In this document: positions 1 to 64,000 of the stretch, one piece after another | Layout: each line of letters begins with the position of its first letter | How positions within the stretch are numbered: the first letter of the stretch is position 1 | NCBI RefSeq assembly: GCF_947623445.1 | Contig: NC_135248.1 | Coordinates: 14,455,820-14,519,819, forward strand | Length of the DNA: 64,000 bases | Source: Clavelina lepadiformis | Lineage: Eukaryota; Chordata; Ascidiacea; Aplousobranchia; Clavelinidae | Direction of reading: 5' to 3' | Program-made: the position numbers and the translations under genes | The notes under the pieces: generated by a model | What the model saw: the letters and a program-made list of their open reading frames with translations, nothing else | The model's database searches: none | Told to the model about the DNA's origin: nothing

Positions 1-1937
1 ACGCTGTCGAAAGACTCTTCTAAGTTTGTAAATAAATGATTTGCGTCATATTACGATCAGGTAAATATCACTAACCCTTTAAACATTAAAGAGACGAAAT
101 TACAAATACAGTAGTCTGAAATTATGCTAAAAGAAATTCCTCCACAGCGCCGTCCTATTCTGAGAGGGGCCAAGGTTCCCTCTGCTTAGTCACGTGCTTG
201 ATAGTGATACCACGCCATGAAGTTGCTGATGTAAGACCTCATCGAAGGCAACCTTACAACCACAAACTTTCGCTGTTATTGAGACTTTTCGAGAACGTAT
301 AACCTTTCCAAGTTACGTCTAACTGGATGTCATTCAACACCAGACGATGCTCAACTGATGATTGAATTTTTTACGAATGACATTCAGGTCCCTAACCTAA
401 AATATCAGACGACACCGAAAGTTTACATTTTTTGGAAACTTTGTTGTTGTTTTTGGAAACAGTTTTTCATGGGGCCAACCTTTTGCAGGAGAAGCCAAGC
501 CCCGCCTCTTTACGAAAACGACCACGACCACAGCTTTTTTGTGGGGCCTTGTACCGCACCATAAAACTTCTGTTGCATCAATTTATCAAAGCCTACATTC
601 TTTCACGATGCATCGTTGTTATTGTAACTTTTCAAGGACTCGACACCGTTTCAAGTGATGGCCAAGTCTTTGAAGTCAACCTTAAAGCTGCTGATCACGC
701 CCAAGCAGCTTTTGATAATGTGGCTTGCAATCTACGGCGGAATGACACTCAGCTTCTTCAACGGAGAAATCACCAGAGCTTTTGTATCCTGCGTCTTGGG
801 AGTTGACAAGGTGTGTCTTTCACTCATGCTTATTCTATGCTGGATGCGCCTAATTCACTAAGTATTCTCGTTTTGGCATCTACAACAGGTTGGCGTGGCG
901 GTGATTCTGCTTGCTTCCGGTGAGGCCATGACTGCTTACGTTGGCGGAAAAGTTAACAGCAAGTATGGTCGCAATTATCCGTTTGCTTTCGCATTCGTGC
1001 TCGATGTTTCAAGTTATGTGGTGTGCTTGAACTGGCAAATTACTGAAAATACGACCTGGGTGATTTACATTCTCTCGTTCATGTTTGGAATATCGGATGG
1101 TTTGTGGCAAAGTCAGACCAACGGTGAGTGGCTCAACCGTCCTATAACATGGAGATATGTCTGTCCTGGAAGTCACAGATGTGCCAATAGATTTATAAGG
1201 CAAAGTAATACAACATGCGTTATAGTATTTCTCTTAGGTTCAGTTCAGTTGTATACATGAACGTAAAACGTTTTCATCAGGACAAGTCTCCGTCACACGA
1301 TGCTATAGTTCTAATCATACTCTCAAAACGGGTCGTGTTTTGACAAGAACGTGATATTGATAACGTGATATGGTATACAAGACTATTATCTGCCGACCTT
1401 TCCTATCTTATGCAAAACAGAATTTCATTCTCAGTTCGTCCATCTCACCTGTTCACGTACATTTAGAGCTCGTTCTGAGAAATCTTCTTAATGCTTTAGT
1501 GTTTTAACCATTATGAGAATGGTTTTGACACAAAGGCTTGCTTGGGCCTCAACGATTGTCTTGGGTCAGTATCATAATGCAAAGAGTTTTTGTAGAAATG
1601 TATGGAAGTTTCTTTCGAGACGATAACAAGCAAGCTTTGGTAGCCTGGAATATCATGTACGAGGTTGGACTTGCTACTCAGTTCGCCATCAGCAAAGCTC
1701 TGTGCGTCTGGCAGAAAATATACCTGCAAATTGCCCTGATGGCTGTGGCAGGAATTTTGTACAGTAAGAACATTCTTCCTAGCCTTGTTCAAGTGACTAC
1801 TTTGCTCTTTAATCCTAATTGTTTTTGCAGGTGTCGCATATTATATATTTCTTTGGAGACTTCGAGAAGAAAAAATCTCTGAAAATCGTACCGGACCAAG
1901 CTCCAATCATATTCTCACAATCAGCGAAAGATTATGA
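1..1937 (+). CDS. UNC93A-like membrane protein, 3' part (copy A, exons 5-8 in window)
   Basis: This is the C-terminal half of an UNC-93 family protein, a twelve-helix relative of the major facilitator superfamily; the substrate is unknown. Four exons are readable: 637-810, 889-1123, 1596-1763 and 1831-1937 (TGA). All have AG/GT borders and compatible phases. They encode hydrophobic helices and family-like motifs such as SDGLWQSQTN followed by EMYGSFF, which resembles the ADAVWQTQNNALYG region of UNC93A. The exon lengths equal those of copy C at 19597-20892. The 5' exons would lie left of the window, so it cannot be judged whether the gene is whole. No stop is seen in the visible exons. It belongs to the direct duplicate of 18961-23052, so it may be an active paralogue or a truncated copy. 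Confidence 0.75.
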
Positions 1938-2697
1938 AAAGTTGGTCGCTTGTAGGTTCAGTGCTTCCACTGCGCCTAGTGACGTCAGCAACTTCGAAGC
2001 AAGGAATCGATGGATATTTTATGCTTGGCAAAAGTATATGGGAGTTGGAACAATGGCCTATGACAGTCTTTTCGCTGCCTGGCTTTCCAGACATCTGTGT
2101 TCATATAAATTTACTACTGTTGTTAAAATCCCATTGGTCTGACTATAAGAAAAATTGTACAAATATTTTACTCATTCAACTGCAACATAATTCGCCTGCG
2201 GTGTAAGTTATTTATGACGTAACAAGCGTAAAACGTTAGAATCATTAAGTCGTGGGGAATTCCCAGGTCAGATTCTTCTGAATAATCGTTCATCTAATGC
2301 AAAAGGTTAACTCCCGGTCTGATTCTTACTTCTTAGCTAATCTGAAAAAACAAAAGAAATCATGGTATCAAATATTGAAGGTAGATCACGATTAACCACA
2401 CTATCATCAGTGAATGTATAGGAGTGTGCAACTACTGTTTTTATCACAATGGGCCACGACGTACAAATGTAATGACGATGAGCGCCAGACAAGAGTTATA
2501 AGTATTTAGAAGCAATGACGGCATACTTGATGATGATTCGCGGGAGGCGGATCACGTATTTAGGTACACATACGCCCGGACGAGGGCTTTATGTTGAACG
2601 CCTCCGTTATAGGCTATGTACCGGCTATAGCTAACGGGACATTATGTGCAATGATGTAAAAGTTAAGATGTGACCAAACACGCTCGGACGTTGAATT
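1938..2697. other. UNC93 3' flank / tail-to-tail intergenic DNA
   Basis: About 760 bases between the convergent UNC93 copy A and the PHB2 fragment. It probably holds both 3' UTRs. It matches 20893-21652. No further gene, repeat or clear RNA is seen. Confidence 0.5.
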
Positions 2698-4090
2698 TCA
2701 TTTAATCTCATACTTTTGGTAAGTGTCTTCCCCAATATTTAACATTAGACTGCTGGCATCCAAGTACACGCTATTTTGAGCTTCGGAAATCTGAAAGATA
2801 ATATTGGTTAGGTAAGTTATAATGGAAGCACTTCGCTGATAGTTTCCACTCCCAAAAAGACTCACAGTTTTAGCGATGTTCTGGGCAGCTCGTATTCTTC
2901 GCAACTTCAAGAAACCAGGGTTTTTGCTGATCGCCTCACCGACGTGTTCACAGTTAAGAAAAAAGCAACTGGGCAGACACAAAACTTGTCACCATGACAT
3001 GAATAAGTAACGAATCAGTCGACTAAACTTGGGCTTTAAAGATCAAAGTGTAGGTGGTATATTGAGGCATCGATGCCAAGTAATGAGCAAATGAAAGGAT
3101 ATAGTTTTGGCAATCTGAGCTTCTCCCTCAGCTTGTACGATCTTCTGCTGTCTGTCCTGCTTTGCTCGCTCCACGATGTACTGAGCTCTTTGGGCGTCTT
3201 GCTGAGCTGTGTGATAAGGTTGTGGTTTGAGATAAATCACATTTTCAATGCGAGTTACTTTCTGAGGAACATGCCATCAGATTTTCACTGTAAAACATTC
3301 TCTTAGAAGTAACTGATGCAACTGTAGAAAGCACTAGCACAACGTCTCTCAAGCACAACTTGTTTACAATTCCTATTTATCTTTAAAACAGTTCGAAGCA
3401 AGGACTGCGACCGAAAACATAATTGCTATATAAAAATTCAGTTACTATGACAGCAATGGCTGCTTATAAACAAGTAACCCTTGTGTACAATCAAGATGAA
3501 GCAAATTTAGATTGCGCGCAATAGCTTGAGAAATGTTGCCCTAGCATATGTGTTACTTCAGTTAAAAGCAGAAATGTTTCCATTTGCATATTCCTGTAGT
3601 CAAATAAAGAAGTGTTTTATCTCCTGCAGAATTAGCCAGGGTAGCAAATAGATTAAATAGAATCAATTTGCAAAATATAGACATGACTATACAGAGAGCA
3701 AGTTACACCAGTCGAGCAAGCTCGAGTTCTTTGATGCCTTTCAAACCAACATCATATAGCAATATGATTTCGATTTTATATCAACATGGCAATGCCTTTT
3801 GTCACTAACCGACTTGCTTAGCTTCAACAGCATGTGTGTATTCTCTACTAAATGATAGATCGGTGATGGCGACATCATCCAGGATCATGTGAAAATCTTT
3901 CGTGCGTTCTGTCAGTTGTTGCTTGATCAACAGTGAAACCTGGATAAAAATTGCGCTGTCGTAATACTTGACTGGCACTTCTGACGATGCGTTTCACTTC
4001 AAGTACGCCGCCAGCCACAAAAGCATTGTTTTGCTCATACTCATACCTGGGATCTCTGGGTAATAAGCTGACTGGCATTAAATTTCGCCA
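2698..4090 (-). pseudogene. PHB2: Prohibitin-2 3' fragment (exons 5 part to 9)
   Basis: This is a truncated duplicate of the intact PHB2 at 21653-24728. Exons on the minus strand are 4047-4090 (partial exon 5, [11 protein letters not shown]), 3810-3939 ([16 protein letters not shown], then [14 protein letters not shown]), 3103-3206 ([17 protein letters not shown], then [14 protein letters not shown]), 2866-2943 ([17 protein letters not shown]) and 2698-2790, ending in TGA. The frames are intact and splice sites are conserved. Exons 1-4 and the first part of exon 5, which carry the start codon, the membrane anchor and most of the SPFH core, are replaced by unrelated sequence from 4091. It therefore cannot make a prohibitin. 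Its open frames suggest the duplication is young. Confidence 0.85.
2944..3102 (-). other. U12-type AT-AC intron in PHB2 fragment
   Basis: Between exons 7 and 8 no GT-AG intron fits. On the minus strand the intron begins ATATCCTTT and ends CTTAACTGTGAACAC, which match the minor-spliceosome 5' site, branch site (TTCTTAAC) and AC end. Joining at these points gives [14 protein letters not shown], collinear with vertebrate AKM-LGEALSKNPG. Confidence 0.85.
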
Positions 4091-4640
4091 AATTTTGAGC
4101 AAATTGTTTCAGTTTCTGTGGTTTCTTAGTCTAATGAGGTCTCTCCACCAGCGAATCCCTTCTCACTACGTTCCAAGTGTTTAAAAGATTTAGCAGAAAG
4201 TTAGGTTGATAACTTCAACATTTATAGCTTCAAATTTATGTGAACATGATGCGTATAGCTACTCTACCATCTGCGGACAATCTTCACGCACGGAATTGCT
4301 CGAGATGGCGCTGTAGAGCTTTCAAACACTCTTCAAAAGACCAATCTGGTATGGAATTAAACGGAATGACAAAGTGCTAGACGCTATGGCTGCGCTAGAA
4401 ACTGAATTGCACAAAGTACGTGACGCGGTTGGGCAGCAGTTGGTATTGCCAAAACATTTTCTGCATAGGCCTCATGTTCTTGCGAGATCGTAACCCGAAA
4501 ACCAGCATCCACGTAGAAATGTGAACGACAACGTATATTTAGAGAACAATTAAAACGTGTTTTAAAACATGGGCCAATATATATATACACTGGTACATAC
4601 GACATATAGGTCCACGTTACAAAACGGTCAAGCCACTCAC
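4091..4640. other. Duplication junction and sequence beyond UNC93 pseudogene exon 6
   Basis: This lies from the duplication breakpoint to the last recognisable exon of the inverted UNC93 copy. No counterpart of UNC93 exons 7-8 or PHB2 exons 1-4 is seen. A short AT-rich run occurs near 4575-4590. Nothing else can be assigned. Confidence 0.4.
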
Positions 4641-5777
4641 CGTTCGTTTGACTTTGCCATATAGTGTCCGACATTCCAAACATGAACGAGAGAATGTAAA
4701 TCACCCAGGTAGTATTTTCAGTAATTCGCCAGTCCAAGCACACCACATAACTTGAAATATCGAGCACGAATGCGAAAGCAAACGGATAATTGCGACCATG
4801 CTTGCTGTTAACTTTTCCGCCAACCTAAGCAGCCAAAATACCACTAGCACTAAACACAATCACCGCCACGCCAACCTGTTGTAGATGCCAAAACGAAAAT
4901 AGTAAATTGGGCGCAGCCAGCATAGAATAAGCATGAGTGAAACACACACCTTGTCAACTCCCAAGACGCAGGATACAAAAGCTCTGGTGATTTCCCCGTT
5001 GAAGAAGCTGAGTGTCATTCCGCCGTAGATTGTAAGCCACATAATCAAAAGATGCTTGGACGTGATCAGCAGCTTTAAGGTTGACTTCAAAGACTTGGCG
5101 ATCACTTTCAATGAAGTTTCCGAACTCATTTTCTTGGAAAAGTTTTAATAACAATGATGTTTTGTAAATATCATTTTCAGAAAAAATGTTGTACAACAGA
5201 AGTTCAAGATACAGAATGACAATACAATAAGCTAAAAGTTCTTTACCCACGGAAGAAGAAGAGTGTTTGTAAGCCCCTCTCTTCCCTGTTATCGAGCGCG
5301 TCTATAACTCCGACGAATGCATTTTAAGTTTTGTTTTTTTTCTTACTCTTGGTTGAACTTAGCGACTGTTCACCAAACCCTCTACACGTGCATACGTCAT
5401 AAATGCATTTTAGAAAACTTTACAAACTTCATCCTAACCTGAATTGTTGCTTCATCGTCACCAACAGATGGTAATTTTATGATTCTTTCAAGTGACGTGT
5501 TAATTGTTTGATCAACTTCATGACCAGCTTCAACGGGCAAATTAACTCGGTATAAGATAACTGCAATTAATATGAGGCCGGCCAGAAATGCGATTAAGCT
5601 GTAGCGTGTGGCGACAAAGGCAGGGGTGTACTGTTCGATGTTGGCAAGTGTTATGTTCGGGTCTTGACAGTCGTTCGCTCCACAGAAGGAGAAATTTCGG
5701 TTCGTTGTAAAGTTGCTCTTGCCAGACAGCTGTCTGTCCAGAAGCAGAAATACGACACTGACAGCGCTGCCAAATGC

Positions 5778-6301
5778 CTAAGATGTTAACAGTAGAAATA
5801 AGATTTTTTACCAATCACAACGATTAAGAATTGTTTAACAATCGGTATACCTTAACAAAAATAAAGACTTTTAAAGAAAGCAAAACTGTGTACTTAAACA
5901 AGTGTCAATAAAATAAATACTTCCACTAAAATACTCGTTTTTAATATTAATGTGGATTAATTAATAGTAATTCTGGAATCACTACTAAAGAAAAAGTCTG
6001 TACCCGCGCCAGTCACAACTAAAATCCTATTAAAGTCCGATTTTAGCATGCGGCCGATTTTATCAGCCGAGGGAGCAGAACGAAATCAGAGTGACGGCCT
6101 TAGGCCAAAGCAAATAAAACTTGCGTGCAAACAAAATCACACAAAACAGTGCAGGTTCTATCATCGTCTTCAAATCAAGGAAAATTGAGTGAACTTAAAA
6201 CGTGACACTCTCAATTACATAAAAAAATACACAAACATTGAAGGCAAATTGAAATGAAAATATATTGCTATAATTGGTTGTAGGGATGCTTTGTATCTCA
6301 C
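5778..6301. other. Position of the lost UNC93 exon 3
   Basis: About 520 bases between exons 2 and 4 of the inverted UNC93 copy. I looked on the minus strand for the exon that encodes AYYTLIPAAVFFGVSDG and found no match. The sequence is AT-rich and unassigned. Confidence 0.45.
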
Positions 6302-6622
6302 CTGTGTGGACATTGCCGAGCACAAACAAAAGATAGCAGGTTGCTGCTATGACTACAACGGTTCTGACGCCAAATGCGGCTGCTACTGCTGGGACTAGGA
6401 ATGTGCTCGGTATGGCGATAGCGTACCCGATCGCAAGGGTAAGAGATCCTGTTGAAAGAATGATAGACTTGTCACAAAAGTTTTCTGTCAAGGAGAACGT
6501 GGTAGATTTTCATTTAATTATTGTTCTGATACTATTTAGTGCCATTCTCATTCTTGCTCACACCTAAAAGGCCCATGGGTCGTTTAACCTTAACCCCTCC
6601 ACAACTATAAGGCAACTAGGAG

Positions 6623-6860
6623 CAATGTTCCCTCTAATTTCTCACGAGTCTGAGCAAACACACTAACTCCCTGAGCGGTCCCTTGGACCACTGTGAGCAA
6701 CATCAGAGGTGCCACGTGCGTACTGAGGCCATTATTATGCGTTTATTCTATTTTTAATTCAGGTTGGCTTATTTTCTTGTGCGCAACACAGATTTTCTGT
6801 GCGCGGAGACCGTGTCAGCAGTGCGCATTTGTGCACGCGCGCAGCTTAGAGGGAACATTG
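6623..6860. mobile_element. hAT-type MITE, 238 bp
   Basis: Perfect 15-bp terminal inverted repeats (CAATGTTCCCTCTAA and TTAGAGGGAACATTG) are flanked on both sides by the 8-bp direct repeat ACTAGGAG (6615-6622 and 6861-6868). An 8-bp target duplication is the hAT hallmark. No transposase is encoded, so it is non-autonomous. It lies in intron 1 of the UNC93 pseudogene. Confidence 0.9.
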
Positions 6861-7138
6861 ACTAGGAGATATTTTAAGTGTTCGAAGGAAGCCCCAGCAG
6901 GAAGCACTGAGCTCGAGTTGGAAGCTTTTCCTGAAACTTTCTTCGCTTTATATTGGTCTAAAACAAGTTACTTTAATTAGGTTTTGCTATTTTGTTATAT
7001 TATTGTTATTTTTGTGAAACAAATATCTAAAAGTTTGTGATGCAAGCTGATTTTTACAGATATTTTCATCTCAGGAGATTGTAGGAAAACGTGAAACAAT
7101 AGTGAGAATGTTAAACCTTCTGACTACAGCCGCTTATA

Positions 7139-7702
7139 CAGGGTGGGTCAGAAAAACCTACCACATTTCAAATTTTTACTGTACCAAAGCTCTAGCAGTC
7201 TGACAGGAGGTTGAATCGAAATTGTGCGGCAAAAGACTTACAATTTGTGTTTCAGGTTTTAGTTTTTATAAGTAAATAATGTTTTATGTAATTTTTTTTT
7301 AAATTTTGTATCTGTATGTAAAATGGCCTGGACTGGCGTGCCGTGCATTTATTGTGGAAGATTTCATTAGAAATGGGGAATCTTTGACTCGAACGCTAAG
7401 AACTTTTAAGACTAATTTCAAACTAAATCGTAACGACCTTGGAACCAATCGAAAATCTGTAATGCTCTGGGTCAAAAATTTCAGAGCTGCGGGTTCAGCA
7501 TTAATTCGAAAGCCACCTGGAAGGCCTCGAGGGCGCCATCTACATCTCGAGGGAATCACCTACAGGATGGAATAATTAAAACTTAATTACATCAAATGGT
7601 AACCTTTTGACTTTCAGATGAGACAATAAATGTTTTGATTGCTTATAAATTTTGTCTCTTTTTCCTAGTTTGAAATGTGGTAGGTTTTTCTGACCCACCC
7701 TG
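7139..7702 (+). mobile_element. Mariner-like deletion derivative with N-terminal HTH only
   Basis: The 34-bp ends (7139-7172 and 7669-7702) are perfect inverted repeats starting CAGGGTGGGTCAGAAAAACC, flanked by TA on each side (7137-7138, 7703-7704), the Tc1/mariner target. Inside, an open frame at 7306-7575 reads CRAFIVEDFIRNGESLTRT, then RKSVMLWVKNFRAAGSAL and KPPGRPRG. This is the helix-turn-helix domain called DUF4817, found at the N-terminus of some mariner-like transposases. The DDE/D catalytic part is absent, so it can only move in trans. The identical ends suggest recent activity. Confidence 0.85.
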
Positions 7703-7858
7703 TACATTGCTAGATTAAACTCTGCGCTTGTTTTGACATATCTGCGAGCAAGATAAAACAAAATAAAATAATTTTGCTGATGCAAATATTACAACTATGT
7801 TTACAGTTAATACGTGTCAAAGCTTGAAAGATAACTTTATGTTGAAACGACATAGACC

Positions 7859-8501
7859 TGTAGCAGCCTGGGCGGTTTTTATTACATTATTTATTGCAAA
7901 AGTGTTTTCTAGTTATTGATTGATGTTTATGAAATTGTTGTTTGATAAAAACTTCAACTGTGGTTTAATATTTGGAAACTTGCTCTAAATAACTTCGAGT
8001 GAAAACTCCCTTTAATACGTTCCCAGGCATCTACGATGATAAGAAATCTTTGTTGGAAATGCCTGCTTCTTAACCTTAACACTGATTATTTATTTATCTA
8101 TGTCTAAATGTGTCAGCTTTAGTTGTATGTATTTCACATTATCAAAATATTGTTTCGCTCGCTGCACCTACTACGACTTGCTACATTTTTCATATCGAAC
8201 ATTTTCACTCCCATCGCTTTCACGTTTTGTAAGGTCGCACTTCTACCAGCGAGCAGACTTAACGGAGTGAAAACCGAAACCAACATATGAGTTGTCTAAG
8301 CTAGCCATGGTGATTGCAACTCAATAGACATCTTATAAGCAGTAGTATTACTTATATTCTTGGTTACTCGTAATTTTGAGACAGTGTGCACTGTGCAGCA
8401 CCTATAATAAAAACCTTTTCTTTTGAGCTATTTCTGTTGTAATATTAAAACTATTCGGCCGACAAAAGGTTAGAGTTAGAGTATTCTAACCGCACGCAAC
8501 A
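7859..8501 (+). mobile_element. LTR-like fossil repeat, copy 1
   Basis: About 640 bp starting TGTAGCAGCCTGGG and ending CCGCACGCAACA, related along its length to 62963-63566. TGT...ACA termini and an AATAAA-like signal about 90 bases before the end suit an LTR of a Ty3/Gypsy-like element. No coding domain is seen next to it. The family is unproven and the copy looks old. Confidence 0.45.
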
Positions 8502-9092
8502 AAAGAGTCAGATAATTCAATAGGAAAAATTAAGATATGATACCCTCATAAGTCAACAGCAGTTCTTCAGTTCAGTATCTGTTCGTTATGTCACCATGCA
8601 TTCTTGTCAAATTGTTGTGTTACCCTGTTCTCAATTATTCTCTTTATGTACATATTTGTTGTTGTTTATCGTTTGAAAACATAGCAATCTTCTAAGAAAG
8701 TTTATCGAAATTCCCAGCACAAGCCAGGATTCAGATAATGCATAATAATTGATACTACAACGCTAAACAAGCGAAGATATTTAAAAGTGTACAATAATCA
8801 TATCAACCTACGAATAAGTTTAGTCTAATAATCACGTCATAATAAGACTAGATATTCAAATGGAACGAGATACTGAATAGGAGAAAGAGATTGAATTAGA
8901 TTAAAATAAGTATCAAAGTAATTGATTCATTGCACAAACTAACCAACAGGATATTCACCCCGTCAAGGAAAGGAAAGCGACCGAAGCCATTAATTATATT
9001 CGCGAGCACAAAAATATCGAAGAACCCAGATTAAACAGGAGCAGATTTGCAAGAAAACCACAGCTCTTGTTATATTGAAAATGGTTCTAGGT
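8502..9092. other. Unassigned sequence between LTR-like repeat and minisatellite
   Basis: AT-rich. The first dozen bases (to GAGTCAGA) are shared with the sequence after the second LTR-like copy. A short open stretch at about 8945-9080 (reads PVKERKATEAINYIREH) has coding-like composition, but nothing supports a gene. Confidence 0.3.
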
Positions 9093-9636
9093 CGATTCAA
9101 CCCACGGACGATTCAACCCCGGACGATTCAACCCACGGACGATTCAACCCAGGACGATTCAACCCCGGACGATTCAACCCACGGATGATTCAACCCGCGG
9201 ACGATTCAACCCGCGGACCATTTAACCCGCGGACGATTCAACCCACGGACGATTCAACCCGCGGACGATTCAACCCGCGGACCATTCAACCCGCGGACGA
9301 TTCAACCGACGGACGATTCAACCCAGGACGATTCAACCCACGGACTATTCAACCCGCGGACGATTCAACCCACGGACGATTCAACCCCGGACGATTCAAC
9401 CTAGGATGATTCAACCCACGGACCTTTCAACCCACGGACCTTTCAACCCACGGACGATTCAACCCAGGACTTCTCAACCCCGGACGATTCAACCCACGGA
9501 CCTTTCAACCCACGGACGATTCAACCCAGGACTTTTCAACCCCGGACGATTCAACCCACGGACCTTTCAACCCACGGACGATTCAACCCAGGACGATTCA
9601 ACCCAGGACGATTCAACCCGCGGACGATTCAACCCA
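9093..9636 (+). repeat. Minisatellite array 1 (15-16 bp unit)
   Basis: Roughly 35 head-to-tail copies of GATTCAACCCACGGAC and variants (CCCGCGGAC, CCCCGGAC, CCCAGGAC, CCTTTCAACC). Lack of stops in the units produces long spurious reading frames. The orientation is opposite to array 2. Confidence 0.95.
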
Positions 9637-10143
9637 CCAGGCGCGCTGAAAGGCCTTCCCTCTCTTGGTGGCTTTGGTTCTAAGTAGGCCTCTAATTTGG
9701 GGCACTGGAATTGTTTGCGGTACAAGAAAAGAGAAAAACGGAAGAATAATATTACAAAATTACAAGTTTAATAGATTTTGACCTAAAAGACACAATTGAC
9801 CGTATCTTGACCTAACGAAACAATTGACTTTATATTGGCCTAATAACTTCTGTACTACACGTCGCACAAGACTGAAATTTGTTTTGTGATAGCATTCTGA
9901 GCAGGTTAAAAAAAATTGACCATATAGACTTTTTTTGCGTGCAATCTTCATTCCAATCAACAAACAGTTGTTTCTAAGGTTTGACCTTTAATCGACGTGT
10001 AGGCTTTATTTTTCGCTAAGCAGGCCTACTAGTTACAACACGGTACATAAACTTGTTTTTATTTCAACACAAGATGTGTATTGGTATAGTGGTAAAAGCG
10101 GCATCCGTGCCTGATAACGAACTGCGTAGACGTTTTTATAAAC
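9637..10143. other. Spacer between the inverted minisatellite arrays
   Basis: About 500 unique bases, not tandem. At 10083-10125 the sequence TATAGTGGTAAAAGCGGC resembles a tRNA A-box/D-arm and is followed at 10144 by the B-box-like first unit of array 2. No intact tRNA cloverleaf is evident. Confidence 0.4.
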
Positions 10144-11585
10144 AGGTTGAATCGTCCGTGGGTTGAATCGTCCGGGGTTGAATCGTCCGTGGGTTGAATC
10201 GTCCGGGGTTGAATCGTCCTGGGTTGAATCGTCCGTGGGTTGAATCGTCCGTGGGTTGAATCGTCCGGGGGTTGAATAGTCCGGGGTTGAAAGGTCCGTG
10301 GGTTGAATGGTCCGTGGGTTGAATCGTCCGGAGTTGAATCGTCCGAGGTTGAATCGTCCGTGGGTTGAATCGTCCGCGGGTTGAATAGTCCGGGGTTGAA
10401 TCGTCCTGGGTTGAATCGTCCGTGGGTTGAAAGGTCCGTGGGTTGAATCGTCCGGGGTTGAATCGTCCTGGGTTGAATCGTCCGTGGGTTGAATCGTCCG
10501 TGGGTTGAATCGTCCGTGGGTTGAATCGTCCGCGGGTTGAGTCGTCCGTGGGTTGAATCGTCCGCGGGTTGAATGGTCCGCGGGTTGAATCGTCCGCGGG
10601 TTGAATCGTCCGTGGGTTGAATCGTCCGGGGTTGAATCGTCCTGGGTTGAATCGTCCGTGGGTTGAATCGTCCGTGGGTTGAATCGTCCGGGGGTTGAAT
10701 AGTCCGGGGTTGAAAGGTCCGTGGGTTGAAAGGTCCGTGGGTGGAAAGGTCCGTGGGTTGAATCGTCCGGAGTTGAATCGTCCGAGGTTGAATCGTCCGT
10801 GGGTTGAATCGTCCGCGGGTTGAATAGTCCGGGGTTGAATCATCCTGGGTTGAATCGTCCGTGGGTTGAAAGGTCCGTGGGTTGAATCGTCCGGGGTTGA
10901 ATCGTCCGTGGGTTGAATCGTCCGCGGGTTGAGTCGTCCGTGGGTTGAATCGTCCGTGGGTTGAATCATCCGCGGGTTGAGTCGTCCGTGGGTTGAATGG
11001 TCCGCGGGTTGAATGGTCCGCGGGTTGAATGGTCCGCGGGTTGAATCGTCCGTGGGTTGAATCGTCCGGGGTTGAATCGTCCTGGGTTGAATCGTCCGTG
11101 GGCTGAATCGTCCGTGGGTTGAATCGTCCGGGGGTTGAATAGTCCGGGGTTGAAAGGTCCGTGGGTTGAAAGGTCCGTGGGTGGAAAGGTCCGTGGGTTG
11201 AATCGTCCGGAGTTGAATCGTCCGAGGTTGAATCGTCCGTGGGTTGAATCGTCCGCGGGTTGAATAGTCCGGGGTTGAATCGTCCTGGGTTGAATCGTCC
11301 GTGGGTTGAAAGGTCCGTGGGTTGAATCGTCCGGGGTTGAATCGTCCTGGGTTGAATCGTCCGTGGGTTGAATCGTCCGTGGGTTGAATCGTCCGTGGGT
11401 TGAATCGTCCGCGGGTTGAGTCGTCCGTGGGTTGAATCGTCCGCGGGTTGAATGGTCCGCGGGTTGAATGGTCCGCGGGTTGAATCGTCCGTGGGTTGAA
11501 TCGTCCGGGGTTGAATCGTCCTGGGTTGAATCGTCCGTGGGTTGAATTGTCCGGGGTTGAATCGTCCGTGGGTTGAATCGTCCGA
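10144..11585 (-). repeat. Minisatellite array 2 with ~440-bp higher-order period
   Basis: Roughly 90 copies of GGTTGAATCGTCCGTG and variants, inverted relative to array 1. A distinctive pair of variant units (CCGGAGTTGAATCGTCCGAG) recurs at about 10321, 10760 and 11200, showing a higher-order repeat of about 440 bp made of some 28 units. The long apparent proteins rich in NPRTIQPTDDST are artefacts of the repeat. Confidence 0.95.
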
Positions 11586-12125
11586 CCACCATTGAAAATT
11601 ATAGATTTTAGATTTAAATTTGTTAAGATATTGCGCCAATCATCAAGAAAAACAAATAGAAAACTGTCACTACTTAACCAGATATCAGTCACCGAACATT
11701 CTTTTTAAAGGCAGACTGTTTTACCCAAAACACCAGCTACAAACACCCAGGGTAAGTTTGAAGAAGAATATAAGTACATTTACAAAGCTATAATCTTTAA
11801 CGATCATTTATATCCCTAAAACCAAATATTGAAACCCAGGACACGCGTATGGGTCCCACAGGACTTGATTAACTACCGCGCTTTTTTGAATAGTTACGTT
11901 TAGTTGGAAATGAACTTAATTAGGTAGATTCAATGATACCCAGTCAGATTATTGCCGGCTGTTAAACGTAATACATCTGAAGCGAGAGGACCTGTAGGAA
12001 GTTTAATAAAACTTTTTATGTAACATATGTCACTATGTTCGGTAATAAATAACTGGTCTATTGTTAAATAACTTATTTAGATATGTCTTGAATCACATTA
12101 GTAAATAGCCTTGCGATCAACTTAC
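11586..12125. other. UNC93 pseudogene intron 1, proximal part
   Basis: About 540 bases between array 2 and pseudogene exon 1. Nothing recognisable. Confidence 0.35.
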
Positions 12126-12249
12126 CAATTGCTTCCTCTACGTTTAAGCTTGAAACCAAAGGCACGACGCCAAATATTCCACTCAAGGTCAGAACAACAC
12201 CGACCAGAAACAAATAAAATCTAACTCTACTGGTTTTCTCAACGCACAT

Positions 12250-12997
12250 GCTGTGAAATGACACTGAACTAAAAACATAGGGTTGGTTCAGATTTTATGT
12301 ATATGAACAAATTATTATCTGTCGTTTCTACTAATCAGTGATATCCATGTACAAAATTCAGCAAAGTTTTTCAGATCTACCGGTTTCGTCTGTACTTCTG
12401 TACTACTTAACTCTTGTACTTCATTAAATGCAATAAAATTGAGGGATCAGGATTTCCTTGCAATATGAATCAGTGATTCTGGTGGACCTTATCCTGGAGC
12501 AACTGAATAAAACTCAGCAAAGGTTTTCAGATTTTCAACTTTCATCAGCTTCACTACATCCATGTAATATTTAAAGTTGACTACAGCTCTTTCTGCAATG
12601 TGTACTCCTAAGTAGTGACACGCCGCAAGGGTTAACAACATTTTCGTTCCAACATAGTACATTCATCCCTTTTAACTGAGAAAATTGTTTTTCGATAACT
12701 TACATGCTGTTTATACCGGATGCCGTTCTTTTCCAGGATAATTATATGTGACGTGAAAAGGAAACACAATATTAAAAGACAGTCAAAACAGCAGGTTGGT
12801 CACCATTCTGATTATCAAAATATTGAAAGAAAAATTTTGATGGCGAATTAGCAAATTGGAGTTGTTAATACAGAGTTGTTAAATGTTTAGTAAAATTGTA
12901 AAAGTAAACTTTGATTACAGAATCTAAATGAGGGGCACGTAACATGGGTCATTATGACGTTACGATGATTAAGTCGATTTGCAAATTAGTCAATGTA
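12250..12997. other. 5' flank of the inverted UNC93 pseudogene
   Basis: The first ~70 bases (12250-12320) are the inverted counterpart of the sequence just before the ATG of UNC93 copy C, so some promoter-proximal DNA was copied too. The rest is unassigned. Confidence 0.4.
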
Positions 12998-13700
12998 CGA
13001 GGGTGAGCCAATAAGAGATGAAACTTTCTCAATTACTTTGGTGTTTTTGAAGCTATGAAACCGAAATTGTCTATGATAGTTATGAATGAAGTTGTCATTT
13101 AATTTACATAATATGGTGTATATTCTCAGACTACTGTAGGTGTGACGGTAAATTGAAATGTCTGCTAGGCTAACAAACTGCTCAAGCTGAGAAAAAAGAC
13201 AAGTTATCTTTTTTTTTGTTGGCGGAGTAAAACCGAGTGAGATTCTGTCTAGAATGCAAAGACAGCTTTGGTTCTTCCTGTATGTCTAGAGCAAACTTCC
13301 ACAAATGGGTGTAAGCATTCAAAGATGGACGCGAAAGCATAACTGATGACCCTCTAAGTGGGAGACTTGTGGATGTCTCTAGTCTCTACCCCAGAAGCAA
13401 TACAGGTAGTTGAAAATATGATTAGATCTGATAGAAAGGTCACTTTAGAAGAAATTGCCACAAACTTGGACATGTCCCACGGTACAGTTTACACAACCGC
13501 GCATAAGAAATTGCGTTCTTCAAAAGTCAGCTGCCGCTGGGGCTCCAAGATGTTAACGGATAATCACAAAGCGCTACGCCGGATATCTTCCAGAGCAGCA
13601 CTACGCAGATACAGAAAGGAGGGAGATGCATTTCTGCAGACTGGAAGTTTCTAACACACCCTCCCTACAGCCTAGACCTTGTGGTAGCCGCTTGAGATAT
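12998..13700 (+). mobile_element. Decayed mariner element
   Basis: A mariner-type left end (CGAGGGTGAGCCAATAAGAG after TA at 12996) is followed by degraded transposase. Readable blocks are KDGRES and DDPLSGR near 13325-13365, the HTH block EEIATNLDMSHGTVYTTAHK (in 13440-13510), SKVSCRWGSKMLTDNHK and EGDAFLQTG. A block like HPPYSLDL, the PPYSPDLAP region near the catalytic domain, follows near 13655-13675. The frame changes more than once and most of the catalytic domain is deleted. The right end was not found, so the end coordinate is approximate. Confidence 0.75.
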
Positions 13701-14280
13701 TTTCTATTGGTCTGGTCAAGGTTTGTAGGGTCAGGTTGCAATAGGCCTGATGCGGACTCGTTGGTGATAAAGCTGAAGAGTTTCCAGTGAGTTTTTCTGA
13801 AGTTTCATCGCCTCACTGGTGCGCTTGAAATTGATTTCATGTGCTCACAAGCAGGATTTAGCGAAAGTCGAGAGGAGAAGAGTCGGTGGACCGTGAAATT
13901 TTTAAGCAAACATCGATAATTGCTTTTCAATGTCGATGCTCGCGAATTTCAGATCGGGATTTTTGCTGTTCCTAAACGTCCGGAAGGGAAGTTGCTGAAT
14001 CCTTTGGGGTTGAGAAAAGGACCAGGTTGCTTTGGACTGTCAAAGTAACCAGCCAGTCTTCTTCGCTATTGATGCAGTTGTATCTCACAACGCGGAGGCA
14101 TTTTAGGTCCATCTAGATCCTAGACTAAGGGAAGGGAACAGAGACATCGACCAGGGTAAGATTTTGATGGGCTATTATATGGAAATATTGCTTGCTTTAA
14201 TATTTTTTACAAATATACTTTATTTTAATACTTGTAAGTTCAATTATTGCATTGTAATTGCTTTCAACTTTCCGCATGAG
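13701..14280. other. Unassigned intergenic sequence
   Basis: No gene, RNA or clear repeat seen. It may include the lost right end of the mariner fossil. Confidence 0.3.
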
Positions 14281-14515
14281 CGCAATATTTGTTTGGCGAC
14301 TTTGAGAAGAAAAAATCTCTAAAAATCGTCCCACACCAAGCTCTGGTCGTATTCATATAATTATAATTAATTAGCGAAAGGTTATGAAAAGTTGGTCGCT
14401 ATCGCGCCTCGTGAAGTCAGAAACTTCAAAGCAAGGAATCGATGCGCTATTTTATCTACAATGAAAATACTTGGAACAATGGCCTGTTACTATCTTTGCT
14501 GCGCCTTGCCATGAA
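14281..14515 (+). pseudogene. Orphan UNC93 last-exon/3' UTR fragment
   Basis: Aligns by eye with UNC93 exon 8 and its 3' flank (1840-2090 and 20795-21040): shared stretches include GAAGAAAAAATCTCT, GGTTATGAAAAGTTGGTCGC and CAAGGAATCGATG. It is more diverged than copies A and C and has small insertions and a deletion. No other UNC93 exon is next to it. Confidence 0.75.
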
Positions 14516-17122
14516 AACACTCTATTCTATTGCCTCAATTGCACTAACGAAACGTTACTTGACTCAACTCTTGGTTACCAAGGATATCATGGATATTACC
14601 ATTACTATGCATGTTCCGTCGACTGTCAGCGGTGTTGAGGTCGGTATCCACGCAGGCTAGGGAGGATGAATTGCAATGAGAGCTCAAATTAAGCTCATCA
14701 CAGGAGCCATCATCATCAAAGGTCAAAACAGATGACCAAAAATATTGAAGTAATACCAAGACCGTATTTGGTTAAGTGGAAAAGGAAAATTGATGCTTAA
14801 TTTGGTGGACCTAATCACATAGCTTTAAAGGCATTTTTACTGCTGTTATAAAAGCGTTTTTAGTTTATAATCAACGGGGTTTCGGATCTGATTTGGGTAT
14901 TACGCTGGAATAATCGAAATCAAATGTTAATCAGTTATCATGCCAAACATGAAAACAAATTGAACTCGATTTAATATGCATTTGAGACTTGTTCAGGATT
15001 TGGTTTGATGCTGATTAATCGAAGACAATTATCAAATAACACAGACAAAGGAGACTGATAGATTAAGACCAACTAATTATAACAAGTCCACACATGACGG
15101 TTCTCTGCCTAAATTTCGGAGCATACATAAATATAGGCTACGGCACAACAATATCCCAAATAATAATACTTGTCTTAGCCTAATGATTCTTGCCAAATGT
15201 ACATCACTAGCATTTCTGTAAATTCAATTTTTACATCAAACTTGCGTTCGCATTTGTCTCATGAACGCAACGCAGTTGAAATCCTTTTGGCACTTGCCGC
15301 AAGAAAAATGAAATCTGAGTCACCAAATCAATGATGCATGAAGATCAACGACTCATCTACATTTGCCTAAAATACAGGTCTGCAAAAATCGAGCAGTGTT
15401 ATTTGAACTGAAGCGTAACTTCACTTCTAGTGTAAGTTTTTCTTTTCAATTTTCGCGCTACGCTGAGTTGAGATGTTAAAATAGTAAGTTAGTTGTTAAG
15501 TTAGTTAGGTGTTAGTTAGTTAGTAAGTTAGTTAGGTGTTAGTTAGTTAGGTGTTAGTTAGTTAGGTGTTAGTTAGTTAGTAAGTTAGTTAGTTGTTACC
15601 GCAGCTTTGATTTGAGCTTTGAAATGAGAGTTTTATCATCAGACTGCGTTGTTTGAGACAGGTTAGAGGAAAAGATACGTACATAGTTCATCTGTATTGT
15701 TAATAATAAATTCAACACATCTTGCTACTTGAATAAATGCACAGCTAAACATATTACAAGATAAAAAATGTGTAAAAAAACTAAAGAAACTCTGTTGTGG
15801 TTTGCTGTCGAACGCATAGCAAGTCGACCAAATCTTTTTTTTTTAAACTGGGACGAAGAAACTGCGTTGTTGGTTGTTCCAGCTACAAAGTTAATGACAA
15901 TGTTCAAAAACTCCTTTCAAGGATCTACAAATCATTCCGTGGTTTATATTAAGTTGACGGACACAGCCATAACAGCATATAGGCCTAAGACATATTTAAA
16001 GGCGCACGGAAAAACAACGATTTATGGAAAGGACAATGACACGTAGCCTAAATAGACATTTTTGTACAAGTTTACTGGAAATTCTAGAGATTATTTATCG
16101 TATTCAGTGACACAGCTAGGGTGCCGCTTTACTACTTTATAGATTAATCAAATAATTGGATGTTGGTTAAGCTTAAACGAGAGCAATTAACATAAAGGTA
16201 CAAATGCTTAGCACAGGAATAACCCATACAAAAATCTCGAGTTGAAGAATAAGTCCAAAACTAGTTGACAGTGCAACATAAAAAGGAGGAAAACGAATTT
16301 TTTAGCTAATACTACAAATTTATTTCCAAAAATGTTTCGCAATTAACGACGTAAATTTAGTCTAACTGTGACATATGTTTGCCCTTTGACATATGTTCGA
16401 ACATGGCCTTTAACAAGTTAGCAATGAGAATTCTATTTGTATACTTATTTTCATGATTAAGCCAAATAAAAGCAAAATCTCGTGAGATTTCTGTGTGTAT
16501 CCAACTTTAGTCATGTTATTTCTTGCTACCGTAGCGACACACGGGAGGTCACGTCAGGTGATGCATTATACGACGACCTTTTTGACTTTACGAGCTCGCT
16601 TGGTGCAAGTAAGATCGTTTTTTTTAAACAGGTTATTTTGACAGGTTTACTGCAGTGTCTGTCAGCTTAGGGCTTGCTACAGCGTTTAGACATTTACGCT
16701 CGGCGAGACTCAGCAAATAAACCCATCGATTTGGTTAATTACGAGAAAAAAAAGCGGGAAATTCAAAAATATTTTGGAACCTTAAACGTGTAAACGTGAG
16801 ATGGATAATTAATTTTCGAGCATCGGTGTTTCCTATCAGTAATATGCGTATCACCAATCACTGTGAGAGTCGAATGCCAAATATGTTTGATGCCTTCCAG
16901 TTGTTCTAGAATAAATACCTTTGCTTTAATTAACACATCTGTGCAATGATTTAATGCTCAGTTAACCTATTTATCTCGACATGATGAGCCATTAAGTAAA
17001 ACTGTGCTAACTGCTGTATGAAGATTAAACTACTTATGTTTATTTTGTTTAATGATTGGTTTATTTATGTTCATAAAATCTGAGGCCAATCCTATGATTC
17101 TAGTTCAGGAACGATCCACAGC
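14516..17122. other. Intergenic DNA upstream of UNC93 copy C
   Basis: About 2.6 kb between the orphan fragment and UNC93 exon 1, and between the head-to-head UNC93 copies. It holds the TTAG-rich tandem repeat at 15484-15598. The 70 bases before 17123 resemble the corresponding flank of the inverted pseudogene. The open frames here lack recognisable similarity. No TATA box can be defended. Confidence 0.4.
15484..15598. repeat. TTAG-rich tandem repeat
   Basis: Tandem blocks of GTTAGTTAG, GTGTTAG and TAAGTTAG. It is imperfect and is not the metazoan telomere repeat. Confidence 0.85.
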
Positions 17123-20100
17123 ATGTGCGCTGAGAAAACCAGTAGAGTTAGATTCTATTTGTTTCTGGTCGGTGTTGTTCTGACCTTGAGTGGAGCGTAC
17201 GGTGTTGTCCCTTTGGTTTCGAGCTTAAACGTAGAGGAAGCAATTGGTAAGTTGATAGCAAAGCAATTTACTAATGTGATACTGTACATGACATACTCAA
17301 ATATGGTTTCATGTTTTAACAATGGATCACATCACCGAGCACAGTGATGTTTGCTACTGTAAAACTTCTGTCCACTTTGTTTAATCTGCTTGTTGTCTTG
17401 TCTTGATTAGTCGACTGTAAACTCGACTCGTCTTGGTCTGTCAGTTTCTCACATGAAAGGTTGAGAACCGTTGCCTTAGGGGTTCATGGACTCCAGGTTA
17501 ATAACCCCTGAGCTAGAGGTTCTCAAATAGGAAAAGGTTGGGAACTACTGTCCTTATAACAATAATAATAAATAATAATAATAATAAAAATATTTACATG
17601 GCGCCCTTAACTGATAAGAAGAATCGCTCTAAAACGTTAAACAATCACATAAGTTATAAAACAACAAAACTGAAAACGTTTTTTTAAGCCATGTGCTATA
17701 GCCTAAATAAGCTCTACATTCAAGAAGTAGCCTATATACAATTACTTTTTTGTCTTTTGCAAGATGCTCACAGTACATGTATCACGACACTAAGTTATAC
17801 CAGAAAATAGTTTGTGATTGACAGCTTTGTAACAACCTTGATCTTCTTTCAACAGGATCTCTTACCCTTGCGATCGGGTACGCTTTAGCCATACCCAGCA
17901 CATTCCTCGTCCCAGCTGTAGCAGCCGCATTTGGCATCAGAACCGTTGTAGTCATAGCAGCAACCTGCTATTTTTTGTTTGTACTGGGAAACGTTTACAC
18001 AGGTGATGTTTACAGTATTCATAGAACCCATCAATCAAACGCTAAATATCTCAACCTAACTTGAAACAGATTTGTGTGGATGACTTGTTTTCCTTAGCTT
18101 ACTACACGTTGATTCCGGCCGCAGTGTTCTTTGGAGTCAGCGACGGTTGGTATTGGAGTTCAGGTTCAATTGTTGCCAACAACTTTGCAATGGAAATATC
18201 GAAAAATGAACCAGGCACATACGAAAAACGTCGCCGTCTGTTCACCGGAATTTTCTTTGCTGCTTCTCACACTGGAACGGTATCAGTTGAAAACTGGCTA
18301 TTTTTTGCGCCTGCTAGCTACAGTATAAACTTTTATATTCTCCAGAAGATGTTTTGTTCATATGCAAACTGTTAAACTAACTCTCTAGATCTAGGCTCTG
18401 CGTCGTTGTGAAGTTTGTAATATCTGCTGTTATTATTCAAGGTTTTTGGCAGCGCTGTCAGTGTCGTATTCTTGTTTGTGGACAGACAGCTGTCTGGCAG
18501 GAGCAACTTTACAACGAACCGAGATTTCTCCTTCTGCGGAGCGAACGATTGTCAAGACCCGAACATAACACTTGCCAACATCGAACAGTACACCCCTGCC
18601 TTTGTCGCCACACGCTACAGCTTAATCGCATTTCTGGCCGGTCTCATAATAATTGCGGTTATCTTATACCGAGTTAATTTACCCGTTGAAGCTGGCCGAA
18701 GTGAAGTTGATCGAACAAATAGAGAAACAATTAACACGTCATCTGACATCACGACGACACCATCAAATGATGACGAAGCAGCAACAGCCAATCAGGTCAG
18801 GATGAAGTTTGTAATTCTTTATCCACTGCGTTTGCAACCCTTCAACCTGCATGGACTCTGGTCAACGGGCGCAAAAGTTACAAAACTAAAAATGCGTCCA
18901 TCGGACAATGCGCCTCAGACAAACTTGGTAACTGAGGCTTGAAAAGTATAAATTGAATCAACGCTGTCGAAAGACTCTTCTAAGTTTGTAAATAAATGAT
19001 TTGCGTCATATTACGATCAGGTAAATATCACTAACCCTTTAAACATTAAAGAGACGAAACTGTGAATACAGTACTTTGAATCTATGCTGAAAGAAATTCC
19101 TCCACAGCGCCGTCCTATTCTGGGAGGGGCCAAAGCTCCCTCTGCTTAGTCACGTGCTTGATAGCGATACCGCGCCATGAAGTTGCTGATGTAAAACCTC
19201 ATCGAAGGCAACCTTACAACCACAAAGTTTCGCTGTTATTGAGACTTTTCGAGAACGTAAAACCTTTCCAAGTTACGTCTAACTGGATGTCATTCAACAC
19301 CAGACGATGCTCAACTGATGATTGAATTTTTTGCGAATGACATTCAGGTCCCTAACCTAAAATATCAGACGACACCGAAAGTTTACATTTTTTGGAAACT
19401 TTGTTGTTGTTTCTGGAAACAGTTTTTCATGGGGCCAACCTTTTGCAGGAGAAGCCAAGCCCCGCCTCTTTACGAAAACGACCACGACCACATCTTTTTT
19501 GTGGGGCCTTGTACCGCACCATAAAACTTCTGTTGCATCAATTTATCAAAGCCTACATTCTTTCACGATGCATCGTTGTTATTGTAACTTTTCAAGAACT
19601 CGACACCATTTCAAGTGATCGCCAAGTCTTTGAAGTCAACCTTAAAGCTGCTGATCACGTCCAAGCATCTTTTGATTATGTGGCTTGCAATCTACGGCGG
19701 AATGACGCTCAGCTTCTTCAACGGAGAAATCACCAGAGCTTTTGTATCCTGCGTCTTGGGAGTTGACAAGGTGTGCGTATCACTGAAGCTTATTCTATGC
19801 TGGATGCGCCTAATTTACTAACTTATTCTTGTTTTGGCATCTACAACAGGTAGGCGTGGCGGTAATTCTGCTTGCTTCCGGTGAGGCCATGACTGCTTAC
19901 GTTGGCGGAAAAGTTAACGGCAAGTATGGTCGCAATTATCCGTTTGCTTTCGCATTCGTGCTCGATGTTTCAAGTTATGTGGTGTGCTTGAACTGGCAAA
20001 TTACCGAAAATACGACCTGGGTGATTTACATTCTCTCGTTCATGTTTGGAATGTCGGATGGTTTGTGGCAAAGTCAGACCAACGGTGAGTGGCTCAACCG

Positions 20101-20892
20101 CCCTATAACATGGAGATATGTCTGTCCTGGAAGTCACAGATGTGCCAATAGATTTATAAGGCAAAGTAATACAGCATGCGTTATAATATTTCTCTGAGGT
20201 TCAGTTCAGTTGTATACATGAACGTAAAACGTTTTCATCAGGACAAGTCTCCGTCACACGATGCTATAGTTCTAAACATACTCTCAAAACGGGTCGTGTT
20301 TTGACAAGAACGTGATATTGATAACGGGTATACAAGACTATTATCTGCCGACCTTTCCTATCTTATGCAAAACAGAATTTCATTCTCAGTTCGTCCATCT
20401 CACCTGTTCACGTACATTTAGAGCTCGTTTTGAGAAATCTTCTTAATGCTTTAGTGTTTTAACTATTATGAGAATGGTTTTGACACAAAGGCTTGCTTGG
20501 GCCTCAACGATTGTCTTGGGTCAGTATCATAATGCAAATTGTTTTTGTAGAAATGTATGGAAGTTTCTTTCGAGACGATAACAAGCAAGCTTTAGTAGCC
20601 TGGAATATCATGTACGAGGTTGGACTTGCTACTCAGTTCGCCATCAGCAAAGCTCTGTGCGTTTGGCAGAAAATATACCTGCAAATTGCCCTGATGGCTG
20701 TGGCAGGAATTTTGTACGGTAAGAACATTCTTCCTAGCCTTGGTCAAGCGACTATTTTGCTCTTAAATCCTGATTGTTTTTGCAGGTGTCGCATATTATA
20801 TATTTGTTTGGAGACTTCGAGAAGAAAAAATCTTTGAAAATCGTACCGGACCCAGCTCCAATCATATTCTCACAATCAGCGAAAGATTATGA
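17123..20892 (+). CDS. UNC93A-like transporter-family membrane protein (copy C, intact)
   Basis: An intact eight-exon gene for a 496-residue multi-pass protein of the UNC-93 family (human UNC93A is about 457). Exons: 17123-17246, 17856-18002, 18098-18279, 18442-18795, 19597-19770, 19850-20084, 20551-20718, 20786-20892. All introns are GT-AG and phases join without stops. Exon 1 begins MCAEKTSRVRFYLFLVG, and YTLIPAAVFFGVSDG in exon 3 matches the YTLIPTSILLGLG region of UNC93A. A loop with N-glycosylation-type sites (NFTTN, NITLA) is in exon 4. Exon 6 ends SDGLWQSQTN, as in the family. Function is not settled for UNC93A; plasma-membrane or vesicular roles have been proposed. The right part, from 18961, is duplicated at 1-1937, and an inverted pseudogene lies at 4641-12249. 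Confidence 0.9.
17455..17596. repeat. hAT-like terminal remnants and (ATA)n microsatellite
   Basis: GGTTGAGAACCGTTGCC and GAGGTTCTCAAATAGG followed by GGTTGGGAACTACTG resemble degenerate hAT ends. A run of ATA repeats follows at about 17562-17590. It lies in UNC93 copy C intron 1. Confidence 0.4.
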
Positions 20893-21652
20893 AAAGTTGG
20901 TCGCTTGTAGGTTCACTGCTTCCACTGCGCCTAGTGACGTCAGCAACTTCGAAGCAAGGAATCGATGGATATTTTATGCTTGGCAAAAGTATATGGGAGT
21001 TGGAACAATGGCCTATGACAGTCTTTTTGCTGCCTGGCTTTCCAGACATCTGTGTTCATATAAATTTCCTACTGTTGTTAAAATCCCATTGGTCTGACTA
21101 TAAGAAAAATTGTACAAATATTTTACTCATTCAACTGCAACATAATTCGCCTGCGGTGTAAGTTATTTATGACGTAACAAGCGTAAAACGTTAGAATCAT
21201 TAAGTCGTGGGGAATTCCCAGGTCAGATTCTTCTGAATAATCGTTCATCCAATGCAAAAGGTTAACTCCCGGTCTGATTCTTACTTCTTAGCTAATCTGA
21301 AAAAACAAAAGAAATCATGGTATCAAATATTGAAGCTAGATCACGATTAACCACATTATCATCAGTGAATGTATAGGGGTGTGAAACTACTGATTTTATC
21401 ACAATGGGCCACGACGTACAAATGTGATGACGATGAAGGTCAGACAACAGTTATAAGTATTTAGAAGCAATGACGGCATACTTGATGATTATTCGCGGGA
21501 GGCGGAAAACGTATTTAGGTACACATACGCCCGGACGAGGGCTTTATGTTGAACGCCTCCCTTATAGGCTATGTACCGGCTATAGCTAATGGGACATTAT
21601 GTGCAATGATGTGAAAGTTAAGATGTGATCAAACACGCTGAGACGTTAAATT
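20893..21652. other. Convergent 3' flanks of UNC93 and PHB2
   Basis: About 760 bases. The genes converge here, so it should hold both 3' UTRs. Identical in layout to 1938-2697. Nothing else seen. Confidence 0.45.
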
Positions 21653-24600
21653 TCAATTAATCTCATACTTTTGGTAATTGTCCTCCCCAATATTTAACAT
21701 TAGACTGCTGGCATCCAAGTACACGCTATTTTGAGCTTCGGAAATCTGAAAGATAACATTAGTTAGGTAAGTTATAATGGAAGCACTTCGCTGATAGTTT
21801 CCACTCCCAAAAAGACTCACAGTTTTAGCGATGTTCTGGGCAGCTCGTATTCTTCGCAACTTCAAGAAACCAGGGTTTTTGCTGATCGCCTCACCAACGT
21901 GTTCACAGTTAAGAAAAAGGCAACTGGGCAGACACAAAACCTGTCACCATGACTGACATACATGAATAAGTAACGACTCAGTCGACTAAACTTGGGTTTT
22001 AAAGATCAAAGTGTAGGTGGTATTTAGAAGCATCGATGCCAAGTAATGAGCAAATGAAAGGATATAGTTTTGGCAATCTGAGCTTCTCCCTCAGCTTGTA
22101 CGATCTTCTGCTGTCTGTCCTGCTTTGCTCGCTCCACGATGTACTGAGCTTTTTGGGCGTCTTGCTGAGCTGTGTGATAAGGTCGTGGTTTGAGATAAAT
22201 CACATTTTCAATGCAAGTTACTTTCTGAGGAACATGCCATCAGATTTTCGCTGTAAAACATTCTCTTAGAAGCAACTGATGCAACTGTAGAAAGCACTAG
22301 CACAACGTTTCCCAAGAACAACTTGTTTACAATTCCTATTTATCTTTAAAACAGTTCGAAACAAGGACTGGGACCGAAAACATAATTGCTATATAAAAAT
22401 TCAGCTACTATAACAGCAATGGCTGCTTATAAACAAGTAACCCTTGTGTACAATCAAGATGAAGCAAATTTAGATTGTGCGCAATAGCTTGAGAAATGTT
22501 GCCCTAGCATATGTGTTACTTCAGTTAAAAGCAGAAATATTTCCATTTGCATATTCCTGTAGTCAAATAAAGAAGTGTTTGATCTCCTGCAGAATTAGCC
22601 AGGGTAGCAAATAAATTAAATAGAATCAATTTGCAAAATATAGACATGACTATACAGAGAGCAAGTTACACCAGTCGAGCAAGCTCGAGTTCATTAATGC
22701 CTTTCAAACCACATCATATAGCAATGTGATTACGATTTTATATCAACTTGGCCATGCCTTCTGTCACTAACCGACTTGCTTAGCTTCAACAGCATGTGTG
22801 TATTCTCTACTAAATGATAGATCGGTGATGGCGACATCATCCAGGATCATGTGAAAATCTTTCGTGCGTTCTGTCAGTTGTTGCTTGATCAACAGTGAAA
22901 CCTGGATAAAAATTGCGCTGTTGTAATACTTGACTGGCACTTCTGACGATGCGTTTCACTTCAAGTAAGTCGCCAGCCACAAAAGCATTGTTTTGCTCTT
23001 ACTCATACCTGAGATCTCTGGGTTATAAGCTGACTGGCATTAAATTTCGCCACCACACTCTTCAGAACCTCGTTGACAATGGAAGGAAGAACCTAATAAA
23101 ACGAGCTGTAAATAGTTTCTTGCAATTATGTCTGGCAATTGAAGCTGGAACCACCCAAAAAGTAGAGCAAATAATTAAACAATAACTCTGGTACAAGAAC
23201 TAATGACAAAAATAATCACATTTACACTGTAATTACAAAAAAAATTATATACGACTACCTTTTCATCATAATCTGTTCCAATCATTTGTGTGATTATTGG
23301 AAGTTTAGCAGCTTCAGGCCTTGTCAAAACTCGAAGGTTGATATTAACCATCTGCAGATCTTTGCTTCCTGTACAGTGAATAAAATTTTACATCGAGTGA
23401 CGTTTGTAAAGAAAAATGAGTTTAAAACTGACATCAAGATTTGAATAAAAACTAGAGAGAAAGTTGGTTTTGAAAGTGCAGTGTCATCAGATTACTAAAG
23501 ATGGAAATCATGCTCCTTGACTTGCAAGTGTGACTGGTACAACCGAGATATACCAAGGACAACACTGTTACTGTCCCAATAAGCAGAAATAAAATATCCT
23601 CTCTATTTCTGGAGTCAAATGGGAAGTGTTTAATAAGATCCTGAGTTTACAATGCAAGGCTACGAATTTTGAGTGAAATGCAGTCTTAGAGTTGCTAAGA
23701 AGCAAGCATATGGACACTCAGCCATACATCAAGAATACAGGATACAGGTTGCACCAGTCTAGCAACGTCAAAGCTCTTATTCGCCTTAACGATCATCATT
23801 TGACACCACTACAGCACTTTGTTAACTAGCTGGATCCATACGAATAGATTTGCTACAAATTTTAGTGAAATAAAATGTATTAAACTGACTGAGTTCATAT
23901 TTTACCTGTTGGGGAGCCAACCCTTGTCGGTCTGGATCGAATGTTGTATATAATTGGATACTGAAACCACGGTATTCTGAAAAATAAATATCAGGCAATA
24001 AGTAATGTACAAACTTGAAAGAAGCAGTATAGTAGTAAAATAAAATAACAGTCGTAAAATAGCAACTTTAATATGATTATACAATGAAAGTCATTGCGCG
24101 ATTTCTACCTGAAATGAAGTCCTTCCCCATAAACTTCATGCTTGACACCTCCAATCCTGTTGAAAATAACAGATCGGTGACCCCCCTCGACGGTGTAAAT
24201 AGATTCCTGCAAGTAAATTTCAATTATTACCAGTCTAAAAATTTTACACTGTATACTCGTCTACAGACTATGGCTGTTTTCGCTGAGATCTCAGCTGTGC
24301 AGATGCCAAATTCCGCTGTACAAGGAAGCAGCTTCTCTGCGGCTCGTGGTCAATTGTGATAGGGAATATTTGTCCTTTTACAACAAAAATTGGAAAAAAA
24401 TCGGTGTATCCATTTTTTTTTTGACTTTGTATTTTTTTAGTAGACATTGATTTCTCCTGGTGTACAACACTGTTTTGGCCAAAAATTTTCACCATACTCT
24501 GAAGTCTGGACTCTGTATAGCGACTTACCAATATATATCTTTAATTGTGGATCGAAATAATACTTACAATAATACAAACTACATGAACCTTTCACATTTT

Positions 24601-24728
24601 AGGTCTTAAATCAATTCACTCACTTTTATTCCATAAATTAAAGCTCCAATTCCAAGCAACGCACCTCCACCACCACCGAGCCGAGATGCCAATTTACCCA
24701 GTCGCCCTGCTCCATCTCGTAAAGACAT
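21653..24728 (-). CDS. PHB2: Prohibitin-2
   Basis: Complete gene for prohibitin-2 (290 residues; human 299). This SPFH-domain protein forms ring complexes with PHB1 in the mitochondrial inner membrane, acting as scaffold and chaperone and in mitophagy. Exons on the minus strand: 24624-24728, 24109-24206, 23906-23976, 23259-23368, 23009-23092, 22772-22901, 22066-22169, 21821-21898, 21653-21745. The protein starts [21 protein letters not shown] hydrophobic anchor ([13 protein letters not shown], residues 22-34) is followed by [75 protein letters not shown] and the coiled-coil AEGEAQIAK region. All introns are GT-AG except that between exons 7 and 8, which is AT-AC. Head to head with ATPSCKMT, 2.1 kb away. 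Confidence 0.95.
21899..22065 (-). other. U12-type AT-AC intron of PHB2
   Basis: 167-nt intron starting ATATCCTTT and ending TTCTTAACTGTGAACAC on the minus strand. The 5' site matches the minor-spliceosome consensus exactly, and the branch adenosine sits about 10 nt before the AC end, as expected. The join gives [14 protein letters not shown] without stops. The same intron is at 2944-3102. Confidence 0.88.
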
Positions 24729-26819
24729 CTCTTAAACGCTAATTTATATGTTTAAGTTATAATTCTACTTCAACAGACAACGATTGCAAACTTATTTCCT
24801 TAGGTTACAATGACTAAGTGCGGGAGTGGCTCTGGCTTATCTCCAACTGAAAATAACGAGAAACATTTATACTAATTTCTAGCATGAGTTTGGTACCATC
24901 GTCACCTCACAGTTGATAGTCGATACTTAAAAATTACGATGATCATTACATTTTGGCACTTGTATGCACGAGATTCATCATCGTGTACAGCTAACTTTTT
25001 TATCTTCTTGCTTAGGCTATAATAAAAAAGCAAAGTATTGAAGCTTCAGTGCATGCCATCTTGTCAAAATATTGGTCCTGGCACGCACAATTTCTCGTCG
25101 AAAATTGTCGCATTTTCCGGTCGGGTCGTTACCATTATTGCATAACCTTTGAAAGCAACGTAGACTAAAACCTCAATTTTTTGTTTATTTATCATAAACC
25201 GATGTAAGCAGGTTTTAAACATGTAGAAGTTCAGCATGCTTGCGTGAAGCTTTTCATTGTGGCAGATGGGCTATAACCACGCGTTATCACAGGTTATACT
25301 GAAGCTGACTGAAAAACAATACCGGAATTTTTACAATATCGATTACACAAGCTACTTACAACCATTTAAGACAACTCAAAAATGTTCCTTTTTGAAAATC
25401 CTTAGCTAGAACAACTAAACGCCGCATACCAGTCCAAATGTTTCATCGTGCATGATGACATGGTTATGAAAGCAACGTGCAAGTCATTCAGCGCGTGTTT
25501 ACGCACATAGACATCTATGGCAAACACAATTTACATTTATTTTGCTGTTAATCTTCTCAATCAATTGAATATTTCGAAAAATAAGTAGTACTATTTACCA
25601 GAAGTTTATCAAATGCTTTACAATTTTTAGATAAAGGTACATAAAACAACATCAGGATATCAAAAAAATCTTCAGCAAAAGGAAGCTTAGTCACTTTGTA
25701 TTGTCTGTTTTTTGCCATTAGGTGTGCGGAGCGAAAGTTGATGGTAAGAACCAAACAATCTACAATAGTTCTTCAAAAATGCCTTTTAATGCGTAACAAT
25801 ACAGTTCAAGTAATGGGTTAATATTTTATGCATTTGTTAACAGCTGCTAGCCTACTCACCCTACAAAGTACTAGGGTATGTATTAAAGTTCTGTACCTGT
25901 AAATGTTCAATTAGAACAATGTGATGAAGAAACAATGAAAGACTTCCAACAAACTGCTACTTTATGGAATATCGAAGCTTTCAATTTCGGAAAGGTTGTA
26001 GCGAACACTACTCAGAATGTCTTCGGAAATAAAACTGGCTGATGACGCAGGATTAAAAGAAAAGATTATATACTATGCAAAGATTGCACACAAAGTAGGA
26101 AAGCCAGTGATAAAAAGTGGCATCATTGCTGTGCTGATGCTCCTCTTTTTACTCTTTACTGTACAGATCATGCTTCACCTATTTCGATCTGAGTGTTTGT
26201 TTTTTCTTCGTTAATTAAAATGGACAAACAAAACTTTAGCTTATGCTTGACATACCGTATTCATATCATGTGCTATAAAAAGATACCGTACATATAGAAT
26301 TTTCCCAAATCAATTAATGGGTATTGCTCATCAAGTTATTTTCAGTTACGTGGGAGTGACCGCCTACCGGTAGATATTATAACTGCAACAACATTCAACA
26401 ATCTTAGCAAACAATATCTTCAAATAACGGTGTGTCGACGTTAACAACAACCGGAAGAAACAAAATGCTGTACCTAATTAAAATGTACAGTATGTAATTA
26501 CACATATATTACGGTATACATGAAAATATTGGAATAATAGCCAACGTTATACAATGTGTAATTGAAATGAAAGGTTATACACAATGCTTTAGCGAAAACT
26601 ATCAAACTTAAAAAGCGACCGGTTCTTCAGATCAGCAAATCTGTCTAAACTGCCTTCATCAGTCACCACGGTGTGCACCTATTGCTATGGTTATACCTAG
26701 AGTTCCTAGTAAACCCAAACCATGAGATTTCACCTTGTACACTGTACAGGCAGACAGATCGCGTAGCCTATGTGTTAAGCAAGTGATGGTGTGATCGTGG
26801 TGCAGAGTTGTTTAGGTAG
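24729..26819. other. Head-to-head intergenic region PHB2 / ATPSCKMT
   Basis: About 2.1 kb with the two 5' flanks. It includes a small open frame at 26017-26214 (described separately). No repeat or RNA gene was recognised and no promoter motif is defensible. Confidence 0.4.
26017..26214 (+). CDS. Candidate small single-pass membrane peptide (65 aa), unrecognised
   Basis: A 65-codon frame, MSSEIKLADDAGLKEK at the start, has a charged, helical N-terminal half and one hydrophobic segment (GIIAVLMLLFLLFTVQIML, residues 38-56). It stands alone between PHB2 and ATPSCKMT, on the same strand as the latter. I do not recognise it. The composition fits a micropeptide, but chance open frames of this size are common in AT-rich DNA. 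Confidence 0.22.
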   Translation: MSSEIKLADDAGLKEKIIYYAKIAHKVGKPVIKSGIIAVLMLLFLLFTVQIMLHLFRSECLFFLR

Positions 26820-28363
26820 ATGACAGAGTTAAACCTGTTGCAAGAAACGGAAGGGCAACTAAATAAGCCAAAGTCTAAACTTGGATTGGCTGCTTTTGGT
26901 CTTGTGGCTGGGTGTACTGTTGGTCTCTGTGTTGTCACAGCACCGTTTCTTTCACCTGCATTGAGAAAGGTTTGTGTTTTATCAGCTTATAAGCGTAGCA
27001 GCATAATACAGTAATAAGATATTTAGGCTAACGCTTCAGCAGGCCAGTGCAAAAGTTGCTAAAGTTTACATTTCTGTATATATACAGTAGAATCTGCTTC
27101 ATAAATCCATCGATGTATTAAATCCAAGTTGCATAACATATATTACGAGTTACACTAATGTTGCATATCAATGCAATATTGTCCCATATGACTGTGCTGC
27201 AACATGAACATTTTACTCTGTGAAGCGAGAAATAGGCAACCATCTTAGAGTGACCTTTCCCCCCAACAAACCACGCTGCATCAGTTTATTTGCATTGCCG
27301 GCTGATAAATACATATTGTGCAATTTACTATAATAAAATATGTGTGCTTCTTTTTGAATAGTGCACTCTTTTTTATTGTGACTAATAATAAATCCACTGC
27401 TTATTAAATCCAAAATCGCTTAAGACGGAGGTGGATTTATAAAGCGAATTCTATTGTATTGTTATTCTGATATATTTGTTTGTATTTTCTATAGATTTGT
27501 CTTCCCTATGTTCCTGCCACAGATGCACAAGTCAAAAATGTAATCAAAGCACTTCATCACCCACCAAAACTTGGAAGGACACTTGTGGATATTGGAAGCG
27601 GAGATGGTCGCATTGTATGTCAATTTTAGACATCATCTACTTGTTTTTTGGCTAAAATTTAGCTTTACAATTTTTATAATGTAGGCCTACATTTCACTGC
27701 ACTATTTATAACAACATGATTGTAATGCCATCTGTTTGTAGGTTTTCAAGGCGGCAAAGTATGGGTTTCATTCTACAGGTTATGAACTAAACCCATGGCT
27801 GGTGTTATACAGTATAGTAAGCTGAGTAATCAAGTTTCATTTGTGTGTTCTTCTCGCTGGAGGTTTTATAATAAGCTAATTTCTCGTTTAAATTAGATGC
27901 AGTCGTGGAAAAATGGTTTGTCGTATAACGCAAAGTTTCAGCGGATGGATTTATGGAAAGTGGATTACTCTAATTTTGATAATGTTGTTATTTTTGGTGT
28001 AGAAGAAATGGTAAGATGCTATATAAACATTTTATTGGTGCTCTAAAATAAATGTTATATCTGCAGTCAAATTTTGTAACTCACCGATCAAGTTTCAGGC
28101 ACCAAACTTATTTCTGTATTGTTTCTGATTGTATGTTAAATTTGTTTTCTCTAGTATTGTCTGCCTTGCTGATAATTAATACAAACATTCTGTGTATTTA
28201 GATGCCTACACTTGAGATAAAGCTGCTTAAAGAAATGAGACCTGGATCAAAGATTGTTGCTTGTCGCTTTCCACTCCCAAATACTGCAATAACAAGTAGC
28301 CATGGAGAAGGTGCTGATACTGTTTGGACATATGACATCACAGGCTCATCAGAGAATGGCTGA
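26820..28363 (+). CDS. ATPSCKMT: ATP synthase c-subunit lysine N-methyltransferase
   Basis: Five exons (26820-26969, 27495-27614, 27742-27816, 27897-28010, 28202-28363) encode 206 residues. The product is a FAM173-type class I SAM-dependent lysine methyltransferase (human ATPSCKMT 233). The family enzyme trimethylates a lysine of the c subunit of mitochondrial ATP synthase. An N-terminal membrane segment ([20 protein letters not shown], residues 23-42) leads into [16 protein letters not shown], which matches TPALRKVCLPFVPAT of the human protein. The SAM-binding motif I is [10 protein letters not shown] (81-90), followed by [12 protein letters not shown] and [11 protein letters not shown]. All introns are phase 0. 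The start ATG is four bases after AG (TTTAGGTAG), so a trans-splice acceptor is possible. ATPSCKMT is favoured over its paralogue ANTKMT by the N-terminus. Confidence 0.92.
27085..27456. mobile_element. Pogo/Tc1-like MITE in ATPSCKMT intron 1
   Basis: Imperfect inverted ends of about 26 bp (CAGTAGAATCTGCTTCATAA at the left, inverted match ending GCGAATTCTATTG at the right) are flanked by TA (27083-27084, 27457-27458). No coding capacity. Ends of this type occur in pogo/Tigger-like elements. Confidence 0.7.
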
Positions 28364-28381
28364 CATGCTCACCTTCCACGG

Positions 28382-28387
28382 AATAAA
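28382..28387 (+). terminator. ATPSCKMT poly(A) signal
   Basis: AATAAA 18 bases after the stop codon. Confidence 0.6.
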
Positions 28388-29412
28388 ATATTATTTGGTC
28401 TTTTTTCACGTGTTCTGTAATTTTCGGTGAACGTTTTGCTAAAAATGCTCATTTGTGTGTTGCAAATGTATTGTAATGTTGTTAATTAAAATATGTTAAG
28501 GCATTTTTAGTAAACCTTTTCCTAACAAATTACAGGGATAATAGCAATATAATATATATATATATATATATATATACAGTAGTAATATTTTTGTGATAAT
28601 ATTAATGCCTGAATTCGATTAATGATAATGCAAGAAGCATATTATCGCCAGTTAGCAGTGCAACAATATTCAAGCATTGATATACTGTGATTATCATATG
28701 TGGTAACGGTTTAATTAATTAATTAATTAACACTAAATTAATAAATTACTTGCCCTACAATTGTACAGAAAACTAAGAACTAGGGTAAATTAGTTTTGAA
28801 ATGTTTAACGATGCTGCATCAGCCAATTAATTGGACAAATAACTTAACATAAAAGAAATCAAATGCTTGATGAGTAATAATAATAAGTCAACTTATAAAC
28901 TATAAAGCAACAAAACGCCTTAAGAGTTGCATGTACAGTATTCTTAACCAGCTTCTAGTCCTCTGAGGGAGAAGCTAACTTGAAATTATTTTATTCAACC
29001 ATGTGCTGAAGCACAATAACCTTTCTTAAGCTGAGGGGGAAAAATAAATGATAAAATTTAAACAAGGGTTCTGCCGCGTTCTAGCGGCCACGATTGCAAA
29101 GGAAACAAATTGACAATTACCTGTAGACCTTCATTTCATTTAATAAAAGTATATTAACGTAAATATCTAATTTAAAACTGAAATTATAGGATAATAATCG
29201 GTCCCAAACATACTTTAAAACTAATTTTGCAACATACTTCCCTTTCATAAAATTTACGTTTTTATAAATAAGATATCTATATTACAGTAACTAATAACAA
29301 CCGTATAAATCGAGTTCAATTGGTGAGGCAGTGAGGCTAGTAGACGAAGATCGAGTTTTATGGTTATTTTAAATGAAATTAATTTCAAATTTATGTTTAA
29401 AATTGTTTAATC
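28388..29412. other. Intergenic ATPSCKMT-AK8, AT-rich
   Basis: About 1 kb with a (TA)n microsatellite at 28552-28576 and TTAA-type runs near 28713-28735. It probably contains the AK8 promoter. No gene seen. Confidence 0.45.
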
Positions 29413-32400
29413 ATGGATGCCACTAAAAAACCTTTACGGATTCCGCCCGATTTTGGAGTTTATGCAGAAGAACATGGAATATTTGACATGTACAAGGTAA
29501 ACGATTTGTAATGATACCGATTAATTAAAGTTTCATCCATTGTTTTCAAAATTTAGATAGTTTTAGCTTAAATACCGCCTACTGGAAGTTCATTAAATCA
29601 ATTTGTTGCCGTGTAAAAGTTACTTCTTTCACTGCAAAACCTGTATCAAACAATAAGGGAGCCATTCCCAGATCAATCTTGGGCATAGTAGTTGCCTATG
29701 TAGTCTGTATCTTTGTTAAACAAATTTTCTGTTAACAAAGAATGAAATATTACAGAATAGGCGGAATATAACATAAATTTGATTCATTTTTAATAGTGAA
29801 CGTGATTAATTTTGTTAATTACTAGTAGCCTATAAGCTATAGGCCTACCGTACAGGTGAATTATAATGTAAGCTACTATATTTGCATTTCTTAATTTTAA
29901 AGCCTTTTATCGTAGCGTCTGATGTGTCAATTGATTGTGGACAGGCCAGATGACCCGATTCAGTTCATTATCGACTGGATGAAACGTGACAATAATGATG
30001 GTGAGTTTCTTTAGATTTAATTTATTTGACTAGTTATTATTATGATAACTAATTAATTAATTATCATAGTAGGCTATAAAAAATTTTAGTTTGAATACAA
30101 ACTTCTTGATATGGACAAGCCATGTTTTCTGTGTCAGCTTTCATGTGTCAAAAATAAAAATAAATCCAGCTTGAAACTAATTATAAAGAATTATGAATAT
30201 GTTGGGATTTTTGATAAGACACAATATTCCTATAGATTACAGAGTAACTATTGAAATATACAATAATCCCTAGTACTTCTGTCCTACTTAAGATATGTTC
30301 CACAATTACGACTGCATATACAACATTTAAAATGCATTATTTTGCAGTTTCAAGAATAGCCATGATTGGGCCACCTGCAAGTGGAAAAAGTGGAATTGTA
30401 AGCTTCGTGTGTATGTGCTACAAATGTGTGGATTTTGTGCAATTGCGTCAATCAAATTTTACAGATTATTGGTGGTGCTTGACTGCGAAACTTATATGGT
30501 TTGTGTCAAACAGAATAGAGAATTAAACATAGACATCATTGTGTTTTAGAGCGCGGCCCTCAGTAAAAAGATCAATTCAGTTCATGTCACAGGAGAAGGA
30601 TTACTCGATGATGATCTCTCAGACGCGGCTCATGAAGCGAAGAACTACATCAGCAAATCACAGCCTGTGCCTGACACGCTCTGGGTAAGATATGTACTTG
30701 AGCTGGATTCAATCTAAGAACTATTCAAGCTACTGATGTTGGTTGAGTCATTCTGGGTTTAGTTGTATTTGATTAAACCATCCGTGAGTTGTATTGGTCT
30801 GGAACCACAGAAGACAACATGTATGGTTTATTGACCAAACAAGTACTTGGTCATTCAGGAACCCATCATCATCATCATTGCATCATTTATTTTAAAAATG
30901 GGTTATTGTTTAGGTGCAATTAATTAAAGATCGTTTGAAGAGGAAGGACTGCATTAGACGAGGATATGTCCTTGAGGGATTCCCACAAAACAGACAGCAA
31001 GCTATTGAACTTCAATCTTTGGGAATAATGCTAAAGCACGTTGGTAGGTTCTTACAAGGAAAAAGCTTCTCTGTTGATAAAATTAAATGTTTGTTTCATC
31101 AACAGTTTGTTTAACAATGCACAGATGTATACCCTTAATTGTCCTGAAAAAGATAACTTGGAAATAAAGTTAATTTTATTACCAAAAGAGCATTTTGTTT
31201 GTGTGTATAACTTGTTAACATGACTGACGGCAAACACTGATGGCTTCTGCTGTAGGTATAACATTAATATCAACTTCCTGTCCTTAAATCACTAGTTTTT
31301 CATTTTCGAATTACTATAGTTACCATAAAATCTGCTGTTGCAAGAAAGAAAAGTTGGCCATCTAAGTCATGCTTGTAATTATTTCCAATTTTCCACTTGA
31401 AGTTTTGGTCGCCAAGTTTTCTTTTAATTTTGCGTTTGCTCACAGTTGTACTTGACGCCCCATCCACAATGTTAGTGGAGAGGCAAGCTGGGAAGCGCGT
31501 TGACCCAATTACTGGCGACGTCTATCACACAACATTCGATTGGCCGCAAGATTCGACCATACAGGCCCGATTGCTAGAACCTGACGGCATTTCGGAAGTT
31601 GAAACAAGGAAAAGATTGGTTGGTATTTTGTGTTCGGATAGTTGCTAGCTTGGTTGCGCCACGTGACCAATTATTCAGGCTCGTGCAACCACACGTACCA
31701 TGTGACATGAAATAACTTTTTTGTATGAATACCAAACGTTAAAACTTCATTAAGACATTGCCTAATTCGGCTTACAACATGATCCAAACAATGGATAATT
31801 GGTTTTGTTTACAAAATAATATTTAAATGGTATTTAAGGTCCCAAATAAATGAATAATAAATGACTTTTGCTCACAGATAGATAGATGAAAGTCACATTT
31901 TACAGAAGTTAATAAATTGTTTGATACTGTACAATAGTATTCGTGTTCACTCAATACTTCCACACGGGCGATATTCAGGTTCGATCACGCATCAGCCCTT
32001 TTCTAGCTGTAACTACAGCATACTGGATTGATCTTTATAGACTAAACTTATCCCAGGATTAGAAAATATCAGTTAAACCACCTTGAATGAATCAATGCTA
32101 AGTCACCCAAAGTCCAAATTGCGAGTTTTGTTTCAGGAAATGCTCACACTCTAATAAAATACCCTTTTCGCAGGCTGAATATTCCCGGCAAATAGATGGA
32201 GTGCTGGCATCTTACCCTGACATTCATATGAAAGTGAATGCGGATCAACCAAAAATTGATGTCTTGGCACAGGTAAGTTCCAAGATTCTTTTACCTGTTT
32301 CATCCATCTTATTCAACCAATGTACTGTATTTGTTCTTGTACAACCTCAACTCATTAGCTTACATCTCGTAAATTTACCCTCACATTGTCAGATTTAAAT

Positions 32401-34381
32401 TTCATCTGACTATTTAAGCAAGTTTTTGTTTTTGCTTTAATATTAATCTATACTTGATCTCTTTTTATCGTTAATGCCCATTTGGCTTAGATCAGTTTAG
32501 GAATGCTCTGTATTGCCACAGGTGTTGAGTTACATAAACATCCAGCAACGATCAGTGGCCCCACACACTCCTCGTGTCCTGCTTATTGGACCGATTGGAT
32601 GCGGGAAATCAACGATGGCGAAGAGATTGGCAGAAAAATACAAGATAGTCGACGGTAAGTGACAGCACAAATAAGCGATCTCCAAGAAGTTTACAGGTTT
32701 AATATTTTGTTTTGGTGTGTGAAATCGACATCATAACATAAATCTGAACACTGACAACAAGTAGACCATTTAGACCAGGAGTTCTCAACCTCGTCACGCA
32801 AGTTTTTAATAACAAAGATACCTTCAATAAAATAGACAGACTACACACAATCCGTTGTTGGAAGATTATACACATTCAAACGGATAAATTTGATAGAACA
32901 ATTGAAACAGTTAGATAAATGGAACCCCTGGCTATACCAAATTTGTCACCGGGGATGAATTTGCCTCAGATTATGCTCTACTGATTTTACCTATGTCAAC
33001 CTCCGATTAATTCTTTATCCCATAGCGAGTTATCACAAAACTGTTCCCATAGCACTAAAAGCGGAATTTTTTCTGACAGTCTCTTGCGGGACCTTGATAA
33101 AGGAACAAATAGCTGGTGAGGCTAAGCTTGGTGAAGCGGTCCGCGAGTATGTGCAAGAAGGCACTCGCGTTCCCAACAACCTCGTTTGTAAGATCGTGGC
33201 TGATCGTTTGACCGAGCTTGACGCTTCCACAAAAGGCTGGGTGCTCCACGGCTTTCCCATAACTATGACACAGGCCCAGGTAAGCTACTAACTGTTTATT
33301 GAACTTAGTCTGTGTCCTGCTTATACTTGCAGTCAGCGTTTTTTATGACTGTAACGGTCTCTTATCTTTCTCCAACAGTCATTCAAAGTTTAGACTTTTG
33401 CACTGACGTCATAAAATTATCTGTTAGTTTTTAACAGCAGCCATCTCTAAAAGTCTCTAAGCGGTCGCTAAAGCCAAACCTTATACACTGCGACACTTTG
33501 TTTTGGTAGAATTTCATGTTGCATGAGTTTTTTTGTGTGGTGTTTGGTTAATCGCTATTGGCTTAAAATCTACTCTGAAGACCGTTGGATGTATTTGCAG
33601 GGTTTGGCTGATGCTGGACTGCGCCCGAACCGCATTTTCTTCATGGATATTCCTGATGATTGCGTCATTGAGAGACTCTGCTATCGTCTCACGGATCCCA
33701 TCAGTGGTGAAAGGTAAACGAGGAAGTTGTTCAACTGCCGACCAACTCACGTTCATGAGGAAATACTCCAGGATTGTTGAGTGTCGGTTCTCACTAAATG
33801 ACCACTGTATCATGTATGCAGGTATCACACACTCTATAATCCTCCACGATCGTCGGATATTAAACAACGTTGCAAACAACATCTGAAAGACTCGGAGGAG
33901 TCAGTGCGTCACTATCTCAATGAATACCACAGCTACTCAGAAGAACTAAGCGAGTTCTACTGGGACGACGGGGTGGGTTTTACCACTGTTATTTCTATCA
34001 TAAAATACGTTAATTGTAGCTAGTGCATAACACCGCGCACAGTTGTCGCTTTCCTTCACCAAACGCATGATCTTATTCAACTAACAAAGCTGTCAGTTTA
34101 CTAAAAACATACAAACTGGTGAATATTTACACAGTTCATGCCGGTTTATATAGAGAAATTAAAAGTTAATGTTAGGGTACAATCCTATATCCTGCTTTTT
34201 TATTACTATATACCGATTATATTATTTACATTTTGTTTGTTTATATCATAATTTAATTATATTTTAACATCTTTGTAACCAGGCTGTGAGGATAAACGCA
34301 GACCAAGACCCACAGACTGTTTTTGAATTCATCGAAAGCATTTTGGTAAATCCCTTACCCAAGAAACTTGGGAAAGAATAA
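29413..34381 (+). CDS. AK8: Adenylate kinase 8
   Basis: Twelve exons encode 483 residues (human AK8 479), collinear from [15 protein letters not shown] to the NPLPKK tail. Exons: 29413-29496, 29916-30000, 30348-30397, 30550-30684, 30914-31043, 31446-31618, 32174-32272, 32522-32654, 33080-33279, 33601-33713, 33822-33972, 34283-34381. AK8 has two adenylate kinase domains that interconvert AMP, ADP and ATP, and in vertebrates it is linked to cilia. P-loops are GPPASGKSG (64-72; the usual second Thr is Gly) and GPIGCGKST (275-283). Each domain has its lid signature: [18 protein letters not shown] and [19 protein letters not shown]. All introns are GT-AG. The stop overlaps an AATAAA, and SMC1 converges 0.7 kb away. 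Confidence 0.95.
32768..32945. mobile_element. hAT-like MITE remnant in AK8 intron 8
   Basis: Opens with CCAGGAGTTCTCAACCTCG and closes near GGAACCCCTGGC, reminiscent of degenerate hAT (Charlie-like) ends. No clear target duplication. Low confidence. Confidence 0.3.
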
Positions 34382-35077
34382 ACAACATACACGCTCATGA
34401 TTACGTAATGCGTTCTACAGATAGTGTTTGAGCAATAGTTATTATGTACATTGTTTTGTGTTTTTCGTTGAAATACACCAGTTTCTTTGGCATTATTTCT
34501 ATATTGGCTACTGTAATATATAATTCCCCCCAGCATTCCGCTTGCGCCTCGGAAATTTGAAACAGCCCACTGCTGAAGTAATCCCCAGGTTAAAATACAA
34601 CACCAACCCATCATTGGTTAATTCCCACGCTTTCGAACGGATCTAACCCTTTTATAAAGATCTTAGTTTTTGGTGTCTATCGGCTTCTTAAACAAAGACT
34701 CCACGATGAATCAAGATTGCTCTGGTATTAAAAGAGTCACCTTCCACAAGGTTTAAAATAGTGCATGGGTTCACAATTTTGAGCTCCGTCTATTAATTCA
34801 ACAGCTTTATAGTGCGTTGCTTGTATTGAAATGAAAGTAGTTATTTTACACCAGTCCCGTAGCTGCTAGTGATCTACCTAGCTGGCTAGTGATTTTATCA
34901 TGAGCTAGCCATACAAGGAGTTAGAGACATAACCACACTAGAAGAACAGGCTATTTATTATTAGCACGATAAATTTTGGCAGTGGCCCATCTACGATTAA
35001 CAAGTAAAACTGCACAACACAAAACTTTGACAACTTTTAACATTTTCAACAAACGATTGTTGCGTCACCATGACGTA
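34382..35077. other. Convergent intergenic region AK8 / SMC1
   Basis: About 700 bases holding both 3' ends. TTTATT at 34954-34959 reads AATAAA on the minus strand, about 120 bases after the SMC1 stop, and is a likely SMC1 poly(A) signal. No gene seen. Confidence 0.5.
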
Positions 35078-38000
35078 TTAGATGGCGGTTGTTGCATCAC
35101 CGACTTCAGGATAACAAGTCAAATCCAGGGTCACAACCTTGCTGGCAATACAGCCATCTACTTGCTGAAGAGCAAAAAAGGAAAATTAAGTCTGTTAAGG
35201 ACATTTTTAAATCGTTTTTACCAAGTTGCGTTGCAGCCTATTCTATCAATAGCAATGCTGGTACAGGTACTGAAGTGGTCTACTAATGGAGCATGAACCC
35301 TTAATTGGTGATCGGCTATCATTATTGTACCTCTGGGTAAATCCCAACCAATGCATCGACTTTGTTGTAGAATTCCTCCTTCAGTGATATCACAATGCAT
35401 TGAACCTTCTTCGACATTTCTTTGATGTATTCCGCCACCTTGCCGATGTTTGTGTTGTCTTGAAACAAGAAGGAATGAACACAGGTTTCGCATAAAATGA
35501 AACCGCGATGTAACAGGCGCACGAGATTACTCTGCGTGTTTGAAACTCAAATTCCGGTTAAAACAGTGATTAACCCAATGATAGCAACAGACGTTGCATT
35601 CAGCCATGTAAGTTGCGCACAGCTCATACTTCAAAACACAAAGCACTCCAGTTTGAGTAAACTCACCGAGAGCTGCGTCAATCTCATCGAGTACAAAGAA
35701 AGGAGATGGCTGGTAGTCGTGGATGGCGAATACGAGGGCAAGAGCAGCAACTGTCTTTTCCCCACCAGACAAATTATCCATCGGTCGAAATCTCTTTCCA
35801 GGAGCAACGCAGTTGTAGGTGGTGCCTGGCGGATAGGGATTTGCATTGGTTAAAGATGCATCTGATTTGTAACTTAGGGTAAGATTTTAAGTTGATTTAA
35901 GTAACATGCAATTAGTTTTATGTCAAATATTAAACAAACAATCTTCACTTTTTCCATTGTGGGTAGTTTGACAAGTCTTTAGCCATTAAAATCATGCTTA
36001 CACATTGTTTGCGTTTATTAAAATCCTTTACTCTGGGCTATAAATTATTACAATTTCAATTTTTCTCAGAATAAGACAGAAAATCAACTTCAGCAACCTT
36101 CTAAATAAGGTTCCTCCGGGTTCTCGGGCCCCAGAAATGCTTGAGCACTGTTGTTGCGAGATAATTCCTTGTAAATGTCATCGATCTTTGTTGCAACGTA
36201 ATCGAAACACTGATTAAAATGCTCGAAGCGTTTTTTCTTGACGATTTCAAAATCCTGGAAAAATATTCACAAATGTCTATTTCAGCCTTTTTTGTTGTAG
36301 CAAGTGACTATTCCCCATTGAGGTATGTCAAGAATCAACATGTTTAAAGTAGGAAAATAAGAAGACAAGTAAAAAATTGGTCAAATTCAAATCAGAAGAT
36401 AGCTTCAGATGACTTTGTTATAAGATGGAAGATTAGGTTTAAAAGGAAACACCAGAGAAGTGTCGAATATATATATGTTTTCAATAAAATAATGCGATTA
36501 GGAACAAGCAAAACACTCGCTTCAATATACAATTTGGATTTTAAACACTTTTGACAAATTCACCAAGTAGAGTAAATTATCATAAAAATCACTGAGAATG
36601 TGTTAACGAAAACTTGTAAAGTACTGCGATGATCTACAATACATTAACATCAAGGATTGAATTATTGGAATGATCAGCCGTCCAAAATACTACTCAAAAA
36701 ATGAAAAACATTCTTGTATTTCAAATTTAATTGCGGCCAAAATGAAAACTTTGACATTTATATAATTGTACCTGTTTTGATTTTTTTGCTCGTTTTCTGA
36801 CGCTGTCGAACTCATCCTTCGACTCATGGTAACGTGTCTTAACCTCATCCAAATGAATAACAGCCTTCATGTTCGGAGCGGCTATCCTCTGAATGGTTGT
36901 TGAGAGGTCGTTCATGCGAGACTGGAGTCGGTCGCTCTCACGCTTCACTTCATCCACGTCGAGGTTCTTTTCAATGAAGATGATATAATTGTCAACCAAG
37001 AACAAAATTTAGACATGAATGAAACAAAAAGTGTTTTATGAAAAATAAAAATAAATTCAAAACATCAGCATTCACAAACGATACAAACAGCATCGTTTAG
37101 TATTGAGTGCCTTCAAATTATACCACTTTGGTTAAATCGTTTATCAACATTGGACGACTTAAAGTGCTTTTAAAACTACAGGTTACGGCTTCTACTGTTA
37201 TAGCTGTGGCTGTTTCATCAACAAATTCCTTAAAACTAAGATCACCTTTAAATCTTGCGATAGTTTTTTGTATTCAATCTCCATATTTGCCTCTCGTTCA
37301 TAAACAACATTCGTGCTTTGACTGAGACCCAGGCTTGATTGCTCCGATGTAACGTCCTTTAAATAATGAACAAATTTTGTCCAACATAAGCCCTTCTAGC
37401 AGCCTCATATACTTCTAATGTCCTTGAAAATGACATATGAATTTTCATTCCAGTGTAACAACTTAAGGTGCAACGTTTTTGTGTGTGTCATGTGTTTTCA
37501 AAGCTATTTTCGAGGAATGAAACAGCGTTTTCAAAGTTGTACAACTACAGCAAAAAACTAGCAGTTGGTTTTTAGAAGTATACTGAGTGATAAAAGTAGA
37601 CTCTTGTGATGTCTTAGCGGCCGCCGAAGTCAAACTTTTAACAGAAACAGCATCCCCTAAACACGAACCGATTGGTCCATGTCCATGGCGGACCCTTTCT
37701 TCATGGGAAGAGAGATGTCCCCCATCTTGCATTGCTGGAGTAGGGAGTGTTTGAGTTCTCGCTTCTGGTCCAACTTCAGCTCTTGCGACGTGATCAACTT
37801 TTGGAATTGGGAAACTTCCTAAAAAAATCACACTCTGACAATGGATTCGTGAACTGAAAATGAAGAGTATTGGAAACAGGAATTCTTCATCTTATTTCTA
37901 GTGCTGTTTTTCTTATTTTGAATAAATTATGAACAAAATTATGATTCCTGTTAGTTTTTCTATTAAACTAGCAGGTTTGCCCAAGTTTCCTAATTTCATG

Positions 38001-41000
38001 TTTATCTTTTATATATATTTATTCTTTTTTCCTCACCTTGTTTAATTTGCCTAATTCCTTCCTGATCTCATCAACTTCAGTCGATTTGTCGTCACATTTT
38101 CGTCGTTTGTCGATCTTGCTTGTCTTAAACTCCTGCAACTCATCTTCTGTTTCTTGTATCATCTTTCAATTTGCAACAGTGAGTAAGATATTATTAAGAT
38201 TTAAGACAAAGCTAATTTTTATCATTAACATATGACTGATACACCTTCCAAATAAGGTATTCTACCTAATAATTGTAACCACAATGCAGGAGTTGTGCAA
38301 AAAGAACAGAACTCATATGATGGGGCTTAATAAATTGGAAGGGTTTTGAAGTCCTTTCTCATTCGCCAGATGCACGATGGTGACAATTTATCCTGTTGTT
38401 TGGTTATAGCATTCTATTTCCCTAACACACAACATCTTCTGCAGCTCAGGTCAGTACCTTGATCGCTTTCCTCTCTTCGCGCTTGTGTTTCTCGATGTTT
38501 GTTTCGTCGTTCCTGATCATTTCTCTCCACTTTAGCACGTTCTGCTCAGTATCGAGTGAATTCTCGTACTCAAGTTGGTTCGTTATTCTCGATTTTTGAG
38601 TGTCAAACTCCAGTCTACAAAAGCAACCACAATGTAAAGCAACAGAGGAATATATTGATATAAAATTGTTCAACAAACTGTCAAGGATGATAACAACATA
38701 ATCCAAGCTACATCACCACGTAGCTAATCTGTCTTTCTGTCGATGTATTCTGTGCATTGTCTGCTTTTTATATCACCCAATTACATTGGCCATGCATAAA
38801 AAAGTTACGTTTCTTTGTAATTTAAGCACGGAATCACCTGATATTACAAAATGACAGTTGAACTAAATGCCAAAAACTTTTTCCGATTGTCCTGTGTCAC
38901 TGTAATATCATGCTATGCTCAAAGAGTATTTTGTCTTATGATTTCTTATCATGCATAGTCCAAGCCCAGCAAATGTATTTAATACCAACAATTTAAAAAA
39001 AGCTTTTCCTTTGTTGTGAAGATTAATCCTGGTACAAGCAGTCCCTTATACTCATTTAAGTATTTGAATGTTGAATAGAGATGTAAGACTGATCGTGATT
39101 CAGTGGGATCGCGTCAATCTGAACCATTTTGTCAGTAAAGCGTTACAGGATAATTGAAGATTTCAAAACAGCAAAAGAAAATAAGAAGCATGAAAATAGG
39201 ATTTCCTTTTCTCGATAATCATTGCCTGATCACGATAATTTCGGCTAAATGAACTCTGAATTAACCACATCTCACTGTATATCACATCCGGTAGTTGGCC
39301 TGACAATTAACATTTTTACACATAACTTCAAGAAAAGCATTCCCATGCTCATGACCTATGACCTAGTGCCCTCATTTCACCTTTTCTTCAGCATTTCTTG
39401 TTGCCGTCGAAGCTCACGTTCCTCGTAAACGCGGATGTTGGTGACCCCGATCTGATTGCAGAACGTGCCAAACACCTGGTCCTCAACCTGCCCACAGATA
39501 GGTCAGTGAAATTTTTTGCAGTAAAATTGCAAAATAACTCGTATTATGAGATGTTGGTAGCTTCCAACATACTGACAATGGCGGATATGCTTTGTTTGTT
39601 AATATTGGTTGACTATGACATCACAGCCACCACAAGATACCTCGTTCATTGACTCCTTGTAGTTATTGATCTCTTGCGATCTTTCCGTCATTCTCTCTTC
39701 AATTTCCATGAATCGAGGCTCAAAGTTCTGGAGTTCCATTTCCAGCTGAGTTATTTTCTGTAACAGATAACAAGGTAAAATGCGAGAAGATCTTGAAAAT
39801 TAATCTTACCCCTGATCCCAACAATGGATGGAGCAGGCATATGTCGACTTCTTATTTTATTACATCGGTATATGCCGGATTAAAGCCAGTTGAATAAGTG
39901 TAGTAGGCCAGCTACAACTATGATAACATCTTTTTGATATGCCGCTGATACCTGTATGAAATCTCTCTCATTCCTATTTTCAGTGTTGTCCAGGTCATTC
40001 TGTGAATACTTTATGCGATTTTCCAAGCCACCAATTTGACTGATGACATTCTTCAAGTCGGCTTCTTTGCGCTTCTGTTTCATCTCTGGATGAATTAAAA
40101 TGATCGAAAAATATTGACAAGGTAATGAGTAAACTTATCATGATGCTAATGCCAACATAATTATAAAGGTTTAACAAAACAGCGACGACTGGTATATTAC
40201 GTGCAATGCATGTCCGTCAAATTTTAAAGCTTTTGACATAAAACACTTACGTTTCTTCAAATCCTCAGTCAATTTTTCCTTTTTAGTTTGAAGTTTGTCC
40301 AATTCCTTTTGGTCCCAGCGTTGAGCTTTTTTCATGAGATCCATTGTCCCTCCAGATATGACACCAGATTTTTGAAAGAGTGTTCCATCCAATGCAACCG
40401 CCTTTAACATTAGAATACTTTTTACTAACTCTTGATACTAAAAGTGAAGAGTTCATCGAAAATATAATAAAAATATAATTTTTTGACTATTAAGTGTTTG
40501 AGCATGGCCAACAGTTACTTTGTTCGTCGACTACAAAAATACAGAACGCAAATGAAAGTCATCTCAAACCACAAAATGTCCGGTCGATCAATACCTAATC
40601 GATCACGACAATACACATGCAATTACACATATGACATGTAGTAAATATACATATGATGGGGTGTGTTAGAAGATTTATGCAATCATAAACCCGTATCATA
40701 GCAAATATAGCAGGCATAACAGGTGCTAATGTTTTTTCTCAAACATAGAAAATGTGGTAACAACCATCAGATGATGTCAAAAATCAGCATCAGTGATTAG
40801 GTAACTTCATACATGCAAAGATGCATGAACAGTCAAATTGGCAATAAAGTACTGTGATTTGATGCAAGCAGTTCATGATTAGTGCAAATGTATTAGTAGT
40901 TAATTAATGACACCACCATGCAGAAAGTTACGTTTAACCTGGTTTCTTCTCATAGCTGCCTCTTGATACTCCTAGTGTTTGAAAGAGAATTGGAAACAAA

Positions 41001-44000
41001 ATAATTTCCTAAAACATTTACTATGTAGTTCTACTACCTGTAAAAGTTTGACAGACACAAGCCAGAAAACACATTTTCATGAGACATAGAAGTAAAAAAA
41101 GTAGAACAAAATAAAACTAAATGCAATTTAAATTCAAGATAATTAAAGTGTATATAAATTATTATTCAGGAATGGCTCAAGAGCATACGATCAACGTACA
41201 AACAGTTAGATAGACACACTTAGTTTATTGAATAACGTCTTACACAGATTTGAAAAAAGAAAATGTCTCAATACATGTATAAAGACTATAAACAAAACCA
41301 CTATAGCATGTATGCATGCAATTACTAACAGGTACCTTCTGTCTAACTTGGACCTGTCCAAAGGCAACTTTCCGGGCATCATCTGCGCTCTCACAAACAA
41401 GGGAGTTGCCGCAGGTGAACTGCAGAGCGCGCTTGATAGCTGGAAGTTCGTATTTTATGACGTCAATTACAAGCCTGACACCGCGTGGTTCCCTATAAAT
41501 GATATTGTGTGCAGTTTTATTTGTTAATGTCTCGACATGTTTCAGCAGCAAAATTTACTGTCTTAGACGTTGATTTATCCATCACTAAAGCTTCCAGAAG
41601 TCAAAGCCTTATGGTACAACAAAAATCATCGGTTATAAAACTACAACGAAAGAAATAGATGCCTGATATTTAGTAGCTCAGTGTGGCACGTACTTTATTT
41701 CGCGAAGCTGCTCATTGACTGGTTTCGCTTCGATGTAATCGAGCGGAAGAAAAGTTTCCGGTTCAGCGCACTGCTCCTTCATGTACTGGATGCAGTCGCG
41801 TGCGGTCTTCTCCGTGTCGCAGATGACTGCATTCATGTATTTCCCGAGAACTTTGGTGATGGCGATCTTGTATCTGTTGTGGACAGGCTCGCAAAGATCC
41901 AAAACTCTCCCATACTGAGCACAAAACAATCGGATGAAACAGCGTATTAACACATATACAGAACACATTGCGAAAATTGCAAAATTGCATTGCAACACAT
42001 TGCTCTATTTAAACTAAGGCTGCCATAGAAAGACAGCGGTTCCCAAACGGTTTGCCACAAGGCACTATGATGTCACTATGGTGCCACAGTAAGTCGCCAC
42101 GTGCACTGCAAAGCTCGTCTTTAGACTTCATTCTGCTGCCGAACTAATGGAATTTCGTGGAAGTCTTTAATGAAATTATGACCATTGTATTATGTCATAC
42201 AAAGGGAAGGATTGCAAGCATTACATCGGTATATATATGGCACACCAGTTCAAGCGAGGTAATTTATCTGAACGTCATTAAGGAGAATTCAAGTCCGGTC
42301 AACAATTGAATCGCAAAATCTCAAAATAAAATTTCAGTATTTCGAAAACAACTCGTGACGTAACCATCACAACGTCATATTGCATCAGTACTAAGTGACA
42401 GCTGCAACTGGAGGTAAAATTACAACCAGATGCATTATAAAATGTGGTGTAATAATACTTTTTGTTGATGTTTTAATGCACCTTTTACAACTTCTTTTGA
42501 CTAGGACGCCAGAAAACTTTTACTAAGAAAGCCACACTAAAATTTGTCCTGGGGACACTGCTACACATTATATCTGACCAGAGAATGAATCTGATATCAT
42601 TCATACCATAAATGCATGATACATTGTTGTACTGACAATAGCAACGAATAATATATGAAGTATTCACAACTGACCAGGTATAACCAGTTGGGCATATCAG
42701 GGAAACTAAAGTTTCGAAAAAACATGTTTGACCCCTGATGAACTGTATTTACCACATTACACAATTCTCAAAAGTAATAAAATAAAAGTTTTTCGAACTT
42801 ACCACTCCGGGAAAGAGCCTTCTTAGAGTCTCAAGTAACTCGACACGGCGCTTTTGACGCGAGCTTTCCGTTCTATCTACTTTCGCATCCCCTTGTGTCC
42901 GCATCACCTCTTCGAGCTCGATGTTGATCTGACGGATCCTCTCAAACGACTCTTGTACCTGCACGAAGGAAAGCAAACTAAGTGAAGGTCTAAAATCTTA
43001 ACTTTTCCAGAGTTATATTGCCTCATAATCATAGAGATTGTTGGTAGTCACAGCAGTGTCAGTTACTACCAAGCGCGTAGTTTGGTTAAATCGACCTGTA
43101 CTGGGGCTATTTAACGTTTTTAATAAAGTAGGAATAAAATAACTGAAGATTATAAGTTAGGGAAACTTAATGTTTTGGAAATATCTGAAACAAGTAAAAC
43201 TTTTTTAAAACTTGACGTGTAATATTCATCACCTGCTGTTCAAGTTGCTCTTTTAGTTTCTTGTGCTCAGCCAAAGTCTTCCTGCTTGTCTCGATGTAAT
43301 CTTTTAACTTTGTCACTCGTGTCGTGGATTCTTCCAGTTCTTTGTCTTTCTGTCTCTTCTGAGCGACTAATTCCCCTCTCTTCCGCTTTTCTGCATCCAA
43401 CCTGAAATAGAAATCTTATAAAGGCACTGTTCGACACAAATAACACATCTAGTGATTAAGCTTTCCTGTAGGTATATGTGATACCTTATAATAGTGGTTC
43501 TTAAACTGGTTGGATCAAACCCCAGAGGTTCAGCGAGTCAATTTCTGGGGTTTGGCAAAAATCAGGACACACAGATGTATATTGTATATGACAAACCTTT
43601 CTAATTTTAACGGAGAGTTTTGATAAATGTAAAACTTGCAGGGTTCAATACTTTCAATAAGTTTAAGAAGCAATGCCGTACATGAACCAGAAAATCCAAC
43701 AGACATCTTACTTTTCCTGATCGTTCTGTTGTTCTCTTTGCAGCTTTTCGATTTCCGTGTTGATAGCAGTGGATCGTTTTGCTGCTTCCTCTTTAAGTTG
43801 ATTGTATTCACGAATTTGACATTCTTCCAACTCAAAATCACGACCTTGTGTCAGGCTAATTTTTTCCATCTGGCAGAAAAAGAAATTTTTGATACAGAAA
43901 GCACAAGCTTTCATCAGTTAAAAGCCTTTCTAAATCAAAAAATATAACTTCAACTGTGCACAAAGATCTTGAGCCTTGATAATACGAAACAGCTCATGAT

Positions 44001-46158
44001 GAAGAAAACACGGCATTAAATTAGAAATATCGACATCGACTGTAATTTTAAGCACTCAATAAAACATTATATTCAACATCAAACATCAACATCATATTAC
44101 CTCCCCATCATATTCCGAGCGCTTCTCATCAATTTCCTGCAGCTGTTTCTTAAGATCCTCTATCACTTGCATGTGGCTCTCGTGGCGACTCTCCGATGTT
44201 TTAAGCGATTTTCGTGCAGATTCGAGTTTCTTCATCACAAAGTTGGTGTTCTCTTTTGCCTGGAAAAGACAAGTGGGAAAACTTAAATCACAACAGCTAA
44301 ATACACCACCTTTGTGGTATACATGAATTCCAATATAATAAACGAAACAAAAACGCATACATAACACAAAGGTCATATCAAGAAAAACCATTCATTCGTC
44401 ATTGTTACTTGATGATATCACGCTGTCATAATAACATTACTATGTTTGGTTTTATTTTTCACCTTAATGTAGAGAGGCCTTTTCTTATTGAGTTCAGATT
44501 CTTTTTCCTGAATCTTCTTCTCGAGCGCTGATAATTCCCGCATCAGTTTTCCCTGCTCCTGCTTTTTCTTCTTGATCTCCTCTTCGTAACGCTCCTTCTT
44601 CTTCGAATGATGACGGATATCTCTGGACTTTGACTGGAAAATAAGTTGAAAATGACGACTCAAATGACCAACTAAAACAGACAAAACTGCAAAAAAATTC
44701 GAATTTATTGAAAGTTGATGTAAAGGATGAAGACAATTCTATGATAACTCAGAATGTGTTCAAAGACAAAACAAAATCCTGGAATGCATAAAATCCGCTA
44801 TCACAAAAACTTCACCAATTCCCGTACATCTATTTCATTTTTCACGCGATCTATGTCCTTGTCGTTGTAAAAAAACTTGAAGAGCATGAGCTGGAGCCGA
44901 GAGTTTGCGTAATCTTCATGGAGTTTGCGATATTTTTCTGCCTCGTCCTTCTCTTGTTTTGCCTCTTTACGTTCGGCGGCGATTCCTACAAAATCGCAAC
45001 ATTAGAAGTGATAAGTATTTTATCCTGACAACGATCCTAACAATCCTCGCTCTAATATTTAGCTGCATTGTTGTTCATTGTTCTAAAAAACCCTGCAATT
45101 TTTGTGCACACCCGTTTGTTTTTCAATACATTTGCAAATGTCCATCTACATCAAATTCATATTTACTGGAACCACCGAATACCTTTCTTTCTGTGATAGG
45201 AATATTGTGTCTCTTGCTCGGATTTTGACATTTCAATCTTGGCTTTGTCATAATCCTCCTTAAACTCGGCCGAGCCGCTGATTTCCTCAAACAGATGAGT
45301 TCGCTCCTTGGGATTCTTCATCGCGATGGATTCTACTTGGCCCTGTAGGTAGAGTTTTAGCTTTTTTAGTAACATTATTACACTTTAACACTATTTTGAG
45401 AAATTGTGGCAATACGTGCACATCATTTATAAAAATATGAACCATGTATTCTTTTGCACGATCTCTCTATTTTACAAAAAGCTTCAATTTCACTACCTGA
45501 AAGACGAGGAAGTTTTTCACTTTGATGAAGATATTAATCTTCTCCATTTCTTTTGTATATTCGGCATGAGAGACAACTTTATCATTGATGCGATGCTCTG
45601 CTGATGAACTTTTTATTATCCTGTAGAGGAAACCACATAATTATAAATTCCTAACGTTGATTAGTCATGAAACAGGGCAAGTAGCCCATAAACATGTGCA
45701 AGGCAAGAATATTTCGACAGTACGACAACAAGTAAGAATATGTGTGAGACAGGAACACTGCAAAAAGCATACCTAGAAAATTCAGTTTTTTCACCATCTT
45801 CATTGCGATAAGTGGCAGAGACCCTGGCTCGATTTGCCACTGGACGATTAATCGGAGCTCCGTGGATTAATTCCGATAATTTCTTTACACGGAGGCTGCT
45901 GGTCTTCTCGCCAAGTACAAAGCTTATGGCATCCATGAGATTAGATTTTCCTGGAATAAAAAGGTCAAAGGGAAATTGACAGACAGTATAAATATTTTAT
46001 GAACCTACAAAATAAACAAATGTAAAAACTACTGTATGTAGCATAGTACCTGAGCCATTTGGTCCAATGATTGCGGTGAACCTTTTGAATGGGATCAGGA
46101 TCTTTCCTCGGTAGGATTTAAAATTTTCCACTTCGATGCACTCAAGAAATCCACTCAT
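35078..46158 (-). CDS. SMC1A: Cohesin subunit SMC1 (SMC1A-like)
   Basis: A 26-exon gene reading through to 1247 residues (human SMC1A 1233). It is the SMC1 ATPase arm of the cohesin ring, which pairs with SMC3 for sister-chromatid cohesion and loop extrusion in the nucleus. The N-terminus is [16 protein letters not shown] with Walker A GPNGSGKS (32-39). The ABC signature LSGGEKT is at 1142-1148 and Walker [13 protein letters not shown] ends at about 1177; both arms are long charged coiled coils. The hinge spans about 500-680 ([40 protein letters not shown]). Exon edges (minus): 46050-46158, 45773-45950, 45497-45620, 45183-45342, 44816-44985, 44463-44633, 44101-44259, 43712-43869, 43233-43401, 42803-42958, 41694-41914, 41336-41492, 40939-40971, 40251-40401, 39952-40085, 39641-39757, 39381-39487, 38458-38614, 38037-38162, 37669-37818, 37246-37356, 36772-36966, 36098-36254, 35667-35825, 35331-35458, 35078-35164. 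Confidence 0.95.
40939..40971 (-). other. 33-nt microexon in the SMC1 hinge
   Basis: A phase 0-0 exon bounded by CTAG and GTTAAA encodes [11 protein letters not shown]. Without it the protein reads [13 protein letters not shown], matching human [13 protein letters not shown], so this looks like a small lineage-specific and possibly alternative insertion. Confidence 0.5.
42033..42105. mobile_element. hAT-like terminal remnant in SMC1 intron
   Basis: CAGCGGTTCCCAAACGGTTTG and the following GGCACTATGATG resemble a hAT MITE end. The other end was not found. Confidence 0.3.
43493..43570. mobile_element. hAT-like terminal remnant in SMC1 intron
   Basis: TAGTGGTTCTTAAACTGG followed by CCCCAGAGGTTCAGCGAG, typical of Charlie-like hAT ends. 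Short and incomplete. Confidence 0.35.
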
Positions 46159-47087
46159 GATTTTGTGGCTTTCAAAATTCTGCTTCAACCAGCTTAGAGT
46201 ATTAGAGCAGTAAAATGGTTTTACATTATAGGTCACGTGCCTATTAGTCTAACAGAAGAAAATAGCAAGGTATGAAAAAAATTTATTACTAGAACACAAA
46301 AATACAACATCAAAATGGACTCGATAAAAGACTTTTTTCTTTGTTATTTCAAGAAGAGCTACCAATAACAAATAGCTACAATTTGTTATCTGGTAGATTA
46401 TAATCTATGTCTCAATCAACTTGCAAATCTGAAACTTGTCAGGGATGTATGAGAAGTTACAAAATATCAACATTTCACTCACACTAAACAGACAAGTAAA
46501 CCAACAATAGTGTTATTGTGCAAGTTGGTGAGATTTAACTGACATTGTTGATGAACGGTTAAAATAATTTCCTTACATTTACTGTAGATAAACAATAACC
46601 GGACTGGAAAGGTTACGTTAAAAATTGAATTATACGACGACTGCAACAATACGCAGCCCTACTATCGACAAAAGCATTGAAATTAGCATAACGACCAAGA
46701 CTAACATTCCAATCAAATGACTTGTTGTTATCAAAGTCAAACACTGCAAACTCAATGATTCGTAATTCCACGAACACAAACACGATTTAGCAAAAGCTGA
46801 TAAGGTCAAGATAAACATGAAAACTATATAATTGTTACACAAAAGTGGTCGATTATATTAATATACCATCTATATTACAACCCAGGTTCTTTTGTGTGAC
46901 GGAACTTGTAAAGAGTGAGGCAACTTTGTATTTATACCATTGTTGCAATGTTTATTATTATTATGACTGCTTCTACCCAATTTCAACGGAGAACAAATAT
47001 GCAAATCAGCTCAATAATCAAATCCACATCAAATGTGATGAACAACAATTCAGCCTAAAACAGACAATAATGTCAGTAAAATAAAGT
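46159..47087. other. Intergenic RTF1-SMC1
   Basis: About 930 bases between the RTF1 stop and the SMC1 start, both leftward. A hydrophobic 70-codon frame at 46630-46842 (-) is probably chance. No repeat recognised. Confidence 0.4.
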
Positions 47088-49094
47088 TTATATCAAACCC
47101 CTGCGCTTTTTATAATCAGCCAGGTTAAGTGATCGACAAGGGGCGTCCGAAACATTACTCGATGAATTTACTTTGGGTGCGACAAGAGTTCGGTCAGCTG
47201 AAGGCATCTGCAAATCTAGTTTTATATCAAAATCGTGCGCATCAAAAAGATCTCCGGTCGCATTACTTGGTTTTGCAGCAGTAGTCAGTTTCTTGCTTAG
47301 GTCAGGTGTAAGTTTACTTCCTGACGAACTGGTGCCGTAACGTTTTTCCATTTCTTGCAGAAGTCTTTGCGTTTGCTCTCCATCTTCTGTGTTAGACACG
47401 AGAACTGGTTTGCATCTTCTTCTTGTGAATGGGTCGGCCACGGTGTTCCGCAAAGCTTTCCACTCTTCCTTGCAAGCTTTCTCCTTTTGCAAGTTGTCCG
47501 ATTTGATGCGTTCATTTATGTAAGTTATCCCGGCTATGTTCTCTTGCCGCTGCTTATCTAGGTGAGTGGCGCGCTCCTCCAATTCATCTAACACTTCACC
47601 TACACGAGTCACTTCCTCTGTATCGCCTCGAGCTTCGGCCATTTCTTTCTGCTTCATGAGGTTAGTCTTCCTCATTGCATAATTAAACGGAGTCTTTCGG
47701 AACCGCCCCTTTTCTTTTATGATGTGATCAATGTCAGTATCGTTGATATTGTACGATTGCGCTTTGTTGATTGCCGCTTGCTTCTTGTCGATGTCATCAA
47801 AAGTTGGAAGAGGTTCATCCGCTTCAGCCATGGCTTGCTTCCATTTGAAGAACTCGGAATCCGTAAAGTCAGAGTTGGACACAAATTCAAGCCTAAAGAC
47901 GCGCTCTTGCTGACCATGTTTCAACCTTAAGCCTTGATTGGTTCGAGTTTTTCCAAGTTGGTAAATTTTGGCAGTTTCAACAACATCGGTTACTTTAGCC
48001 ACTCGATAAACTGGCCTGCCTTCATGGTTGCCAATTCCAATGCGGACGTAGCATCCCAAAACGGTTTGTTTAAAAAAAGGAAGATGAATCCATTTTTCCA
48101 ATTTGGATCTTGACAATCGAATAGCTGATAGTTTTTCCTTTCTATCTAAAGGTTGCATTTTAACATTTTCTGCTTCTTCATCTTTATCTGATGTGTCAGC
48201 AATTTCTCCATCAGAGTCGGAATCAGAGGAACTAGACACCATCCCGGCAGATCGACTTTTCGATATCGGCATTTCATCATCATCATTATCCTCATCGTCA
48301 GAGTAAACGTCGCTGACTTGCAATTTCTTCTCCGCTGCTTTGTTCTTTTTTCGTTCTCTCTCCGCTTTCAAGTCTTCCAAGGTTTTGTTTTCCTTTTTCT
48401 TTTCCATATTTCTTCTTCTGTCGGAACGATCCGGCAGGAAGGATGGAGAACTCATGACTGGTGTTTTTGACTTCTTCTTCTTTTTGTGTCTGTCACCTTT
48501 CCTTTGCTGCTTTGCGAGTAGAAGCTTCTTCTCAATTTCGAATCGTTTTTGCAAAGCTTCACGCCGTTCTAATCTGTTATAAATTTCCTGCTCACGTTCT
48601 TTTTCTGTCATGTTCTCCAATCGGCGACGATCCGTCTCATCTCCAACGAGCTCCGAATCATACCCATCATCAAATCCTTTTCTCAGTGCTTCTTCATCGA
48701 ATTCATAATCCGAGGCTGAGCCATCGTCAGCTTTAGACTCTCCACTTGATGACAATTCACCATCTTCGTGAGACGAGTCATCACTAAATGAGTTTTCATC
48801 TGAATCCAGATTGTCTGGGCTGGAATTTTTCGCTGATTGTTTAGTGTGTTTGCTCCGGCCTCCTTTTTTTAAAGCTTTCTTTCTCCTTGACTCTCCACCC
48901 ATGCTCCACTCCACATCATCATCAGATGTGTCTGAGTCCGAAGAGTTAGTTGTTGTCGTCTGTATTTTGGGCTTCAATGAAGTGACGCTGTTTTTTTGAC
49001 GCTTTGCTGCAGACACGTGATCTACTTGAACAAGGTCATCACTGTCACTTTCATCTGAATCAGAAACGACACGGTTCTTCCTTCTTTTGCTCAT
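47088..49094 (-). CDS. RTF1: RNA polymerase-associated protein RTF1 (Paf1 complex), intronless
   Basis: A single exon of 669 codons; the product is 668 residues if it starts at [16 protein letters not shown] (49094), where homology begins. The open frame continues 27 codons upstream without similarity. RTF1 works with the Paf1 complex on elongating RNA polymerase II and stimulates H2B ubiquitination. Visible parts: acidic Ser/Asp N-terminus; histone-modification domain at about 133-190 ([13 protein letters not shown] then [12 protein letters not shown]); Lys/Glu-rich linker; Plus3 domain at about 320-428 ([37 protein letters not shown]); and the C-terminal motif [10 protein letters not shown] with the end [14 protein letters not shown], nearly identical to human [14 protein letters not shown]. 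The vertebrate gene has many introns, so this copy is intron-free by loss or by retroposition. A shorter paralogue lies at 51933. Confidence 0.93.
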
Positions 49095-51932
49095 TTTGTT
49101 GGCAAATAAACTCAATACGTCTTCGATACGTCTATATATCCAAGTGCTAAAGTAGTATATATATACTTGTAACAAAAGCTTTTTACCTAGAGTTCAAATA
49201 AGTTACAATAAGCTTTTACAAACACGTTCTAATTTTCTTTTGTAACAATTCCTAAATCAAGCGATAAATGTACATCAGGCGCTATTTATTCAAACTTGCA
49301 ATGAGTATTGAAAAAGTGTTACACAGCAGAGTGTTGTGAATTTTGAAACACAGTGAACTTTAAGCACAAACTTCTTGAAGAATTTGCAAGAGCTAGACTT
49401 TATTTATCATCGGACATGTCCGTTATGTTAATCAGAGTTTACTTCAGTGCTTAACTGTAAAGTACGGCAGTTTTAGCCGGAATATCAGGTGTTTAGAAGC
49501 AAAACTTCGGTGTTCAGTTGTACCAGGATGCAACTTGTGACTCAAGCATACCCCGCATTTGCGGTAAGAATGGTAGCACTCCTTTTATAACAGAAAACAA
49601 AAAAAATGTAAGAACGGCTTTTCTCCCTGCGTGCAATACTCTGTCTGCCACAAAACTTTGGGTGTACTCTTGCCACACTCTGCACTGTGCCTCAGTAGAC
49701 CTGTTGGAAAGTTCTAAATTCGGACAATAAGCCACCATATTAAAGAAATCAAGGAATCACAAGCAAATTTAATATGTGTGACAATCAACTGTAAAGTCCA
49801 GCAGTTTTCCAAAAAAAAAATACGTGATGAGTAAAATATTTGAAGTGTACATTGATAAATCTCAGGCGTGCATACAGGTGCCACACTTTCCACTATGGAC
49901 GATCAGAAAATGCACAAAGGCTAGTTCCATAACCAGGGCTCGTGCGATGAGTAATCATGGCCGGGTTTAAGTCGGTGAAAAGAATTTTCGGGTTTACCGG
50001 TATACAAGTGCACAACCACATAAGTAAACATTTCGCTACAAATACAATCTATGCTTTCTTGCAATCTATCCTAAGTAGCATTTAAAGTCTTTTTGTCGAT
50101 CCTGTCACCACTAAAGGTGACCTGTATTAAGCGCCGCCAATCTAGGCTAGGCCTAGCCTGGAACATACATTACCAATTTTTTTTTTGGCGGGACGAATGA
50201 GTAAAAATCGGAAAATAATGAACAAAAAATCTCTTCCTTAGGCTTGGACGTAGCTAAAAAGCGGAGTTGGTAAATTTTTTGTTATAAAGACATGCAATAT
50301 GTATTGTAATCGTTGTCTGTTATTGTTTTGGTTACAAACAGTTACTTTCATATAAATTGAATTTTAATGTTTTAAATTAAAAGGTAAATGAATAAAATTA
50401 TTACAGTACAAACTATTGAAGCGGCTTTTATTGTTTGAAATTTTAGTTCAGCTTTCAAATGTAACAATGAGTCAGTTTACATTCGAAACGTTCACAATTA
50501 GAATGTTTGCATCTACTCTGTCTCAGGTATTTTTTGAAGAGGCAGAAATGACAACAAGAGAAAATGGCAGCGCTTAAAAATATCGTTGTAAAACATAATG
50601 TGTTAAAAATATTAGAGTTGCCAAAGTTTCTATTCAAATATTTACAACATGTTATTGTGGGTTTAATCATTTTGCAAAGAATATGTCGCAGAGCAATCAA
50701 AAGGAATTTTCCAAAACAATTTTTTAATTTTTGAGCCCATACAAAGGGTTAAATCTCTATGAAACATCGCTCCCGTCTGAAAGTAAACAATGTTTTTCGT
50801 GGACTTCGTGCAGTATGATTTCAAAATAGCGCTATCACATCAACACTTTCCGTTTTAGATTTATTGTAAAAAATCCACTATGACAACCAAATAACAACTA
50901 AATTAATTTGTGAATGTGACTGAGACGTAACAATTACATTTATGAAATTACCGAATTTACCAGAATCGCTGTTGAAAATTCATCTAAATAACCTTCATCA
51001 CCTAACCTGTGCAATGATAGCACTGCTAATTGTTAAAAAAAATACTCCTTTTAATATTCTTTTGTTAGACAAAACTTGCATACACTGTAGCAACGAATTT
51101 TTGTATTCATTTTTTTATTTCAATCATCGATTCTTGTAAAAACAACGCACACAAATATCAGCTCAATAAACACAACAAAAAATTTCATTTGAAACACAAT
51201 GGCTGTCAGTTTGACAATACACTGTGGCGATCGTGATAATAATTGCAATAACTTATATAATTGGCATTTTGCATAAGTTTTTGTATTTCTCCAGTTAGAT
51301 AAAATTGAATATTTAGACAGCTGTGTTACACTTGGTAAATTCTGTTATTCAAACAAATTGTATTTCTAACTGACATATTGGACGCAGATATAAGTATTTC
51401 AAGTAGCATTGTTTTCACGGCGTAAAGTTTGAGTGTACTTGATGAAACGTTTAGATGACATAGAATGTATGCGATACGTGGTTTTATGGTAGCAATGTAA
51501 TAATGACATGTCATTTGCTGATTGGCAGAGATAATGATATAAAAGCTTACGCTTGGTTAAAATCCGGGCTGGCGAGTCTCTGCAAGGGCTTGTCTCTTCA
51601 GGACTTGCTAGTACTTCTCTCGGTTTTTAGTTTTGGATCTGTTTTACGCTTTGGCTTATTCAGTATTGAATTCAAGTGATAGTTCTATTCAAATGTGGAA
51701 TGGTGATTAATTGGTTTCGATGTGACAACTTATTCGGACAATATAACAATTAGACTTTATGAAGTTGGTGTTGATTTGAAGAAACATTATAGAGACAGTA
51801 AACGCAACGGAGTCAAAGACAATTATCTCGGAGTCTAACAGTAAGACTATAAGACTTTGCTTTAGGCCAACCTTAAAACATCTCCACACCATCATTCCCC
51901 ATAACACAACGACTTCAACGACAACTTTGTGT
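49095..51932. other. Intergenic between the two RTF1 genes
   Basis: About 2.8 kb, AT-rich. Opposed open frames at 49514-49738 have no recognisable similarity. No tandem repeat or RNA gene was identified. Confidence 0.4.
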
Positions 51933-53249
51933 TTACGTCAAACCCCTGCGCTTTTTATATTCAGCCAGAGTAAGGGAACGACGTGGTGGGACCGATTCAA
52001 TACTCAACGGATTTACTTTAGGTGCTTTAGGTTTTGCAGCGGAAATTGGCATCTTTTCTCGGTCGGCCTCGGAGTTTCGAAGAGTTCTCCACTCTTCCTT
52101 GTAAGCTTCCATCTTCTGCAGGTTGTCCGATTTAATGCATTCATTTAAGTAAGCGACCCCGAGTAAATGTTCTTGTCTCTTATTATACAGGTAAGTCGCG
52201 CGCTCTTCCAAATTGTCTAAGAGTTTAGACAGGCGACTGACTCCATTAGTATCACCCCGAAACCGGGCCATTTCTTTCTGTCTAAGGAGGTCGATCTTCC
52301 TCTTTGCATAATTAATCGGAGTCTTTCGGGATCGACTCTTTTCTTTTACGATGCGATCAATATCTGTGTCGGTGATTTTGTATGATTGTGCTTTGTTGAT
52401 CGCTGCTTGCTTCTTTGTGATGTCATCGAAGCTCGGAAGACGCTCCCCCGCTTTTTCCATCGCTTGCTTCCACTTCAAGAACTCGGAATCCGTAAAATCG
52501 GAGTTGGATATGAATTTAAGATTGATGACGTGCGTGTGTTGACCGTGCTTCATTTGGAAACCCAGTTTTGGGTCAACGTTTCCAACCTGGAAAGTTGTGG
52601 CATTTTCAACAACATCAACTATTTCTGCCAATCCATAAACCGGTCTGCCTTCTTCTTCGCCTTTCGAAACGCGGACGTAGCATCCCAAAACGGTTTGTTT
52701 GAAAAATGGAAGATGGATCCAGTTTTCCAACCTGAATCTTGACAATCGAATAGTTGATAGCTCGTCCATGCTAAGTAAAGGTTGTTTTTTAACATTGTTT
52801 GCTCGACCATCTTTGTCTGATGTGTGATGCTGATGTCTCATGCTTGTCTTTGTCTGTTTCACGACAGATCGACTCCTCGACATTGAAGTTTCATCATCAT
52901 CCGAGTAGACATCACTGGCTTGCAATTTCCTCTTTGCCACTTTGTTCTTCTTTCGTTGTCTTTCAACTTTTAGATTGTCCAGGATTTTGTTTCTTTCTTT
53001 ATTCTCAATGATTCGTCGTTTATTAGAAGGGTCTGGCTGGGAGGATGAAGAAGAAGAACAAATGATGGATGTATTTGGCATCTTCTTCTTCATCTGTTGG
53101 TGTTTTTCTTCTTTCCTTTGTTGCTTTCGAAGTCGAAGCTTCTTCTCGATTTCGAACCGTTTTTGCAAAGTTTCTCGTCGTTCTAATCTGTTGTAAAATT
53201 CCTGCTCACGTTCTTTTTCCGTCATGTTCTGCATTCGGCGACCACCCAT
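51933..53249 (-). CDS. RTF1-like paralogue, shortened and intronless
   Basis: A single open frame related to RTF1 throughout, giving 438 residues from the first in-frame ATG (53249). Similarity extends upstream to about 53460 (ESNETDVDNFAQERHCPAAKRP aligned with the RTF1 N-terminus), but an in-frame stop precedes it with no ATG. So the ancestral start is lost or an upstream exon supplies one. Kept: histone-modification region ([18 protein letters not shown]), Plus3 ([38 protein letters not shown]) and the ending SLTLAEYKKRRGLT. Lost: about 75 acidic residues after TTNS and the C-terminal block with [10 protein letters not shown]. Plus3 has diverged (for example VYGLAEIVDVVENATTFQ). The open frame despite divergence suggests selection, probably in a specialised role. 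Confidence 0.8.
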   Translation of the reverse strand: MGGRRMQNMTEKEREQEFYNRLERRETLQKRFEIEKKLRLRKQQRKEEKHQQMKKKMPNTSIICSSSSSSQPDPSNKRRIIENKERNKILDNLKVERQRKKNKVAKRKLQASDVYSDDDETSMSRSRSVVKQTKTSMRHQHHTSDKDGRANNVKKQPLLSMDELSTIRLSRFRLENWIHLPFFKQTVLGCYVRVSKGEEEGRPVYGLAEIVDVVENATTFQVGNVDPKLGFQMKHGQHTHVINLKFISNSDFTDSEFLKWKQAMEKAGERLPSFDDITKKQAAINKAQSYKITDTDIDRIVKEKSRSRKTPINYAKRKIDLLRQKEMARFRGDTNGVSRLSKLLDNLEERATYLYNKRQEHLLGVAYLNECIKSDNLQKMEAYKEEWRTLRNSEADREKMPISAAKPKAPKVNPLSIESVPPRRSLTLAEYKKRRGLT

Positions 53250-54306
53250 CGCATCTCCGATCAGATCCGTCAGATCGGTATCGTAACCGTCATAAAATTC
53301 TTTTCTGAGTGCTTCTTCATCGCGGGAGTTAGTTGTCGATGTCTGTAATTTGGGTTTCGATGAAGTGATGTCGCTTCTTGGACGCTTTGCTGCAGGACAG
53401 TGACGTTCTTGCGCAAAATTGTCCACGTCAGTTTCATTCGACTCAGAAAAGTATTGCAGTATTAATTACTGCAATAAGTTCGAAGAATCTTTGCTGCGTG
53501 AAAACTCTGTGAAATTAACCTTACAGACAGACAGAAAGGTTTTTGGCAAGTTAGCATATCATAACTGGCAAAAGATCCATTAATTTGCTCATGTATAGAC
53601 TTGCATTGATTGATTCCTGCTAATTATGCCATAGCGCCAGTTATTATTAGCAAACCTTTTAGGCCTATCTTCCAGTCACTCATCGAATAAAAAATAAAAA
53701 TAAAACGACAAAATAATGAAAGGTTTACAGTTTAAAAGCTAAGTAATGTCAGACAAATATTTTGCCAAAAGCGCAAACTAATCTTGCTGCCTACACCAAT
53801 ACGGTTCCTGATTTACATGGAAGCTGCTGTCCTGGCTTCAAATATCAATCGCTTAGTTTTGGGCGAGACAAATGGGCTACAACCAGCAAATGACAGACGA
53901 AAAGGTGTTTGTTTGCGGGTTTGAAACTTAAAATTCAACAACAATTTGAAACAATGAAATGAGCAAAATGAAACTAAATAAAAAGTTTAGGAAAAGATTA
54001 AGACCAAATTAATAAAGAACACCAATGGGTAAAAATCTAATTCGTGCGTGAAACGAGGCTCATTACTTTAACCACAACACCAACTTTCAACTCAATATCG
54101 TTTCCTTTGGCAAATCTATTACTCGTTGCTCACCTTGAATAACTTTCCTTGTCTGGTAAGTTGCTAAGCTACCGTGTAACTATATGTGTGTGCGCTCTGT
54201 GTGAGCGGCAGAATAATTTATAGTGTCAGACGTTTACTATTGCAACATAAACAAATGTTATTCACCTGCGTTTAACAGAAGATAAGACGGCGGTGTCCGC
54301 AAGGTG
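53250..54306. other. 5' side of the RTF1-like gene
   Basis: 53250-53460 retains RTF1-like coding similarity without an ATG. The remainder is AT-rich and unassigned. It may hold an unrecognised 5' exon. Confidence 0.4.
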
Positions 54307-54633
54307 TTACCAACAAGTACGGCGATAACGGATAATTACGGCGCATTCGGGAAGGGGTGAAGAACGATTGCATCCGCGCAAGTACAAATAAACTTCGTTC
54401 TGAAAACTACTCAAACTACTACTACGATAATACGATGATATTATCACCATACATCTAATCAATTTTAGAATGATGTCCCAACCACGCAATGAAACCTTCG
54501 TCAACAAAATTCTCAAAACAACCAGATTAAGCCTTTTGGAGATATGACTCTGCTTCAGCAACGATAAAGACAAATTACTATTTATCGTTACAAAAAATAG
54601 ACCAATGGTAGAAAATGTGACAACGAGCAGCAA
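54307..54633 (-). repeat. Dispersed repeat, copy 1
   Basis: The minus strand resembles 63825-63955 (shared GGTTTCATTGCGT, CATTATTCTAAA-type and GAGTTTTCAGA stretches; the translations share VSLR...DIIL-L-R...ISS...SFQ). An unclassified interspersed repeat; the open frame is probably incidental. Limits are approximate. Confidence 0.5.
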
Positions 54634-56280
54634 GTGAAAATGCTCATAATTGGATAATTAACCATAAATAATTTTATTGCTCAATTCGAATATCAGCTTG
54701 TTTTAGGACAAATTGAATTGAGTTCTTGGTGCATTTCTACGGTTTTTGCTTTTGCAATGCATCGGGTTTGATTTCAATATTTTACATTTTTCTGTTAAAT
54801 TGTTGTTGTTGTTTCACTGTAATCTGTAACTGTGGTCTCTATATAGCAGCTAAGTTGTACATTTTAGATTCCCACAATTTACACCCGAAAAGTGTGGCAC
54901 CTCTTCACCAAACCGAAGTAATATCTAAGGTTAAAACGAACAGGACAAGATATCTTACTCTATTTCCCAGTAAAGGAATTTAGAAGAGCTGTTATAAGTG
55001 TGACATCACAAAGCAGTTACTTGGTGTCACATTTATAACTTGCTTTTTGTTGATATGCATGAGTTCTAAGTTTAACAACAATAGTTTTTAAACAATGCGT
55101 CGCCCGCATAATACTGTCAGTTCGGTTGTTTGTACAACAACTTGGTTACCGTTATCAGCTCTTATATATCGCCGCTATTTTCTTTCCCTTTGTCTTTGCG
55201 ACTGGACGAAACAAAAGCTTGACATAAAACGGACAGGGGCCGAAAAGAAATTATACAAAATCGATGAGCCTTGAACATCATTTAGAATAGTTTAACCGAA
55301 AAAAAAGCTTGACATAAGACGGCAAATTTCCGATACTTTTCAAACGAAACCAATGAAGTAGCCGAAAACGAATTTACACAAGATCAAAGCCTAATCAGCC
55401 TTGAACGTAATAGTCTTACAGTTAGTTGTCAAATTGTACCCAAACTGAAATCATTTTTTGCAAATGTCGTATTTCGAATGAGGTTTTTAGCGTAATTAAT
55501 GTGTCAAACGCATTCTGTGAAAACTATAACAGATGTGCTGTGATCGTTGGCGCCACCTTAGTTCAACGTGGAATGTTATTTGCGTGCGGTTGGTGATTAG
55601 TTCTCTTGCCTTTGTGTTTTTTGGAGCTAATTGAACTTGATATCCTATTTACGCCATGTGTGGCCGACCCAGCACACAGTCATAGCAAAATGTGGCGTAC
55701 AGTTGCATTGTTTACTGTAAAAACTTGAAATTTCGTGAATTTTCCTGAACAATGTTCAGCTATCTGTCCATGTTTGTTTAATAAAGTTGGATATTTGTAA
55801 TTTTTGAGATATTGTGATATTTTCATAATTTTGCTCTCTCTCCGCATTGAAGCGTATCTAACTTAACCGCACAGCGGGGGGCAAACTTCTAGAAATGTAT
55901 CATTTGTAGAAATACTTAATTTACACTAAAGGCACTTGTTTAGTTTTACAACTATGGTGTATACAGGAAGCCAGATGTTTTTGCTACTAACCTGTAAATT
56001 TCCGATCAGTTTTCGGTTAGTTAGTTTTCAGTATAGTTTTCGAGTAATTAACGATAGAAATATTCTGTGCAGTGTCGGCCACTTATAGTTAAACTACTGC
56101 AGTAATGTCGCACACCCTGTTTAGATGAGGTTAACCCACATTATTTTCATATGTACAGCACCAACATCCACGACAGACATATTAGCAACAGTAATTTAAT
56201 AGCCAAGGTATGGTAGAGTCACAATAATTTGCATCACAAGTATTGAACTGACGACACTTAAACGCCCCGATGAAGAGCTC
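54634..56280. other. Intergenic, no gene seen
   Basis: About 1.65 kb. Two related segments of some 45 bases near 55215 and 55303 share AAAAGCTTGACATAA. Nothing else assigned. Confidence 0.4.
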
Positions 56281-59200
56281 TTATTCCGAGAGAACGGATT
56301 TTCTTTTCTCCATTAAAAGAACAATCCTCTTGTAGTTGTCTTCGATTCGCTGAAGTTCTATCTTTTTGTAGTGGTTGGAGATCTCCGTTGGTTTCCATCT
56401 CATGGACTGGTAGCGGTCTTCTAATTGTTTGCAAAACACCTCATGGATGTTACGTAGGTTTGACGGCTTAACATAGAGATCAGAAATTGCCTGCCACAAC
56501 AGTAGGTTTTATGTTCAACTTTGGACAACAGTACTTTGACCAAGCACAAATAAAATCTGTTTTAATAGCTTTGTGCCAATGAAATGAAACAGCAACATTT
56601 TTAGTGTTGTTTAAGCATAACATTAACGCTAAGTTTGAAATTAACTCACCTTATGCATAAACTCAAGATAATTTATGATGAGTTCGTTTTGGTACGTTGT
56701 AAATTCTGTTTCTTTGGTCATCTGCAAGATATAATAGCATTTATTGAAAATTGTCAATTACATGTTTAAATTTTCATTTCTTTAAAATTATTTCCGATTT
56801 TTAAATCATACCCATATTTGGAATTTAAAAAAAAAACAGCTAGTAATAGCCTATATCGAATTTCAGCAATTGAAAAAGCAGCCATTTTCATATCCACAAA
56901 ATATGAAACATATATTTCAACACATGGAAATCTTACTGTATTTAAAAAAATGATCGCAAAGAAATCTACTTACCAAGAAGTTATCATAATCTGCTAAAAT
57001 GACGTCAAAGGATTTATGGCAAACCGTTTCAAATATTTCTGTGGTATTTTTTATGTCATCATTTTCAGGAAAATGTTTAGAAAAGTCTGCTCGAAACTTT
57101 TCGAGCTGGGCTGATATCATCGGTTGGCGCTTATTTGAAACTGTATCTTTCATGAAAGCTTCATCATCAAGCTGTGGTTGCAATAAATCAGTTTAAATTT
57201 TAAATAATGAAACACAAATGGTATATCAATGCCGTAAAATATAAATTAATGTGTTTGATTTGGTAATTTTCAGAAAACATTTGTTTATCTGCCAAACAAC
57301 CAATTAACACGCACCTGAAATAACTTTCTTCTCAATTCGTTTAAGTGTTTAAATGCCAGGCTGTCTGAAAGCTGTCAACACACGTCATTGATTAATCACT
57401 TAACATCTTAACCGGTTATGTTGTAACAAATTCTAATAAAAGAAGAAAACAAAACTGTGCATATACTGTACAATAAAACGGGATTCAGTGATAACGACTT
57501 ATGCTTCATGTAGTAGTCACCTGGCTTGTATTTTCTGCAAATAAAGCTTCTTCACTGGCTGTCAGTTTCTTTTCCTGATTTTGGGAAAAAGAAAACGATT
57601 TTTTCGTAACAACATTTATGGCATAATACTTGGGTAATTGTACTTACTATCCACATGTCAATAGCATAATTGTTTTTAGTATATCAACTTTTTTTTGGAA
57701 AGATTTATTATAGTAAGATTCTCCAACCTCTTCAATGAGTGACTTGAAAAGTTTTTCAGACGTTTGCAATTTTTCAAACAAGAGCTTTTGAAATTCAACA
57801 TAATAATCATCCATTTTGATATTTTCCCAAATGAAATCTATCGCATCTTTACGACTTTTCACATCAGGAATGTCCTGATTTTCAACATGATTGTTTGCAA
57901 GTTTAAGAATGTTTGGGACAACAGTTTGTTCCAGGGAAAGGAATAAACATCTTATGACAAAACTTATTCATTTTTCAATTATTTGCATTGATTATGATAC
58001 ATTATCTAAACACTCATTAAAACATATTTATTTAGAAACGTACGTTATGTAAATCTCGAACAAACTTGTCAATCGCTTTGAAAAGATACGTTTCGCGTTC
58101 ATCTTGCAGTCTCAGCTGTAAACAAAACATTTGAACTTGCATGGTTAGGAAAAATAACACTGAAAAATTAGAGCTAAAATTTGAAATGTCATGAAATTCA
58201 AAAGATTCATAAATTTTTTTACCTCATATTTAAGTTGTTTTTCTTGATAATAGATAAAATGTTCATCAATTTCCTCAACCAGTTGATGTTTGAATTTCTC
58301 AAAAATGTGGTAATAAATTGTTGCCACGTATTTTCTTTTAGAATCAAACTGCTTGCTCAGTTTAACTTTCCACTTTGCGTGAATTTCTTGGACATCTTCT
58401 TTTTTCAACGGTTTTTTTACAACCTGCGTCATATAAATGTATGTTAACCATAACACGTTACAAAAATTAACAATACAGTGTAATAACGAATAAAATTAAC
58501 GAATACAATACAATTAACTTTTACTTTAATCTATGTTTAAATTGACCAACTATGTCAAGAAGCTGGTCTATTTCATATTTTTCATTTTTAAATTTCTGCT
58601 TCATAAGACGATTTGATTGAGCATCTAAAATCAAATTTTGTGTTTTTTGCTTTTAGTAAACCTTTGACGTAAACCTATATTCTTGACATGCATTTTTGCA
58701 AGACACTGATTGCATTCGTAACCCTAGCTACAGCTGATGTCATTTTACCTGCGTCATTTGTTCTCGATATTCTGTCACCAATGACATCATCAATCTCTTG
58801 GCAGTAGCCTGTGCATGTAATTTTGAATAAAACATCGAGATATTGAAGATTTTGATAAAATTTATGCTGTTGCGATTTATAAAGTAGGTTTAAAAATCTT
58901 GTTGGCCAACTCACTTCCATTGTTGTCAATGGGATGGATACTGCTCTGCTTTCAATATGCTCATGACACCGCTGCACGCAATTCAACATATCTTCGCCTT
59001 TAATTTCGGTACCTCTCAATTTTTTCGGTTTAAGATTATTTGGGTGAAGTATCTCAGAAAAAAATTCATTCAAGTGGAATTTAAAATCTTCTTCTAAATC
59101 TGCAGAAATTTTAATTTTTTGAAAGCACCCTTATAAAAATCTATAAATAATATTATTAGCACTAGCCGAGCCGGACTTCATTCTGGTTTTAACGATTGAA

Positions 59201-62200
59201 ATAAGTTATTAGATATTTTCGTTGCGCGCTAAGACCTAAAATTTTTTTTTTGTGTAAAAACCTAACACTTTAGTCGACTAAATGAAATTCCTCCAACCAT
59301 CAGCATCACCTTTATAGAAAAGCTCGTATCCTTCAGATTTCTCCCCAGTCACCAGTTCTCCAGGTCTTGGCAGAAGAAAACATCCCATTTCATCGAAGGA
59401 AATTTTAATTTCACGTTTGTCGATGATGCTTTGAGTGCTGACAGTGACGTCTTCATCCAAGGTATCGTCCAGGTATTTCGACCCGCCGTCGAATCCGCAA
59501 GGATAAAAATCTTCATCTACCCAATTTCGTTGCAAGAAACAAAATCCCTGGTTGGTTCAAATTAACACAAAAACAATTCTAGTGTATATCCTGTGTATTA
59601 GTTCTGTGTCAGAACATAGATTAAGCAACAATATAATCAATTTAACTTAACAGTTTAACCAAAGCGTGGTAAAACTTGGTTAAAAGGCCTAATCAAAAAA
59701 AGTCCAAATTTGTTTCAAAGTGATGCAATGGATGATGATCACTGAATTGTCTGTAGTCACCTGAAATGGACGTTCATTGAACTCAGCAACATTTTTCTTG
59801 GTCAGGTTGTTGAGGACTGATGAATATTTTGTGAAAATCTGCAAACAAATAGAACAAATAGCCGGAGCTACCATACCTTTTATAGGTTAGAATAATATTT
59901 GATAGCACAGCTAAAATAATTGTAAAAGAGGCGTGAATAGCACGTGTAGTGTAAGTGCCGCAAATATTTTGTGAATGAAATCCCCAAATTTAAAGGTTTC
60001 AAAATTCCAGCAGTGTTCATCTGAAATTCGCCAAATAAAGTCCCGGCTTAAAAACTACTTAAAACGTTATAGTTACTGGAGCTAATTCGTCGAAAAGCAT
60101 ATTACACATGGATTACACATGCCTCCAAAAATATAGAGACTGGACCGGAATCTTAAAACCTAAACGGAAGTGACCATTCTGCGAGCCCCACATAGATTCA
60201 TTTCAACCAAGTTACCAATAAATAATGAAACTAGTGTTGCATAATTTCATTTTAGATTCTTCTACAGCTAACATCTTGTGGTCAATGCAAACAAAGGTAT
60301 TCAGTATTCCAATATGAAAAATATTTCGTTTAGAATCTAGTTAATTTTTAATTTTACAGGATTTCATGTAACATTACAAAGACTTCCGAGAAATTTAAAT
60401 CGTCTTACGTTTAAATTTTTGAGACGATCATCGCCCATGTATCCAGGGTTATTGTAAATTAGCAAAGAACTTAGCAAAGTGCTGAATGCAAAGATATCGG
60501 GTGAAGCGGCATTTCCATTTTCGTCAAAAGCTCCCTGTGTGTCCATGAGCAAAATGGCGACCTGCCGTATGTAGAAACATCATCATAGCTTAGTGAAGGT
60601 CAACTAGGAGTTTATGAGCGGATAATCACGCTAACACACATGTTACTGAGACCTGTTTCACGTAAAACGGACGTAGTTTAGAACACAAACCGTAGTAAAA
60701 TTATTAATATACAGTAAATGAGATTGAATATCTTTTCACATACGGTTGTTCCTGACTCATCACATTTCGAGGAAAAAGATACTTATCTTTAGGAGGTTGA
60801 TCTGACTCAGAGTTGACAAATTTTTATAGTTTGGTGGGTTAATTTGTGGCTCATTTATAATTGTGAAGAATCCTCGTTTACAAAAACAAAAATTTTCCAA
60901 ACAACTTATTCGCGGTCATAACATAAGCATTTCGGGAAATTGTTTCGCAAAAAAACTAAAATGCGGCCAATAGATTTTGGCATAGCATTTCTGGTTTTAA
61001 TATGCCAAACCAAAGATTTCAAGTTTGCCAAAGAGCACGTTCAAGATGTAAATACACAGGTAACTTGTGCTACGAACGTATAAACCAACCTTACCTTTTC
61101 CTGAAAATGGTTTAAACAACGCCATTGGGGTTGTGAACAGACTAGGTTTGTTTAATAAGATAATACTGTAATTATAGCATTGTTACACCACTGTGCAAAG
61201 CTATATCAGGTGGAGAGCACTTCTCTTACATATAATTGTAATTAAATACGTTTTGATATAGGGCGCGCAGTAAGTTTCATTTACCTTTGACTGGTCTTCT
61301 TTAAAGAGCAGGAAAGGTTGACTCCACACACTGATTCCGTTCACTTCTTCTTCACGATCTTCTGTTAACTTGAAATATTGTGGAACTTTCTCTTCAGAAG
61401 AAAACTTGCCTTTAACCTAAAACAAAATAACCTTAAAGGTTAGTCATGTAGCAATATTATGATATGAATGTTCCATTAACTATAATCATTAAATTAGTAT
61501 TAATATTATTAATTTATATTAATGTTTAATATAGTTTAATTAATATATACTAATGATATAATGTTAATAACACTTTAAATGATCAGTGAAAACTACATCG
61601 GTTGCAAAGATGAATTCAAAGCACAATGGCAGGTTACACCATCTTAAGCACCTCCTGTGCAAAACATCAGAATCTACATCTACGTGTAGCCTGAAATTTT
61701 AACCTGTGGCTACATCTGCATATAGATCTAAACCTTCATCCCGTATTGTAGTTTGTTTAACACAGTGTGGAACATTTAGCGGATAAACATGACTTGAATA
61801 ATAAACTAATTTTAAATTTATTAAATATTAATTAATTATTTAATTAATTAATTAATAAAAAATAATAAATTAATTAATAAAAAAACCTCTGAGCTTAAAT
61901 AATGAATCAGAAGATTGAGAAGAAAATATTTTCCACTTCTCATGGGTCCGGTTACGGAAACAACCATCACAGGATTTTCTTTGACATCCGGATGATGAAA
62001 TATTTTATCCAACGCTTCTTTGTTTAAATCGTATCCTCCTTTCTCCTTGGGTAGTAGTATTTGAAGAGCTACCTCGTCATCAAAGAATCCTTTGAAAGAA
62101 ATTCGTAGAACAATTCAATGAAGAGTAAAATATAAAATATAAGTCATTTTATGAACTCATAACGTAATCCATGAAGATATTATTCAACTTTCAATAACAA

Positions 62201-62382
62201 TAACATTATTACAACAATATTGCATTTACAATACCTGGTTGCCATTCCAGTACTTGTTGAGGGGAACACCCTGCTACTTTTTCTTCAATTCCCTTCTCTT
62301 GTTCAGATTCATCAGGTGCCAATTTCTTTTTCACTGTTCTCTCTATTTCAAGTATTGCTTCTTTCATATCACTGTCAGCCAT
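56281..62382 (-). CDS. Atlastin/GBP-like large GTPase family protein with altered G motifs
   Basis: Sixteen exons give 748 residues. Exons (minus): 62235-62382, 61887-62089, 61285-61416, 60409-60561, 59761-59838, 59310-59547, 58915-59099, 58749-58808, 58223-58423, 58044-58115, 57689-57874, 57521-57574, 57315-57371, 56974-57171, 56650-56721, 56281-56490. The N-terminal part aligns with the GB1/RHD3 G domain of atlastin: VSVTGPMRSGKYFLL (G1, 92-107), LLMDTQGAFD (G3), FCFLQRNW (G4), FDGGSKYLDD and MGCFLLPRPG. The rest is a long charged helical region. No transmembrane hairpin is seen, so it is probably soluble, as in GBPs. G1 has Tyr for the Mg-binding Ser/Thr, the switch I ETTGI is EEVNGI, and the base-binding RD is RN. 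Loss of GTPase activity is likely but inferred. The exon 57689-57874 borders are the least certain. Confidence 0.82.
58525..58624 (-). other. Exon-like segment inside the GTPase gene intron
   Basis: 100 nt between TTTTAG and GTAAAAG, open in one frame (AQSNRLMKQKFKNEKYEIDQ). It does not fit the phase of its neighbours (both phase 0): inclusion would meet a stop after seven codons. It may be a regulatory cassette or an exon relic, or may arise by chance. Confidence 0.3.
61490..61890. repeat. AT-rich low-complexity tract
   Basis: Runs of TTAATTAA and TAATAT around 61495-61560 and 61800-61885, in an intron of the GTPase gene. Confidence 0.7.
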
Positions 62383-62962
62383 TGTTGCAGGGAACCAAAA
62401 TACTCAAAACTCAGCTGGAAATACTCAACATTTGTTACAAATTCTAGTTTTGGAATATTTCATACAGCTCAATACAATTTAATCTTTTTTTTAATGATAC
62501 TCTATATTTTGACTGTTTGGTTGATTTATTAACGCATGTTAAAAGAATGGTTTCTAAGAAAACAGGAAAACCTGAACGTTTTTAGGAAACGTTTTATAAA
62601 GTGCTATATTCTTCAAACAAATCCATTCATTTTTTTGCAGAAAACACGAAGCAATTCCTAAACTCTACGATATCCCAACTTAAGTCAAACACATTCCGAC
62701 TAAAATGACTTCTAATTGTTGAGCGATGGTTAACTTCTTTTCCATGTAGAACACGCGCTTCATTTCCTAATCATTATTTCGCATTTTCTTTAATTGCTTA
62801 TTGCCTGAAAACCTCAAGAGAAATTACGCAGAAGCACAAAAGACGTTGCCGCGTTTTAGAATAAGTGAAAAACCTACCAACATGCAGTGATTCTTTTCAA
62901 CACGTCACCATGCTTCGTTTGTTATTGTGGGGAATTTTATCTTTAACGTAGGCGTTTTAAAA
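62383..62962. other. 5' flank of the atlastin/GBP-like gene
   Basis: About 580 bases up to the LTR-like fossil. It presumably holds the promoter. No clear motif identified. Confidence 0.4.
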
Positions 62963-63566
62963 TGTAGTGGCCTCGGTGGCATTTTTAATACCATTACATC
63001 ATTCTTGGAAAAGAGCTTTCCAGTTAATCTAATACCATTACGTCATTCTTGGAAATGCGTTTTCCAGTTATTGATTGGAGTTTTGTTGTTTTGATAACAC
63101 TACAATTATCGTTGGATATTTGAAAACTTGCTCTGAATAACTTCGTGTGAAAACTCCTTTTAGTACGTTACCAGGTCGTTTCCAAGAAGCTCCAAGAAAC
63201 TGTTTCCAGTTTTAACCGAATGTAATTTGATTGCCATCGCATTGTTTTTCTCGTTCACACGCTTTGAAATGTTCATGCTTTTTTTGTCGAATATTCCGCG
63301 CCACGTTTTATAAGCTCGAACTTCTGCGCGAGAAGTCGTCAGACGGAGAGATACAGAGAGTTGTACGACCATACTCCGGTAGTCATGGTGATTGTAATTC
63401 AATAGACATCTTATTAGCAGTGGTATTACTATGTTTTTGGTTATGCGTAATATTTAGAAAGTGTACAGCACCTACAATTAAAACCTTTTCTGGTAAACTG
63501 TATCTGTTATAATATAAAAAAACCTTCGGCTGACAAGAGGTTAGAGAATTCTAACCGCACGCAACA
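62963..63566 (+). mobile_element. LTR-like fossil repeat, copy 2
   Basis: About 600 bp, from TGTAGTGGCCTCGGTGG to CCGCACGCAACA, related to 7859-8501 in the same orientation. It has an ATTAAA-type signal near 63478. No coding part is visible within the window. Probably an old LTR of unknown family. Confidence 0.45.
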
Positions 63567-63733
63567 ATAGAGTCAGACTTTTAATGCAGCAGGTTAATTA
63601 AGTCAAAATAGCATAAGTTAAGACCGATGAACTCTGCACCTGCTGCATCAACCTCTGCAAAAATATAATATAGTGCTAAGGAAAACATTCCTCAAAACTA
63701 CACCGTTTCGTTTTTGTCATCGGTAAAGCAGCG

Positions 63734-63786
63734 TTACGTCATCGCGATTGTACGTTACGTCAGCGTTACGTCATTACGTTACGTCA
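63734..63786. promoter_or_regulatory. Cluster of four TTACGTCA sites
   Basis: TTACGTCA occurs at 63734, 63755, 63766 and 63779, within 53 bases. Its complement TGACGTAA is a CREB/ATF- and PAR-bZIP-type site. The cluster is built from a duplicated block (GTTACGTCATCGCGATTGTA). Confidence 0.5.
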
Positions 63787-63824
63787 TCGCGATTGTATCT
63801 ATGCCGTTCAGCATTTTCGCCACA

Positions 63825-63955
63825 CAGGTTTCATTGCGTAGATCGCACATTATTCTAAATCTGCTTCGATTTACAGTCATGATATCATCCTGTCTTGGCC
63901 TGAGGAGTTTTCAGATCGAAGCTTATTTGTAGCTGCATCGATGCAATTGTTCTTC
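63825..63955 (+). repeat. Dispersed repeat, copy 2
   Basis: Diverged counterpart of 54307-54633 in the opposite orientation. It lies just after the TTACGTCA cluster, so the cluster may belong to the repeat. Confidence 0.5.
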
Positions 63956-64000
63956 AAACTTCATCGGCTTCGCGTCTTATCTACAACTTATCTGCTGTTA

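What the first reader, a model, noticed from the sequence alone, without database searches (positions are those of the whole stretch)
60409..62089. Atlastin/GBP-like protein with three damaged GTPase motifs: a probable pseudo-GTPase
Seen: the P-loop is GPMRSGKY (Tyr at the Mg-coordinating Ser/Thr), switch I reads EEVNGI where atlastins have ETTGI, and G4 is RN instead of RD. G3 DTQG and overall length remain, and the 16-exon frame is open. Inference: loss of catalysis with retained fold and a long helical C-terminus, without membrane hairpin, suggests a scaffold or regulatory member of the dynamin-like GTPases.
Basis: partly seen in the sequence, partly recalled or inferred. Interest (0 to 1): 0.75.

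Follow-up and report, generated by a model that had tools for sequence, protein, structure and literature searches.

The report
Sea-squirt atlastin relative with dead GTPase site
One gene of a large family of atlastin-like GTPases in a sea squirt has lost key residues of its GTP-binding pocket while its coding frame stays intact, so it is either a young non-enzymatic partner protein or a gene on its way to dying.

Summary
The motif observation is right. The window fits chromosome 9 of the sea squirt Clavelina lepadiformis. On the minus strand, 62382-56281, lies a 16-exon, 735-codon gene with an open frame and GT-AG at all 15 introns. It is atlastin-type: atlastin-1 2.7e-44, best GBP 7.1e-7. 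The P-loop Ser is Tyr (GPMRSGKY), the switch I Thr is Val (EEVNGI) and the G4 Asp is Asn (RN). G3 DTQG and the P-loop Arg remain. The codons lie inside exons that align with paralogs, so shifted borders would not restore them.

In a survey of 44 related genes and fragments of the same genome, 42 of 43 P-loops keep Ser, 40 of 43 keep the switch I Thr, 41 of 43 keep the G4 Asp. Four nearest paralogs, an array on chromosome 2, have these residues and the same long helical tail. The tail is therefore no sign of lost catalysis. The Thr was lost before a partial copy on chromosome 6 split off; the Ser after.

Loss of GTPase activity is very likely but unmeasured. Whether the protein is kept as a partner or is a pseudogene in the making is open. 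Precedents exist (SMG8, IRGQ, septins): a new member of a known kind.

The parts
62235..62382 (-). exon 1, start codon at 62382
   Evidence: related exon 1 in L025, L027, L028
61887..62089 (-). exon 2, P-loop exon
   Evidence: 69-81% aa identity to the exon in four chromosome 2 paralogs
61926..61928 (-). P-loop Ser position, TAT = Tyr (GPMRSGKY)
   Evidence: chromosome 6 copy TCT, chromosome 2 paralogs TCA
61285..61416 (-). exon 3, switch I exon
61333..61350 (-). switch I EEVNGI; Thr-equivalent codon GTG at 61344-61342
   Evidence: four chromosome 2 paralogs read RET-x-G
60409..60561 (-). exon 4, G3 exon
60532..60543 (-). G3 motif DTQG, intact
59761..59838 (-). exon 5
59310..59547 (-). exon 6, G4 exon (an in-frame alternative donor lies 12 nt further, used)
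59524..59526 (-). G4 Asp position, AAT = Asn (LQRNW)
   Evidence: relics L051-L053 read GAT
58915..59099 (-). exon 7, start of middle domain
58749..58808 (-). exon 8
58223..58423 (-). exon 9, end of the atlastin-like three-helix bundle
58044..58115 (-). exon 10, helical tail (weakly supported by homology)
57728..57874 (-). exon 11, helical tail
57521..57574 (-). exon 12, helical tail (weakly supported by homology)
57315..57371 (-). exon 13, helical tail (weakly supported by homology)
56974..57171 (-). exon 14, helical tail
56650..56721 (-). exon 15, helical tail
56281..56490 (-). exon 16, stop codon TAA at 56283-56281

Best explanation
A dispersed duplicate of a soluble, long-tailed atlastin-like GTPase of Clavelina lepadiformis that has lost the GTP cycle. 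Shown: an open 16-exon gene whose P-loop Ser, switch I Thr and G4 Asp are replaced while nearly all its relatives in the genome keep them, with the switch I Thr lost before the P-loop Ser. Inferred from known biochemistry: Tyr in place of the Mg-binding Ser, no switch I Thr and Asn in place of the guanine-binding Asp leave little or no GTP binding and no hydrolysis. Inferred and less certain: the protein is still made, and acts without a GTP cycle by pairing, through the G domain face, middle domain and shared tail, with the chromosome 2 paralogs that keep intact motifs, damping or holding them, much as nucleotide-free SMG8 pairs with SMG9.
For: Gene model and homologous exons. Atlastin-type G and middle domain. 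Motif survey: Ser 42 of 43, Thr 40 of 43, Asp 41 of 43; at 48 conserved columns this gene deviates at 6 (four in or beside nucleotide motifs), three of its four nearest chromosome 2 paralogs at 0 and the fourth at 3. Single-nucleotide derived changes, Ser to Tyr polarised by the chromosome 6 copy and Asp to Asn by exon-6 relics. Placement with the chromosome 6 copy, support 1.0, inside the chromosome 2 array clade. G domain under purifying selection over the whole lineage: omega 0.34 against 0.40 elsewhere, lnL 9.9 better than omega 1. Frame intact although neutral drift over the whole time since the split would leave it free of stops with P 0.006, and free of stops and frameshifts with P 0.0004. 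GBP1 D184N is called GTPase-deficient (PMC2714978, PMC5571548, passages). SMG8 lacks G motifs yet dimerises with SMG9 without nucleotide (PMC5473137, passages).
Against: No transcript, protein or binding data. By branch lengths some 83-90% of the lineage's change predates the chromosome 6 split and so the Tyr (1.50 per codon against 0.05 per site since the split; stem 1.07 and tip 0.22), so the purifying selection measured does not prove use after the loss. The post-split estimate (omega 0.33 on 107 codons) does not reject 1 (lnL gain 1.3). The control lineage E26 is more constrained (0.22 in the G domain, 0.40 in the tail). If neutrality began only in the last quarter of the post-split branch, an intact frame has P 0.145. 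The tail is weakly constrained (omega 0.56). The GBP1 mutant K51A, with reduced nucleotide affinity, is constitutively monomeric (PMC2998424, passage), which argues against pairing through the G domain. Pathogenic atlastin variants, the GTPase-deficient R192Q included, gave no dominant-negative phenotype in Drosophila (PMC7593789, passages). No structure model was made.
Confidence: 0.45

Rival explanations
1. Incipient pseudogene: after dispersal to chromosome 9 the copy became redundant, and the motif losses are the first neutral damage, with no stop or frameshift yet by chance.
For: Its closest relative, the chromosome 6 copy, is already broken (three exons only, an in-frame stop), three exon-6 relics elsewhere are broken, and motif lesions occur elsewhere in the family: L036 in three motifs, L010 in G3, L032 in the P-loop. 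The switch I stretch differs strongly between the two copies. The post-split selection test does not reject neutrality.
Against: Open frame and 15 GT-AG introns; P 0.0004 if neutral since the split, 0.019 if for half of it, 0.145 if for a quarter. In exon 2 the one certain replacement on this branch is the Ser to Tyr change, while the chromosome 6 copy has four certain replacements, one of them a stop.
Confidence: 0.38
2. The protein still binds a nucleotide with altered affinity or base preference, and works as a slow or non-hydrolysing switch.
For: P-loop Lys and Arg, G3 DTQG and the G4 Arg are intact. Asp to Asn in G4 is the change that in several GTPases shifts preference from guanine to xanthine (recalled, not from a call). 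Class II septins lack the catalytic Thr but still bind GTP (PMC10731463, section 10).
Against: A Tyr at the Mg-binding Ser would be expected to obstruct Mg and phosphate (inference); three sites are changed together.
Confidence: 0.12
3. Artefact: sequencing error, wrong splice sites, or RNA editing restores a normal GTPase.
For: A-to-I editing of AAT would give GAT (Asp) in G4; no cDNA was seen.
Against: Assembly QV 67.4 (PMC10884593, passages). The changed codons are inside exons whose flanking residues align with paralogs, and A-to-I editing of TAT cannot give Ser. Three independent errors are improbable.
Confidence: 0.03

Closest known systems
Chromosome 2 array paralogs of the same genome (four genes within C2:418-459 kb)
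   Same: 56-62% identical G domain, 41-44% identical tail, shared exons
   Different: they keep GKS, RET-x-G and RD
Atlastin (human ATL1; Clavelina C7 atlastin)
   Same: G domain and three-helix middle domain match over residues 57-459, E 2.7e-44
   Different: atlastin has a transmembrane hairpin (hydropathy 2.08 in the C7 protein against at most 0.65 after residue 320 here) and intact GTPase motifs; the tail past the bundle has no relative of known structure by sequence
SMG8 of the SMG8-SMG9 complex
   Same: atlastin/GBP-like G domain with lost motifs and a helical stalk; pairs with another G domain without nucleotide (PMC5473137, passages)
   Different: SMG8 is a conserved NMD factor; this is a young copy known from one genome. 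No sequence comparison with SMG8 was run here
IRGQ quasi-GTPases
   Same: homologue of an immunity GTPase family with an altered nucleotide site, suggested as regulator of its relatives (PMC1297648, passages)
   Different: different family (p47 IRG)
BmAtlastin-n
   Same: cytoplasmic atlastin homologue with coiled-coil middle domain (PMC4926086, abstract and start of introduction)
   Different: described with a conserved GTPase domain; antiviral in silkworm

Membership tests
Atlastin/GBP GTPase family (PF02263) | profile match to the G domain | tested here: met
   136.2 bits against a cut-off of 21.1
Atlastin proper | closer to atlastin than to GBP in G and middle domain | tested here: met
   ATL1 154.8 bits; best GBP is GBP2 at 31.2 bits, GBP1 21.7 bits
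Atlastin proper | tandem transmembrane hairpin and short tail | tested here: not met
   19-residue hydropathy at most 0.65 after residue 320; C7 atlastin 2.08
GBP | GBP-type helical domain | tested here: not met
   tail profile: 11 of 12 PDB matches are atlastin middle domains, the twelfth an ORC2 at E 0.46, none a GBP; a sequence test only
GBP | CaaX end (present in some GBPs only) | tested here: not met
   protein ends KRKSVLSE
Active dynamin-superfamily GTPase | GKS/T P-loop, switch I Thr, RD | tested here: not met
PseudoGTPase | loss of conserved GTPase motifs in an open coding frame | tested here: met
PseudoGTPase | no GTP hydrolysis or binding in vitro | not testable with these tools
   needs recombinant protein
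PseudoGTPase | changes conserved in orthologues | not testable with these tools
   no relatives of this genome are held
PseudoGTPase | still selected after the loss | tested here: inconclusive

The most novel reading that the evidence does not exclude
A recently arisen atlastin-family pseudo-GTPase, kept as a nucleotide-free partner that pairs with and restrains its own catalytically intact sister array: an SMG8-like or IRGQ-like split caught within one genome, with the switch I Thr lost before the P-loop Ser, and a second independent candidate (L036, chromosome 2) in the same family.
Probability: 0.3. Interest if true: 0.55.

Novelty: new member of a known kind. Interest (0 to 1): 0.33.

Why it matters
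If the protein is used, it would show early steps by which a GTPase becomes a non-enzymatic partner, with intact sister genes and a partial copy in the same genome to order the losses. It also draws attention to a large family of atlastin-like genes in a sea squirt (44 genes and fragments surveyed), relevant to how GBP-type defence families arise; a review calls the function and presence of GBPs in invertebrates unclear and asks whether atlastins took over defence roles there (PMC9005921, passages). If it is a dying copy, it is ordinary gene turnover.

Tried and rejected
Wrong exon borders as the cause: rejected, the codons lie inside exons that align with paralogs. A GBP proper: rejected on score. 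The tail as evidence of a scaffold role specific to this gene: rejected, paralogs with intact motifs share it. Branch test after the chromosome 6 split: run, too little data; the chromosome 6 branch gave an omega at the upper bound, so the division of changes between the two copies is unreliable. YN00 failed for two pairs of the helical part. The extra open stretch at about 58614-58524 was left out of the model because it is out of phase and runs into a stop. Their lists, mostly cut (for example 15 of 291, 15 of 1,656, 12 of 156), showed no title on a pseudo-GTPase of the atlastin family or on this gene; that is not proof of absence. An ascidian tunic proteomics paper that mentions a guanylate-binding protein (PMC7401272, listing only) was not read.

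Mended: best GBP hit named (GBP2), the fourth paralog's 3 deviations and the control lineage's lower omega added, weak exons named, listing limits stated.

Full report
Source. Contig lengths seen for seven of the nine largest contigs of the genome that holds the window, C1 28.78, C2 26.53, C3 25.73, C4 25.07, C5 24.62, C6 20.77 and C9 15.73 Mb, agree with 28.79, 26.54, 25.74, 25.07, 24.62, 20.77 and 15.73 in Table 2 of the Clavelina lepadiformis genome note (PMC10884593, passages). The held genome has 209.06 Mb in 95 contigs, the published one 210.1 Mb in 102 scaffolds, so the copies are not identical. The species name rests on this match alone.

Gene. On the minus strand, 16 exons from ATG 62382 to TAA 56281 give 735 codons; all 15 introns are GT-AG. 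Two in-frame donors 12 nt apart could end exon 6; I chose the one whose product aligns better with atlastin. Homologous pieces of most exons were found in four chromosome 2 paralogs; exons 10, 12 and 13 only weakly. Pfam gives only GBP (PF02263) above its cut-off. Among solved structures atlastin-1 matches residues 57-459 at E 2.7e-44, 9jju (named LOC432253 protein; that this is RNF112 is recalled) matches at 2.9e-16, GBP2 at 7.1e-7 and GBP1 at 5e-4.

Motifs. P-loop GPMRSGKY, switch I EEVNGI, G3 DTQG, G4 LQRNW. In atlastin numbering the switch I Thr is Thr120, the G4 Asp is Asp218 and the P-loop arginine is Arg77 (PMC5473137, passages); the Arg is kept here.

Survey. PF02263 gave 101 exon-level matches in the genome, a lower bound by the tool's own note. 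I fetched stretches for the clusters of those matches and found four G-domain exons by profile. Grouping gave 46 rows; two partial rows were dropped, leaving 44 genes or fragments, not all shown to be intact genes. P-loop Ser: 42 of 43 rows with that exon, the exception being this gene. Switch I Thr: 40 of 43; exceptions this gene, the chromosome 6 fragment L025 and L036. G4 Asp: 41 of 43; exceptions this gene and L036 (Tyr). G3 Asp: 40 of 42; exceptions L036 and L010. Other lesions: L032 has Arg for a P-loop Gly, and L036 and L011-L013 have Glu for the G3 Gln. One search showed two more P-loop places outside the survey; both read GKS. At 48 columns conserved in at least 85% of the others, this gene deviates at 6 of 48; L026, the plus-strand gene of L027, L028 and L020 deviate at 0 of 48, the minus-strand gene of L027 at 3 of 48, L036 at 10 of 47, L046 at 9 of 48 and L034 at 7 of 48. 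So the number of deviations does not mark out this gene; their positions do: three of its six fall in G1, G2 and G4 and a fourth (G71D) just upstream of switch I. I did not test this clustering for significance.

History. A stretch on chromosome 6 (L025) matches 61113-62963 at 88.7% DNA identity, holds exons 1-3 only, and has a stop in exon 2; it also carries pieces similar to 51.9-53.5 kb and 50 kb of the window. Between it and the window gene, noncoding sites differ at 76 of 810, exon 1 at 10 of 148, exon 2 at 9 of 203, exon 3 at 13 of 132. With chromosome 2 paralogs as outgroup, Ser to Tyr (TAT against TCT in the chromosome 6 copy) is on the chromosome 9 branch; the switch I Thr is already Ile in the chromosome 6 copy, so it was most simply lost earlier. 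In one search the exon 3 row of one paralog (D27) was out of register by one codon and was not used. Three exon-6 relics on chromosome 2 (L051-L053, found, with frameshifts or stops) read RD, so Asn is derived, a G to A change; its time relative to the other two is unknown. A tree of the four exons puts the gene with L025 (support 1.0) inside the chromosome 2 array clade.

Selection. G domain: one-ratio omega 0.38; with its own ratio the window lineage has 0.34 against 0.40, no significant difference, and omega 1 is rejected (lnL -2853.4 against -2863.4). Tail: 0.56 against 0.62; omega 1 loses 2.3 lnL. The control lineage E26 has 0.22 in the G domain and 0.40 in the tail, so the window lineage is the looser of the two. 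The lineage is long compared with the time since the split, so this speaks mostly for the time before the losses. For the time after, 107 codons give omega 0.33, not distinguishable from 1. A neutral simulation gives P 0.006 for no stop over the whole post-split branch, 0.07 for half, 0.28 for a quarter; with frameshifts, 0.0004, 0.019 and 0.145, from only two frameshifting indels in the noncoding reference. This favours use for at least part of the time but does not settle the present.

Tail. At the sensitivity the long helical tail was found in the chromosome 2 array, and only its first part at two further places (C2:1854500, C3:17900050). It has no transmembrane stretch and, past the atlastin-like bundle, no relative of known structure by sequence. 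It is shared by paralogs with intact motifs, so it is a feature of the subfamily.

Mechanism. Shown: the changes and, for two of the three, their order. Well-supported inference: no normal GTP cycle; the G4 change equals GBP1 D184N, called GTPase-deficient and used as dominant negative (PMC2714978 and PMC5571548, passages). Open: what the protein does. The nearest precedent is SMG8, which lacks G motifs and pairs with SMG9 without nucleotide (PMC5473137, passages); IRGQ quasi-GTPases were suggested as regulators of IRG proteins (PMC1297648, passages); septin pseudo-GTPases arose several times (PMC10731463, abstract and section 10). Against pairing through the G domain: GBP1 K51A is monomeric (PMC2998424, passage). 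I put a retained non-cycling partner at 0.45 and an incipient pseudogene at 0.38.

Verdict. Observation right; catalytic death very likely; function and retention open; a new member of a known kind.

Noticed in passing
L036 (C2:2381300-2382800): A second degenerate paralog: switch I KPG, G3 ETEG, G4 RYW, but GKS kept; a long branch next to L011-L013 (support 0.75). Only 1.5 kb was held, so its integrity is unknown.
   Followed up: partly
L010 and L032: Single motif lesions in two other paralogs: G3 Asp to Tyr in L010, P-loop Gly to Arg in L032, whose relatives L031 and L033 keep the Gly.
   Followed up: no
window 47091-49193 and 51936-53465, minus strand: Two uninterrupted open frames with a Plus-3 domain (Rtf1-type by recall), 701 and 510 codons; a third related stretch lies in L025 on chromosome 6.
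   Followed up: partly
window 9089-9637 and 10145-11584: Two minisatellite arrays of the same 16-base unit (62-base higher unit) in opposite orientation; the long open frames there look like repeat artefacts.
   Followed up: no
L051, L052, L053 (C2:615.5, 298.0, 587.8 kb): Three broken copies of exon 6 at separate places on chromosome 2, 81-92% alike where they match; L052 runs into sequence similar to the window's minisatellite.
   Followed up: partly
L001 (C7:12756778-12757578): An atlastin with a hydrophobic hairpin in a single open frame of 564 codons, so without introns over that stretch.
   Followed up: partly
C3:2585-2608 kb (L011-L013): Three copies of one paralog about 10.4 kb apart, identical in protein over the four surveyed exon cores.
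   Followed up: no
window 396-2206 and 19356-21161: Very similar sets of open frames repeated about 19 kb apart, hydrophobic in part.
   Followed up: no
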